A stretch of 64,000 nucleotides of DNA from Pyrus communis (Eukaryota; Streptophyta; Magnoliopsida; Rosales; Rosaceae): positions 11,394,001 through 11,458,000 of the forward strand of contig NC_084813.1 in NCBI RefSeq assembly GCF_963583255.1, read 5' to 3'. The position numbers and the translations under genes are program-made. Within the stretch, counting starts at the first letter, position 1, and each line of letters opens with the position of its first letter. Below, one piece after another: positions 1 to 64,000 of this stretch. The notes below the pieces were generated by a model, which was given only the letters and a program-made list of their open reading frames with translations, made no database searches and had not been told where the DNA came from.

Positions 1-1595
1 TTCCCTTTGCCATTCATCGATCAAATGCTTGAAAGGTTAGCCGGTCATTCTTTTTATTGCTTTCTTGATGGTTATTCGGGTTATAATCAAATTGTCATAG
101 CGCCGGATGATCAAGAAAAGGCCACCTTTACTTGTCCATTTGGTACTTTTGCATATCGTCGTATGCCATTTGGTTTATGCAATGCACCGGCCACTTTCCA
201 ACGATGCATGGTAAGTATATTCTCGGATTATGTTGAGATGATAATTGAAGTGTTTATGGACGATTTTAGTGTTTTTGGGGACTCATTTGATGATTGCTTG
301 CATAATCTTACTTTAATCTTGAAAAGATGCATGGAAACTAACCTTGTTTTGAATTGGGAAAAATGTCATTTTATGGTTAAACAAGGCATAGTTTTGGGTC
401 ATATCATCTCTGAAAAAGGAATTGAAGTTGATAAGTCTAAAATAGATCTTGTACGTTACTTACCCTTTCCTACTTCGGTTAGAGAGGTTCGTTATTTTCT
501 TGGCCATGCAGGATTCTATAGGCGATTTATCAAGGATTTCTCCAAGATTGCACAACCCCTATGCCGTCTCCTACAAAAAGAAGTGGCGTTTGAGTTCAAC
601 GAGGAGTGTGAGAAGGCATTCAAGCATCTCAAAGACATGCTTACCACGACACCCATCATCATTCCACCAGATTGGACGTTGCCTTTTGAGGTACTGTGTG
701 ATGCATCCGATTATGCAATAGGGGCTGTTTTGGGCCAAAGGAAGAACAAGCAGCCACACGTCATATATTATGCTTCCTGGACCTTAAATGATGCTCAATT
801 AAACTACTCTACCACTGAAAAAGAACTTATTGCCGTTGTGTTTGCTTTAGATAAGTTTCGTTCATATTTACTTGGCACTAAAGTGATTGTATATTCTGAC
901 CATGCAGCTCTAAGGTACTTATTCACCAAAAAGGAGGCCAAACCAAGGCTAATTCGATGGATACTTCTTGCCTTTTGAGGTAATGTGTGATGCATCCGAT
1001 TATGCAATAGGGACTGTTTTGGGCCAAAGGAAGAACAAGCAGCCACACATCATATATTATGCTTCCCGGACCTTAAATGATGCTCAATTAAACTACTCTA
1101 CCACTGAAAAAGAACTTCTTGCCGTTGTGTTTGCTTTAGATAAGTTTCGTTCATATTTACTTGGCACTAAAGTGATTGTATATTCTGACCATGCAGCTCT
1201 AAGGTACTTATTCACCAAAAAGGAGGCCAAACCAAGGCTAATTCGATGGATACTTCTTCTCCAAGAGTTTGACATTGAAATTCGAGACAAGAAAGGGAGT
1301 GAGAACGTGGTTGTTGATCATCTAAGTCGTTTGGTGTGCAATGAGGACTCTTTACCCATCCAAGAGACATTCCCTGATGAGCAATTGCTGTCCATGAAGG
1401 TATGTGAACCTTGGTATGCCGATTTGGTCAATTTTTTGGTGTCAAAACGTGTTCCAAGTACCCTAGCTAGGCACCAACGTGATAAATTAAGGAAAGAGAC
1501 ACGGTTTAATGTATGGGATGACCCATATTTGTGGAAGTTTTGTGCAGATCAGATTGTGCATCGTTGTGTGCATGATTGTGAGTTTAATTCGATTC
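1..1595 (+). pseudogene. Broken Athila-type pol of element T (RT, RNase H, integrase start)
   Basis: The fragment enters from the left edge inside the reverse transcriptase. The palm motif FMDD (in FMDDFSVFG) lies near 256-282. The RNase H motif CDASDYAIG follows, and the last readable part is the start of the integrase zinc-binding region ([11 protein letters not shown]). The protein is close to the pol of copies 1 and 2, with scattered substitutions. A 289-bp tandem duplication (681-969 and 970-1258) repeats most of RNase H and shifts the frame, so reading stops near 976 and a second frame resumes at 968. Pol ends at about 1592-1597, where the sequence passes directly into the middle of an LTR. 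The rest of integrase, the 3' region and the start of the LTR are therefore missing. Dead fragment; family assignment is firm. Confidence 0.9.
681..1258 (+). repeat. 289-bp tandem duplication inside T pol
   Basis: Two adjacent 289-bp units (681-969 and 970-1258) both begin GCCTTTTGAGGTA and end near GATGGATACTTCTT. They differ at only a few bases. The period is not a multiple of three, so the duplication breaks the frame in RNase H. The junction has a short shared string (TTGCC), as expected for slippage or microhomology repair. Confidence 0.93.
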
Positions 1596-3231
1596 TAGAA
1601 GCCTTATCCAAGTGTATGCCGCATGAACACCATTCCTTGTAGGTTTAGGAATTGCAATCCTTCTCCTACTCTTATATCACATGTTCATGTCCCTTTAGGG
1701 TTAGGAATCTGCCTTAAACACTTCTTCTAGAACACCTTATCCTATCCCTACATGTGTGCCGCACCTAACCTTCTAGAAATCCCTAAATCCATGCCGTGCA
1801 CTACCTATCCCAATCCCCTTTGGTTTCTGCCTTGAATTAACCCTTTTTCGATGGGATTGTGCAATCCTTCTCCTTCACTAAGTGTGCCAAATTAGCCTAT
1901 ATAAACAGCCCTTGCCGCACCATTTAATCACCACCCCTTCACACAACATTCATTCATTCATTCAGAAATCCACCCTTTGCCGCAACCTTGCAACCAACCT
2001 TCCATCATTCCCCTACTTCCAACCCTCCATCCCAACCTCCATACACCACCATCAACCTTTGCTGCACCACCACACCTGCCTAAATTCATCCAAAATCCAG
2101 AAAATCATCCACAAAACCACCCTAGACCTTGTGCTGTGACTTAGCAAGGAAGAGGAGAAGGAAGACCAAGCCTTGGGCGTTTGTGCATTCGAGTTAGAGT
2201 GTTGGACGTTTTTAGGTGTAATCTATCTTTTATTTTTAATGTTTAATTCTATGTTGCTTTGTTTTGTCATGAACATGAGAGGCTAAACTCGTTTTAGCCT
2301 AGGGATGCTTTGAAACCATGATTACGTTTATAATATGAGTTGATAAATTCCAGTTGTGATTTCATAAATTGTGAATGCTATTTACTTAACCGTTTGATGG
2401 ATAACTTATTCTTGTATGTTTATTAGGGAGGCCTACTTAATTTGCATGCTTGAATTTGGTGCTAGAATATAAGGGTGTTTCACATAATCGTCACAAACTT
2501 ATGTTCACAAGTAGTTAAGGTTGTTTTCACAATCATGTTAAGTAAATTCCTAGCATGCGTATCATGATGTCATAATTACAAGTGCTTTGTCAATACTTAT
2601 GATTTCTATTGAACGTAATGATCTTTGACCGTATCTCTATTATGATGTCATGTAGGGGACTTTTGAAGAATGCTTTGGGTTGTCGTATGATGTCATCCAA
2701 TCCACTAACTTAAGGGAAATCTGAGGGTTAATTAGTGATGTCACGGTTAATCTGGGGTGTTGAGGTTCATGGTTTATCGGAAAAGCAACTGGAAATCAAT
2801 TTATGTTTGAATGTATCATGTGTGGAGAAGTATCCCTTGGCTATCCCATCATCCATTGGTTTTTCTTAAATTCGTCCAAAATCAAAACCCCTTTTCTTAC
2901 TTGTTCCAAATCTGTCCAAAAGAGTCTTTTTGAGTCTTTAAAGTCAAAACTAAGTGTATTTTCGTCCAAATTAAGTCCTAAAGTCTAAATTGAGTCTTTT
3001 TGGTTGTTTTGAGTTGTTTTGAGTCTTTAAAGTTTGTTTTGAGTCATACAAGTTAGTAAGAGTCTTGTGAGTTTATTTAAAGTGTTTTAAAAGCATATTT
3101 TCACATCTTTGAGTCAATTTTCATTAGATTAGCTATCCTCCTAATCCCCGGCCTAGAACGATCCCTACTTATATCTATACTACAATTGTCAAAAAGAGGG
3201 TTTAATTTGAGTGCTATCTTATTTCACATCA
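1596..3231 (+). mobile_element. 3' LTR remnant of element T
   Basis: This is colinear with the H LTR from about 29155 to 30683, including the TATA-like CTATATAAACAG near 1897, the AACATGAGAGGCTAAAC segment near 2272 and the conserved ACGATCCCTACTT...ACAATTGTC end region. It ends in CACATCA at 3231. About 445 bp of the LTR start is missing because it is fused to T pol at a short microhomology (ATTCTA, 1592-1597). No coding potential; the small open frames are low-complexity. Confidence 0.88.
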
Positions 3232-3262
3232 GAAATCCGATGGCATTTGCACTTTCCCATCC
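3232..3262 (-). pseudogene. 31-bp sliver of H gag beyond LTR S
   Basis: Read on the minus strand, these 31 bp encode WESANAIGF, the stretch that follows the CCHC knuckle in gag of this family (compare copy 2 near 36247). It continues in frame from the H gag that stops at 31839, now 28 kb away. CATCC at 3258-3262 is the target-site duplication of LTR S, matching GGATG at 31835-31839 on the opposite strand. The other side is bounded by the end of T's LTR, so T inserted into H. Confidence 0.8.
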
Positions 3263-4363
3263 TGATGCTAACTAATTAAGCACACAAATTAAAACCCTCT
3301 TTTGACAATTGTAGTAAAGATGCAAGTAGGGATCGTTCTAGACCGGGGATTAGGAGGGATTACTAAATCACTTGGAAAATGACTCAAAAACGTAAAACAA
3401 ACGTTAAAAACACTAAACTAGACTCAAAGAATGCAAAACTAGACAATAAAACACTAAAACAAATCACAAGACTCAAGGAATGCAAAACACTTATAAACAC
3501 AAACTAAGACACTTTCTAACTAAATTGGACACTAAAGTAAAGGGGGATTGAGGTTTTGACGAAATTAAACTAAATACACAGATTGTAATTAAAAGCAGAA
3601 TGTAAATATGAATGTGATGAAAATATGGATGAATGCTAGCTAGAAGGTTCTTCTCCACACATGTCACACTTGCATACAATTTGATTTTCAGTTGGTCTTT
3701 CGATGAATTATGAAACTCAACACCCCGGGTTAATTAGGTCCGCTTAAATTAACCGTCAAGTTTTCCTTAAGTTAATGAATTGGATGGGTTAGCGCAACGC
3801 AATTCAAAACATTCTCCAAAAGTCCTTTACGTGAAAAGCACAATAAAGATACAATCAAAGATCATTAAGCATCATGAAAACTATAAGTGTCGACGAGGCA
3901 TTCGTTACTATGATGAGCATGAAACTAGTGCCAAGAATTCATTTAACGCGATTGTTTATAAGCAACCTCCACTACTTGTGAATATAAGTTCATAACTATT
4001 AGGTGAAACTCACTTATATTCTAGCGTCATATTCATGCATGAAAATTAAGCGTGCACTCTCAATAAACATACATAAATAAGTTATCGATCAAGCAGTTAA
4101 ACAAATTGAATCCACAATACATGGAATTCCAACCAAAAGTAATCAAATCATATTGCAAGCATAAACATGGTTTCGAATCACCCCCTAGCTAAATAGGGGT
4201 TTAGCCTCTCATGTTCACAAAAAGAAAAATACAATTGAATTTAAACATAAAGCACAAAGGATTGATTACACCTAGAACGCCCAACGAATCCACTTGAATT
4301 TCTGCGCGTCGAAGCTCCTCTTTCCTCTTCTCCTTGCTGCGGCAGAGAGTGTTTAGGGAATTG
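3263..4363 (-). mobile_element. 3' half of solo LTR S
   Basis: Reverse-complemented, this is the second half of an Athila-type LTR ending in AGCATCA. It aligns without gaps of note to 62927-64000 of the E LTR, including the GTGAACATGAGAGGCTAAAC segment. Its inner end at 4363 abuts copy 1, with AATTG at 4359-4363. The matching first half is at 31840-32938. Together, less the 5-bp duplication, they make one LTR of about 2195 bp with no internal region, so a solo LTR. Confidence 0.88.
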
Positions 4364-6791
4364 TGATGCGATAATTATACGCACACAAACTAAACCCTAT
4401 TTGTGACAATTGTAGTAATGATGTAAGTAGGGATCGTTCTAACCGGGGATTAACTAGGGATGCTAAACACTTGACTCAAATAAATAAAACTAACTTTTAA
4501 AACACTAAGACAAACTAAAAGACTCAAAACAAGTTCAAAAGACTCCAAATACTTAAAAACATAAAATAAGACAAATCAAATGATTAAGACTTAACAAAAT
4601 AAGGGGGGGGGGGGGGGAGTTTGATTTGACGAAAATTGAAATAACAAAACAAGTTAATAAACTAAGCAAATTGTAAAACGAATAAACGTAAATATGAATG
4701 TGATGAAAATATGGATGATGGAATAGCCAAGGGGTTCTTCTCCACACATGTTACACTTGCATACAAAATTGATTCTCAGTTGGTCTTTCGATAAATTATG
4801 AAACTCAATGCTCCAAGTTAATTAGGTCCGCTTAAATTACTTTCAGATTTCCCTAGATTCATTGGATTGAATGGAATACGCATTACAACCAAATTATTCT
4901 TAATCAAAGTCCCTAACTATGGAATACGCATGATAGAGACATTCAACCAAGATCATTAAGTTCAATGAAAATTATAAGTGTTGACGAGGCATTCGTTACT
5001 ATGGAATACGCATGAAACTTATGCCAAGAATTCGTTTAACGCGATTGTTTATAAGCAACCTCCACTACTTGTGAATATAAGTTCGTAACTATTAGGTGAA
5101 ACTCACTTATATTCTAGCGTCATATTCATGCATGAAAATTAAGCGTACACTCTCAATAAACATACATAAATAAGTTATCAATCAAACGGTTAAACGAATT
5201 GAATCCACAACTTATGAAATTCCAACGAAAGTAATCAATTCATATTGCAAGTATAAACATGTATTTTGAATCACCCCCTAGCTAAAGGGGGGTTTAGTTC
5301 CTCATAACTTTGAAATCAAAGAAACACCTAAACATTCCAACAACTCAAACTTGAATTGTATGAACGTTTAGGCACTATTCTCTTCCACGTTGTTGTAGCA
5401 CAAGGTCTAAGGTGAGCTTTGGGGATTATGTGAAGTGTTTTGGAGGGATGGAAAGTGGTTGGATAGTGGCTGCAATGGAGGAGAAAAACTGCACAGAAAT
5501 GGAAGGATATGCACGGCTATGGATATGTGTTTGTGTTGTGAATGGAATGAATTTCTGAAAATGGAAGAGTGTATGAAATGAGATGTGTTTAGGTAATGGG
5601 AATGCAAGGGTATTTATAGGAGGAATGGAGGTGTATATGGCTGTTTGTTTAAGCATTTATATGGCTGGAATGTGGTGGAAAAACAGCTAGGAAAGCATGG
5701 TGGAAAGCTGGAAATGGGAGTGAATGCCACGGCAAAGGTTGGAGAAAAGGTGTGTGAATGGGGTGATTGAATGATTAAAGTGCATGTGGGTTAGAAATGT
5801 GGCTGAAATGATGAAGAATAATCTGGAAATGCAAGGTGGAAAGCTGGAAGTGTGAGTGAAGGTCACAGCAAGGGTGTTTTCTTGATGGTTTTGGGGTTGT
5901 GATGCATGTGAATGCATGTGAATGATAGCTAGGGTGTGTGATTGAGTGTATGTGGAATAAAGAATGAATGGTGGCTGAATTGAATGAGTGGGAAGCTGGA
6001 AAGTTGAAGGGGATACACGGCACAAGGTTTTCAGGATGCATGTGTGTGCGAATGGTGGTGAAAATGCATGTGATGAAGAGTGAATAAAGAAATGCATGTA
6101 GGGTTAGCTAGGTTGGCTTTGTTTGGGTGCATGTGTTGGCTCAATTATATTGTTGGGAAGGCATGTGGATTAGGTGGAATGTAGGTAATGCATGAGTGAC
6201 AACTAGATATGTTGATGAATGCATGTGTTTGGTGGGAACAAAGGGGGAAGCACGGCTTTGATGGTGTTTTGTAAAGGGGAAGATGGTGTGTGTAATTGCA
6301 TGTGTGTGAATGTGGGTTAAAGTGATGCATGGCTAGGAAATGTGAGTGAATGATGTGCATGTGTGTGAATGCATGTGGAATAAAGAAGAGTATGGAAGTG
6401 AATAAATCATAATATGGCTAGTTTAAAGGGCTAGGGTTTAAGTACATAGAATGGGCCTAAAATAGGTTGGTTTGCATGGCATAGAATGTTTGATTTGGGC
6501 TAGAGGTTTTCCATGGCTCAAAGGATTTGTTTGATTGGGCTAGGCCCTTTGTTTTATGTCCCCAAAGAGCATACAAGGCTTCAATTTCGTCCATCCTCTT
6601 TGCACCATGATTAAGCTATCCAATCCATGCCCAAAAATGCTCCAAATAGCCTCAAAATGCACTTTCTTGCTCACTAAGCCCTTAGAACCTGAAAACACAC
6701 AAAAGAGGCATAAAGGACTAAAATAACTAGAGAAACATAACGTAAATGCACGAGAACAAGCCATTTAAGTCGCATGAATATGCTCCTATCA
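4364..6791 (-). repeat. 3' LTR of copy 1
   Basis: Length 2428 bp. It has one unit of the 108-bp LTR repeat (others have two or three), a 15-G homopolymer at 4603-4617, and an 84-bp stretch (about 5988-6071) absent from the LTR at 16376-18828. The TATA-like TATAAATA is at 5611-5618 on the minus strand. It has the most private variants of the four LTRs. One variant, G in AAGAAGAGTATGGAAG near 6389, is shared only with the 5' LTR of copy 2. Confidence 0.95.
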
Positions 6792-6806
6792 AATACCCCC
6801 ACACTT
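6792..6806 (-). other. Polypurine tract of copy 1
   Basis: Directly inside the 3' LTR, the minus strand reads TAAGTGTGGGGGTATT, a purine-rich tract in the expected position for plus-strand priming. The same tract precedes the 3' LTR of copy 2 at 44688-44702. Confidence 0.8.
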
Positions 6807-8519
6807 AGCTTTTGCTAGTCCTCGAGCAAAACAGAAAAAAAAAACAAAATAAAACGAAACGAAACAAACCAAACACAATCTTAAACCTTCCAACGTTGCC
6901 TCAGGGATTTCCAATGCACATGACATGTTAAAAATCATTATTCCCACAGATTTTGGTTATCTTTACATTTAAGTACCTTCTTAATCATAGTCACCACATA
7001 CTAGTTCACAATTAAGCAATTAAAACACATTTCAAATGTAGTAACATGCTTTAGAGAATTTACTCAATTCCTTACTAGAATGCACTCTATTTTCACACAG
7101 ATTTTCTGACTACACACCCTACACTAGTTATATGTGAGAGATTGATGTAAACATGAAAGACTAGTATCTCACATATGTTATAACAAAGAAAGCATTTTCT
7201 GGATTTACGATAATGACATGAATATGATCTCATGAATGGAAAGCTACTACTTAGAACAAGAACCAGTGATTCCATAAGCTCATACCAAATTCAAACTCCA
7301 CATATTGAATACATAACATCAAGATAGAAGTTGAGGGTTGTAACGGGGATAAGGGTAGTGGTTTAACAAAGAAAGGTAAAGTAAAACAAAGGTTCTTAAA
7401 GCAATAGTGAGCAAAGTATTGAATTAGGCACTTAGAATTTCCTTTAGAATGCAAAAATCAACTTTGAACACCCAAGGGGAAGTCACACAAAACTTAGGGC
7501 CATATTCAACTTTTTATTTTATTTTTTTTATTTTTTTATTTCATTCTTTGGCCGTGCCCTATTATCTTCCCCCACACTTATTTTCTGCAGTATATTGATC
7601 AAAAGGAGTTCATTCTAAGTCATGCTTCACTATCCTTTAAGAACAAGGGGTTAACAAAGAAAATAAGCTTGAAAGGCTCAAAAGGGGTAATCCTACAATA
7701 CATGTGAAAAGGGATAGGCTTTTTGGCTTTGGCTTGACTAACAACTTCATCTTATTGTATGTTATGCAATCAATATCATGCTTTGAATGAAACGGATATA
7801 AGTTCTAGCATTTAGTTCTATCATGATACAATTGCATTCTAAGTAGCAACCAAGCAAGGAATAATGAGATCATGCAACAACTTTAGAAAACAAAGAATCA
7901 CAGAAAATAACTCTCCAAAGAAGGTAATGGCTCGAGTCTCACAGGGTCGTAGCGTTTGTTTGAGTTCCTTCCTTCAAGCATGTTACAAAAACAAATTTTT
8001 CTTTTATGATTGCATGTGAAGTCATATATTATAACCATAACCAAGCATATACCAAGAGTAAATCAAACTTTTCTCTATGTTTATAACTCTTTTTAACAGT
8101 CATGCAATTACAAACCAAATCCTTATCATTGTGTTGGAAGGTACCCTAAGACACAAACACACAAAAACGACTCAAAACACTCTTTTTAGGCTTTTCAAAA
8201 CATATTTTTCAAATTTTTATGTGATTTTCGGAGTTATAAAAACAAAACATACTAAAACACTCTTAAACAACTTAAAAACACCTTAAAACAGTAAGGAACA
8301 ACATTTGAAGTAATGGGTGATAAAATCCCACGTATTTGTATTAACAACATTAGTTACCCCCCCACACTTAAATCAAACATTGTCCTCAATGTTTTAAGCA
8401 TAGATTCACACAAAACATAAGTAAACACACAAAAAGCACTTAAACATATTAAACATGGCAGAATGTAATTAACAAAGAGAAGAGTTTAGAGACGCAAATC
8501 TGGTTATAGAGTGTAAATT
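6807..8519 (-). other. Non-coding 3' region of copy 1
   Basis: About 1.7 kb without a credible sense gene. It contains two further GTGTGGGGG tracts (minus strand, near 7570-7577 and 8359-8367), an AT-rich tract, and the conserved hairpin at 8375-8394. A block near 8100-8160 (GGTACC...CAACACAATGAT) is also kept in copy 2, P and Q. The conservation across diverged elements suggests a cis-acting role; this is inference. Confidence 0.7.
8375..8394 (-). other. Conserved hairpin, copy 1
   Basis: AAACATTG and CAATGTTT form a perfect 8-bp stem around a 4-base loop (AGGA in element sense). The same 20 bases occur in copy 2 (43077-43096), P (20070-20089) and Q (52253-52272), each followed within about 10 bases by a G-rich GTGTGGG or GTGTTGGG tract. 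Confidence 0.75.
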
Positions 8520-9419
8520 CCATCTTCTCCTTGGTAATTGCATTGAGGCTTTGATCTTTGTGATTCCACAGGCTTACTCTTGAACTGCGCTGCTCCCATC
8601 GTTGATTTTCCTTTGTGCTACTCTTGAACTGGGCAGCAGGCTTCTTTTGGTCTCCCCCGAAGGTCTGAGCTTACTCTTTTTGTCTGTTTCTTTGTTCAAT
8701 CTCTCCAATTCGTATTGAAGAGGGTTAGATGATACTCAGCATATGCAGTTGTTGCTTGTCTCCACATGCTTCAATGTATCATTTTCACTTGCCTTACTCG
8801 CTCCCCTTTGCAGAAGTGGTCCCTTCTCTGGAAGTGTGTCAACCGTTGAAGATGACTACTTGAGAGCAACTCTAGGTAAGCAATCAGGAATGGATTCCAG
8901 GCAGTCGGTTCCAGAACAGAAGACTGACTCCAAGTGCCTCTGATTGCTTTCGTTTACTTTGCCATGCGAGTAATAACAAGGACAAAGAAAAGGACAGGGA
9001 AAGAGCATGATATGAGATACTTTTGCTTTAGACCTTGATGATATGAGATACCTTTGCTTTTGAAGAAACGGCAAATGAAGCAGCACATGTATTTGTTGTG
9101 GTTGTCTCCACACGCTTCGATCGACCGTTTCCTTCTGCCTCATTTGTACTCCAGGTTTCTGGTATCTTCTTTGGGGGAGAAAAAATTGAGTATTTCAAGA
9201 GGCTTTGCTGGGAGTGCGCCCTCAGAGGTGAGGAAGAGTTGGGCATTTTCTTCAGGTCTGCCTTGCCATAAAAAATGAAGGTCGACATATATGGAGATAA
9301 TATCAAGTGGTGGTACTGTTATTTTACCCTTGTCGACAGACGTTTTGATCCCGCAAATCCGGCTTTTTGAAATAGTGGCGCCTCTTCGATTTCTGAGCAG
9401 GCGCCCCTTCGCTTTCTGA

Positions 9420-9680
9420 ACGACACGTGGTAGTGCAGATGCGGCTCCTTTTGACAAAGCTGCACGCGTTTTCTGAAAAGCAGAGAAAGCGTCGCCGGAC
9501 TTTCGCTTGTCGGCTAAAGATGTGTAGTTGCGATGATGGCCTCCACGTGTTTTCTGAAAAGAAGAAATCTTTTGACAAAGTTGAACACGTCTTCTGAAAA
9601 GCCGAGAAAGCGTCGCCTAAATTACGCCGGAAATTCCGGCTTTTTGAATCGGTGGACGCGTCGCCTTGGCTTTTTATAGA
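9420..9680 (+). promoter_or_regulatory. Promoter-like region of the antisense gene, copy 1
   Basis: Upstream of the antisense start are a TATA-like TTTTTATAGA (9671-9680), two CACGTG G-box cores (9424-9429 and 9544-9549), and two imperfect repeats about 121 bp apart that start TTGACAAAG (9451 and 9572) and include TTTTCTGAAAAG. The TATA-like box lies about 114 bases before the ATG at 9794, a reasonable plant leader. The motifs are read directly; promoter function is inference. Confidence 0.55.
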
Positions 9681-9793
9681 GGTATCGATCACCGCCAACA
9701 TACACACTCTGAAGATTTCCCATTCTTGAACATCATCTCCCGCCCTTTGAAATTTAACTCCTTCCACCCCTTCTCTTTGAACACTTTTGAAAA

Positions 9794-10441
9794 ATGGCAA
9801 ACTCATCGAACCTTAGCTTAGAATTGAGTCTTAGCAGTGATGCGGGCGCGCCGCGTCAAGGTAACGTATGGCGCCCTTCTTTCTTATCTTTTAACGGTCC
9901 TCTTACAGGTGAAGACTCCGTGATGCAGGACGCCACAACAGCTACAATAGTAGCTAGGAACCTCCTCACTCCAAAAGATAGTAGGCTGCTGTCAGGACGG
10001 TCCGATGAGTTGGCCGTTCAAGAGTCCCTCGCACTTAGTGTTCAGTGTGCGAGCTCTGTGTCCATCATGGGCCAACGCTTGCTTGCCCGCTCCCGTCAGG
10101 TGGAATCATTGATGGCGGAGGTGGAAAGTCTTAAGCAAGAGATCAAACTGCTTAAGTACGAGAATAGAAGTTTGCATGTGCTTGCAAATAACTATTCGTC
10201 GGGCATGAAGAGGAAGCTAGATGAGCTGCAAGAATCCAATGGTCGAATGCAAAGTGACCGTTAAAGGCTTGCGGCTTTCTTCCAGAGGCACATTTTTCCT
10301 GGCTCATCAAGTGTTCCACCAAGTGTTGAGGCCTCGAATGATCCATTTTCAACGTCTCCCGCTCCGATGCCTCCTGCTCAGATGCCTCCCGCCTCTAGAG
10401 TGGTGCCACGTAGTGGGGCTTCAAGCAAACGACCTTTGTGA
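9794..10441 (+). pseudogene. Antisense gene of copy 1, interrupted by a stop
   Basis: The frame opens MANSSNLSLELSLSSD and runs 156 residues to a TAA at 10262-10264. It then continues in the same frame to a TGA at 10439-10441, where the protein ends SSKRPL as in copy 2. Copy 2 has CAA at the stop position plus an extra 12-bp repeat unit, so copy 1 has a nonsense change and one unit fewer. The truncated product keeps the LxLxL motif (residues 7-13) and the coiled-coil segment (about 97-148) but loses the proline-rich tail. No family I can name. It runs opposite to gag-pol. Confidence 0.75.
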
Positions 10442-10478
10442 AAGTCACAGCCTATTATTTGTTTAGCAGTGCCTATCA

Positions 10479-10484
10479 ATAAAT
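10479..10484 (+). terminator. AATAAA signal after the antisense gene, copy 1
   Basis: AATAAA lies 38 bases after the full-length stop codon of the antisense frame and in the same orientation. Together with the TATA-like box it outlines a compact antisense transcription unit. Confidence 0.5.
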
Positions 10485-10707
10485 CAAACAATTTCTCAAT
10501 GTTCCAATCATATTCTCACACAATTAACAAACAAACAAACAAAATAACAACTAAACAACCTAACATGGCAGAAACGAAAAAGCAACAAAGAGAAGAGTTT
10601 TAGGAATCTGGAATTGGAGTGCTTTCTAAGTCTTCCTTTGTTGAATGCATGGGTTGCCTCCCAAGTAGCGCTTTCTTTTACGTCTTGCAGCCGGACGGTA
10701 CCTCCGT

Positions 10708-13700
10708 TTAAGCTTGACTAGGTTCCACGGCATGGAGGGGTACCTCCTCCACGACATGCTCCTCAAACGTCTCGTAATAGGGCTTCAATCGATGCCCATT
10801 CACTTTGAATTCTTGCTGCGTCCTTGAACTTTTGATTTGCACTGCACCATGAGGGAAAACATTAGTGACAATAAAAGGACCAACCCATTTGGAACGCAAC
10901 TTACCCGGAAACAATCGAAGGCGAGAATTGAACAACAACACTTTCTGCCCAATAGAGAACGTCTTGGCACGAATCATCTTGTCATGGAATGCCTTCGTTT
11001 TCTCCTTGTAAATCCTGGCATTCTCATATGCTTCATTTCGGATTTCATCAAGCTCACACAATTGAAGCTTCCTATGTAAACCTGCGGCATCAAGGTCCAT
11101 ATTGAACGTTTTGACGGCCCAATGTGCACGATGCTCTAATTCGACGGGGAGATGGCATGGCTTCCCATAGATGAGCCGAAAAGGTGACATCCCAATGGGG
11201 GTTTTGTAGGCAGTGCGATACGCCCACAATGCATCGTTTAAGCGCAAACTCCAATCCTTTCTTGTAGGCCCCACGGTCTTCTCAAGAATCTGCTTGATTT
11301 CCCTATTCGAAACCTCGGCTTGCCCGCTCGTTTGAGGATGATAAGGTGTGGCCACCTTATGCATGACATTGTATTTCTTGAGCAACGCCTCGATGGTTCG
11401 ATTGCAAAAATGGGAACCTCCATCACTGATTAGCACTCGTGGCATTCCAAACCTTGCAAAAATGTTAGTTTTCACAAAATCTGCAACCACTCGAGAATCA
11501 TTAGTTCGGGTGGCTTTTGCTTCCACCCATTTCGACACATAGTCCACAGCAAGCAATATATAAAGAAACCCATGTGACGAAGGAAAGGGACCCATAAAAT
11601 CAATACCCCAAACGTCAAAGATTTCAACACTAAAAATGGGGGTTTGCGGCATTTGTTGTTTAGGACCAATATTGCCCGTTCTTTGGCATCTATCACAAGA
11701 CATGCAAAATGTTCTAGCATCCCTAAAGATGGTAGGCCAATAGAAACCACATTCTAACACCTTAAGTGCTGTTCTTTGAGTGCCAAAGTGTCCCCCACAA
11801 GCATAAGTGTGACAAAAGGTTAGAATAACATTAAACTCAGAATCGTGCACACACCTACGTATAACTTGGTCAGGGCAATATTTCCATAAATATGGGTCAT
11901 CCCACACATAAAACCGTGCATCATGCCTAAGTTTATCACGTTGGTGCCTAGTGAACTCACTTGGAATACGTTTTGACACCAAAAAATTAACAATATCGGC
12001 ATACCAAGGTGCACTAACCTTAATGGACAGCAATTGTTCATCGGGGAATGTCTCGGCAATGGGTAGGGCCTCTTCATTGTGCACCATTCGGCTTAGGTGA
12101 TCAGCCACCACATTTTCACTTCCCTTCTTGTCCCGAATCTCTATGTCGAACTCTTGAAGTAGCAACATCCATCGAATTAGCCGTGGCTTGGCCTCCTTTT
12201 TAGTGAGCAAGTACTTCAGAGCTGCATGATCAGTGAAAACAATTACTTTAGTACCAATTAGATATGATCGAAATTTATCTAAAGCAAAGACAACGGCAAG
12301 AAGTTCTTTTTCCGTAGTGGAGTAGTTCAATTGTGCATCGTTCAATGTCCGTGAAGCGTAGTAGATGACATGCGGCCTCTTGTCCTTTCTTTGTCCTAAA
12401 ACTGCTCCTAAAGCATAGTCGGACGCATCACACATGAGTTCGAAAGGTAGACTCCAATCCGATGGAACAATGATGGGTGCCGTGGTCAACAACTCCTTAA
12501 GTTGGTTGAATGATGTCGTGCACTCCTTGGTGAATTCAAACGTCACGTCTTTTTGTAGGAGACGGCAAAGAGGTTGTGCAACCTTCGAGAAATCCTTGAT
12601 AAACCTACGATAGAATCCTGCATGGCCAAGAAAAGAACGAACCTCTCGAACCGAAGTAGGAGAGGGTAAGTAGCGCACAAGATCTATTTTCGATTTATCC
12701 ACTTCAATTCCTCTTTCAGAAACAATATGCCCTAGAACTATGCCTTGTCTAACCATAAAGTGACATTTTTCCCAATTAAGCACAAGGTTAGTTTCTACAC
12801 ATCGTTTCAAAATTATTGTGAGATTTTCCAAACAACCATCAAATGAATCACCAAACACACTGAAATCATCCATAAATACTTCAATAATCTTTTCCACAAA
12901 ATCTGAAAAGATACTTACCATACACCTTTGAAATGTGGCCGGAGCATTGCATAAACCAAAAGGCATGCGACGATAAGCAAAAGTACCAAAGGGGCACGTG
13001 AAAGTTGTCTTTTCTTGGTCATCCGGCGCTATGACAATCTGATTATATCCAGAATAACCATCAAGGAAACAATAAAAAGAATGACCGGCTAACCTTTCAA
13101 GCATTTGATCAATGAATGGCAAAGGGAAGTGATCCTTCCTTGTGGTGGCGTTGAGCTTCCTATAATCAATGCACACTCGCCAACCTGTTTGGATACGGGT
13201 TGGCACAAGCTCATTCTCGGCATTCTTCACCACTGTCACTCTGGACTTCTTTGGAACACATTGCACCGGTGACACCCAACGACTATCAGAGATCGGATAA
13301 ATCACTCCACAATCAAGAAGTTTGATAATCTCCTTTTTCACAACTTCCATCATTGGAGGGTTGAGACGGCGCTGAGCCTCTCGAGTTGGTTTAGCCCCCT
13401 CCTCTAGAAGTATGCGATGCATGCACGTAGTCGGGCTAATTCCCCTAATATCGGCCAAAGTCCACCCAATGGCCGTCTTGTGCTCTTTCAACACTCGGAT
13501 CAACTTCTCCTCCTCTATGGCGGTGAGTGATGAGGAGACAATGACGGGCAATGTCTTGTTGTCTCCCAGATAGACGTACTTTAAATGATCGGGCAACGGT
13601 TTAAGCTCAAGTACGGGTGCCTGAATCACTGAGGGTAACAACTTATTAGTGGAAACTGAAATTGAAATTGGGTTAGAAGGCTTACCATGGTGTTGAGGTA

Positions 13701-16188
13701 GTGACTCAAGGGCAGCCACTATCTCGGCCTCCTCCACACTTCTTGGCACGGCAAAACCAGATTTTTGGCCAATTCCTTGTGAAATTGTTGTTTCAAGTGT
13801 ATCCCTCTCCAAACAATCGAGAAAATCCTGCGCCAAATCATCAATTATATCAATAGAAAAGCAAGAATGATCGTCCTTAGGAAATTTAATACTTTCAGAA
13901 AGATTGAAATCAATGACTTCCCCATCAAATTCCATCGTTAAAGTTCCTCTAAACACATCTATCTTGGTGCGGGCTGTTTTCATGAAGGGCCTCCCTAATA
14001 GAATCGGCAATGGGGTGGAATGGGGTGAATCCTCCATGTCAAGCACGTAGAAATCCGCTGGAAAAATCAAGTTACCAACCTGTACCAAAACATCTTCCAA
14101 AACACCCTTTGGATATGAATTAGAACGATCGGCTAATTGAATTATCACACCATCATTTTTAAGCTCACCTAAGTTCATAGATGCATAAATAGAGTATGGC
14201 ATAACATTAATCGAAGCCCCTAAGTCTAACATGCATTGTTCAAACTTAGTGTTACCCATAACGCACGGAATTGTAAAACTACCCGGATCTTTGCATTTAG
14301 GGGGTAATTTCCTTTGTAACACAGCAGAGACATTTTCACTTACTTGAACCACCTCTTTGTTTGAAATCCTTCTCCTTGTTGTACAAAGTTCTTTTAAAAA
14401 CTTAGCATACCTCGGGACTTGCTTAATCGCATCAAGGAGCGGGATATTGACTTGAACTTTCCGAAAGGTCTCTAGAATGTCCTTCTCAGCTTCTTCCTTC
14501 TTTGATTGCCTAAACCTGCCAGGAAAGGGCACATTTAGTGGAATAGAACTAGAAAAAGTTGAATTGGGACTTACCTTGGTGGTTTGGAACGGTTTCGGAG
14601 GACTAGATGAATTTGGCAAGGTTTGGTCATCCTTGGCCGTGGGCTTTGCTCCCCGTGCTTCTTCTTGCAGCAACTTGTCCTCCTCGTCTTGACTTGATTT
14701 GGATGTACTTGAGTCCGTTCCAACCTTTTTACCACTTCTCAACATGATGGCCTTAGCGGTTTCAAATCCTCCCTTCGGGTTCATAACGGTTGAACTAGGC
14801 AATGTGCCTTGTTCTCTAATTTGCCCCATAAACTCGGCAATTTGACCCATTTGCTTCTCCAAATTATCCACCCGTTTGTCTTGGATTTGTCTCTCCTTAT
14901 TTTGAGTTTGTACTTCCTGCGTTAAAGTAGTAAGTAACTTAACAACTTGATCATTATCCAAAGACATACCTGAGGTTGTTGGGGCAGATTGCACTTGGTT
15001 TTGATTGGGGATGAATGGCTTTGTATAAAAGCCCGGTGGTTGCTGCCTAAATCCTCCTTGTTGTTGGGGTTGTTGAGGATCCCGCCATTTGAAATTTGGA
15101 TGGTCCCTCCACCCCGGATTGTAGGTATTAGAGTATGGATCATGGCGTGGTTGATTTTGGTTCCCAAAACCCATGGCATTGGCAGATTCCCAACCTCCAT
15201 TCTCTATTAACTGAGGGCACGTCTCCGATGGATGCCCTTGCATTGAACACACGCCACACACTTGGTTTTCTTGTGGTTTTGACCCCTTGACAACCTGAGA
15301 CACGAGAGAAGTAAGATTAGCCAATTGTGACTGAATATCAGAAATTGTACTTACCTCATTCACACTTTGTTGTCGTGGCCCCTCTCTTTGTCCAACACCT
15401 TCATATTGTTGAGCGTTGTGTGCTCGGTTGGCAATTAGAGCTTTGGCATCCATTAGAGTCTTGTCCACTAATGCACCACCCGCCGAAGCATCTAGCATTT
15501 GACGTTCCATGGGAAGGAGTCCCTCGTAGAAATATTGAATGAGCAGCTCCTCCTTCATTTGGTGCTGTGGACATGAAGCAACAAGTGATTTAAAACGTTC
15601 ATAATAAGATGGAAACGACTCACCTTGATTTTGTTGAATGCCACTAATTCGTTTCCTCAAGAGAATGATCTTTGCAGTGGGAAAGAATTTCTCTAAGAAT
15701 GCACGTTTCATACTTCCCCAAGAATTGACAGTTCCAGGAGACAATTCAAACAACCAATCTTTGGCCTTGTCCATAAGTGAGAATGGAAAGGCCTTCATCT
15801 TCAAAATACTCCCATCAACGTTGATGGGTGTCATACATGAGCAAACTACCTCAAATTCCTTAAGATGTTTGTTAGGATCTTCCATGGACAACCCATGGAA
15901 TTTAGGAATATGATGTAATAAACTAGACTTAAGTTCAAATTCTTCTGTCTTACCTTCAGCTGCCATAGGGTATTGTATGCATAAAGGAGCGGCATTGCCC
16001 ATACCTGAGGCAGAGAGCTCCTTGATGGTCCGATTGTCCACTGCCATGGTTGGTACTTCTTCTTTAAATTCAGGTTCGGGACTAGGAGGATTAGATGCTT
16101 GTGATTTCTTTTTCCTTCTCAAAGTCCTCTCGAAATCACCGTCAAAGTCGGAGATATGCTCACGAACAGGTTGTGAGCTACGGGTCAT
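10708..16188 (-). CDS. gag-pol: Gag-Pol polyprotein, intact, copy 1
   Basis: A single frame of 1826 codons starts [11 protein letters not shown]. In order: Gag core (about residues 85-240, with [13 protein letters not shown] and ending near SCPQHQM), a CCHC zinc knuckle (311-324, [14 protein letters not shown]), aspartic protease (DLGAS at 655-659, the Athila form of D-T/S-G), reverse transcriptase (FMDD at about 1105-1108), RNase H (CDASDYALG near 1253, TEKEL near 1292, DHAAL near 1320), and integrase (HHCC finger about 1457-1502; catalytic D, D and E near 1530, 1588 and 1624), followed by a C-terminal GPFIVTNV segment. No stop or frameshift is present. It differs from copy 2 at four residues (G for E in SWESM, S for A in RSNAY, K for E in DNETL, R for G in KKSGV). 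It produces the particle and the enzymes for retrotransposition. No sense env-like frame follows. Confidence 0.97.
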
Positions 16189-16352
16189 AAACTAGTACCT
16201 ACACACAAGAGTAAACAAGATAAGTAATCAACTTAATAGACTTGGCATAAAAAAAACAAAACACATACACACGGTGCAAAAAAAAATTAAAACAAAACAG
16301 AAACTAAACAATTTAAACAAGACTCAAGATAAGGGATTAGCAAATTTGCCAA

Positions 16353-16370
16353 TCCCCGGCAACGACGCCA
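16353..16370 (-). other. tRNA-Asp primer-binding site, copy 1
   Basis: The minus strand reads TGGCGTCGTTGCCGGGGA, complementary to the 3' end of plant tRNA-Asp(GTC) with one mismatch (T for C at the sixth base). It starts 5 bases inside the 5' LTR. H and D carry the exact site; copy 2 shares the mismatch. Confidence 0.88.
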
Positions 16371-16375
16371 AAATT

Positions 16376-18828
16376 TGATGCGATAATTATACGCACACAA
16401 ACTAAACCCTATTTGTGACAATTGTAGTAATGATGTAAGTAGGGATCGTTCTAACCGGGGATTAACTAGGGATGCTAAACACTTGACTCAAATAAATAAA
16501 ACTAACTTTTAAAACACTAAGACAAACTAAAAGACTCAAAACAAGTTCAAAAGACTCCAAATACTTAAAAACATAAAATAAGACAAATCAAATGATTAAG
16601 ACTTAACAAAATAAGGGGGGGGGGGGGGAGTTTGATTTGACGAAAATTGAAATAACAAAACAAGTTAATAAACTAAGCAAATTGTAAAACGAATAAACGT
16701 AAATATGAATGTGATGAAAATATGGATGATGGAATAGCCAAGGGGTTCTTCTCCATACATGTTACACTTGCATACAAGATTGATTCTCAGTTGGTCTTTC
16801 GATAAATTATGAAACTCAATGCTCCAAGTTAATTAGGTCCGCTTAAATTACTTTCAGATTTCCCTAGATTCATTGGATTGAATGGAATACGCATTACAAC
16901 CAAATTATTCTTAATCAAAGTCCCTAACTATGGAATACGCATGATAGAGACATTCAACCAAGATCATTAAGTTCAATGAAAATTATAAGTGTTGACGAGG
17001 CATTCGTTACTATGGAATACGCATGAAACTTATGCCAAGAATTCGTTTAACGCGATTGTTTATAAGCAACCTCCACTACTTGTGAATATAAGTTCGTAAC
17101 TATTAGGTGAAACTCACTTATATTCTAGCGTCATATTCATGCATGAAAATTAAGCGTACACTCTCAATAAACATACATAAATAAGTTATCAATCAAACGG
17201 TTAAACGAATTGAATCCACAACTTATGAAATTCCAACGAAAGTAATCAATTCATATTGCAAGTATAAACATGTATTTTGAATCACCCCCTAGCTAAAGGG
17301 GGGTTTAGTTCCTCATAACTTTGAAATCAAAGAAACACCTAAACATTCCAACAACTCAAACTTGAATTGTATGAACGTTTAGGTACTCTTCTCTTCCATT
17401 ACAAACCAAAGAAAATTGAATTTAAACATTGAAATCAAAGAAACACCTAAACATTCCAACAACTCAAACTTGAATTGTATGAACGTTTAGGCACTCTTCT
17501 CTTCCTCGTTGTTGTAGCACAAGGTCTAAGGTGAGCTTTGGGGATTATGTGAAGTGTTTTGGAGGGATGGAAAATGGTTGGATAGTGGCTGCAATGGAGG
17601 AGAAAAACTGCACAGAAATGGAAGGATATGCACGGCTATGGATATGTGTTTGTGTTGTGAATGGAATGAATTTTTGAAAATGGAAGAGTGTATGAAATGA
17701 GATGTGTTTAGGTAATGGGAATGCAAGGGTATTTATAGGAGGAATGGAGGTGTATATGGCTGTTTGTTTAAGCATTTATATGGCTGGAATGTGGTGGAAA
17801 AACAGCTAGGAAAGCATGGTGGAAAACTGGAAATGGGAGTGAATGCCACGGCAAAGGTTGGAGAAAAGGTGTGTGAATGGGGTGATTGAATGATTAAAGT
17901 GCATGTGGGTTAGAAATGTGGTTGAAATGATGAAGAATAATCTGGAAATGCAAGGTGGAAAGCTGGAAGTGTGAGTGAAGGTCACGGCAAGGGTGTTTTC
18001 TTGATGGTTTTGGGGTTGTGATGCATGTGAATGCATGTGAATGATAGCTAGGGTGTGTGATGATGAGTGTATGTGGAATAAAGAATGAATGGTGGCTGAA
18101 TTGAATGAGATGAAGAGTGAATAAAGAAATGCATGTAGGGTTAGCTAGGTTGGCTTTGTTTGGGTGCATGTGTTGGCTCAATTATATTGTTGGGAAGGCA
18201 TGTGGATTAGGTGGAATGTAGGTAATGCATGAGTGACAACTAGATATGTTGATGAATGCATGTGTTTGGTGGGAACAAAGGGGGAAGCACGGCTTTGATG
18301 GTGTTTTGTAAAGGGGAAGATGGTGTGTGTAATTGCATGTGTGTGAATGTGGGTTAAAGTGATGCATGGCTAGGAAATGTGAGTGAATGATGTGCATGTG
18401 TGTGAATGCATGTGGAATAAAGAAGAATATGGAAGTGAATAAATCATAATATGGCTAGTTTAAAGGGCTAGGGTTTAAGTACATAGAATGGGCCTAAAAT
18501 AGGTTGGTTTGCATGGCATAGAATGTTTGATTTGGGCTAGAGGTTTTCCATGGCTCAAAGGATTTGTTTGATTAGGCTAGGCCCTTTGTTTTATGTCCCC
18601 AAAGAGCATACAAGGCTTCAATTTCGTCCATCCTCTTTGCACCATGATTAAGCTATCCAATCCATGCCCAAAAATGCTCCAAATAGCCTCAAAATGCACT
18701 TTCTTGCTCCCTAAGCCCTTAGAACCTGAAAACACACAAAAGAAGCATAAAGGACTAAAATAACTAGAGAAACATAACGTAAATGCACGAGAACAAGCCA
18801 TTTAAGTCGCATGAATATGCTCCTATCA
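16376..18828 (-). repeat. 5' LTR of copy 1
   Basis: Length 2453 bp, with two units of the 108-bp repeat, a 14-G run, and a TATA-like TATAAATA at 17730-17737 (minus strand). Apart from the homopolymer length it has the same indels as the 3' LTR of copy 2 (2451 bp). It shares with that LTR, and not with its own partner at 4364-6791, a GATGATGAG form near 18060, CACGGCAAGG near 17985 and the A in AAGAAGAATATGG near 18427. Confidence 0.95.
17730..17737 (-). promoter_or_regulatory. TATA-like box in the 5' LTR of copy 1
   Basis: TATAAATA on the minus strand lies in the middle of the LTR, upstream of the 108-bp repeats. The same box is at 5611-5618 and 45794-45801, but it is deleted from the 5' LTR of copy 2. 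It is the best candidate for the element's own promoter. Confidence 0.5.
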
Positions 18829-19782
18829 GAACTTTGCACAACAAGGAAGAGGATTTCAAACAAGGAAGTGGTGCATGTAAGTGAAAATGTCTCTGCAATG
18901 TTACAAAGGAAATTGCCTCCTAAATGCAAAGATCCAGGTAGTTTCACTATCCCTTGTGTAATTGGTAATTGGTAATACAAAGTTTGAACATGCTATGTTA
19001 GACCTAGGTGCATCCATTAATGTCATGCTTACTCTGTTTATGCATCTATGAACTTAGGAGAGCTTAAAAATGATGGAGTTATTATTCAATTAGCCGATCG
19101 TTCTAATGCATATCCAAAAGGAGTTTTGGAAGATGTTTTAGTGCAGGTTGATCATTTAATCTTTCCGGTTGATTTTTATGTGCTTGAAATTGAAGATTCG
19201 GCTCATTCTCCACCATTGCCACTCCTACTTGGAAGACCATTCATGAAAACAGCCCAAACCAAGATTGATGTGGCCAAGGGAGCATTAACAATGGAGTTTG
19301 GTGGTGATATAATTAAATTCAATGTTTTTTAATCTATTAAGAATCCTAATGAAGTTCCCCCTTGTTTTGCCATTGATGTGGCCAAGGGAGCATTAACAAT
19401 GGAGTTTGGTGGTGATATAATTAAATTCAATGTTTTTTCCATTGATGTGAATAAAGATGTAGGGCAAGAACAATCCACACCTATCAAGAATGATGCATCC
19501 AGAACCACCATCGAAGAGGGAATTGGAGTGGCTGCCCTAAAAAAGCCCAATCTAGCCGAAAGTAGCCATAATGCAATTGTTGACAGTGCTGCCACTTTTG
19601 AGCCTCCATCACAATATTTTTGTAAGTCTCCAATCCTAATTCCAATTCCCATTTCAACTAATAGGTTGTTACCATCTTTGATGCAGGTTCCCAATCAAAA
19701 TCAAGGTGGTGAGAAAGTTCACAGTGACTTTAGGAAGCTCAACACCATAATCAGGGAGGATCATTATCTCCTTCTATTCATT
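18829..19782 (+). pseudogene. Protease-region fragment of element P
   Basis: The sequence begins inside the Gag-protease linker (ELCTTRKRISNKEV) and runs through the protease to a conserved STNRLLPSLMQVP stretch. It is broken by a small tandem insertion near 18961-18976 (GGTAATTGGTAAT), a short deletion after GTCATGC near 19027, and an imperfect 108-bp duplication (19267 and 19375) that introduces a stop at 19330. The copy 1 LTR end abuts at 18828. GAACT at 18829-18833 complements four of the five bases after copy 2 (AGTTT, 47154-47158), so this is the continuation of the P gag at 47154-48992. Confidence 0.82.
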
Positions 19783-19860
19783 AAGCCTTATTATGAGAAC
19801 TTTGAAGGGCAGGTTGTGGAGGATGTACCCCTCCATGCCGTGGGCTCTAATGGAGCTTAA
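19705..19860 (+). pseudogene. Fused remnants of P reverse transcriptase start and Pol C-terminus
   Basis: A few residues of the RT entry (DFRKLNTIIREDH) are followed within about 20 bases by the extreme C-terminus of Pol (KPYYENFEGQVVEDVPLHAV) and a TAA at 19858-19860. By comparison with copy 2, roughly 4 kb covering RT, RNase H and integrase is missing at about 19780. P could not have supplied its own enzymes after this loss. The deleted form may have been a non-autonomous element or a later internal deletion; the sequence does not decide. Confidence 0.82.
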
Positions 19861-21003
19861 AAGAGAGGTATTATCCGGCTGGAAGACGTTAAAGCAAGCG
19901 CTTCTTGGGAGACAACCCATGCGTTCAAATAAAGAAAACCTAGGAATCTCCAACAATCCACAACCAGATTTGCATTCCTAAACCCTACTCTTTATTGCTC
20001 TTACTTTGCCATGATAGTTATGTTTGTTAGTTTGTGTTGTTTGATTGTTTGAGTGTGAGTCTTTGTTTGAAACATTGAGGACAATGTTTGGTTTAAGTGT
20101 GGGGGGTAAACAAGCTGTTTTTGCACAATTTTCGTGGGATTTATTCACCTATCAATTCTAATGTTGTTTCTCACTATTTTTAAGTGTTTTTAAGTGTGTT
20201 CTGAAGTGTTTTTATGTATCTTAAACAGAAAATATGAAAATTTGAAAAAAATTCGAAAAACAGTTTTGAAAAACCCAAAAAGAGTTGTTTTTGTGTGTTT
20301 GTTTGGGTCTTAGGGTACCTTCCAACACAATGATGAGGATTTGGTTTTTAATTGCATGACTGTTAAAGAAAGTTACAAACATGGATGGAAGTTTGATTTG
20401 CTCTTTAATTTATGCTTAGTTGTAGTTGTTGTTTACGAATTCACATGTAATCACAAAAAAAAAAAATCAATTTTTGTAACATGTTTGAAGGAAGGAACTC
20501 AAACTAATGCTACAATCCTGAGAGACTTGAGCCTAAACTTTGTTTGGAGAGTATTAATCTGTGATTTCTTGTTTTCCAAAGTCATTGCATGATCTTATCA
20601 TTTCTTTGCTTGGTTGCTACTTAGAATGTGTTTTCATCATTATAGTTCCAAATACTAGAACTCATGCCCGTTTCATTCAAAGCATGATATTGAGTGCATA
20701 ACATACAATAAGATGAAGTTGTTTAGTAAACTAGAGCCAAAAAGCCTAACCCTTTGCATATGTACTGTAGGTTTAACCCTTTTGAGCCTTATTTAGCCTA
20801 TTTTCTTTGTTAGCCACATTATCCTTACCTAGCCTAGAATAGGACTATCCATACCTTTGTTCTTAAAGAATAGTGAAGCATGACTTAAAGGGAATTCCTT
20901 TTGATCAACGCTTTGCAGAAAAACAAGTGTGGGGGAAGGGTTTTTATTGAAAAAAAGAAGAAAAACGTGAAAAAAAAAAAAGAAAAAAAAAGAAAAAAAA
21001 AAG
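19861..21003 (+). other. 3' non-coding region of P, truncated
   Basis: Aligns with the Q 3' region (51999-53230) and the copy 2 3' region: the GGCAACCCATG-like segment, the hairpin at 20070-20089, a GTGTGGGGGG tract at about 20098, and the CAACACAATGATGAGG block near 20322. A second GTGTGGGGG tract is at about 20927. There is no antisense-gene block here. It ends in an A-rich stretch at about 20950-21003, after which an opposite-strand pol fragment starts, so P's end and 3' LTR are lost. Confidence 0.75.
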
Positions 21004-24000
21004 AAACTTATCTAAAGCAAAAACAACAGCAAGAAGTTCTTTTTCCGTTGTGGAGTAGTTCAATTGAGCATCATTTAAGGTCTGGGATGCATAATAGATG
21101 ACATGTGGCTGCTTGTTCTTCCTTTGGCCTAAACAGCTCCTAATACATAATCTGAGGCATCACACATAAGCTCAAAAGGAAGACTCCAATCTAGTGGAAC
21201 AATGATAGGGGCCGAAGTGAGCATCTCCTTGAGGTGTTTGAAGGCCTTCTCACATGCTTCATCGAACTTGAAAGGTGCATCATTTTGAAGAAGTCGGCAT
21301 AGGGGTTGAGAAATCTTTGAAAAATCCTTGATGAATCACCTATAGAATCCTGCATGTCCAAGAAAAGAACGAACCTCTCTCACCGAAGTAGGAGAGGGTA
21401 AGTAGCCTACAAGATCTATTTTCGATTTATCAACCTCAATACCCTTGGCCGAAACAATGTAACCTAAAACTATGCCTTGTTTTACCATGAAATGACATTT
21501 TTCCTGATTTAAAACAAGGTTAGTTTCAATGCATCATTTCAAGATTAAAGTGAGATTATGTAAACAATCATCAAATGAATAACCAAAAACACTAAAATCA
21601 TCCATGAAAACTTCAATAATCTTCTCCACAAAATCTGAAAAGATACTTACCATGCATCTTTGAAAGGTGGCTGGTGCATTACATAAACCAAATGGACAAG
21701 TAAAAGTAATCTTTTCTTGATCATCTGGAGCTATAACAATTTGATTATATCCCGAATAACCATCAAGAAAACAATAAAAAGAATGACCAGCTAACTTTTC
21801 AAGCATTTGATCAATGAATGGCAAAGGGAAGTGATATTTCCTTGTGGTGACGTTGAGCTTCCTATAATCAATGTAAACTTTCCAACCTGTTTGGATACGG
21901 GTTGGCACAAGCTCATTCTCAGCATTCTTCACCACTGTATCTCCCGATTTCTTTGGAACAACTTGAACTGGTGAAACCCAATGACTATCCGAGATAGGAT
22001 AAATCACTCCACAATCGAGAAGCTTGATAATTTCCTTCTTCACAACTTCCATCATTGGAGGATTGAGTCAGCGTTAAGCCTCTCGAGTTGGTTTAGCTCC
22101 CTCCTCTAGAAGTATGCGATGCATGCAAGTTATAGGGCTAATACCCCTAATGTCGGCCAAGGTTCATCATATGGCTGTTTTGTGCTATTTCAACACCCGA
22201 ATCAATTTCTCCTCCTCCATTGTCATGAGGGATGAAGAAACAATGATGGGCAACGTCTCTTTTTCTCCCAAATAGACATACTTCAAATGATATGGCAATG
22301 GTTTAAGCTCAAGAATGGGTGCCTGAATCACCGAAGGTAACAACTTGTTAGTAGAAACAGGAATTGGAATTGGGATTGAAGGCTTACCAAGGTGTTGTGG
22401 CAATGACTCAAGTGCAACAACCATCTCGGCCTCTTCTTCACATGTAGGCACGGCAAGTACTTCCTCATGCATGCCGTGAGTGTGGTCATTTCCTGCCCTT
22501 TTGTTTTTTAGTCTCATTCCTTTTGTAATGGTCGTTTCAAGGGGATCCCTCTCCAAAGAGTCAAGATAATTATGCGCCAATGAATCGAATACATCAATAG
22601 AAAAACAAGAATGATCATCTTTAGGATATTTTATAGTTTCAGAAGACTGAAATCAATAACTTCCACCATCAAATTCCATTGTTAACGTCCCTTTGAACAC
22701 ATCGATCTTGGTGCGGGTTGTTTTCATGAAAGGTCTCCCAAGGAGGATCGGCAATGGGGTAGAATAGGCTGAATCTTCCATGTCAAGCACGTAAAAGTCC
22801 GTTGGAAAGATTAAATTGTTAACCTGCACCAAAACATCTTCCAAAACTCCATTCGGATATGCATTAGAATGATCGGCCAATTGAATAATCACACCATCTT
22901 TTTTAAGCTCTCCTAAGTTCATAGATGCATAAATTGAGTAAGGCATGACATTAATTGAAGCTCCTAAGTCTAACATAGCATGTTCAAACTTAGTATTGCC
23001 AATAACACAAGGAATTGTAAAACTACCCAGATCTTTGCATTTAGGTGGTAGTTTCCTTTGTAACACCACAGAAACATTCTCACTTACCTGGACCATTTCC
23101 TTGTTCAAAATGCTCTTCCTTGTTGTGCAAAGCTCATTCAAGAATTTGGCATACTTAGGAACCTGCTTAATTGCATCAAGGAGCGAGATATTGACTTGAA
23201 CTTTCCTAAAGGTTTCCAAAATGTCTTTCTCATTCTCTTCTTTCTTTGATTGCTTAAACCTGCTAGGAAAGAGAACAATTAGTGGAATAGAACTAGAAAA
23301 ATTCAAATTTGGACTTACCTTGGTAGTTTGGGACGGTTTTGGGGCCTCAGGGGGCTGCGGCAAGGATTGGTCTTCCCTTGCCGTGGCCCTTACTTCCTGT
23401 TCTTCTTCTTGCAGCAGCTTTTCCTCCTTGTTAAGGCCTTGTTTGGATGGTTTTGGGTGATTTCCAAGCTCCTTGCCACTTCTCAACATAATGGCCTTGG
23501 CGGTTTCAAAGCCTCCCTTTGGATTCACAACGGTTGAACTAGGAAGTTTGCCTTGTTCTCAAAACTGCCCAAGGAATTCTGAAATTTGCCCCATTTGCTT
23601 CTCCAATTCATCCACCTTTTTGGCTTGATTTTGCATTGCTTGGGTTTGATTTTGGACTCCCTGCGCCAAAGTGGTTAATAATTGAACAATTTGATCATTA
23701 TCCATGGACGAACCTGTTTTTGGTTGGGTAGATTGTGGTTAGTTTTGAATTGATGCATATGGCCTTGGAAACATCCTAGGGGGTGGTGGACAAAATCCTC
23801 CTTGTTGTTGAGTTTGTTGAGGCTCCATCCACTTCATATTTGGATGATCTCTCCATCCCAGATTGTAAATGTTGTCGTATGGGTCATGCCTAGGTTGATT
23901 TTGGCCTTGATAACCCACGACATTGGTAGATTCCCATCCTCCATTATCAATCAATTGAGGGCATTGCTCATAGTGGTGTGCTTGCATAATGCACACATAC

Positions 24001-24151
24001 ACTAGCTTTTTGCACTTTGGATCCATCAACAACCTGTGACACAAAAATAGTGAGATTAGCTAATTGAGATTAAATTTCAGAAATTGCACTTACCTCATTC
24101 ACTTGTTGTTGCCGTGGGGGGTCTCTTTGTCCAACTCCCTCATATTGTTTT
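21004..24151 (-). pseudogene. Element R: Gag C-terminus, protease, RT and RNase H start
   Basis: Read from 24151 down, this contains the Gag zinc-knuckle region (degenerate, near 23985-24005), the Gag linker ([20 protein letters not shown] at about 23470-23528), protease ([11 protein letters not shown] near 22950), the LLPSVIQAP linker, RT (FMDDFSVFG near 21590) and the first part of RNase H (truncated at 21004). Several stops and frameshifts break it, for example near 23562, 22650, 22185 and 21535. In RT a short deletion at about 21695 removes the [10 protein letters not shown] segment. The 5' part of gag continues at 26250-27045 across solo LTR U. R is probably the same element as Q, on the other side of P. 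Confidence 0.85.
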
Positions 24152-26249
24152 TCATAGGAGCATATTTAGGCGACTTAGTTAGCTTTTTTTCTTACTTTTA
24201 TGTTGTTAGTTCATAGTTATTTTAGTATTTTAAGCTATTTTCATGTGTTTATAGGTTCATTTGGCTAAGGTAGCAAGAATGTGCATTTTGGAGCCTTTTG
24301 GAGCAAAATTGGACTTGGAATGGATAACATATGCTTGGAGCAAAAGGAATGGACGAAATTGAAGTCCTAAAGATGTTAGGATTCCTAATCGAAGAAGGAT
24401 TCCTAATCAAAGAAGGATTCCTACTTGAAGTAGGAAAGTTAGGCCAAGGTTTCCTATTTTGGTTTGACCTTTCCTAATCCTAAAAGACCTTAAGTTCCAG
24501 CAACATTGAAGACTCTTATACATTTTAGGACACAAATAAGCCTTCCTTGCACCCTTACTGTCATTGCCAAGCATTGCCTGTACTTGCCCTTTCCTTGCCA
24601 TGCAAGGGGAATGGTTATTCCCTATTTTGTGTCACAATATCACATTCCTCTTTCACCATATTCAAGGTTGCACCTTACATACCTATTCTATCCTAAATCC
24701 TTGCCTTATTTCAGCCTTAAAACACATTCCCTTTCTTACTCTTTATTGGCCGCAAGTTTCCTTCCCTTTTCCCTTTGATTTCTGACTTTATGTTTCTTTT
24801 TCCTTGTGGATTTGGGGTCTAATCCTTTCCTAAACTATGTAATAAAATTTAGGATTCTTTCCTTCAAATAAATAACCAATGTCGCACCCTTAGAGAACCC
24901 TAATCACGCATTCATACAACCTGCCATCCTTCATTCTGACCATCAACCTTTGCCGCAGCTTTCAACCTTTCTTCCACCATTCTCATACTTCCATACCTTC
25001 ACCCAAATACCCATACATCATCCCTAACCTTTGCCGCACCCCCCTACCAACTTAAATCCATTCATAACCCAGAAATCCATCCAAAATCACCCAAGAACTC
25101 TTGTGCCGCAGCTTTGCAAGGAAGAAGAGGAGAAGAAGAAGCCTTGGACGTTTTGCATTCAAGTTGGAGTGTTGGAACATATTTAGGTGTAATCTATCTT
25201 TTGTTTTCAATGTTTAATTCAAGTTTTCTTTGTTTTGTTGTGAACATGAGAGGCTAAACTCGTTTTAGCTAGGGGAGACTTTGAAACCATGATTATGTTT
25301 ATGATATGAATTGATTAATTCCAGTTGTCATTTCATAAATTGTGAATGCAATTTACTTAACCGTTTGATGGATAACTTATTCTTGTATGTTGATTAAGGA
25401 GGCCTACTTAATTTGCATGCTTGAATTTGGTGCTAGAATATAAGGGAGTTTCGCATAATCGTTACAAACTTATATTCACAAGTAGTTAAGGTTGTTTTCA
25501 CAATCATGTTAAGTAAATTCCTAGCATGAGTATCATGATGTCATAGTTACCAGTGTTTTGTCAATACTTATGATTTTCATAGAACGTAATGATCTTGATT
25601 GTATCTCTATTATGATGTCATGTAGGGAACTTTTGAAGAATGCTTTGGGTTGTCTTATGATGTCATCCAATCCAATAACTAAAGGAGAATCTGAGGGTTA
25701 ATTAGTGATGTCACGGTTAATCTGGGGTGTTGAGGTTCATGGTTTATCGAAAAAGCAACTGGAAATCAATTTGTGTTTGAATGTATCATGTGTGGAAAAG
25801 AATTCTCTAGCTAGTTAATCATCCATAGTTTTTCTCAAATTCGTCCAAATCCTATTTAAGTCTCTTAGTTACTTGTCTTTACCTTAATTTCATCAAAAAC
25901 CCAATCCCCTTTACTTACTTGTGTCAAATATGTCCTTTTGAGTGTTTTTGAGTATTTTGAGTCAAAATCAATTCTATTTTCGTCCAAATTAAGTCCTAGA
26001 GTCTAGTTTGAGTCTATTTGATTGTTTTGTGTTGTTTTGAGTCTTTTGAGTTTGTTTTGAGTCATATAAGTCTAGTTAAGAGTCTTTGAGTCTTTTTAAG
26101 TGTTTTTAAGTCTAGTTTTGTATCTTTGAGTCAGTTTTTATTAGATTAGCAATCCCTCCTAATCCTTGACCTAGAACGATCCCTACTTACAACTTTACTA
26201 CAATTATCAATAAGAGGGTTTAATTTGAGTGTTATCTTTTATCACATCA
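24152..26249 (+). mobile_element. Solo LTR U inserted in R gag
   Basis: An LTR of about 2098 bp starts TCATAGGAGCATATTTAGG (terminal TG mutated to TC) and ends ATCACATCA. The flanks are GTTTT (24147-24151) and GTTGT (26250-26254), a five-base duplication with one mismatch. R gag reads on directly from one side to the other. No internal region or primer site is attached, so it is a solo LTR left by LTR-LTR recombination. It contains the inverted repeat TTCCTACTTGAAGTAGGAA at 24418-24436. Confidence 0.9.
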
Positions 26250-27045
26250 GTTGTGCGTTCAAGGCTCGATTTGCAATTAAGATCTTGGCAGCCACCGGTG
26301 TTTTGTCAACCAAAGCATCTCCCACTGAAGCATCTAGCATTTGTCTCTCAATTGGAAGGAGTCCCTCGTAGAAATATTGAATTAAAAGCTCTTCCTTCAT
26401 TTGATGTTAAGGGCATGATGCAACTAGAGTCTTGAAACGTTCATAATACGCTGGAAAGGATTCTCCTTGGCTTTGTTGAATGCCACTAATTCTCTTCCTC
26501 AAGAGAATGACTCTCGAAGTTGGGAAAAACTTCTCTAAGAATGCTCTCTTCATGCTTTCCCAATAAGTGACGGTTCCAGGTGCCAATTCATAGAGCCAAT
26601 CTTTAGCCTTTTCCAAAAGAGAGAATGGTAAGGCTTTCATCTTCAAAATGTTCCCATCGACATTGATGGGTGTCATGCTTGAACATACCACTTCAAACTC
26701 CTTAAGATGCTTGTTTGGATCTTCCATGGAGAGCCCATGGTATTTGGGAATGTGATGCAACAAGCTAGACTTCAATTTGAACTCATCGGTCTTGCCTTGA
26801 GCTACCCTAGGATATTGAATGCATAAGGGCACGACATTGTCTAATCCCGAGGCTGAAAGTTCCTTGATTGTTCGATTATCCGCAACCATGGCTTGTTCTT
26901 CTTTTTCCACTTCTTCTTCTTCAGATTCGGCCTCAGAACTAGGTGGACTAGGTTCTGGATGCCTCCTCTTTCTTCTCAACGTTCGTTCAAAGTCGTCGTC
27001 AAACTCCAATATATGCTCACGAACAGGTTGAGAACTACGAGTCAT
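26250..27045 (-). pseudogene. Element R gag, N-terminal part
   Basis: The Gag start codon is at 27045 ([15 protein letters not shown]). An open stretch covers the acidic N-terminus (SEAESEEEEVEKEE), the conserved [11 protein letters not shown] segment and the Gag core ([29 protein letters not shown]) to SCP. A stop at about 26407 (CAT-to-TAA type change) breaks it before the segment that ends at U. The overlap with the cut end at 24151 confirms one original gag. It assembles the core particle in intact relatives. Confidence 0.88.
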
Positions 27046-27165
27046 AAACACTAACCTATAACAAAGCAAACAAACAAGATAAAATCAGAAAACAAAATAA
27101 AAACACACGGACAGAAAAGAAAAGACACACGGCAATAACTAGGGGAAGATTAGCAATTTTGGTAA

Positions 27166-27183
27166 TCCCCGGCAGCGGCACCA
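27166..27183 (-). other. tRNA-Asp primer-binding site of R (degenerate)
   Basis: The minus strand reads TGGTGCCGCTGCCGGGGA, two mismatches from the tRNA-Asp complement. It lies six bases inside the R 5' LTR edge. Confidence 0.82.
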
Positions 27184-27188
27184 AAATT

Positions 27189-28708
27189 TGATGTGAAAAT
27201 TAACTTGACACACAAATTAAACCCTAATGTTGACAATTATGGTATATATGTAAGTAGGGATCGTTCTAGACCGGGGATTAACTAGGGATGCTAATCAACA
27301 CAAATAAGACTTAAAAACACTAAACTAGACTCTATAGACTCAAAACTGACTTAAAACACTCAAAACAACAACAAACAATCAATTCTAGACCTAACAAGTG
27401 ATTTTGACGAAAATAAGACTTAACTTGACTCAAGAGACTAAAAGAAAACAGATTTTGACTCAAATAACAAGACTTAATGAAAGGGGAATTGTTTTTGACG
27501 AATTTAAAACTTAAAACAGAAACTTTGCATAAAACACTTAATAAGAACGAATTTGGTGAATTAAAAAGGGTGAAAGGCTAGTTAGAGGGTCCTTCTCCAC
27601 ACATGACATATGCATATAAACCAATTTCCAGTTATTATTCCTTTAGACTATGAATGACAATGCCCCAAATTAACCGTGAAAAGCACAAATTAACTTTCAG
27701 ATTTTCCTTAACTTGTTGAATTGGACAGGATACGCATCACAACCAAATTATCCTTATCAAGTTCCCTAACTATGAAAAGCATGATAGAAAGACATATCAA
27801 AGGTCATTAAGTTCTTTGAAAGCCATAAGCATTGACAAGGCATTCGTAACTATGAAAAGCATGATACTCATACCAAGGATTTACTTAACACAATCATGAC
27901 TAGTGACTTCCACTACTTGTGAATATAAGTTCATAACGATTAGGTGAAACCCCCTTATACTGTAGCATCAAATTCATGCATGCAAATTAAGTGTTGACCC
28001 TCAATCAACATACATAAACAAGTTTTAATAACTCAGATAAGAAAATCACATTCAAGACTCAAGAAACAATAATTGGATGTAATCAATTCATATAAAACAT
28101 ATAATCATGGCTTCAAATTCACCTCCAACTATAAAGAAATTAATTCCACATGTTCATCATAATTGAAAACCAAATTAACATAAACATTGAACTAAAACTA
28201 GGATAGAAAGAACCCAGAAACACTCCACACTCCAATGGCAGTTTGCGGCACTCCCTTGGATGGCAGATTGCACGGTACTCTTCTTCTCCTTCCTTCCTTG
28301 CTTGCAGCACTATGGTGATTTAGGTGTATTTAGTGTGAATTATGGTGTTTGATGGTTGAATGTATGAATGAATGAATGAGTGAATGAATGGTTGGTTTTC
28401 TGTGACATAACATGTATATATATGCTAGGGTTTCACGGCAAAGCCTTGCAGAACAAGGATAGGGCACGGCATAAGCTGAATAAGAATAGAATTGTGCAAC
28501 CAAAACCCAAGTGGAATGGGTTAAAGCAACCAGAAACCAAGGGGAATTAGGATAGAAAGGTGTGGCAGACATTAAAGCTTCTAGAAGGGATGTTTTAACA
28601 CAAAATTTTGACTCCAAATCAACAACACATTCAGCAAGGGTGTAGGAAAGGAATTACAACTCCTAATCCACCAAGGAATGGCATATATGCAGCACACAAT
28701 GGATAAAA
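27189..28708 (-). mobile_element. 5' LTR of R, cut by element H
   Basis: Reverse-complemented, this is the downstream part of an Athila-type LTR ending in TTTTCACATCA. It includes a low-complexity GAATGAATGA run near 28360-28390. It stops at 28708, where the LTR of H begins on the other strand. The remaining part of this LTR should lie beyond the other end of H, outside the window in the ancestral order. Confidence 0.83.
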
Positions 28709-30683
28709 TGATAGGAGCATATTTATGCTACTTAGTTATGTTGTTTCCTTGCATTTAGTGAGTTAATTACTATTTATTTCAGTCTTTTAAGTTATTTTCG
28801 TATGTTTTTAGGTCCTAATGACAAAAGGAGCAAGAAAGGGCATTTTTGAGCTAAAATGAGCATTTTTAGGCATGGATTGGATAGCTTAACCATGGAGTAA
28901 AGAGGATGGACGAAATTGAAGTCAAGAAGGGCTAGGAAAGGCTACAAATCTGGTGGAAGAAGTCCAAATGCAAAGAAGATAAGGAAGAAGCAAGAAATAA
29001 GGAACCTTATCCAACCTTATCTTATCCTATCCTAACAAACCTTATCCTTTCCTAACTCTAACATTACCCTATCTTAGCCTATCTAAATTAGGTTGTGCCT
29101 TAAATCTAGCTAATTAGAAGGGATTAGATGCATATTTAAACACTTAGAACAATTTCTAGAAGCTTATCCATTTGTTTTGCCGCATAAACACCATTCCATA
29201 TAGGTTTAGGAATTGCAATCCTCCTTCTACACTTATATCATATGTCCTTGGCCCTTTGGGTTTAGGAATCTGCCCTAAACCATTCCTTCTAGAAACCTTA
29301 TCTCATCCCTACAAAGATGCCGCACCTAACCTTCTAGAATTCCCTAAATCCTAGCCGTGCATTACCTAGTCCATTCCCCATTTGGTTTCTGCCCTGAATT
29401 AACCCTTTTCAATGGGATTGTGCAATCCTTTTCCTTCACTAAGTGTGCCTAATTAGCCTATATAAACAGCCCTATGCCGCACCATTCATTCATCCACTCA
29501 CTTATTCATTCATTCACACTTTCATCCATCAAACACCACAATCCATTCTACACCACCCTAGTGCAGCAAGCAAGGAAGCAAGGAGAGGAGGACTTGTGCA
29601 ATCTGCCATCCAAGGGAGTGCCGTGCATGCCATTGGAGTGTGGAGCGTTTTTCTTGGTTCTTTCTATCCTTAGTCTTAGTTCAATGTTTAAATTTAATTA
29701 TCTTTGTTTTGCGAACATGAGGAACTAACTTCTTTTTAGTTAGAGGAGAATTTGAAGCCATGATTTTATGTTTTATATGAATTGATTACGTCCGGTTATT
29801 ATTTCTTAAGGCATGAATGTGATTTGCTTATCTAAGTTATTAAAACTGGTTTATGTATGTGGGTTGGGGTTTAACACTTAATTTTCATGCATAAACTTGA
29901 TGCTAGAGTATAGGGGGGTTTCACGTAATTGTTATTCGCTTATATTCACAAGTAGTGGAGGTTGCTAGTCACAATCGCGTTAAGTAAATCCTTGGTATGA
30001 GTCTCATGCGTTTCATAGTGATGAATGCCTTGTCAATGCTTATAGTTTTCACAAAACTTAATGACTTTTGATATGTATCTTTGTTATGCATCTCATATAA
30101 AGAACTTGAAAAAGATAATTTGGTTGTAATGTGTTTTCATTCAATCCAATGAAATAAGGAAAACTTGAGGGTTAGTTGTGCAATGCAACTAATTTGGAGC
30201 GTTGTCATTCATGGTCTAAAGGAGTAAAAACTGGACATTGGTTCGTATGCATATATCATGTGTGGAGAAGGACCCTCTAACAAGCCTTCCACCCATTTAT
30301 TTTACTTAAATTCGTTTTTCAAAAGTGTTTCCTATAAAGTTTTTGTTTTGAGTCTAAAATTCGTCAAAAACAATCCCCATTTTATTTAGTCTTCATATTT
30401 GAGTCAAAACTTGTTTTCCTTGAGTCTTTTGAGTCAAGTCAAGTCCTATTTTCGTCCAAAACCCTTATTGAGTCTAAAATTGAGTCTTTTTGAGTATTGG
30501 TCGCTGTTTTAAGTGTCTAAAGTTAGTTTTGAGTCCATAGAGTCTAGTTTAGTGTTTTTGAGTCTTATTTACATAGATTAGCATCCCTTGTTAATCCCCG
30601 GTCTAGAACGATCCCTACTTACATATCTACTACAATTGTCACAAATAGGGTTTAATTTGTGTGTCAAGTTAATTTTCACATCA
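28709..30683 (+). mobile_element. 5' LTR of element H
   Basis: Length 1975 bp, starting TGATAGGAGCATATTTATGC and ending TTTCACATCA. It contains TATATAAACAG near 29460 (TATA-like). T's LTR remnant at 1596-3231 is its closest relative here. The flank before it is TAAAA (28704-28708); the other flank is not in the window. Confidence 0.92.
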
Positions 30684-30688
30684 AATTT

Positions 30689-30706
30689 TGGCGCCGTTGC
30701 CGGGGA
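30689..30706 (+). other. tRNA-Asp primer-binding site of H
   Basis: TGGCGCCGTTGCCGGGGA matches the complement of the tRNA-Asp(GTC) 3' end at all 18 bases, five bases inside the LTR end at 30683. An intact reference for the family. Confidence 0.92.
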
Positions 30707-30836
30707 TTAGCAAACTTGCTAATCCCTTTTGTTTGTGTAGTGTCTTTTTAGTGTCTTTGTGTTTTCTTTTAAGTGTGCCGTGCCTTTTAAATAGATTGCT
30801 GATTTGGTTGTGTTCTTTATTTTTAGGTACTAGTTT

Positions 30837-31839
30837 ATGACTCGTCGTTCTCAACCTATTCGTGCAAACATATTGGATTTTGACGACGATTTTAACGAAC
30901 TTTGAGAAGAAAGAGGAAGCAACCAGAACCTTATCCACCTAGTTCAAGTTCAGATTCCGAATCTGAATTTGAAGAAGAAGAAAGCATGGCGGCGGACAAT
31001 CGAACAATCAAAGAACTTTCGACCTCGGGACTAGACAATGTCGTACCTTTGTGCATTCAATATCCTATGGCCGCCCAAGGCAAGACCGATGAGTTCGAAT
31101 TGAAGTCTAGCTTGTTGCATCACATTCCCAAATACCATGGGTTGTCCATGGAAGATCCAAACAAGCATCTTAAGGAGTTTGAAGTGGTATTTTCGAGTAT
31201 GACCCCCATCAATGTCGATGGGAACATTTTGAAGATGAAGGCCTTTCCATTCTCTCTTCTAGAAAAGGCTAAAGATTGGTTATATGAATTGGCACCCGGA
31301 ACCGTCACTTCTTGGGAAAGCATGAAGCGGGCATTCTTAGAGAAATTCTTCCCAACTTCAAGAGTGATTCTTTTGAGGAAGAAAATAAGTGGCATTCAAC
31401 AAAACCATGGGGAGTCTTTTCCAGCATATTATGAACGTTTCAAGACTCTAGTTGCATCATGCCCTCAACATCAAATGAAGGAAGAACTTTTAATTCAATA
31501 TTTCTACGAGGGCCTTCTTCCAATAGAGAGACAAATGCTAGATGCCTCGGCGGGAAGTGCTTTGGTTGACAAAACGCCCGTGGCTGCCAAGATTTTAATT
31601 GTAAATAGAGCGTTGAATGCACAACAATATGAAGGTGTTGGTCAAAGAGACACCCCACGGCAGCAAGTGAATGAGGTAAGTTCCCAATCTGACATTCAAT
31701 CTCAATTAGCTAATCTTACTTCTATTGTGTCTCAGATGGCCGAAGGAATGAGGATACAAGGACCAAGTGTATGTGGCGTATGTTCTATCCAAGGACATCA
31801 TTCAGACAAGTGCCCTCAATTGATTGAGAATGGGGGATG
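30837..31839 (+). pseudogene. Element H gag, cut by LTR S
   Basis: The start codon at 30837 opens MTRRSQPIRANILDF. A small indel near 30900 ends that frame at 30903, and the Gag reading continues in another frame from 30902: acidic segment, [12 protein letters not shown], core with [17 protein letters not shown] and KAKDWLYELAPGTV, and the zinc knuckle CGVCSIQGHHSDKC near 31770-31811. Apart from that one frameshift the coding is open to 31839, where LTR S begins. The next bases of gag are at 3232-3262 on the other strand. The open remainder suggests H was recent when S inserted. Confidence 0.88.
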
Positions 31840-32938
31840 TGATAGGAGCATATTCATGTGACTTAATTAGCTTGTTCTCGTGCATTTATGTTGTGTTTAC
31901 TTAGCTATTTTAGTGTTTAAGGCTACTTTTGTGTATTTTCAGATTATAAGGCCAAAGTGTGCAAGAAGATGCAAATTGGAGTCTTTTGGAGCGAAAGAGG
32001 AATGAATGAGTTGAAGATTTGAAGAAACGACGAAATCCTACTCCAACGATGAATTCTTACCAAAACGAGGAATCCTACTCAAACAAGGTTTCCTACTTGA
32101 AGTAGGAAAGTTAACCCTAAGTTTCCCGTTTTGGTAACCTTTCCTAATCTAAACGTCCGTATTTTCTAGCCACTTTGTAGACCTTGTAGGTACTTTAGGA
32201 CACAAAACGAAGGCCCTAGGCTCCTTATCCATCCTTGCCGTGTCCTTTTATTTTCTTCCCTTCCCTTGCCGTGCAAGGGAGGGCAATTTTGTCCTAGGGT
32301 TGCACTTAAAACACATGCTTTTAAACCCTAGCCGCACCTTTATATTTATGTTTTAATTTCCTATTTTCGTAAGCCTTTGATTTAATTTTAAATAAGCTAG
32401 GGTTAGTTTTCGGAAATCATACATTTTCCTAACCCTAGCCGACACTACACACATCCACCCTAGATTCTAATCAGCCGTGGCCTCCCATTTTATTATTTGA
32501 CCCTAATTTCAACCTAGCAGCCGCAAAATCCCATTTCTTTTGTCTCATATCATTCAGCCATTCTTTTCCAACATCATTTTTTTCTTCTCTGCCGTGGCCC
32601 CCCCCCCATTTACCATTAACCATAAAAAACCAAAAAAGAAATCAAGGCCGGAGCCACCATTTATATTCTATCATTAGCCGCAAGAATCTACCATTCACCC
32701 TAATTCTAATCCTGCCGCAGCCACCATATATTATTATTTCTTCTCTGCCGTGCAGGTGGCACACCAATTCCAGCCTTCCCCCATCTTCACGCAGCCACCA
32801 ACACCCATTCTCCCATCAGCCGTGCATCCACCCCTCCATTCCAGCCATATTCCACACCTTCACACACCATCTACCAACCTTGCCGCACCACCCAACCTCC
32901 CTAAATCCATCCCTAACCCAGAAAACTATCCAGCAATT
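31840..32938 (+). mobile_element. 5' half of solo LTR S
   Basis: Starts TGATAGGAGCATATTCATGTG and is colinear with the start of the E LTR (62022 on), including TTCCTACTTGAAGTAGGAA at 32090-32108. It ends at 32938 in the LTR middle, abutting the copy 2 5' LTR with CAATT (32934-32938). The second half is at 3263-4363 in opposite orientation. GGATG at 31835-31839 is its left target duplication. Confidence 0.88.
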
Positions 32939-35064
32939 TGATAGGAGCATATTCATGCGACTTAAATGGCTTGTTCCCGTGCATTTACGTTATGTTTCTC
33001 TAGTTATTTTAGTCCTTTATGCTTCTTTTGTGTGTTTTCAGGTTCTAAGGGCTTAGGGAGCAAGAAAGTGCATTTTGAGGCTATTTGGAGCATTTTTGGG
33101 CATGGATTGGATAGCTTAATCATGGTGCAAAGAGGATGGACGAAATTGAAGCCTTGTATGCTCTTTGGGGACATAAAACAAAGGGCCTAGCCCAATCAAA
33201 CAAATCCTTTGAGCCATGGAAAACCTCTAGCCCAAATCAAACATTCTATGCCATGCAAACCAACCTATTTTAGGCCCATTCTATGTACTTAAACCCTAGC
33301 CCTTTAAACTAGCCATATTATGATTTATTCACTTCCATACTCTTCTTTATTCCACATGCATTCACACACATGCACATCATTCACTCACATTTCCTAGCCA
33401 TGCATCACTTTAACCCACATTCACACACATGCAATTACACACACCATCTTCCCCTTTACAAAACACCATCAAAGCCGTGCTTCCCCCTTTGTTCCCACCA
33501 AACACATGCATTCATCAACATATCTAGTTGTCACTCATGCATTACCTACATTCCACCTAATCCACATGCCTTCCCAACAATATAATTGAGCCATCACATG
33601 CACCCAAACAAAGCCAACCTAGCTAACCCTACATCTCATTTCATACACTCTTCCATTTTCAGAAATTCATTCCATTCACAACACAAACACATATCCATAG
33701 CCGTGCATATCCTTCCATTTCTGTGCAGTTTTTCTCCTCCATTGCAGCCACTATCCAACCACTTTCCATCCCTCCAAAACACTTCACATAATCCCCAAAG
33801 CTCACCTTAGACCTTGTGCTACAACAACGAGGAAGAGAAGAGTGCCTAAACGTTCATACAATTCAAGTTTGAGTTGTTGGAATGTTTAGGTGTTTCTTTG
33901 ATTTCAATGTTTAAATTCAATTTTCTTTGTTTTGTAATGGAAGAGAAGAGTGCCTAAACGTTCATACAATTCAAGTTTGAGTTGTTGGAATGTTTAGGTG
34001 TTTCTTTGATTTCAATGTTTAAATTCAATTTTCTTTGTTTTGTAATGGAAGAGAAGAGTGCCTAAACGTTCATACAATTCAAGTTTGAGTTGTTGGAATG
34101 TTTAGGTGTTTCTTTGATTTCAAAGTTATGAGGAACTAAACCCCCCTTTAGCTAGGGGGTGATTCAAAATACATGTTTATACTTGCAATATGAATTGATT
34201 ACTTTCGTTGGAATTTCATAAGTTGTGGATTCAATTCGTTTAACCGTTTGATTGATAACTTATTTATGTATGTTTATTGAGAGTGTACGCTTAATTTTCA
34301 TGCATGAATATGACGCTAGAATATAAGTGAGTTTCACCTAATAGTTACGAACTTATATTCACAAGTAGTGGAGGTTGCTTATAAACAATCGCGTTAAACG
34401 AATTCTTGGCATAAGTTTCATGCGTATTCCATAGTAACGAATGCCTCGTCAACACTTATAATTTTCATTGAACTTAATGATCTTGGTTGAATGTCTCTAT
34501 CATGCGTATTCCATAGTTAGGGACTTTGATTAAGAATAATTTGGTTGTAATGCGTATTCCATTCAATCCAATGAATCTAGGGAAATCTGAAAGTAATTTA
34601 AGCGGACCTAATTAACTTGGAGCATTGAGTTTCATAATTTATCGAAAGACCAACTGAGAATCAATCTTGTATGCAAGTGTAACATGTGTGGAGAAGAACC
34701 CCTTGGCTATTCCATCATCCATATTTTCATCACATTCATATTTACGTTTATTCGTTTTACAATTTGCTTAGTTTATTAACTTGTTTTGTTATTTCAATTT
34801 TCGTCAAATCAAACTCCCCCCCCCCTTATTTTGTTAAGTCTTAATCATTTGATTTGTCTTATTTTATGTTTTTAAGTATTTGGAGTCTTTTGAACTTGTT
34901 TTGAGTCTTTTAGTTTGTCTTAGTGTTTTAAAAGTTAGTTTTATTTATTTGAGTCAAGTGTTTAGCATCCCTAGTTAATCCCCGGTTAGAACGATCCCTA
35001 CTTACATCATTACTACAATTGTCACAAATAGGGTTTAGTTTGTGTGCGTATAATTATCGCATCA
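32939..35064 (+). repeat. 5' LTR of copy 2 with promoter deletion
   Basis: Length 2126 bp. Relative to the 3' LTR of copy 2 it lacks 431 bp (equivalent of about 45399-45829) with ACAT at both edges of the deletion, has one more 108-bp unit (three in all), and has a C run two bases shorter. These three changes account exactly for the length difference (2451 - 431 + 108 - 2). The deletion removes the TATA-like box found at 45794-45801. Confidence 0.95.
33833..34156 (+). repeat. 108-bp LTR minisatellite, three units
   Basis: Units start AAGAGAAGAGTGCC at 33833, 33941 and 34049, an exact 108-bp period. The 3' LTR of copy 2 has two (46028, 46136), the 5' LTR of copy 1 has two, and the 3' LTR of copy 1 has one. 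It lies just downstream of the predicted promoter, so it would fall in the transcribed leader. Confidence 0.93.
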
Positions 35065-35069
35065 AATTT

Positions 35070-35087
35070 TGGCGTCGTTGCCGGGGA
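35070..35087 (+). other. tRNA-Asp primer-binding site, copy 2
   Basis: TGGCGTCGTTGCCGGGGA, one mismatch from the exact tRNA-Asp complement, five bases after the LTR. The same mismatch in copy 1 shows it is fixed in this lineage. Confidence 0.9.
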
Positions 35088-35251
35088 TTGGCAAATTTGC
35101 TAATCCCTTATCTTGAGTCTTGTTTAAATTGTTTAGTTTCTGTTTTGTTTTAATTTTTTTTTGCACCGTGTGTATGTGTTTTGTTTTTTTTATGCCAAGT
35201 CTATTAAGTTGATTACTTATCTTGTTTACTCTTGTGTGTAGGTACTAGTTT
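35088..35251 (+). other. Leader between primer site and gag, copy 2
   Basis: A T-rich, short untranslated leader ends TTAGGTACTAGTTT-like just before the gag ATG, a segment also seen ahead of H, D and R gag. No feature of its own recognised. Confidence 0.6.
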
Positions 35252-38200
35252 ATGACCCGTAGCTCACAACCTGTTCGTGAGCATATCTCCGACTTTGACG
35301 GTGATTTCGAGAGGACTTTGAGAAGGAAAAAGAAATCACAAGCATCTAATCCTCCTAGTCCCGAACCTGAATTTAAAGAAGAAGTACCAACCATGGCAGT
35401 GGACAATCGGACCATCAAGGAGCTCTCTGCCTCAGGTATGGGCAATGCCGCTCCTTTATGCATACAATACCCTATGGCAGCTGAAGGTAAGACAGAAGAA
35501 TTTGAACTTAAGTCTAGTTTATTACATCATATTCCTAAATTCCATGGGTTGTCCATGGAAGATCCTAACAAACATCTTAAGGAATTTGAGGTAGTTTGCT
35601 CATGTATGACACCCATCAACGTTGATGGGAGTATTTTGAAGATGAAGGCCTTTCCATTCTCACTTATGGACAAGGCCAAAGATTGGTTGTTTGAATTGTC
35701 TCCTGGAACTGTCAATTCTTGGGAAAGTATGAAACGTGCATTCTTAGAGAAATTCTTTCCCACTGCAAAGATCATTCTCTTGAGGAAACGAATTAGTGGC
35801 ATTCAACAAAATCAAGGTGAGTCGTTTCCATCTTATTATGAACGTTTTAAATCACTTGTTGCTTCATGTCCACAGCACCAAATGAAGGAGGAGCTGCTCA
35901 TTCAATATTTCTACGAGGGACTCCTTCCCATGGAACGTCAAATGCTAGATGCTTCGGCGGGTGGTGCATTAGTGGACAAGACTCTAATGGATGCCAAAGC
36001 TCTAATTGCCAACCGAGCACACAACGCTCAACAATATGAAGGTGTTGGACAAAGAGAGGGGCCACGACAACAAAGTGTGAATGAGGTAAGTACAATTTCT
36101 GATATTCAGTCACAATTGGCTAATCTTACTTCTCTCGTGTCTCAGGTTGTCAAGGGGTCAAAACCACAAGAAAACCAAGTGTGTGGCGTGTGTTCAATGC
36201 AAGGGCATCCATCGGAGACGTGCCCTCAGTTAATAGAGAATGGAGGTTGGGAATCTGCCAATGCCATGGGTTTTGGGAACCAAAATCAACCACGCCATGA
36301 TCCATACTCTAATACCTACAATCCGGGGTGGAGGGACCATCCAAATTTCAAATGGCGGGATCCTCAACAACCCCAACAACAAGGAGGATTTAGGCAGCAA
36401 CCACCGGGCTTTTATACAAAGCCATTCATCCCCAATCAAAACCAAGTGCAATCTGCCCCAACAACCTCAGGTATGTCTTTGGATAATGATCAAGTTGTTA
36501 AGTTACTTACTACTTTAACGCAGGAAGTACAAACTCAAAATAAGGAGAGACAAATCCAAGACAAACGGGTGGATAATTTGGAGAAGCAAATGGGTCAAAT
36601 TGCCGAGTTTATGGGGCAAATTAGAGAACAAGGCACATTGCCTAGTTCAACCGTTATGAACCCGAAGGGAGGATTTGAAACCGCTAAGGCCATCATGTTG
36701 AGAAGTGGTAAAAAGGTTGGAACGGACTCAAGTACATCCAAATCAAGTCAAGACGAGGAGGACAAGTTGCTGCAAGAAGAAGCACGGGGAGCAAAGCCCA
36801 CGGCCAAGGATGACCAAACCTTGCCAAATTCATCTAGTCCTCCGAAACCGTTCCAAACCACCAAGGTAAGTCCCAATTCAACTTTTTCTAGTTCTATTCC
36901 ACTAAATGTGCCCTTTCCTGGCAGGTTTAGGCAATCAAAGAAGGAAGAAGCTGAGAAGGACATTCTAGAGACCTTTCGGAAAGTTCAAGTCAATATCCCG
37001 CTCCTTGATGCGATTAAGCAAGTCCCGAGGTATGCTAAGTTTTTAAAAGAACTTTGTACAACAAGGAGAAGGATTTCAAACAAAGAGGTGGTTCAAGTAA
37101 GTGAAAATGTCTCTGCTGTGTTACAAAGGAAATTACCCCCTAAATGCAAAGATCCGGGTAGTTTTACAATTCCGTGCGTTATGGGTAACACTAAGTTTGA
37201 ACAATGCATGTTAGACTTAGGGGCTTCGATTAATGTTATGCCATACTCTATTTATGCATCTATGAACTTAGGTGAGCTTAAAAATGATGGTGTGATAATT
37301 CAATTAGCCGATCGTTCTAATGCATATCCAAAGGGTGTTTTGGAAGATGTTTTGGTACAGGTTGGTAACTTGATTTTTCCAGCGGATTTCTACGTGCTTG
37401 ACATGGAGGATTCACCCCATTCCACCCCATTGCCGATTCTATTAGGGAGGCCCTTCATGAAAACAGCCCGCACCAAGATAGATGTGTTTAGAGGAACTTT
37501 AACGATGGAATTTGATGGGGAAGTCATTGATTTCAATCTTTCTGAAAGTATTAAATTTCCTAAGGACGATCATTCTTGCTTTTCTATTGATATAATTGAT
37601 GATTTGGCGCAGGATTTTCTCGATTGTTTGGAGAGGGATACACTTGAAACAACAATTTCACAAGGAATTGGCCAAAAATCTGGTTTTGCCGTGCCAAGAA
37701 GTGTGGAGGAGGCCGAGATAGTGGCTGCCCTTGAGTCACTACCTCAACACCATGGTAAGCCTTCTAACCCAATTTCAATTTCAGTTTCCACTAATAAGTT
37801 GTTACCCTCAGTGATTCAGGCACCCGTACTTGAGCTTAAACCGTTGCCCGATCATTTAAAGTACGTCTATCTGGGAGACAACGAGACATTGCCCGTCATT
37901 GTCTCCTCATCACTCACCGCCATAGAGGAGGAGAAGTTGATCCGAGTGTTGAAAGAGCACAAGACGGCCATTGGGTGGACTTTGGCCGATATTAGGGGAA
38001 TTAGCCCGACTACGTGCATGCATCGCATACTTCTAGAGGAGGGGGCTAAACCAACTCGAGAGGCTCAGCGCCGTCTCAACCCTCCAATGATGGAAGTTGT
38101 GAAAAAGGAGATTATCAAACTTCTTGATTGTGGAGTGATTTATCCGATCTCTGATAGTCGTTGGGTGTCACCGGTGCAATGTGTTCCAAAGAAGTCCGGA

Positions 38201-40732
38201 GTGACAGTGGTGAAGAATGCCGAGAATGAGCTTGTGCCAACCCGTATCCAAACAGGTTGGCGAGTGTGCATTGATTATAGGAAGCTCAACGCCACCACAA
38301 GGAAGGATCACTTCCCTTTGCCATTCATTGATCAAATGCTTGAAAGGTTAGCCGGTCATTCTTTTTATTGTTTCCTTGATGGTTATTCTGGATATAATCA
38401 GATTGTCATAGCGCCGGATGACCAAGAAAAGACAACTTTCACGTGCCCCTTTGGTACTTTTGCTTATCGTCGCATGCCTTTTGGTTTATGCAATGCTCCG
38501 GCCACATTTCAAAGGTGTATGGTAAGTATCTTTTCAGATTTTGTGGAAAAGATTATTGAAGTATTTATGGATGATTTCAGTGTGTTTGGTGATTCATTTG
38601 ATGGTTGTTTGGAAAATCTCACAATAATTTTGAAACGATGTGTAGAAACTAACCTTGTGCTTAATTGGGAAAAATGTCACTTTATGGTTAGACAAGGCAT
38701 AGTTCTAGGGCATATTGTTTCTGAAAGAGGAATTGAAGTGGATAAATCGAAAATAGATCTTGTGCGCTACTTACCCTCTCCTACTTCGGTTCGAGAGGTT
38801 CGTTCTTTTCTTGGCCATGCAGGATTCTATCGTAGGTTTATCAAGGATTTCTCGAAGGTTGCACAACCTCTTTGCCGTCTCCTACAAAAAGACGTGACGT
38901 TTGAATTCACCAAGGAGTGCACGACATCATTCAACCAACTTAAGGAGTTGTTGACCACGGCACCCATCATTGTTCCATCGGATTGGAGTCTACCTTTCGA
39001 ACTCATGTGTGATGCGTCCGACTATGCTTTAGGAGCAGTTTTAGGACAAAGAAAGGACAAGAGGCCGCATGTCATCTACTACGCTTCACGGACATTGAAC
39101 GATGCACAATTGAACTACTCCACTACGGAAAAAGAACTTCTTGCCGTTGTCTTTGCTTTAGATAAATTTCGATCATATCTAATTGGTACTAAAGTAATTG
39201 TTTTCACTGATCATGCAGCTCTGAAGTACTTGCTCACTAAAAAGGAGGCCAAGCCACGGCTAATTCGATGGATGTTGCTACTTCAAGAGTTCGACATAGA
39301 GATTCGGGACAAGAAGGGAAGTGAAAATGTGGTGGCTGATCACCTAAGCCGAATGGTGCACAATGAAGAGGCCCTACCCATTGCCGAGACATTCCCCGAT
39401 GAACAATTGCTGTCCATTAAGGTTAGTGCACCTTGGTATGCCGATATTGTTAATTTTTTGGTGTCAAAACGTATTCCAAGTGAGTTCACTAGGCACCAAC
39501 GTGATAAACTTAGGCATGATGCACGGTTTTATGTGTGGGATGACCCATATTTATGGAAATATTGCCCTGACCAAGTTATACGTAGGTGTGTGCACGATTC
39601 TGAGTTTAATGTTATTCTAACCTTTTGTCACACTTATGCTTGTGGGGGACACTTTGGCACTCAAAGAACAGCACTTAAGGTGTTAGAATGTGGTTTCTAT
39701 TGGCCTACCATCTTTAGGGATGCTAGAACATTTTGCATGTCTTGTGATAGATGCCAAAGAACGGGCAATATTGGTCCTAAACAACAAATGCCGCAAACCC
39801 CCATTTTTAGTGTTGAAATCTTTGACGTTTGGGGTATTGATTTTATGGGTCCCTTTCCTTCGTCACATGGGTTTCTTTATATATTGCTTGCTGTGGACTA
39901 TGTGTCGAAATGGGTGGAAGCAAAAGCCACCCGAACTAATGATTCTCGAGTGGTTGCAGATTTTGTGAAAACTAACATTTTTGCAAGGTTTGGAATGCCA
40001 CGAGTGCTAATCAGTGATGGAGGTTCCCATTTTTGCAATCGAACCATCGAGGCGTTGCTCAAGAAATACAATGTCATGCATAAGGTGGCCACACCTTATC
40101 ATCCTCAAACGAGCGGGCAAGCCGAGGTTTCGAATAGGGAAATCAAGCAGATTCTTGAGAAGACCGTGGGGCCTACAAGAAAGGATTGGAGTTTGCGCTT
40201 AAACGATGCATTGTGGGCGTATCGCACTGCCTACAAAACCCCCATTGGGATGTCACCTTTTCGGCTCATCTATGGGAAGCCATGCCATCTCCCCGTCGAA
40301 TTAGAGCATCGTGCACATTGGGCCGTCAAAACGTTCAATATGGACCTTGATGCCGCAGGTTTACATAGGAAGCTTCAATTGTGTGAGCTTGATGAAATCC
40401 GAAATGAAGCATATGAGAATGCCAGGATTTACAAGGAGAAAACGAAGGCATTCCATGACAAGATGATTCGTGCCAAGACGTTCTCTATTGGGCAGAAAGT
40501 GTTGTTGTTCAATTCTCGCCTTCGATTGTTTCCGGGTAAGTTGCGTTCCAAATGGGTTGGTCCTTTTATTGTCACTAATGTTTTCCCTCATGGTGCAGTG
40601 CAAATCAAAAGTTCAAGGACGCAGCAAGAATTCAAAGTGAATGGGCATCGATTGAAGCCCTATTACGAGACGTTTGAGGAGCATGTCGTGGAGGAGGTAC
40701 CCCTCCATGCCGTGGAACCTAGTCAAGCTTAA
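35252..40732 (+). CDS. gag-pol: Gag-Pol polyprotein, intact, copy 2
   Basis: The frame is 1826 codons, the same as copy 1 except for four residues, where copy 2 has the form seen in the related fragments that can be compared (E in SWESM, A in RSNAY, E in DNETL, G in KKSG). Domains in order: Gag core (about 85-240), CCHC knuckle (311-324), protease DLGAS (655-659), RT with FMDD (about 1105-1108), RNase H (about 1250-1370), integrase HHCC (about 1457-1502) and DDE residues near 1530, 1588 and 1624. It encodes all proteins for particle assembly, cDNA synthesis and integration. The start is supported by the same ATG context in H, D, R and P. A second chromodomain-like or env-like frame is absent. 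Three AGGTAAGT or TGGTAAGT donor-like strings lie inside (about 36085, 36865, 38520). Confidence 0.97.
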
Positions 40733-40829
40733 ACGGAGGTACCGTCCGGCTGCAAGACGTAAAAGAAAGCGCTACTTGGGAGGCAACCCATGCATTCAAC
40801 AAAGGAAGACTTAGAAAGCACTCCAATTC
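40733..40829 (+). other. Spacer after pol, copy 2
   Basis: A short segment conserved with P and Q after the pol stop, containing GCTACTTGGGAGGCAACCCATG. It precedes the acquired block. The conserved wording in all three suggests an old, functional 3' segment; function unknown. Confidence 0.6.
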
Positions 40830-40952
40830 CAGATTCCTAAAACTCTTCTCTTTGTTGCTTTTTCGTTTCTGCCATGTTAGGTTGTTTAGTTGTTATTTTG
40901 TTTGTTTGTTAATTGTGTGAGAATATGATTGGAACATTGAGAAATTGTTTGA

Positions 40953-40958
40953 TTTATT
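40953..40958 (-). terminator. AATAAA signal after the antisense gene, copy 2
   Basis: TTTATT on the plus strand (AATAAA on the antisense strand) lies about 37 bases after the antisense stop codon, at the same spacing as in copy 1. Confidence 0.5.
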
Positions 40959-40994
40959 GATAGGCACTGCTAAACAAATAATAGGCTGTGACTT

Positions 40995-41654
40995 TCACAA
41001 AGGTCGTTTGCTTGAAGCCCCACTACGTGGCACCACTCTAGAGGCGGGAGGCATCTGAGCAGGAGGCATTGGAGCGGGAGACGTTGAAAATGGATCATTC
41101 GAGGCCTCAACACTTGGTGGAACACTTGATGAGCCAGGAAAAATGTGCCTCTGGAAGAAAGCCGCAAGCCTTTGACGGTCACTTTGACGGTCACTTTGCA
41201 TTCGACCATTGGATTCTTGCAGCTCATCTAGCTTCCTCTTCATGCCCGACGAATAGTTATTTGCAAGCACATGCAAACTTCTATTCTCGTACTTAAGCAG
41301 TTTGATCTCTTGCTTAAGACTTTCCACCTCCGCCATCAATGATTCCACCTGACGGGAGCGGGCAAGCAAGCGTTGGCCCATGTTGGACACAGAGCTCGCA
41401 CACTGAACACTAAGTGCGAGGGACTCTTGAACGGCCAACTCATCGGACCGTCCTGACAGCAGCCTACTATCTTTTGGAGTGAGGAGGTTCCTAGCTACTA
41501 TTGTAGCTGTTGTGGCGTCCTGCATCACGGAGTCTTCACCTGTAAGAGGACCGTTAGAAGATAAGAAAGAAGGGCGCCATACGTTACCTTGACGCGGCGC
41601 GCTCGCATCACTGCTGAGACTCAATTCTAAGCTAAGGTTCGATGAGTTTGCCAT
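40995..41654 (-). CDS. Antisense coiled-coil protein with N-terminal LxLxL motif (unrecognised family), intact
   Basis: The frame is 219 codons, opposite to gag-pol. Residues 7-13 read LSLELSL, an LxLxL pattern of the EAR type that in plant transcription factors recruits TOPLESS co-repressors. Residues about 97-148 have leucines and charged residues in heptad-like order (SLMAEVESLKQEIKLLK within it), a likely coiled coil. A short SDRQ repeat follows (154-161), then a proline- and serine-rich tail ending SSKRPL. No signal peptide or membrane segment. A promoter-like region and an AATAAA flank it. It is shared with copy 1, where it is truncated at residue 156. I cannot name a family; a DNA- or chromatin-associated regulator is a guess from the motif only. 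It could also be a relic of a captured host gene. Confidence 0.72.
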   Translation of the reverse strand: MANSSNLSLELSLSSDASAPRQGNVWRPSFLSSNGPLTGEDSVMQDATTATIVARNLLTPKDSRLLSGRSDELAVQESLALSVQCASSVSNMGQRLLARSRQVESLMAEVESLKQEIKLLKYENRSLHVLANNYSSGMKRKLDELQESNGRMQSDRQSDRQRLAAFFQRHIFPGSSSVPPSVEASNDPFSTSPAPMPPAQMPPASRVVPRSGASSKRPL

Positions 41655-41766
41655 TTTTCAAAAGTGTTCAAAGAGAAGGGGTGGAAGGAGTTAAATTTCA
41701 AAGGGCGGGAGACGATGTTCAAGAATGGGAAATCTTCAGAGTGTGTATGTTGGCGGTGATCGATAC

Positions 41767-42035
41767 CTCCATAAAAAGCCAAGGCGACGCGTCCACCGAT
41801 TCAAAAAGCCGGAATTTCCGGCGTAATTTAGGCGACGCTTTCTCGGCTTTTCAGAAGACGTGTTCAACTTTGTCAAAAGATTTCTTCTTTTCAGAAAACA
41901 CGTGGAGGCCATCATCGCAACTACACATCTTTAGCCGACAAGCGCAAAGTCCGGCGACGCTTTCTCTGCTTTTCAGAAAACGCGTGCAGCTTTGTCAAAA
42001 GGAGCCGCATCTGCACTACCACGTGTCGTTCAGAA
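41767..42035 (-). promoter_or_regulatory. Promoter-like region of the antisense gene, copy 2
   Basis: On the minus strand the same G-box (CACGTG) and TTTTCTGAAAAG repeats are present as in copy 1. The TATA-like box has changed from TTTTTATAGA to TTTTTATGGA (about 41767-41776). Copy 2 also has about 40 extra bases of a GAAATCGAAGGGGCG-type repeat near 42040-42090. The copy with the intact frame thus has the weaker TATA-like box. Confidence 0.45.
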
Positions 42036-43020
42036 AACGAAGGGGCGTCGTTCAGAAATCGAAGGGGCGCCTGCTCAGAAATCGAAGAGGCGCCACTATT
42101 TCAAAAAGCCGGATTTGCGGGATCAAAACGTCTGTCGACAAGGGTAAAATAACAGTACCACCACTTGATATTATCTCTATATATGTCGACCTTCATTTTT
42201 TATGGCAAGGCAGACCTGAAGAAAATGCCCAACTCTTCCTCACCTCTGAGGGCGCACTTCCAGCAAAGCCTCTTGAAATACTCAATTTTTTCTCCCCCAA
42301 AGAAGATACCAGAAACCTGGAGTACAAATGAGGCAGAAGGAAACGGTCGATCGAAGCGTGTGGAGACAACCACAACAAATACATGTGCTGCTTCATTCGC
42401 CGTTTCTTCAAAGGCAAAGGTATCTCATATCATCAAGGTCTAAAGCAAAAGTATCTCATATCATGCTCTTTCCCTGTCCTTTTCTTTGTCCTTGTTATTA
42501 CTCGCATGGCAAAGTAAACGAAAGCAATCAGAGGCACTTGGAGTCAGTCTTCTGTTCTGGAACCGACTACCTGGAATCCATTCCTGATTGCTTACCTAGA
42601 GTTGCTCTCGAGTAGTCATCTTCAACGGTTGACACACTTCCAGAGAAGGGACCACTTCTGCAAAGGGGAGCGAGTAAGGCAAGTGAAAATGATACATTGA
42701 AGCATGTGGAGACAAGCAACAACTGCATATGCTGAGTATCATCTAACCCTCTTCAATACGAATTGGAGAGATTGAACAAAGAAACAGACAAAAAGAGTAA
42801 GCTCAGACCTTCGGGGGAGACCAAAAGAAGCCTGCTGCCCAATTCAAGAGTAGCACAAAGGAAAATCAACGATGGGAGCAGCGCAGTTCAAGAGTAAGCC
42901 TGTGGAATCACAAAGATCAAAGCCTCAATGCAATTACCAAGGAGAAGATGGAATTTACACTCTATAACCAGATTTGCGTCTCTAAACTCTTCTCTTTGTT
43001 AATTACATTTTGCCATGTTT

Positions 43021-44687
43021 AATATGTTTAAGTGCTTTTTGTGTGTTTACTTATGTTTTGTGTGAATCTATGCTTAAAACATTGAGGACAATGTTTGATT
43101 TAAGTGTGGGGGGGGGGTAACTAATGTTGTTAATACAAATACGTGGGATTTTATCACCCATTACTTCAAACGTTGTTCCTTACTGTTTTAAGGTGTTTTT
43201 AAGTTGTTTAAGAGTGTTTTAGTATGTTTTGTTTTTATAACTCCGAAAATCACATAAAAATTTGAAAAATATGTTTTGAAAAGCCTAAAAAGAGTGTTTT
43301 GAGTCGTTTTTGTGTGTTTGTGTCTTAGGGTACCTTCCAACACAATGATAAGGATTTGGTTTGTAATTGCATGACTGTTAAAAAGAGTTATAAACATAGA
43401 GAAAAGTTTGATTTACTCTTGGTATATGCTTGGTTATGGTTATAATATATGACTTCACATGTAATCATAAAAGAAAAATTCGTTTTTGTAACATGCTTGA
43501 AGGAAGGAACTCAAACAAACGCTACGACCCTGTGAGACTCGAGCCATTACCTTCTTTGGAGAGTTATTTTCTGTGATTCTTTGTTTTCTAAAGTTGTTGC
43601 ATGATCTCATTATTCCTTGCTTGGTTGCTACTTAGAATGCAATTGTATCATGATAGAACTAAATGCTAGAACTTATATCCGTTTCATTCAAAGCATGATA
43701 TTGATTGCATAACATACAATAAGATGAAGTTGTTAGTCAAGCCAAAGCCAAAAAGCCTATCCCTTTTCACATGTATTGTAGGATTACCCCTTTTGAGCCT
43801 TTCAAGCTTATTTTCTTTGTTAACCCCTTGTTCTTAAAGGATAGTGAAGCATGACTTAGAATGAACTCCTTTTGATCAATATACTGCAGAAAATAAGTGT
43901 GGGGGAAGATAATAGGGCACGGCCAAAGAATGAAATAAAAAAAAAAAAATAAAATAAAAAATAAAAAATAAAAAAAAGTTGAATATGGCCCTAAGTTTTG
44001 TGTGACTTCCCCTTGGGTGTTCAAAGTTGATTTTTGCATTCTAAAGGAAATTCTAAGTGCCTAATTCAATACTTTGCTCACTATTGCTTTAAGAACCTTT
44101 GTTTTACTTTACCTTTCTTTGTTAAACCACTACCCTTATCCCCGTTACAACCCTCAACTTCTATCTTGATGTTATGTATTCAATATGTGGAGTTTGAATT
44201 TGGTATGAGCTTATGGAATCACTGGTTCTCGTTCTAAGTAGTAGCTTTCCATTCATGAGATCATATTCATGTCATTATCGTAAATCCAGAAAATGCTTTC
44301 TTTGTTATAACATATGTGAGATACTAGTCTTTCATGTTTACATCAATCTCTCACATATAACTAGTGTAGGGTGTGTAGTCAGAAAATCTGTGTGAAAATA
44401 GAGTGCATTCTAGTAAGGAATTGAGTAAATTCTCTAAAGCATGTTACTACATTTGAAATGTGTTTTAATTGCTTAATTGTGAACTAGTATGTGGTGACTA
44501 TGATTAAGAAGGTACTTAAATGTAAAGATAACCAAAATCTGTGGGAATAATGATTTTTAACATGTCATGTGCATTGGAAATCCCTGAGGCAACGTTGGAA
44601 GGTTTAAGATTGTGTTTGGTTTGTTTCGTTTCGTTTTATTTTGTTTTTGTTTTTTTTTTCTGTTTTGCTCGAGGACTAGCAAAAGCT
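43021..44687 (+). other. Non-coding 3' region of copy 2
   Basis: No credible gene. It has the hairpin AAACATTGAGGACAATGTTT (43077-43096), then GTGTGGGGGGGGG (43104), a second tract GTGTGGGGGAAG (43897), an AT-rich A-run near 43940-43975 and a third tract (44690) that is the polypurine tract. The spacing between the tracts is 793 and 793 bases here, and 773 and 790 in copy 1. The conserved CAACACAATGAT block is near 43339. Confidence 0.72.
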
Positions 44688-44702
44688 AAGTGTGGGGGTA
44701 TT
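44688..44702 (+). other. Polypurine tract of copy 2
   Basis: AAGTGTGGGGGTATT lies directly before the 3' LTR TGATAGG at 44703. Standard position for plus-strand priming. Confidence 0.82.
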
Positions 44703-47153
44703 TGATAGGAGCATATTCATGCGACTTAAATGGCTTGTTCTCGTGCATTTACGTTATGTTTCTCTAGTTATTTTAGTCCTTTATGCTTCTTTTGTGTGTT
44801 TTCAGGTTCTAAGGGCTTAGGGAGCAAGAAAGTGCATTTTGAGGCTATTTGGAGCATTTTTGGGCATAGATTGGATAGCTTAATCATGGTGCAAAGAGGA
44901 TGGACGAAATTGAAGCCTTGTATGCTCTTTGGGGACATAAAACAAAGGGCCTAGCCCAATCAAACAAATCCTTTGAGCCATGGAAAACCTCTAGCCCAAA
45001 TCAAACATTCTATGCCATGCAAACCAACCTATTTTAGGCCCATTCTATGTACTTAAACCCTAGCCCTTTAAACTAGCCATATTATGATTTATTCACTTCC
45101 ATATTCTTCTTTATTCCACATGCATTCACACACATGCACATCATTCACTCACATTTCCTAGCCATGCATCACTTTAACCCACATTCACACACATGCAATT
45201 ACACACACCATCTTCCCCTTTACAAAACACCATCAAAGCCGTGCTTCCCCCTTTGTTCCCACCAAACACATGCATTCATCAACATATCTAGTTGTCACTC
45301 ATGCATTACCTACATTCCACCTAATCCACATGCCTTCCCAACAATATAATTGAGCCAACACATGCACCCAAACAAAGCCAACCTAGCTAACCCTACATGC
45401 ATTTCTTTATTCACTCTTCATCTCATTCAATTCAGCCACCATTCATTCTTTATTCCACATACACTCATCATCACACACCCTAGCTATCATTCACATGCAT
45501 TCACATGCATCACAACCCCAAAACCATCAAGAAAACACCCTTGCCGTGACCTTCACTCACACTTCCAGCTTTCCACCTTGCATTTCCAGATTATTCTTCA
45601 TCATTTCAGCCACATTTCTAACCCACATGCACTTTAATCATTCAATCACCCCATTCACACACCTTTTCTCCAACCTTTGCCGTGGCATTCACTCCCATTT
45701 CCAGCTTTCCACCATGCTTTCCTAGCTGTTTTTCCACCACATTCCAGCCATATAAATGCTTAAACAAACAGCCATATACACCTCCATTCCTCCTATAAAT
45801 ACCCTTGCATTCCCATTACCTAAACACATCTCATTTCATACACTCTTCCATTTTCAGAAATTCATTCCATTCACAACACAAACACATATCCATAGCCGTG
45901 CATATCCTTCCATTTCTGTGCAGTTTTTCTCCTCCATTGCAGCCACTATCCAACCACTTTCCATCCCTCCAAAACACTTCACATAATCCCCAAAGCTCAC
46001 CTTAGACCTTGTGCTACAACAACGAGGAAGAGAAGAGTGCCTAAACGTTCATACAATTCAAGTTTGAGTTGTTGGAATGTTTAGGTGTTTCTTTGATTTC
46101 AATGTTTAAATTCAATTTTCTTTGTTTTGTAATGGAAGAGAAGAGTGCCTAAACGTTCATACAATTCAAGTTTGAGTTGTTGGAATGTTTAGGTGTTTCT
46201 TTGATTTCAAAGTTATGAGGAACTAAACCCCCCTTTAGCTAGGGGGTGATTCAAAATACATGTTTATACTTGCAATATGAATTGATTACTTTCGTTGGAA
46301 TTTCATAAGTTGTGGATTCAATTCGTTTAACCGTTTGATTGATAACTTATTTATGTATGTTTATTGAGAGTGTACGCTTAATTTTCATGCATGAATATGA
46401 CGCTAGAATATAAGTGAGTTTCACCTAATAGTTACGAACTTATATTCACAAGTAGTGGAGGTTGCTTATAAACAATCGCGTTAAACGAATTCTTGGCATA
46501 AGTTTCATGCGTATTCCATAGTAACGAATGCCTCGTCAACACTTATAATTTTCATTGAACTTAATGATCTTGGTTGAATGTCTCTATCATGCGTATTCCA
46601 TAGTTAGGGACTTTGATTAAGAATAATTTGGTTGTAATGCGTATTCCATTCAATCCAATGAATCTAGGGAAATCTGAAAGTAATTTAAGCGAACCTAATT
46701 AACTTGGAGCATTGAGTTTCATAATTTATCGAAAGACCAACTGAGAATCAATCTTGTATGCAAGTGTAACATGTGTGGAGAAGAACCCCTTGGCTATTCC
46801 ATCATCCATATTTTCATCACATTCATATTTACGTTTATTCGTTTTACAATTTGCTTAGTTTATTAACTTGTTTTGTTATTTCAATTTTCGTCAAATCAAA
46901 CTCCCCCCCCCCCCTTATTTTGTTAAGTCTTAATCATTTGATTTGTCTTATTTTATGTTTTTAAGTATTTGGAGTCTTTTGAACTTGTTTTGAGTCTTTT
47001 AGTTTGTCTTAGTGTTTTAAAAGTTAGTTTTATTTATTTGAGTCAAGTGTTTAGCATCCCTAGTTAATCCCCGGTTAGAACGATCCCTACTTACATCATT
47101 ACTACAATTGTCACAAATAGGGTTTAGTTTGTGTGCGTATAATTATCGCATCA
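44703..47153 (+). repeat. 3' LTR of copy 2
   Basis: Length 2451 bp, with two 108-bp units (46028 and 46136), a 12-C run, and a TATA-like TATAAATA at 45794-45801. It matches the 5' LTR of copy 1 in all indels except homopolymer length and at several distinguishing sites. It is followed by AGTTT (47154-47158) and then P sequence. Confidence 0.95.
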
Positions 47154-48992
47154 AGTTTTTTCAAGAAATTGGCATACTTTGGAACTTGTTTGATTGCATC
47201 AAGGAGAAGGATATTGACTTGCACCTTTCTAAATGTCTCAAGAATGTCCTTGTCACTCTCTTCTTTTTTTGATTGCAAATTTACGAGGGAAAGGCACATT
47301 TGGTGGAATAACATTAGAAACAATTGAATTTGGACCTAACTTACCTTTGTTGGACGGCTTACGGGAATTGAGTGGCTGCGGCAAGGGTTGCTCCACCCTT
47401 GCCGTGGCTTTGCCTTTGTCCTCCTCCTTTTGTAGTAGCTTTTCATCCTCCTTGTGGCTTGATTTGGGTGGTTGTAGGGTGGTTCCAACTTGCTTGCCAC
47501 TTCTTAAGGTGATAGCATTGTCGGTTTCAAATCATCCTCTTGGATTTACAATGGTTGAACCAGGCAATTTTCCTTGCTCTCTAAATTGGCCCATGAATTC
47601 TACCATTTGCCCCATTTGCTTCTTCAATTCATCCACCTCTTTAGCTTGATTTTGCATCTCTTTGGCTTGATTTTGTACTCCCTGTGTCAAAGTGGTGAGT
47701 AATTGAATAACTTTCTCATTATCCAAAGATGTACCTGAATTTGATTGAACCGAAGGTGGTTGAGGTTGCATTGGTGTGAATGGCCTTTGAAATATCCCAG
47801 GGGGTGGTGGATGAAATCCTCCTTGTTGTTGAGGTTGTTGAGGCTCCCTCCCCTTCATGTTTAGATGATTTCTCGATCCTGGATTGTAAGTGTTTGGGTA
47901 TGGACTATATTTGGGCTAATTTTGGCCTTGAAACCCCACGGCATGGGCACTTTCCCATCCTCCATTCTTTATCAATTGAGGACATTGCTTAGAGGCGTGT
48001 CCTTGCATGGTGCACACGCCACATACACTTGCTTTTTGCACTTTGGATCCATCAACAACCTATGACATAAGAACAGTGAGATTAGCCAATTGAGATTGAA
48101 TTTCAGAAATTGCACTTACCTCATTCACTTGTGGTTGCTACCGTGGGATGTCCCTTTGTCTAACTCTTTCATATTGTTGTGCATTCAAGGCTCAGTTTAC
48201 AATTAAAGTCTTGGCATTAATTGGTGTTTTGTCAACCAAAGCTCCTCTCGCTGATGCATCTAGCATTTGTCTCTCAATTGGGAGAAGTCATTCGTAGAAA
48301 TATTGAATTAGAAGCTCTTCTTTCATTTGATGTTGAGGGTATGATGCAACAAGAGTCTTGAAATGCTCCTAATATGCTGGAAAGGACTCCCCTTGATTTT
48401 GTTGAATTCCACTAATCTTTTTCCTCAAGAGAATGACTCTCGAAGTGGGGAAAAATTTCTCTAAGAATGCTCTTTTCATGCTTTCCCCAGATGTGACAGT
48501 TCCAGGTGCTAATTCATAGAGCCAATCTTTAGCCTTTTCCAAAAGAGAGAATGGAAAAACTTTCATCTTCAACATGTTGGCATCCAAGTTGATTGGAGTC
48601 ATGCTTGAACATACCACTTCAAATTCCTTCAAATGCTTGCTTGGATCCTCCATGGACAGCCCATGGTACTTTGGAATGTGATGTAGCAAGCTAGACTTCA
48701 ATTCGAACTCATCGGTCTTGTCTTGAGCTGCCCTTGGATATTGAATGCATAAGGGCACGACATTGTCTAATCCCGAGGCTGAAAGTTCCTTGATTGTTCG
48801 ATTATCCGTTGCCATGACTTGTGCTTCTTCTTCCTCTCTTACCGTGAGCTCTTCTTCCTCTTCTACTTCAGATTCTGAGCAAGAACTAGGTAGATTAGGT
48901 TTTGGCTCCTTCCTCTTCCTTCTCAAAGTTCATTTAAAATCGTCGTCCAAGTCCAAGATATTTGCATGAACAGGTTGAGAGCTTTGAGTCAT
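47154..48992 (-). pseudogene. Element P gag and start of protease linker
   Basis: The gag start is at 48992 (MTQSSQPVHANILDLDDDF). A stop at about 48930 is followed by an open core ([32 protein letters not shown]), frameshifts near 48369 and 48140, a degenerate knuckle near 48000, and a linker with repeated QNQAKEMQ words. It ends at 47154 inside KYANFLKK, exactly where the P fragment at 18829 resumes (ELCTTR) on the other side of the copies. Several stops make it non-functional. Confidence 0.87.
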
Positions 48993-49078
48993 AAACCAGT
49001 ACCTAAAAACAAGAAAATAAAACAAAGTATACGAAAAAGAAACAAAAAGAAACAACGGGGGATTAGCAAAGTTGCTAA

Positions 49079-49096
49079 TCCCTGGCAACGGCGCCA
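49079..49096 (-). other. tRNA-Asp primer-binding site of P
   Basis: The minus strand reads TGGCGCCGTTGCCAGGGA, one mismatch to the tRNA-Asp complement, six bases inside the P LTR. Confidence 0.86.
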
Positions 49097-49102
49097 AAAT
49101 TT

Positions 49103-51708
49103 TGATGTGATATCTTATTCTCAAATTGAACCCTCTTGTTGACAATTGTAGTAAAGATGCAAGTAGGGATCGTTCTAGGCCGAGGATTAGGAGGAATTGC
49201 TAATCTACTCAAAACAGCACAAAACAATCAAATAGACTCAAACTAGGCTCTAAAGGGTGATTTGGATGAATTCTAACTTTAACTTGACTCAAAACACTTA
49301 AAAACACAAATTGGACATATTCTAGCTAATTTGACACAACAAAGTAAAGGGGATTGGGTTTTTGACGAATTTGAAGTAGAAACAAGTAAATTGCAGAACC
49401 TAAATAAAGGAATACGAATTTGGGTGAATTGATGGGTGATTAGCAAGCTAGAGGGTCCTTCTCCACACATGATACACTTGAATACAAATTGATTTCCAGT
49501 TATTTTTTCAATAAACCATGAACCTCAACACCCAAGATTAACCGTGACATCACTAATTAACCCTCAGATTTTCCTTAAGGGTGCGGCATAGGGGTTTTAT
49601 AAGGAAGAAAGAATCCTAAGGCTTATTACTTAGTTTAGGAAAGGAATTAACTCCAAATCCTTAAAGAATAGGAAACACAAAGTCATAAATTAAAGGGAAA
49701 AAAAAATAAAATAACTTGCGGCAAAGGAGTGCAAGAAAGGGAATGCTCTTTATTTCTGAAATTAGGCAAGGATTTTGGAATAGAAAAGGGTATGTGAGTT
49801 ATGGCTGAGTTTGATATGAAAAAGGAATGTGTTTTAATGCTTTAGAATAGGAAAGAAGGCCCTCCTTTGCACGGCAAGGAAGGGAAATACTAAGGGGATA
49901 CACGACAAGGAATTTATGTTGCAAGGAAACTTTGTTTTGTCCTAGAATCGATAGAAGTCCTTAATGTTGCTGAAACATGGAGTCTTTAAGGATTAGGAAA
50001 GGTTAAACCAAAATAGGAAACCTTGGCTTAACTTTCCTACTTCAAGTAGGAAACCTTCTTTGACTAGGATTCCTCATTTGATTAGGAATCCTCTTGTGAT
50101 TAGGAATCCTCTTGTGATTAGGAATCCTAACTCTTTTAGGTCTTCAATTTCGTCCATTCCTTTTGCTCCAAGCATAAGCTATCCATTCCAAGCCCAATTT
50201 TGCTCCAAAATGCACCTTTTTGCTTCCTTAGCCATGGGAACCTAAAAACACACGAAAATGGCTTAAACTACTAAAACAACTATAAACTAACAACATAAAT
50301 GCACGAAAACAAGCCAACTAAGTCGCCTAAATATGCTCCTATCAATGGGATACGCATCGGCAACCAAATTATTCTTTAATAGTTCCCTACATGAACAACA
50401 TAATAGAGATACAATCAAAGATCATTAAGCTTTGTGAAAATCATAAGCATTGACAAGGCATTCGTAACTATGACATCATGATACTCATGCCAGGAATTCA
50501 ACTTAACACGAACATGACTAGCGACCTTCACTACTTGTGAATATAAGTTCATAATGATTATGTGAAACTCCTTTATATTCTAGCATCAAATTCATGCATG
50601 CAAACTACGTGTGCACCCTTAACCAACATACAAGAATAAGTTATGAATCAAACAGTTAAGTAAATTGCATTCACGATTTATGAAATCACAGCTGGAGTTA
50701 ATCAATTCATATTGCAAATATAATGATGGTTTCAAAGTTTCCTCTAGCTAAAACGAGTTTAGCCTCTCATGTTCATAGCAAAACAAACAAAATATAAATT
50801 AAACATTGAAAACAAAGATTGAATACACCTAGAAACGCTTCAACAATCCAACAATCTTGAATGGCAAGCACGGCTCCAAGGGGTCTTTTCTCCTTCTTCT
50901 TTGTTGCGGCACAAGGGTGAATAGGTGTGAAATTGGGTTGTGGTGTATGGTGAATAGGTGGTGTGGATTTTGGTTGAAGAATGGGTGGGTGTATGGTACG
51001 GCTGTGTGATGGATGATGGCTCAACAGGTGAATAATTGTGTTCTTATTTTGTGCGGCAGAATGTGAATATTTTAGGGAAAGGATCATAACTTTAATTAAA
51101 TGTTTTGGGAAAGAATTGGACCTCAAATCCTCAAGGAAAAAGGGTATTTAAAGTCAGAATCCCAAGGGAAAAGGGAAGAGGGGTGCGGCAAGGACATAAA
51201 ATAGGAAATAGGAAAGGGAAATGTGCTCCCTTGCACGGCAAGGAAAGGGAAAGAGAAGGGAGATGCGGTGTTGAGTTTGGGAATGGGATTTAGGCTTCTA
51301 GAACATATATTTAAGTGTTCTAAATTGATTAGGAACCCCTTTGATAGCTGGAACATAAGTAGGAAAAGATTAGGATTGATTAAGTCAAAATAAGGAAGTT
51401 TGACTCATGTTTCCTTCTTTGTAGCTGATTCCTTTTCTTCCAAATCTTGAATTAATTTCTTCCATCTCTTTAGCAGATTCCTAGCCTCCTTTGGTCTTCA
51501 ATTTTTTCCATCCACCTTGCTCCAAGCATGTGCTATCCATTCCAAGCCCAAAACTGCTCCAAAATGCACCAAAATGCACTTTCTTGCCACTTTAGCCAAT
51601 TAGACCTACAAACACACAAAAATAGCTTAAAATACTAAAATAACTAAGAACTAACAACATAAATTCAAGAAAACAAGCTAACTAAGTTGCATAAATATGC
51701 TCTTATCA
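49103..51708 (-). mobile_element. 5' LTR of P, with an LTR fragment nested in it
   Basis: The LTR runs from TGATGTGATATC at 49103 to ...TTATCA at 51708 on the opposite strand. It is interrupted at 49579-50344 by part of another LTR. Outside that it aligns with LTRs of this family. The right edge abuts Q pol (TGGAG at 51709). The small open frames here are low-complexity LTR sequence. Confidence 0.85.
49579..50344 (-). mobile_element. Partial LTR nested in the P LTR
   Basis: The first roughly 760 bp of a U-like LTR (starting TGATAGGAGCATATTTAGGCG on the minus strand at 50344). The rest is missing at 49578, where CTTAAGGGTGCG joins the two LTRs. It contains the rearranged inverted repeat at 50035-50053 and three to four tandem copies of a GATTAGGAATCCTCTTGT unit at about 50050-50130. 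Truncated solo LTR or a deletion between two LTRs. Confidence 0.75.
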
Positions 51709-51998
51709 TGGAGATAAGGAATGAGGCTTATGAGAACGCTCGCATTTACAAAGAGAAAACAAAGGCTTTCCATGACAAGATGATTCGTAGCAAGACGTTC
51801 TCTATAGGGCAAAAACTGTTACTTTTCAATTCTCATCTTTTATTGTTTCCAGGTAAGTTACGTTCTAAAGGGATTGATCCTTTTGTTATTACTAATGTCC
51901 TTCCTTATGGTGCAGTCCAAATTCAAAGTTTAAAGATCGGAAACGATTTCAAAGTGAATGGACATCGTTTGAAGCCATACTATGAGCACTTTGAGTAG
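51709..51998 (+). pseudogene. Pol C-terminus of element Q
   Basis: About 95 codons matching the last part of the integrase region of copies 1 and 2: [34 protein letters not shown], then [12 protein letters not shown] and KPYYEHFE with a stop at 51996-51998, about 19 codons before the copy 2 end. The reading is open but headless, since P's LTR cuts it at 51709. Q is in the same ancestral orientation as R and begins where R ends, so Q and R are probably one element split by P. That is inference. Confidence 0.8.
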
Positions 51999-53759
51999 CA
52001 TGTGGTTGAGGATATACCCTTCCAGGTCGTGGGCTCCAATAAAGCTTAAAAAGAGGTATCATCTAGCTGGAAGACGTTAAAGCAAGCGCTTCTTGGGAGG
52101 CAACCCATGCAAATAAAGAAGACCTAGGAATCTCCAACACTCCACAACCAGATTTGCGTTCCTAAACCCTACTCTTTATCGCTTTTACTTTGCCATGATT
52201 GTCATGATTGTTAGTTGCGTTATTTGTTTGTTTGTTTGTGAGTCTATGCTTAAAACATTGAGGACAATGTTTGGTTTAAGTGTTGGGAGGAGGGGTAAAC
52301 AAGCTGTTTTGCATGATTTTCGTGGGATTTTATCACCTATCACTTCTAATGTTGTTTCTCACTGTTTTTAAGTGTTTTAGTGTGTTTTTAAGTGTTTTAA
52401 ACAGAAAATCTGAAAATTTGAAAAAAACAATCGAAAAAGAGTGTTTAAAAAAACCCAAAAAAAGTTATTTTTAGAGTCATTTTTGTTTTTGTGTTTGTTT
52501 GTGTCTTAGGGTACATTCCAACACAATGATGAGGATTTGGTTTTTAATTGCATGACTGTTAAAGAAAGTTACAAACATGGATGGAAGTTTGATATGCTCT
52601 TTGATTTATGCTTAGTTGTAGTTGACATTTACGAATTCACATGTAATCACAAAAATGAAAAAATCAGTTCTTGTAACATGCTTGAAGGAAGAAACTCAAA
52701 CTAACGCTACAACCCTGAGAGACTTGAGCCTAAACTTTATTTGGAGAGTTATTAATCTTGATGTTTTTGTTTTCTAAAGTTGTTGCATGATCTCATTATT
52801 CTTTGCTTGGTTGCTACTTAGAATGTATTTCATCACTATAGTTCCAAATACTAGAACTCATGCCCATTTCATTCAAAGCATGATATTGATTGCATAACAT
52901 ACAATAAGATGAAATTGTTTAGTGAAACCAGAGCCAAAAAGCCTTACCCTTTGCATATGTATTGTAGGTTTAACCCCTTTGAGCCCTAGTTAGCCTATTT
53001 TCTTTGTTAACCACATTATCCTTACCTAGCCTAGAATAGGACTATCCGTACCCTTGTTCTTAAAGTATAGTGGAGCATGACTTAGAGGGAATTCCTTTTG
53101 ATCTACAAATTGCAGAAAAACAAGTGTGGGGGAAGGATTTTTCATTGGAAATCTATGAAGATGTATGATTTAGGTGCCAAAGAAAAAGAAAAGGGCACGA
53201 AAAAGAAAAAAAAAAGAGAAAAAAATGTGAAAAAGAAAGAAAAAAAGGAAAAAGAAAAAGAGTTGAAAATAAGTGAGAATGAACTCACAAGTATTGATTG
53301 TTGAAGAAATGGTCCAAAAGTTTGAATCTAGGCTTAAGTGATGTGTGAAGTTTCCCTTGGTGTTCAAAGTTGATTTCTGCATTCAAAAGTGAATTCTAAG
53401 TGCTTATATCATTACTTTGCTTACTATTGCTTTAAGAACTTTTGTTTATCCTAACCTTTCTTTGTTAGCCAATACCCTAGCCCCGTTACAACCCTTTGAC
53501 TTCTATCTTGATTGTTATGAGTTTCAAATATGTGGAGCTTAAAATTGGTTTGAGCATATGGTATCCCTGGTTCTCGCGTCTAAGTAGTGACATTCCATTC
53601 ATGAGATCATATATATTCATGTTGATAATTCCAGAAAGTGCCTTCTTTGATTATACATATGTGAGTGCTAGTCTATATGTTTACATCAATCTTCTCACAT
53701 ATACCTAGTGTAGGGAGTGTAGTTAGAAAATCTGTGTGAAAATAGAGAGTACATCTGGT

Positions 53760-53764
53760 GAGGA
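53760..53764 (+). repeat. Target-site duplication, left (Cassandra)
   Basis: GAGGA, matched exactly by 54061-54065. Confidence 0.95.
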
Positions 53765-54060
53765 TGTAACATCCCACATCGCCCAGGGGAGTGGATCCTG
53801 TAAACCTTATATGTATATTCCCATCTCTACTTAGCACGAGACCTTTCGGGAGCTCACTGGCTTCGGAGTTCATCGGAACTTCGAAGTTAAGCGAGTAGCG
53901 TGCGAGGACAATCCCATGATGGGTGACCCACTGGGAAGTTCTTGTGTAAGTTCCCAGAAACAAAAACCGTGAGGGCGTGGTCAGGGCCCAAAGCGGACAA
54001 TATCGTGCTACGGTGGAGTCGAGCCCAGAATACGATGAGGGCCCGGGCCAAGATGTGACA
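53765..54060 (+). mobile_element. Cassandra-type TRIM solo LTR with 5S-like segment
   Basis: The 296-bp LTR begins TGTAACATCCCACATCGCC and ends AAGATGTGACA. It is flanked by perfect GAGGA duplications at 53760-53764 and 54061-54065, and Q sequence resumes after it (GAATTGAGTGAATTCTC). The Cassandra family is known for carrying a 5S rRNA-like promoter in its LTR, and the matching segment is here. No internal region or second LTR, so a solo LTR. Confidence 0.93.
53865..53955 (+). promoter_or_regulatory. 5S rRNA-like internal promoter inside the Cassandra LTR
   Basis: It contains an A-box like AAGTTAAGCGA (53884-53894) and an intermediate element plus C-box like GATGGGTGACCCACTGGGAAG-type segment (53928-53948), the RNA polymerase III control elements of 5S genes. 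The 5' part of a real 5S gene is missing or changed, so this is not a 5S rRNA gene. Confidence 0.8.
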
Positions 54061-54065
54061 GAGGA
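54061..54065 (+). repeat. Target-site duplication, right (Cassandra)
   Basis: GAGGA, matched exactly by 53760-53764. Confidence 0.95.
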
Positions 54066-54228
54066 ATTGAGTGAATTCTCTAAGGCATGTTACTACATTC
54101 AAAATGTTGTTTTAATTGATTAAATGCGAGCTAGTGAGTGGTTACTACGCTGAAGTATATGCTCCAGGGTAGGGATGACTAAAATTTATGGGAGTAGTAA
54201 TTTTTAACATGTCGTGTTACATTGGAAA

Positions 54229-56376
54229 TGTGACAGCCCGTCCCGGGAAATTTAAAAACGTACGCGTGAAAAGACGGTTTTGCCCCTAGTGTGTTTTCTT
54301 TACGTTTTGTGGTTGTTTTTGGGTTCCTTGTTGGCATGTTTTGGGCCACATACCATAACCTGCACCTACACCCTTTCCCTTGCCCTGTACCCCTCTATCT
54401 CGAGTTCCCATTCCTTCCCATTCCCCTTAAAACGTACGGACACAACCACACACCCATCAAACCTTCACAGATCGAAGAATCCAAGCACATATTCAGACTC
54501 GTGAAGCTTGTACGAGTCCAACCATACCCATTTCAGGTAAGAATACCTTCGTTTTCACGTCGAACTCACGATGCTCACGTGATTTCTCACGTTTTAGGGA
54601 ATTTCAAGCTTGTAGAAAGCTTGGTGAGGTCCCTAGGAGGCTCGGGGTGGTTCGTTTGAAGGTTTTGGACGTCAGGATCACGAGTTTTGAGGTTGGCCGG
54701 AGTTGGGGTGATTTTGCAGGTGAGATTTCGTGGATTTTAGCCCTTGAAAGTAGTATGATTGTGTTCCTCTCATTGTAAGCTTCATTTTGGTACCAACTTT
54801 GTGAAATTTGGTTGAAAAACGAAGAAGATATCAAAGTTTGAAATTTTCCCGATTTTCCGGCGCCGACGACGGTGCCGGAGGCTCACCGGAGAAGACGACG
54901 GAATATTCCGTCAAGTATGACGGAATATTCCTGACGCCGTTAACGGAATCCGTTAGGAATAACAGAATATTCCTAACGGCGTCAACTGACGCTGTCAGCG
55001 TGCCAGGCACGTGCCTGCGCGTGGCCGGCGTGTGGGGGCGCGTGCGATGGTGAAAAATTATTTTAAAAATATGGGGATGTTCCTGAGGTTTAGTAGATCA
55101 CGTTGGTGTATTCATACACCCTATTTGAGCATTGTATGAGAAGTTATTTCTAAAGGTTGGTTATGTGCTTTAAAATTAACGTTTTTGTACTTGTTTCGCA
55201 TATAGGTGATACCTATCCCGAGGACGAGCGTGGTCACTCGAGGCAAGGGGGTTACGACCCTTCCACATACCAGTGAGTGGGCTTTTGGTTTTTCGTATAT
55301 ACCTATATACTTATATTTTCCCAGAAATTGATTTGAATTGTTAATTGCCATATGCCATGCATTACATTACCGTTGTTTATGCATTGTTAGTTGCATTATT
55401 AGTCGTTTATATATATATATATATATATATGCATATTTGGTGCTGCGGACGCACAGGTAAGTGCCAGGTAAGTGTTATTCATGTTACATTCAGTAGTGAT
55501 TTGAGATGCTTAGAGAGCTCATAACCTGCACCCCCGGTGTTAGTGCTCCCACCCAGAGTTGGGCACAGTGCTTCACGTGATGTTCACCTCCCGCACCACA
55601 CGCTCAGCTTGGATCCAAGTTAGGTGCACAGTCCTGTCGTACAGACCACTCTAGGTGGTTCTGACTCGTAGGTGACTCGCGATTACTCGCCCAGCCTTCA
55701 CGTGATCGTAGCACTTGAGCGTTTATATATATTACACCCAGGCCTGTCGTACAGACCACTTTAGGTGGTTCCGACTCGTGTGCAGGTCCAGTTAGTGAGA
55801 GTGAGATTTGAGCTCTAGATGCAGCCATACAGGTCACGTTAGGTGACTCCGGCTGCCAGATTATATGTTATTGATATGATTTATACCTGAGCGCTTGCAT
55901 TCCATTTTGAGGTTTTGGCATGGCATATTCTTGAGCATGATTGGTATATATATATATATATATCTATTTTCTGGGAAGTATACAGGTTTTACGGCGAGGG
56001 GTTAGAACTTATTTGTTAAATGGTTTTCGAAAAGCTTTGTTTTTGCCCACTCACACTTTTGTTTTGCGCCCCTCCAGATTCTAGTTGACTAGCATGTTTG
56101 GTGGTTTCCCAGAGGACTTTCCCGGCATTTCTGACAGACGATCACCAGCGTAGGGCCACCTTCGGGTGTACTGTTGTCGCGTCATTTTCATTTGGACTGC
56201 TTTAGACTTATGCTCTGAACTTAGCGTCGCACTTGTTATTTCTTTATGTAAAAATCAGTTTTTATTGATTCGTATTACTATTTCTATTATTATTTTATTG
56301 GCTTTCGCACTGTGCACATGGATAAGTCACTTCCACGTGACGGCCAGCACGCCCTGATCTCGATCGGGGTGTGTTA
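54229..56376 (+). mobile_element. 5' LTR of a Del/Tekay-like chromovirus
   Basis: Begins TGTGACAGCCCGTCCCGGG after GGAAA (54224-54228) and runs to about 56376, just before a tRNA-Met primer site. It contains GGAATATTCC motifs (54899-54972), (AT)n runs at 55409-55430 and 55944-55962, and a direct repeat of CCTGTCGTACAGACCACT (55633 and 55743). The exact end is uncertain because the terminal CA is not seen (GTGTTA). It inserted into the Q 3' region. Confidence 0.85.
54897..54972 (+). repeat. Three GAATATTCC motifs, one in a 16-bp palindrome
   Basis: GACGGAATATTCCGTC at 54897-54912 is a perfect palindrome. Two further GAATATTCC copies start at 54922 and 54964. The stretch is CpG-rich and lies in the LTR upstream half. 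Possibly a repeated regulator site; function unknown. Confidence 0.65.
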
Positions 56377-56379
56377 GTT

Positions 56380-56391
56380 TGGTATCAGAGC
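56380..56391 (+). other. Initiator tRNA-Met primer-binding site (Tekay-like)
   Basis: TGGTATCAGAGC, the standard complement of plant initiator tRNA-Met used by chromoviruses, three bases inside the LTR end. Confidence 0.92.
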
Positions 56392-56456
56392 CTAGGTTTT
56401 GGCAGTCATGTGCTTTTGTGAGTATTCTAATGGTTTTGGTGTCTTCTGTCAGAATT

Positions 56457-57856
56457 ATGCAGCCTCGTCGGGAACCACGTCGCTCTGCTGAGCCTAGTTT
56501 CCCAGATATTGCTCAGCTGGGGGAAGCTATTGCTACAGCTATTTAGTCGGCGATCCGCCCTCCCCAGAGGACTCCTCTGGAGACTATGTATAATTTGAAG
56601 TTGGATAAGTTCGAAGGTAGTGAGGGTCATGAGGGTGCAGAGCGATGGTTAGAGCATATTGAGAAGACTTTTCGTGTTTTGCACAGTCAGGGGAATCTCC
56701 CAGTTGAGAAGTGGGTTGAGACAACATCGTGGTTTCTGGGTAAAGAGTCTGCAGCCTGGTGGGAGCAGGAACTTCGTTGTTTGACTCCAGCTGAGAGGAC
56801 TGATTGGGATGTTTTCCAGGAGTTGTTGAGGAGAAGGTTTGTGCCTCCTGAGTACATTGATCGTAAGAAGCAGAAGTTCACTGAGCTGAAACAGGGGAAG
56901 ATGACGGCGAATGAGTACTATCGGAGGTTCATTGATTTGTCTCGCTATCATCCAGATGTTGCTGGTAATCCAGCGGAGATGCTTCGTCGTTTCCGCTTAG
57001 GTACTAAGAAGAAGTGGCGTTCGATGGCGACCACCACCCACTGTGATACCTACCAGGAGTTTTATGAGATTCTGTTAAGGATTGAGGATTCAGAGAACAT
57101 GCCGAGCGAAAGTGAGAAGGAAGAGAAAGATGGTAATCAGAAGAAAGAGGATAAGGGTAAAGGTCAGGCGTCTCTTGGACCTCGTAGGACACAAAACTTC
57201 AAGAGGGGTGGCTCTAGTTCTAGCTCTTATAGCGGTGGTTTCAGTGCCACTGGTCAGGGACGTGGAGGTAGGTTTGCTGGTGGTGCTAGAGGGCAGAGAC
57301 AGGGTGATGGTGGTAGAGGCAGGGCCCCAGTTTGCCGTAGGTGTAATAACCGGCATTTTGGTGAGTGTAGGCGTGGCAGCAGTGGTTGCTTTACTTGTGG
57401 GCAGATGGGACATCGGGCTGCAAATTGTCCCCAGAGTCAGCAGCAGAAGCCGCATCAGACTTTCTTGCCGCCACCTGCACCGATTCAGCAGATTCAGGGT
57501 TCGGGTAGTTATGGACAGGCAAGTCGAGGTGGTGCCTACCACTATCAGGGTGATGCTGTTCCTTATGCCCCGGGACAGTATCAGTATCCCCAGGACCCGT
57601 ATTCCCAGGGTGGTTATCCTCCGTATTCTGGCGGCTATATGCCGTATCCTCCAGCTTCAGCAGACGGTTCTCAGTGGTTTCAGGGAGGACAGTTCCAGCA
57701 GGGGGAGATTGCTACGAGTAGTGCGGGGTCTTCGAGGCAGTCTGGTCAGCCCAGTCAAGGGCGTGGTACTCAGAGTCGTGGTGGCCAGACGAGCAGAGGT
57801 AGAGGTGGACGACAGCAAACCCAGGGGCGTATTCATAATATTTCTCTGCAGGATGC
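56457..57856 (+). pseudogene. Tekay-like Gag, stopped early and cut by element D
   Basis: The ATG at 56457 opens MQPRREPRRSAEPSF and meets TAG at 56544-56546 (codon 30, apparent CAG to TAG). The frame then reads on to 57856. It contains the retrotransposon Gag domain (KFEGSEGHEGAERWLEHIEK, WWEQELRCLTPAERTDWDVF, FVPPEYIDRKKQKF), a basic, glycine-rich segment, and a CCHC knuckle CFTCGQMGHRAANC (about 57388-57428), then a Q/Y/P-rich tail. Element D's LTR begins at 57857, so protease and pol are not in the window. Without the stop this is a normal chromovirus Gag; the element here is dead on both counts. Confidence 0.88.
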
Positions 57857-60028
57857 TGATAGGAGCATATTTATGCGACTTAATTGGCTTGTTCTCGTGC
57901 ATTTATGTTGTATTTCCTTAGTTATTTTAGTCCTTTACGCTTCTTTTGTGTGTTTTCAGGTTCATATGATGGAGTTGGTGAAAAGATGCATTTTGGTGCC
58001 TTTTGGAGCAAAATTGGGCTTGGAATGATCATCACATTCTTGGAGCACAAGGATTGGACATAATTGAAGACTTGAAGTCGACAAGGATTCCTATCACGAG
58101 AAGGTTTCCAAATTGAAGGAGGTTTCCCACTCACATGAGGATTCCTAGTTGGATGAGGATTCCTAATCACACAAGGATTCCTACTTGAAGTAGGAAAGTT
58201 AAGCCCAGGGTTTCCTATCTTGGTTTGACATTTCCTAAATTCTAATTGTCCTTATGTTCCAAACACTTTGAAGACTTCATATGCATTCTAGGACACAAAA
58301 CAAAGGTCTCTTGCATTTTTCCTTCCCTTGCCATGCACCATGTCAACTTCCCCTTTCTCATCATCCCTTGCCGTGCAAGGGAACCTTGTTTCCTTTAGTT
58401 TTAGGACATTTAAACCTTTCCTATATCACATCCGCACCTCCCTTGACCTTTCCTCTTCCTTGCCGTGCAAGGGAGATGGTTCTTTCCTATTTCCTTGCAT
58501 TAAAACACATCCCTTTTGTGTTTTATGCCATTGCCGCAACTTTTAGTTAGTTTCCTTTAAATTTCTGATTTGATTTCCTATTTCTAGAAGCTTTTGACTT
58601 AATTTCTGTTTACCTAAATAACCTAGGGTTTTAACTCCTGAAATCCTATAAATAAGCATCCTTGTTGCAGCCACAAAGGGGATTCATTCACCATTCACGC
58701 CAGAAAATCATCTTATCCCTCTAACACATCCATACTTCACCATTCTCCATAATTTCTGCTCAAAACCAACCCTTGCCGTCCCTTACATCCATCCCAAACC
58801 TAAATCCATCATTCTACATCATCCATAACCCCCTAAACTCACCAGAACCTCTTGTGCCGTAGCAAAGGAGAGGAAGAAGATTGCTTGAAGATTCTAGCTA
58901 TTCAACATTGGATCGTTGGAGTATTTAGGTGTTCTCTTTCTTATATTTACAATGTATAAATCTGTTTTCCTTTGTTTTGTGAACATGAGGAACTAAGCCT
59001 TTTGGCTAGGGGGCTATTCAATACCATGATTATGCTTGCAAGATGAATTGATTACATCCAATTGTTATTTCATAAGTTGTGAATTCAATTTGCTTAACTG
59101 TTTGATTGATAACTCATTCTTGTGTGTTGATTAAGGTGGCCATTTAGTTTTTCATGCAGGGATTTGAAGCTAAAATATAAGGGAATTTCACCTAATAGTT
59201 ATAACCTTATATTTGCTAGTAGTGGAGGTCGTTTATCGACGATCGCGTTAAGTGAATTCTTGGCAAAAGTTTCATGCTTTTCATAGTAACAATTGCCCCG
59301 TCAATACTTATAGTTTTCATGAAACTTAATGATCTTTGATTGTACCTTTATTGTGCTTTTCACGTAAGGGACTTTTAGAGAATGTTTTGAGTTGTTGTAT
59401 GCGCATTCCCATCCAATTCAATAACTTAAGGAAAACTTGAAAGTTAAAAAAGTGCTGTTCACGGTTCACTTGGGGTATTGGATTTCATGATTTATTGAAA
59501 GAAGCAATTGGAAATCAATTTGAATGCAAGTGTGTCATGTGTGGAGAAGAACCCTCTAGTTAGCCCATCATTCATCAATTCACCTAATTTAGTCTAAAGA
59601 ATCTGTTTTCCTTGTCCTTATCTTAATTTACTTAATTTTCGTCAAAACCAATTCCCCCATTAATTTAAAGTGTTAGATTAGTTAGAAATCAATTTAGTTG
59701 ATGTTTTTAAGTGTTTTGAGTCAAGTGATAACTTAATTTCGTCCAGATTTGAGTATAGTGTTCAAAACTGCCCATAAAGTGTTTTTAAGGCAGTTTTGAG
59801 TGTTTGTTTGCTGTTTTGAGTCTTTTGGTTTGTTTTGGTGTTTTATAGTTTAGTTTTGCATTCTTTGAGTCTAGTTTAGTGTTTAAACTTTGTTTTTACG
59901 ATTTTGAGTCAGTTTAGAGTGTTTAGCAATCCCTCCTAATCCCCGGTTTAAGAACGATCCCTACTTACATATCTACTACAATTGTCAACAAGAGGGTTTA
60001 ATTTGTGTGTTAAATAATTTTCGCATCA
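57857..60028 (+). mobile_element. 5' LTR of element D
   Basis: Length 2172 bp, starting TGATAGGAGCATATTTATGCG after GATGC (57852-57856) and ending TTTCGCATCA. It includes TTCCTACTTGAAGTAGGAA at 58178-58196 preceded by several AAGGATTCCT-like words, and a TATA-like CTATAAATAAG near 58648. It inserted into Tekay gag. Confidence 0.92.
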
Positions 60029-60033
60029 AATTT

Positions 60034-60051
60034 TGGCGCCGTTGCCGGGGA
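60034..60051 (+). other. tRNA-Asp primer-binding site of D
   Basis: TGGCGCCGTTGCCGGGGA, an exact 18-base complement of the tRNA-Asp 3' end, five bases after the LTR. Confidence 0.92.
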
Positions 60052-60155
60052 TTAGCAACTTTGCTAATCCCTCGTTATTTCTTTTTATTTATTTTTCCTT
60101 TGTTTTCTATCTTAGTTACTGATTTGTTTGTTTCATTGTTTTTAGGTACTAGTTT

Positions 60156-62021
60156 ATGACTCGAAGTTCCCAACCTGTTCATAAGAATATTTTGGACTTT
60201 GACGACGATTTTGAGAGGACTTTGAGAAGAAAAAAGAACTAGCAAGAGTCTAACCCACCTAGCCCTGAACCTGACCTTGAAGAACAAGTTTTAGAAGAGG
60301 AAGAAAGGGGCACGACAGAGACTCTTGAGGAAGTACCCATCATGGCAGCCAACAATCGAACAATCAAGGAGCTTTCGGCTTCGGGAATGGACAATGCCGC
60401 ACCTTTATGTATTCAATATCCCGTGGCTGCTCAAGGCAAGACCGAGGAGTTTGAATTGAAGTCTAGCTTGTTGCACCACGTCCCAAAGTTCCATGGGCTG
60501 TCCATGGAAGACCCTAACAAGCACTTGAAGGAATTTGAAGTGGTTTGTTCAAGCATGACCCCTGTTAATGTCGATGGTAGCATCTTAAAGATGAAGGCTT
60601 TTCCATTCTCTCTAATGGACAAAGCTAAAGATTGGTTATATGAGCTAGCACCAGGGACAGTGACATCTCGGGAAAGTATGAAACGAGCGTTCTTGGAGAA
60701 ATTTTTCCCCATTTCAAGAATCATTCTCCTGAGGAAACAAATAAGTGGCATACAACAAAAGCAAGGTGAATCATTTCCTACTTATTATGAACGTTTTAAA
60801 TCACTTGTTGCTTCTTGTCCAAATCATTAAATGAAGGAAGAGTTGCTCCTTCAATATTTCTATGAAGGCCTTCTACCAATCGAACGTCAAATGCTAGATG
60901 CCTCGGCGGGAGGAGCTTTGGTAGATAAAACACCCATGGCAGCCAAGACACTCATTGCCACCCGTGCATTGAATGCACAACAATACGAAGGCATGGGACA
61001 AAGGGATAACCTACGGCCACAAGTTAATGAGGTAAGCTCTTCATCCGATATTCAATCTCAATTAGATAATCTTACTTCTATTGTGTCTCAGATGGCCGAA
61101 GGTATGAAGATCCAAGGACCAATGGTGTGTGGAGTATGTTCTATCCAAGGACATGTTTCTGACATGTGTCCTTAACTTATTGAGAATGGTGGATGGGAGA
61201 GTGCGAATGCAATTGGATTTCAAAGCCAAAATCAACCAAGGAACGATCCATATTCCAACACCTACAATCCCGGTTGGAGAGATCACCTAAACTTCAAGTG
61301 GAGGGAGCCACAACAACCCCAATCACAAGGAGGCTTTAGGCAACAACCCCCGGGCTTCTACAACAAGCCATACGCACCCACACAAGCACCTCCACAATCT
61401 GCCCAAACAAGTTCAGGTAACACTTTAGACAATGGTACACTTCTTAAATTACTAACTAACTTGTCTCAGGGGCAAGAGAATCAAGCCAAAGCAATGCAAA
61501 ATCAAGAAAAAAGGGTGGATCAATTGGAGAAACAAATTGGGCAGATTGCAGATTTTGTAGGGCAATTCCGAGACCAAGGCAAGCTCCCAAGCTCTACCAT
61601 TTCAAACCCAAAGGGAGGGTTCGAAACGGCCAAAGCAATCACCTTGAGAAGTGGAAAAGAAGTTGGCATTACATCCAAACCATCCAAAACAGGTCCTAAT
61701 GAAGAAGGGAAGCTACAACATGAGGAGGAGGATGCAAGCAAGCCTACGGCAAGGGTACAAACACCCTTGCCGCAACTACCTAGGCACTTAATGCATCCAA
61801 CTCATCCAATTCGGCCACCAAGGGTAAGTTGGGTTCAAATTCGATTAATTCTAACCCCATTCCACCCAATGTTCCTTTTCCTCACAGATTTTTGCAAACA
61901 AAGAAGGAGGAGCATGAGAAAGACATTCTTGAGACGTTTAGGAAGGTCCAAGTAAACATTCCTTTACTTGATGCCATTAAGCAAGTGCCCAGGTATGCAA
62001 AGTTTTTAAAAGAGTTATGCA
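60156..62021 (+). pseudogene. Element D gag and start of protease linker, cut by E
   Basis: Begins [15 protein letters not shown]. The first of three stops is TAG at about 60239, and others are TAA near 60828 (after SCPNH) and near 61173 (after VSDMCP). Otherwise the frame is nearly open: acidic segment, [11 protein letters not shown], core [17 protein letters not shown] and KAKDWLYELAPGTV, CCHC knuckle CGVCSIQGHVSDMC at about 61128-61169, linker [19 protein letters not shown], and [21 protein letters not shown] frameshift near 61840 changes the reading before the end. It stops in KELCM at 62021, where E's LTR inserts. Relatively young, since few changes have accumulated. Confidence 0.9.
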
Positions 62022-64000
62022 TGATAGGAGCATATTGATACGACTTAATTAGCTTGTTCTCGTGCATTTATGTTGTGTTTCCTTAGTTATTTTAGTGTTT
62101 AAAGTCACTTTTGTGTATTTTCAGATTATAAGGCTTTGGTGTGCAAGAAGATGCAAATTGGAGTCTTTTGGAGCAAAAGAGGAATGAATGAGTTGAAGAC
62201 TTGAAGAAACGATGAATTCCTACTCCAACGATGGATTCCTACTCCAACAAGGATTCCTACTTGAAGTAGGAAAGTTAACCCTAGGTTTCCCGTTTTGGTA
62301 ACCTTTCCTAATCTTAAGCGTTCGTATTTTCTAGCCACTTTGAAGGCCTTGTAGGCACTTTAGGACACAAAACAAAGGCCCTAGCCCCCTTAAACCCATT
62401 TGCCGTGGGTTTCCCTTTCTCACCTTCCCTTGCCGTGCAAGGGGGGGTAATTTTGTCCTAGGTTATGCAATTAAACACATGCTCCTCTCCTAAACTAAAC
62501 CCTAGCCGCACCTTGCAGCCACTTCCCTTTTAATTTCTGATTTAATTTCCTAATTCTAGCAGCCTTTAACTTAATTTTAGTTAATAAAAATAAGCTAGGG
62601 GTTTATTTTCTGAAATCCTATATATTCCACCACTTAGCCGCACCCTAGGTTAACTTTTGATTCATTCTTTTCATCCTTCAGCCACAAACACTCTCTGCCG
62701 CAGCCACCCTTCCATCTTCTCCCTTCAATCCGTAGCTTCTCCATCCATTACAGCCATCACCCTTCTCTGCCGCATCAATTCCCACCATTCCAGCCACCAT
62801 TCAACCCTCCATACACCTTCCACAACCCCTTGCCGCAACCCTTCACCACCCTAAATCTATTCCCAACCCAAAATAACATCCAAATCACCCCAAAAACATC
62901 TCTGTTGCAGTAAGGAGAAGAAGAAAGAGGAGCTTGAAACGTGCAGAAATTCAAAGTGGTTTCGTTGGCCGTTCTAGGTGTAATCAATCTTTTGTTCTCT
63001 CTGTCTAATTTCAATTTTGTTTCTCCATCTGTGAACATGAGAGGCTAAACCCCTAGTTAGCTAGGGGGTGATTCGAAACCATGTTTATGCTTGCAATATA
63101 AATTGATTACCTTTGGTTGGAATTTCATGAGTTGTGGATTCAATTTGTTTAACTGCTTGATTGATAACTTATTTGTGTATGTTTATTGAGAGTGCACGCT
63201 TAGTTTTCATGCATGAATATGATGCTAGAATATAAGTGAGTTTCACCTAATAGTTACAATCTTATATTCACAAGTAGTGGAGGTCGCTTATAAACGATCG
63301 CGTTAAATGAATTCTTGGCACTAGTTTCATGCTCATCATAGTAACGAATGCCTCGTCAACACTTATAGTTTTCATATTGCTTAATGATCTTTGATTGTAT
63401 CTTTATTGTGCTTTTCACGTAAAGGACTTTTGGAGAATGTTTTGAATTGTGTATGCGCTGTGCCATCCAATTCATTAACTTAAGGAGAACTTGAAGGTTA
63501 ATTTAAGCGAACCTAATTAACCCGGGGTGTTGAGTTTCATGATTCATCGAAAGGCCAACTGAAAATCATCTTGTATGCAAGTGTAACATGTGTGGAGAAG
63601 AACCTTCTAGCTAGCATTCCATCCATATTTTCATCAAATTCGTATTTACATTCTATTTTTAATTACAATCTGTGCTTTTTGTTTTAATTTCGTCAAAAAC
63701 TAAATCCCCCTTTACTTTAGTGTTCAATTTAGTTAGAAATTGTCTTAGTTTATGTTTCTAAGTGTTTTGATTCAAGTTATAACCCAAATTCGTCCAAATT
63801 AGGTTAGGTGTTCAAAACTGCCCAGATTGTGTTTTTAAGGCAGTTTTGAGTGTTTTGGTGCTGTTTTGAGTCTTTTGGTTTGTTTTAGTGTTTTATTGTT
63901 TAGTTTTGCATTCTTTGAGTCTAGTTTAGTGTTTTAACCTTTGTTTTACATTTTTGAGTCAGTTTTCAAGTGATTTAGCAATCCCTCATAATCCCCGGTC
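62022..64000 (+). mobile_element. LTR of element E, running off the window
   Basis: Starts TGATAGGAGCATATTGATACG after ATGCA (62017-62021) and is unbroken to the window edge, at CCCCGGTC about 75 bases before the expected end. It is the closest relative of LTR S, and its continuity is the reference showing that 31840-32938 and 3263-4363 are two halves of one LTR. Inverted repeat at 62254-62272; TATA-like CCTATATATTCC near 62618. Whether a full element or a solo LTR cannot be seen. Confidence 0.88.

Follow-up and report, generated by a model that had tools for sequence, protein, structure and literature searches.

The 14,110-bp segment at positions 18829 to 32938 of the window (the whole 64,000-nucleotide stretch of Pyrus communis DNA analysed here) appears to be inverted relative to its flanking hosts. 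It was very probably flipped when the two LTR-retrotransposon copies at its ends, which face opposite ways, underwent homologous crossing-over, because the flanking target-site duplications (TSDs) match only when the 14-kb stretch is read backwards; the host joins, too, match only with exchanged flanks. The most likely reading is a real inversion, an instance in a plant of the process known as retrotransposon recombination-mediated inversion (RRMI). Inversion accounts for three TSDs, for both interrupted gag frames, and for a split LTR, here called LTR S, while the order as written accounts for none of these.

The two full-length copies at the segment ends lie on opposite strands and are 99.08% alike over 11.5 kb. 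Copy 1 (4364 to 18828, minus strand), delimited by LTR alignment and an open reading frame, has its 3′ LTR at 4364 to 6791, its 5′ LTR at 16376 to 18828, and gag-pol at 10708 to 16188; copy 2 (32939 to 47153, plus strand) has its 5′ LTR at 32939 to 35064, its 3′ LTR at 44703 to 47153, and gag-pol at 35252 to 40732. The gag, reverse transcriptase (RT), RNase H, and integrase domains are ordered in one 1826-aa frame (Pfam), and the LTRs start with TG and end with CA, as in Ty3/gypsy elements; the copies are putatively Athila-like, by resemblance to that lineage of Ty3/gypsy. Among the best 40 of 5167 candidates scored across the genome, the LTR body occurred in four LTRs only, each of them within the window. 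These four LTRs diverge almost star-like, with 17 SNPs private to one LTR and one shared SNP (about 0.4% between copies), and the internal region holds 35 difference events, its longest identical run being 2,698 bp. The pairing of LTRs expected of chimeric copies is seen at one SNP, site 402, where a derived T common to two LTRs pairs them as an internal crossover would; C-run lengths (15 and 14 in copy 1 versus 10 and 12 in copy 2) group the LTRs otherwise, by present copy, and such runs change fast. A further inverted pair was noted on C1 (L057 to L060), with alignments that lack its outer ends.

In the present order, copy 1 lies between AATTG (4359 to 4363) and GAACT (18829 to 18833) and copy 2 between CAATT (32934 to 32938) and AGTTT (47154 to 47158), so that both are without a TSD; LTR S adjoins CATCC at 3258 to 3262 and GGATG at 31835 to 31839. 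With partners exchanged, the outer TSD copy of element 1 (AATTG, 4359 to 4363, plus strand) finds its exact second copy beside copy 2 (AATTG on the minus strand, 32934 to 32938), CATCC likewise pairs exactly with CATCC, and the TSD of element 2 that now adjoins copy 1 (AGTTC on the minus strand, 18829 to 18833) matches the outer AGTTT (47154 to 47158, plus strand) at 4 of 5 positions. All six 5-mers were re-read as the preliminary description had given them, and its claims that neither copy has a TSD as written and that flipping the segment restores three, two of them exact, were borne out. Its judgment that two exact matches together with colinear hosts are very unlikely by chance is supported by a joint chance of about 7e-8 for the three TSD matches, computed from the 5-mer frequencies of the window with reading frames left out. 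As a control, 12 LTR pairs were sampled and 3 set aside (one for a repeat extending past the LTR, one for truncation of an LTR end, and one for lack of an alignment); 8 of the 9 elements with both ends intact had an exact TSD, and 1 of 9 had a TSD matching at 4 of 5 positions.

The interrupted hosts point to the same exchange of flanks. The gag of host element H (30902 to 31839, plus strand; Retrotrans_gag) is cut by LTR S and joins 3233 to 3257, its 30-bp continuation beyond LTR S (3233 to 3262, minus strand) being joined both in frame and as DNA. The join translates into 16 residues that are identical in P0080, a Pyrus communis gag, and copy 2 gag differs from it there by one residue. LTR S itself consists of one part at 3263 to 4363 (minus strand), beside its own TSD CATCC, and another now within the inverted segment at 31840 to 32938 (plus strand), beside GGATG; rejoined, these give an LTR of 1101 + 1099 - 5 = 2195 bp. 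Of the 9 relatives examined, 4 (L010, L011, L013, and L014) have a right half that starts at the end of the left half and overlaps it as expected; no alignment was obtained for the beginning of the right half in the remaining 5, among them L012, where all that aligned was a short piece in the opposite orientation. Host element P was traced by tblastn with the copies' gag-pol: its gag part (47154 to 48992, minus strand) is cut by element 2 and joins its continuation, the protease region, within the inverted segment (18829 to 19692, plus strand). Translation across the P join gives LKELCTTR if the TSD copy GAACT is used and LKKLCTTR if its partner is. Because the gag-pol frame of copy 2 also reads LKELCTTR and the P-like hosts at L049 and L050 carry GAACT, AGTTT is probably an altered TSD copy that arose by a single C-to-T step.

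At other places in the genome, the DNA of the empty-site joins (76, 100, and 87 nt) is continuous. The H join was crossed without a break or with small gaps in 40 of 40 scored matches (the best 40 of 1145 candidates), the S join in 40 of 40 (the best 40 of 681), two of them at 100% over 100 bases, and the P join in 40 of 40 (the best 40 of 998). These results uphold the earlier proposals that, once the segment is flipped, H gag reads in frame across LTR S, LTR S becomes one continuous LTR, and P gag joins P protease. No second version of the locus was found in the assembly for the H/S junction among the best 40 of 4001 candidates scored.

What is new here is that the copies are about 0.4% apart in their LTRs but differ by only 4 SNPs over 6.4 kb around gag-pol. 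This SNP-poor stretch, centred on gag-pol (10367 to 16755, minus strand, in copy 1; 34689 to 41069, plus strand, in copy 2), holds 4 SNPs in 6,381 aligned bases, where about 23 would be expected from the private LTR SNPs. A span so long occurred in none of 200,000 random placements of 46 SNPs, and in 2 of 200,000 when four SNPs of an A/T run were omitted. Selection is not supported as the cause of the stretch, since all 4 SNPs are nonsynonymous. That gag-pol might generally be short of SNPs relative to the 3′ part was also considered and rejected, although a control pair from this chromosome likewise has lower divergence in gag-pol than in the 3′ part, to a milder degree (33 and 31 SNPs in gag-pol and the 3′ piece, versus 4 and 20 in the present copies; Fisher p = 0.0035). 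A conversion tract around a crossover would explain the stretch. Conversion could also yield it without crossover or inversion, and the stretch and the flip therefore need not be a single event; in the parts of the report consulted, converted regions of plant LTRs are mostly 100 to 1000 bp, shorter than the 6.4-kb stretch (PMC7251063).

In the history that we propose, LTR S would have inserted into H, element 1 then into LTR S, and element 2 into the gag of P; a later crossover, probably within the SNP-poor stretch, would have left that stretch as a conversion tract and made both present copies chimeric, each combining parts of the two elements first inserted. If neutral change proceeds at 1.3e-8 per site per year, the SNPs private to one LTR would date the insertions to about 0.14 million years ago, whereas the exchange, dated by the 4 SNPs in the stretch, would have taken place about 0.02 to 0.03 million years ago.

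It is unlikely, in our estimate, that the chromosome is uninverted and that the assembler crossed between the copies inside the repeats or a haplotype switch occurred. The mean read length of 11.3 kb (totals divided) is below the 14.4-kb length of a copy, the drPyrComm1.1 assembly is not fully phased, and the SNP-poor stretch is the easiest place for a switch; against this, drPyrComm1.1 was built from HiFi reads at about 51-fold with hifiasm and hand curation (QV 64.2), the window is without N, and a simple mis-join would leave SNPs across the 6.4 kb in place. The longest identical run of 2.7 kb is far shorter than the mean read of about 11 kb, which makes a mis-join improbable. The preliminary description offered crossing-over or an assembler mis-join through 14-kb near-identical repeats as causes that would look the same; the copies are indeed alike on average, but their LTR SNPs and internal difference events suffice for accurate reads to tell them apart, and crossing-over is favoured.

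Far less probable is the joint integration of two cDNAs of one burst, with ends swapped between target sites, by which the segment would have been inverted at insertion without a later crossover. The confinement of the LTR body, among the best 40 candidates scored, to four LTRs in the window and their almost star-like divergence, as if from near-simultaneous insertion, fit such an event, but it leaves the SNP-poor stretch unexplained and predicts variants common to both LTRs of one present copy, which site 402 speaks against; we know of no precedent among LTR retrotransposons. That the TSDs were lost or never present and the cross-segment matches are coincidental is most improbable: a match of 5 bp is short and one of the three is imperfect, but the joint chance is minute, and the H, S, and P empty-site joins, continuous in relatives, speak against it.

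The preliminary description had named full-length copies elsewhere with the present flanks as ancestral as evidence against an inversion, and an LTR does stand beside P-type protease DNA at L002 and L003. These are separate insertions, since their LTR starts are 78% and 84% like the copies' LTR and they have TSDs of their own at distances of 3 and 9 bp (within 11 bp); at both loci gag and protease lie on opposite sides of the insertion, as expected from the uninverted order.

Beyond a single inversion by crossing-over, it is conceivable, if doubtful, that copies 1 and 2 form a natural flip-flop in which the segment turns repeatedly and pairings rehomogenise gag-pol; both orientations might then occur among pear haplotypes, perhaps even among cells of one tree. 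The annotated parts are retroelement DNA, and no effect on the plant is proposed. Recombination between inverted LTR elements can turn the intervening DNA yet leave two normal-looking elements, and such inversions are therefore easily missed. Where the two LTRs of a full-length element stem from different insertions, their divergence cannot serve as a clock. At this one locus the three nested TSDs occur together with three host joins and what is likely a conversion tract, which allows the insertions and the exchange to be dated separately.

No report of this pear inversion was met in a literature search of limited depth. The rearrangement is of a known kind, recorded at the pear locus in unusual detail. 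As in the inter-element recombination and conversion of plant LTRs, exchange is homology driven, with or without crossing-over; the portions of those reports that we drew on concern conversion within LTRs, solo LTR formation, and segmental duplication (PMC7251063; PMC2672092), whereas in pear both full-length copies are kept and the intervening DNA is turned. Recombination that preserves element structure escapes the tool used in one of them, according to the part consulted (PMC2672092). The closest parallel is RRMI between human and chimpanzee, in which inverted retrotransposon copies recombine and the DNA between them flips (Lee et al. 2008; PMC2603318). In the sections of that report available to us, the elements are chimeric with mismatched TSDs, and matching TSDs reveal the ancestral order; likewise, copies 1 and 2 are inverted homologous retroelements at the segment ends whose TSDs mismatch now and match with partners swapped (one exactly, one at 4 of 5), with the exact TSD of LTR S in addition. 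That work concerns L1 and Alu elements in primates and compares two genomes, while the pear case involves a plant LTR element of 14.4 kb and one genome, within which the uninverted order was deduced from host continuity. What the pear locus adds to RRMI as described there (PMC2603318) is the evidence of the nested hosts and of the SNP-poor tract.

Inversion of the 14,110-bp segment 18829-32938, by pairing and crossover of the two full-length copies that bound it, is the most likely explanation for the structure of the window. Nested Ty3/gypsy-type elements made up most of what was annotated (C11 11394001-11458000), including copy 1 (4364-18828, coding strand -) and copy 2 (32939-47153, coding strand +), each with LTRs of 2.1-2.5 kb and a gag-pol frame of 1,826 residues; in copy 2, Pfam domains within this frame follow the gypsy order (gag, reverse transcriptase, RNase H, integrase). 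Among the best 40 of 5167 candidates scored in the genome, high-identity matches to the LTR body past ~506 bp were found only in the four LTRs of the window, and the copies, separated by 14 kb, may therefore form a private pair within a rare subfamily. In its 3' part, copy 2 holds a 219-aa open frame on the strand opposite gag-pol (40995-41654); it had no Pfam match. A further element carries a 289-bp tandem duplication in its reverse transcriptase/RNase H region (679-1258). The 480-aa gag at 56586-58028 has a CCHC zinc knuckle, for which the gag frames of copy 2 and of the host retroelement H gave no Pfam match; it may thus belong to another lineage.

Re-reading the sequence confirmed all coordinates and bases of the preliminary description, including the lack of matching flanks at either copy in the written order. 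With the partners swapped, the proposed target-site duplications (TSDs) appear: AATTG/AATTG, exact, for element 1, the original insertion into LTR S (a split LTR, 3263-4363 and 31840-32938); CATCC/CATCC, exact, for LTR S itself; and AGTTC/AGTTT, four of five, for element 2, the original insertion into the gag of the host retroelement P. Chance had been judged unlikely, and the joint probability of the matches is indeed ~7e-8 from the window's own 5-mer frequencies. The mismatch probably reflects a single C-to-T change in the outer TSD, because the AGTTT side of the P join encodes K where the copy 2 frame has E, and P-like hosts at two other loci (L049 and L050) carry GAACT. As a control, the TSDs next to the TG and CA termini of 12 LTR pairs from the same wider group were judged by visual inspection. 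Both ends were intact in nine, with an exact 5-bp TSD in eight and four of five bases in one, so adjacent full-length copies that both lack TSDs are unusual here; the three pairs set aside were L035/L036 (repeat extending past the LTR), L037/L038 (one LTR end truncated), and L045/L046 (no alignment). Two sampled elements, near 11.80 and 11.94 Mb on C11, form an inverted pair ~150 kb apart, with gag-pol ~99% like that of the window copies and exact TSDs.

The host sequences rejoin as had been proposed. H gag reads in frame through S (to 31839, then along the complement from 3257 downward), giving 16 residues identical in the Pyrus communis gag protein P0080, and P gag joins the P protease side (complement strand down to 47159, then from 18829) to give LKELCTTR. 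The two parts of LTR S become continuous, meeting with the expected overlap in four of nine relatives; the start of the right part was unaligned in the other five. When the joined empty sites were searched as DNA across the whole genome, every scored match crossed the join, a number of them with minor gaps or lacking a few terminal bases: 40/40 for H (best 40 of 1,145 candidates; 92-99%), 40/40 for S (best 40 of 681; 85-100%, including two perfect 100-base matches), and 40/40 for P (best 40 of 998; 93-98%). At L049, L050, and L062, which carry separate insertions, the host gag continues beyond the same sites, as predicted. Around the LKELCTTR codons of P-type gag-pol, three LTRs have inserted at most 9 bp apart, each antisense to its host (18829, TSD GAACT; L049 7501-9585, CTTTG/CTTTC; L050 376-9222, ACTAA). 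This clustering may be ascertainment, since the loci surfaced via a query spanning that junction; non-random nesting of plant LTR elements has been described (PMC6911290). At L062 (C10), an H-like gag holds another LTR 13 bp past the S insertion point (31839).

Because the inversion is judged from the assembled sequence and the deposited haplotype is incompletely phased (PMC11803386), a mis-join by the assembler is the main rival. The mean read, 11.3 kb as the quotient of reported totals (PMC11803386), is shorter than one copy; however, no run of internal identity exceeds 2,698 bp, so reads should distinguish the copies, and a mis-join is unlikely. The hifiasm assembly, from ~51-fold HiFi data, was also hand-curated and has a QV of 64.2 (PMC11803386).

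Divergence between the copies is uneven. Seventeen SNPs are private to single LTRs (0.18% per LTR). One derived SNP is shared by two: site 402 is T in 16376-18828 and 44703-47153 and C in the other two, as in six of six relative LTRs scored, from at least four elements. This pairing, which rests on one SNP, is what an internal crossover would leave, whereas C-run lengths (15, 14, 10, and 12 in 4364-6791, 16376-18828, 32939-35064, and 44703-47153) group the LTRs by present copy. A 108-bp tandem unit (33831-34127), numbering 1, 2, 3, and 2 across the LTRs, decides nothing on pairing. The internal regions differ by 4 SNPs over the first 5.8 kb, followed by 31 events (24 single-base changes and 7 indels). 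When the two LTR comparisons and the internal alignment are pooled, 13,939 aligned bases hold 46 SNPs, only 4 of them within 6,381 bases, against ~23 expected from the private LTR SNPs; so long a span with 4 SNPs arose in 0 of 200,000 random placements, or 2 of 200,000 once four A/T-run SNPs were dropped. In a control pair of elements on the same chromosome, the 4.8 kb compared from gag-pol held 33 SNPs and the 3.0 kb compared from the 3' part held 31, versus 4 and 20 in the corresponding pieces of the window copies (Fisher p = 0.0035). Purifying selection is not supported as the cause because all 4 SNPs of the stretch change an amino acid.

In the most likely history, element 1 would have inserted into LTR S, itself within H, and element 2, in the opposite orientation, into the gag of P. 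The copies would afterwards have paired, with strand exchange in or near gag-pol; resolution as a crossover would invert 18829-32938 and turn each copy into a chimera, with 10367-16755 and 34689-41069 left almost identical. We infer that the turn and the homogenization were one event. A neutral rate of 1.3e-8 per site per year would date the insertions to near 0.14 million years ago and the stretch, at ~17% of their divergence, to near 0.02-0.03 million years ago.

Retrotransposon recombination-mediated inversion has been described in primates by Lee et al. 2008 (PMC2603318), who inferred ancestral order from TSDs, the same logic as that used here. The SNP-poor stretch is longer than the converted regions of plant LTRs, reported as mostly 100-1000 bp by Jedlicka et al. 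2020 (PMC7251063), and structure-preserving recombination is stated to escape detection by REANNOTATE (PMC2672092). This kind of inversion is already known; the case in the window adds an unusually complete record of one.
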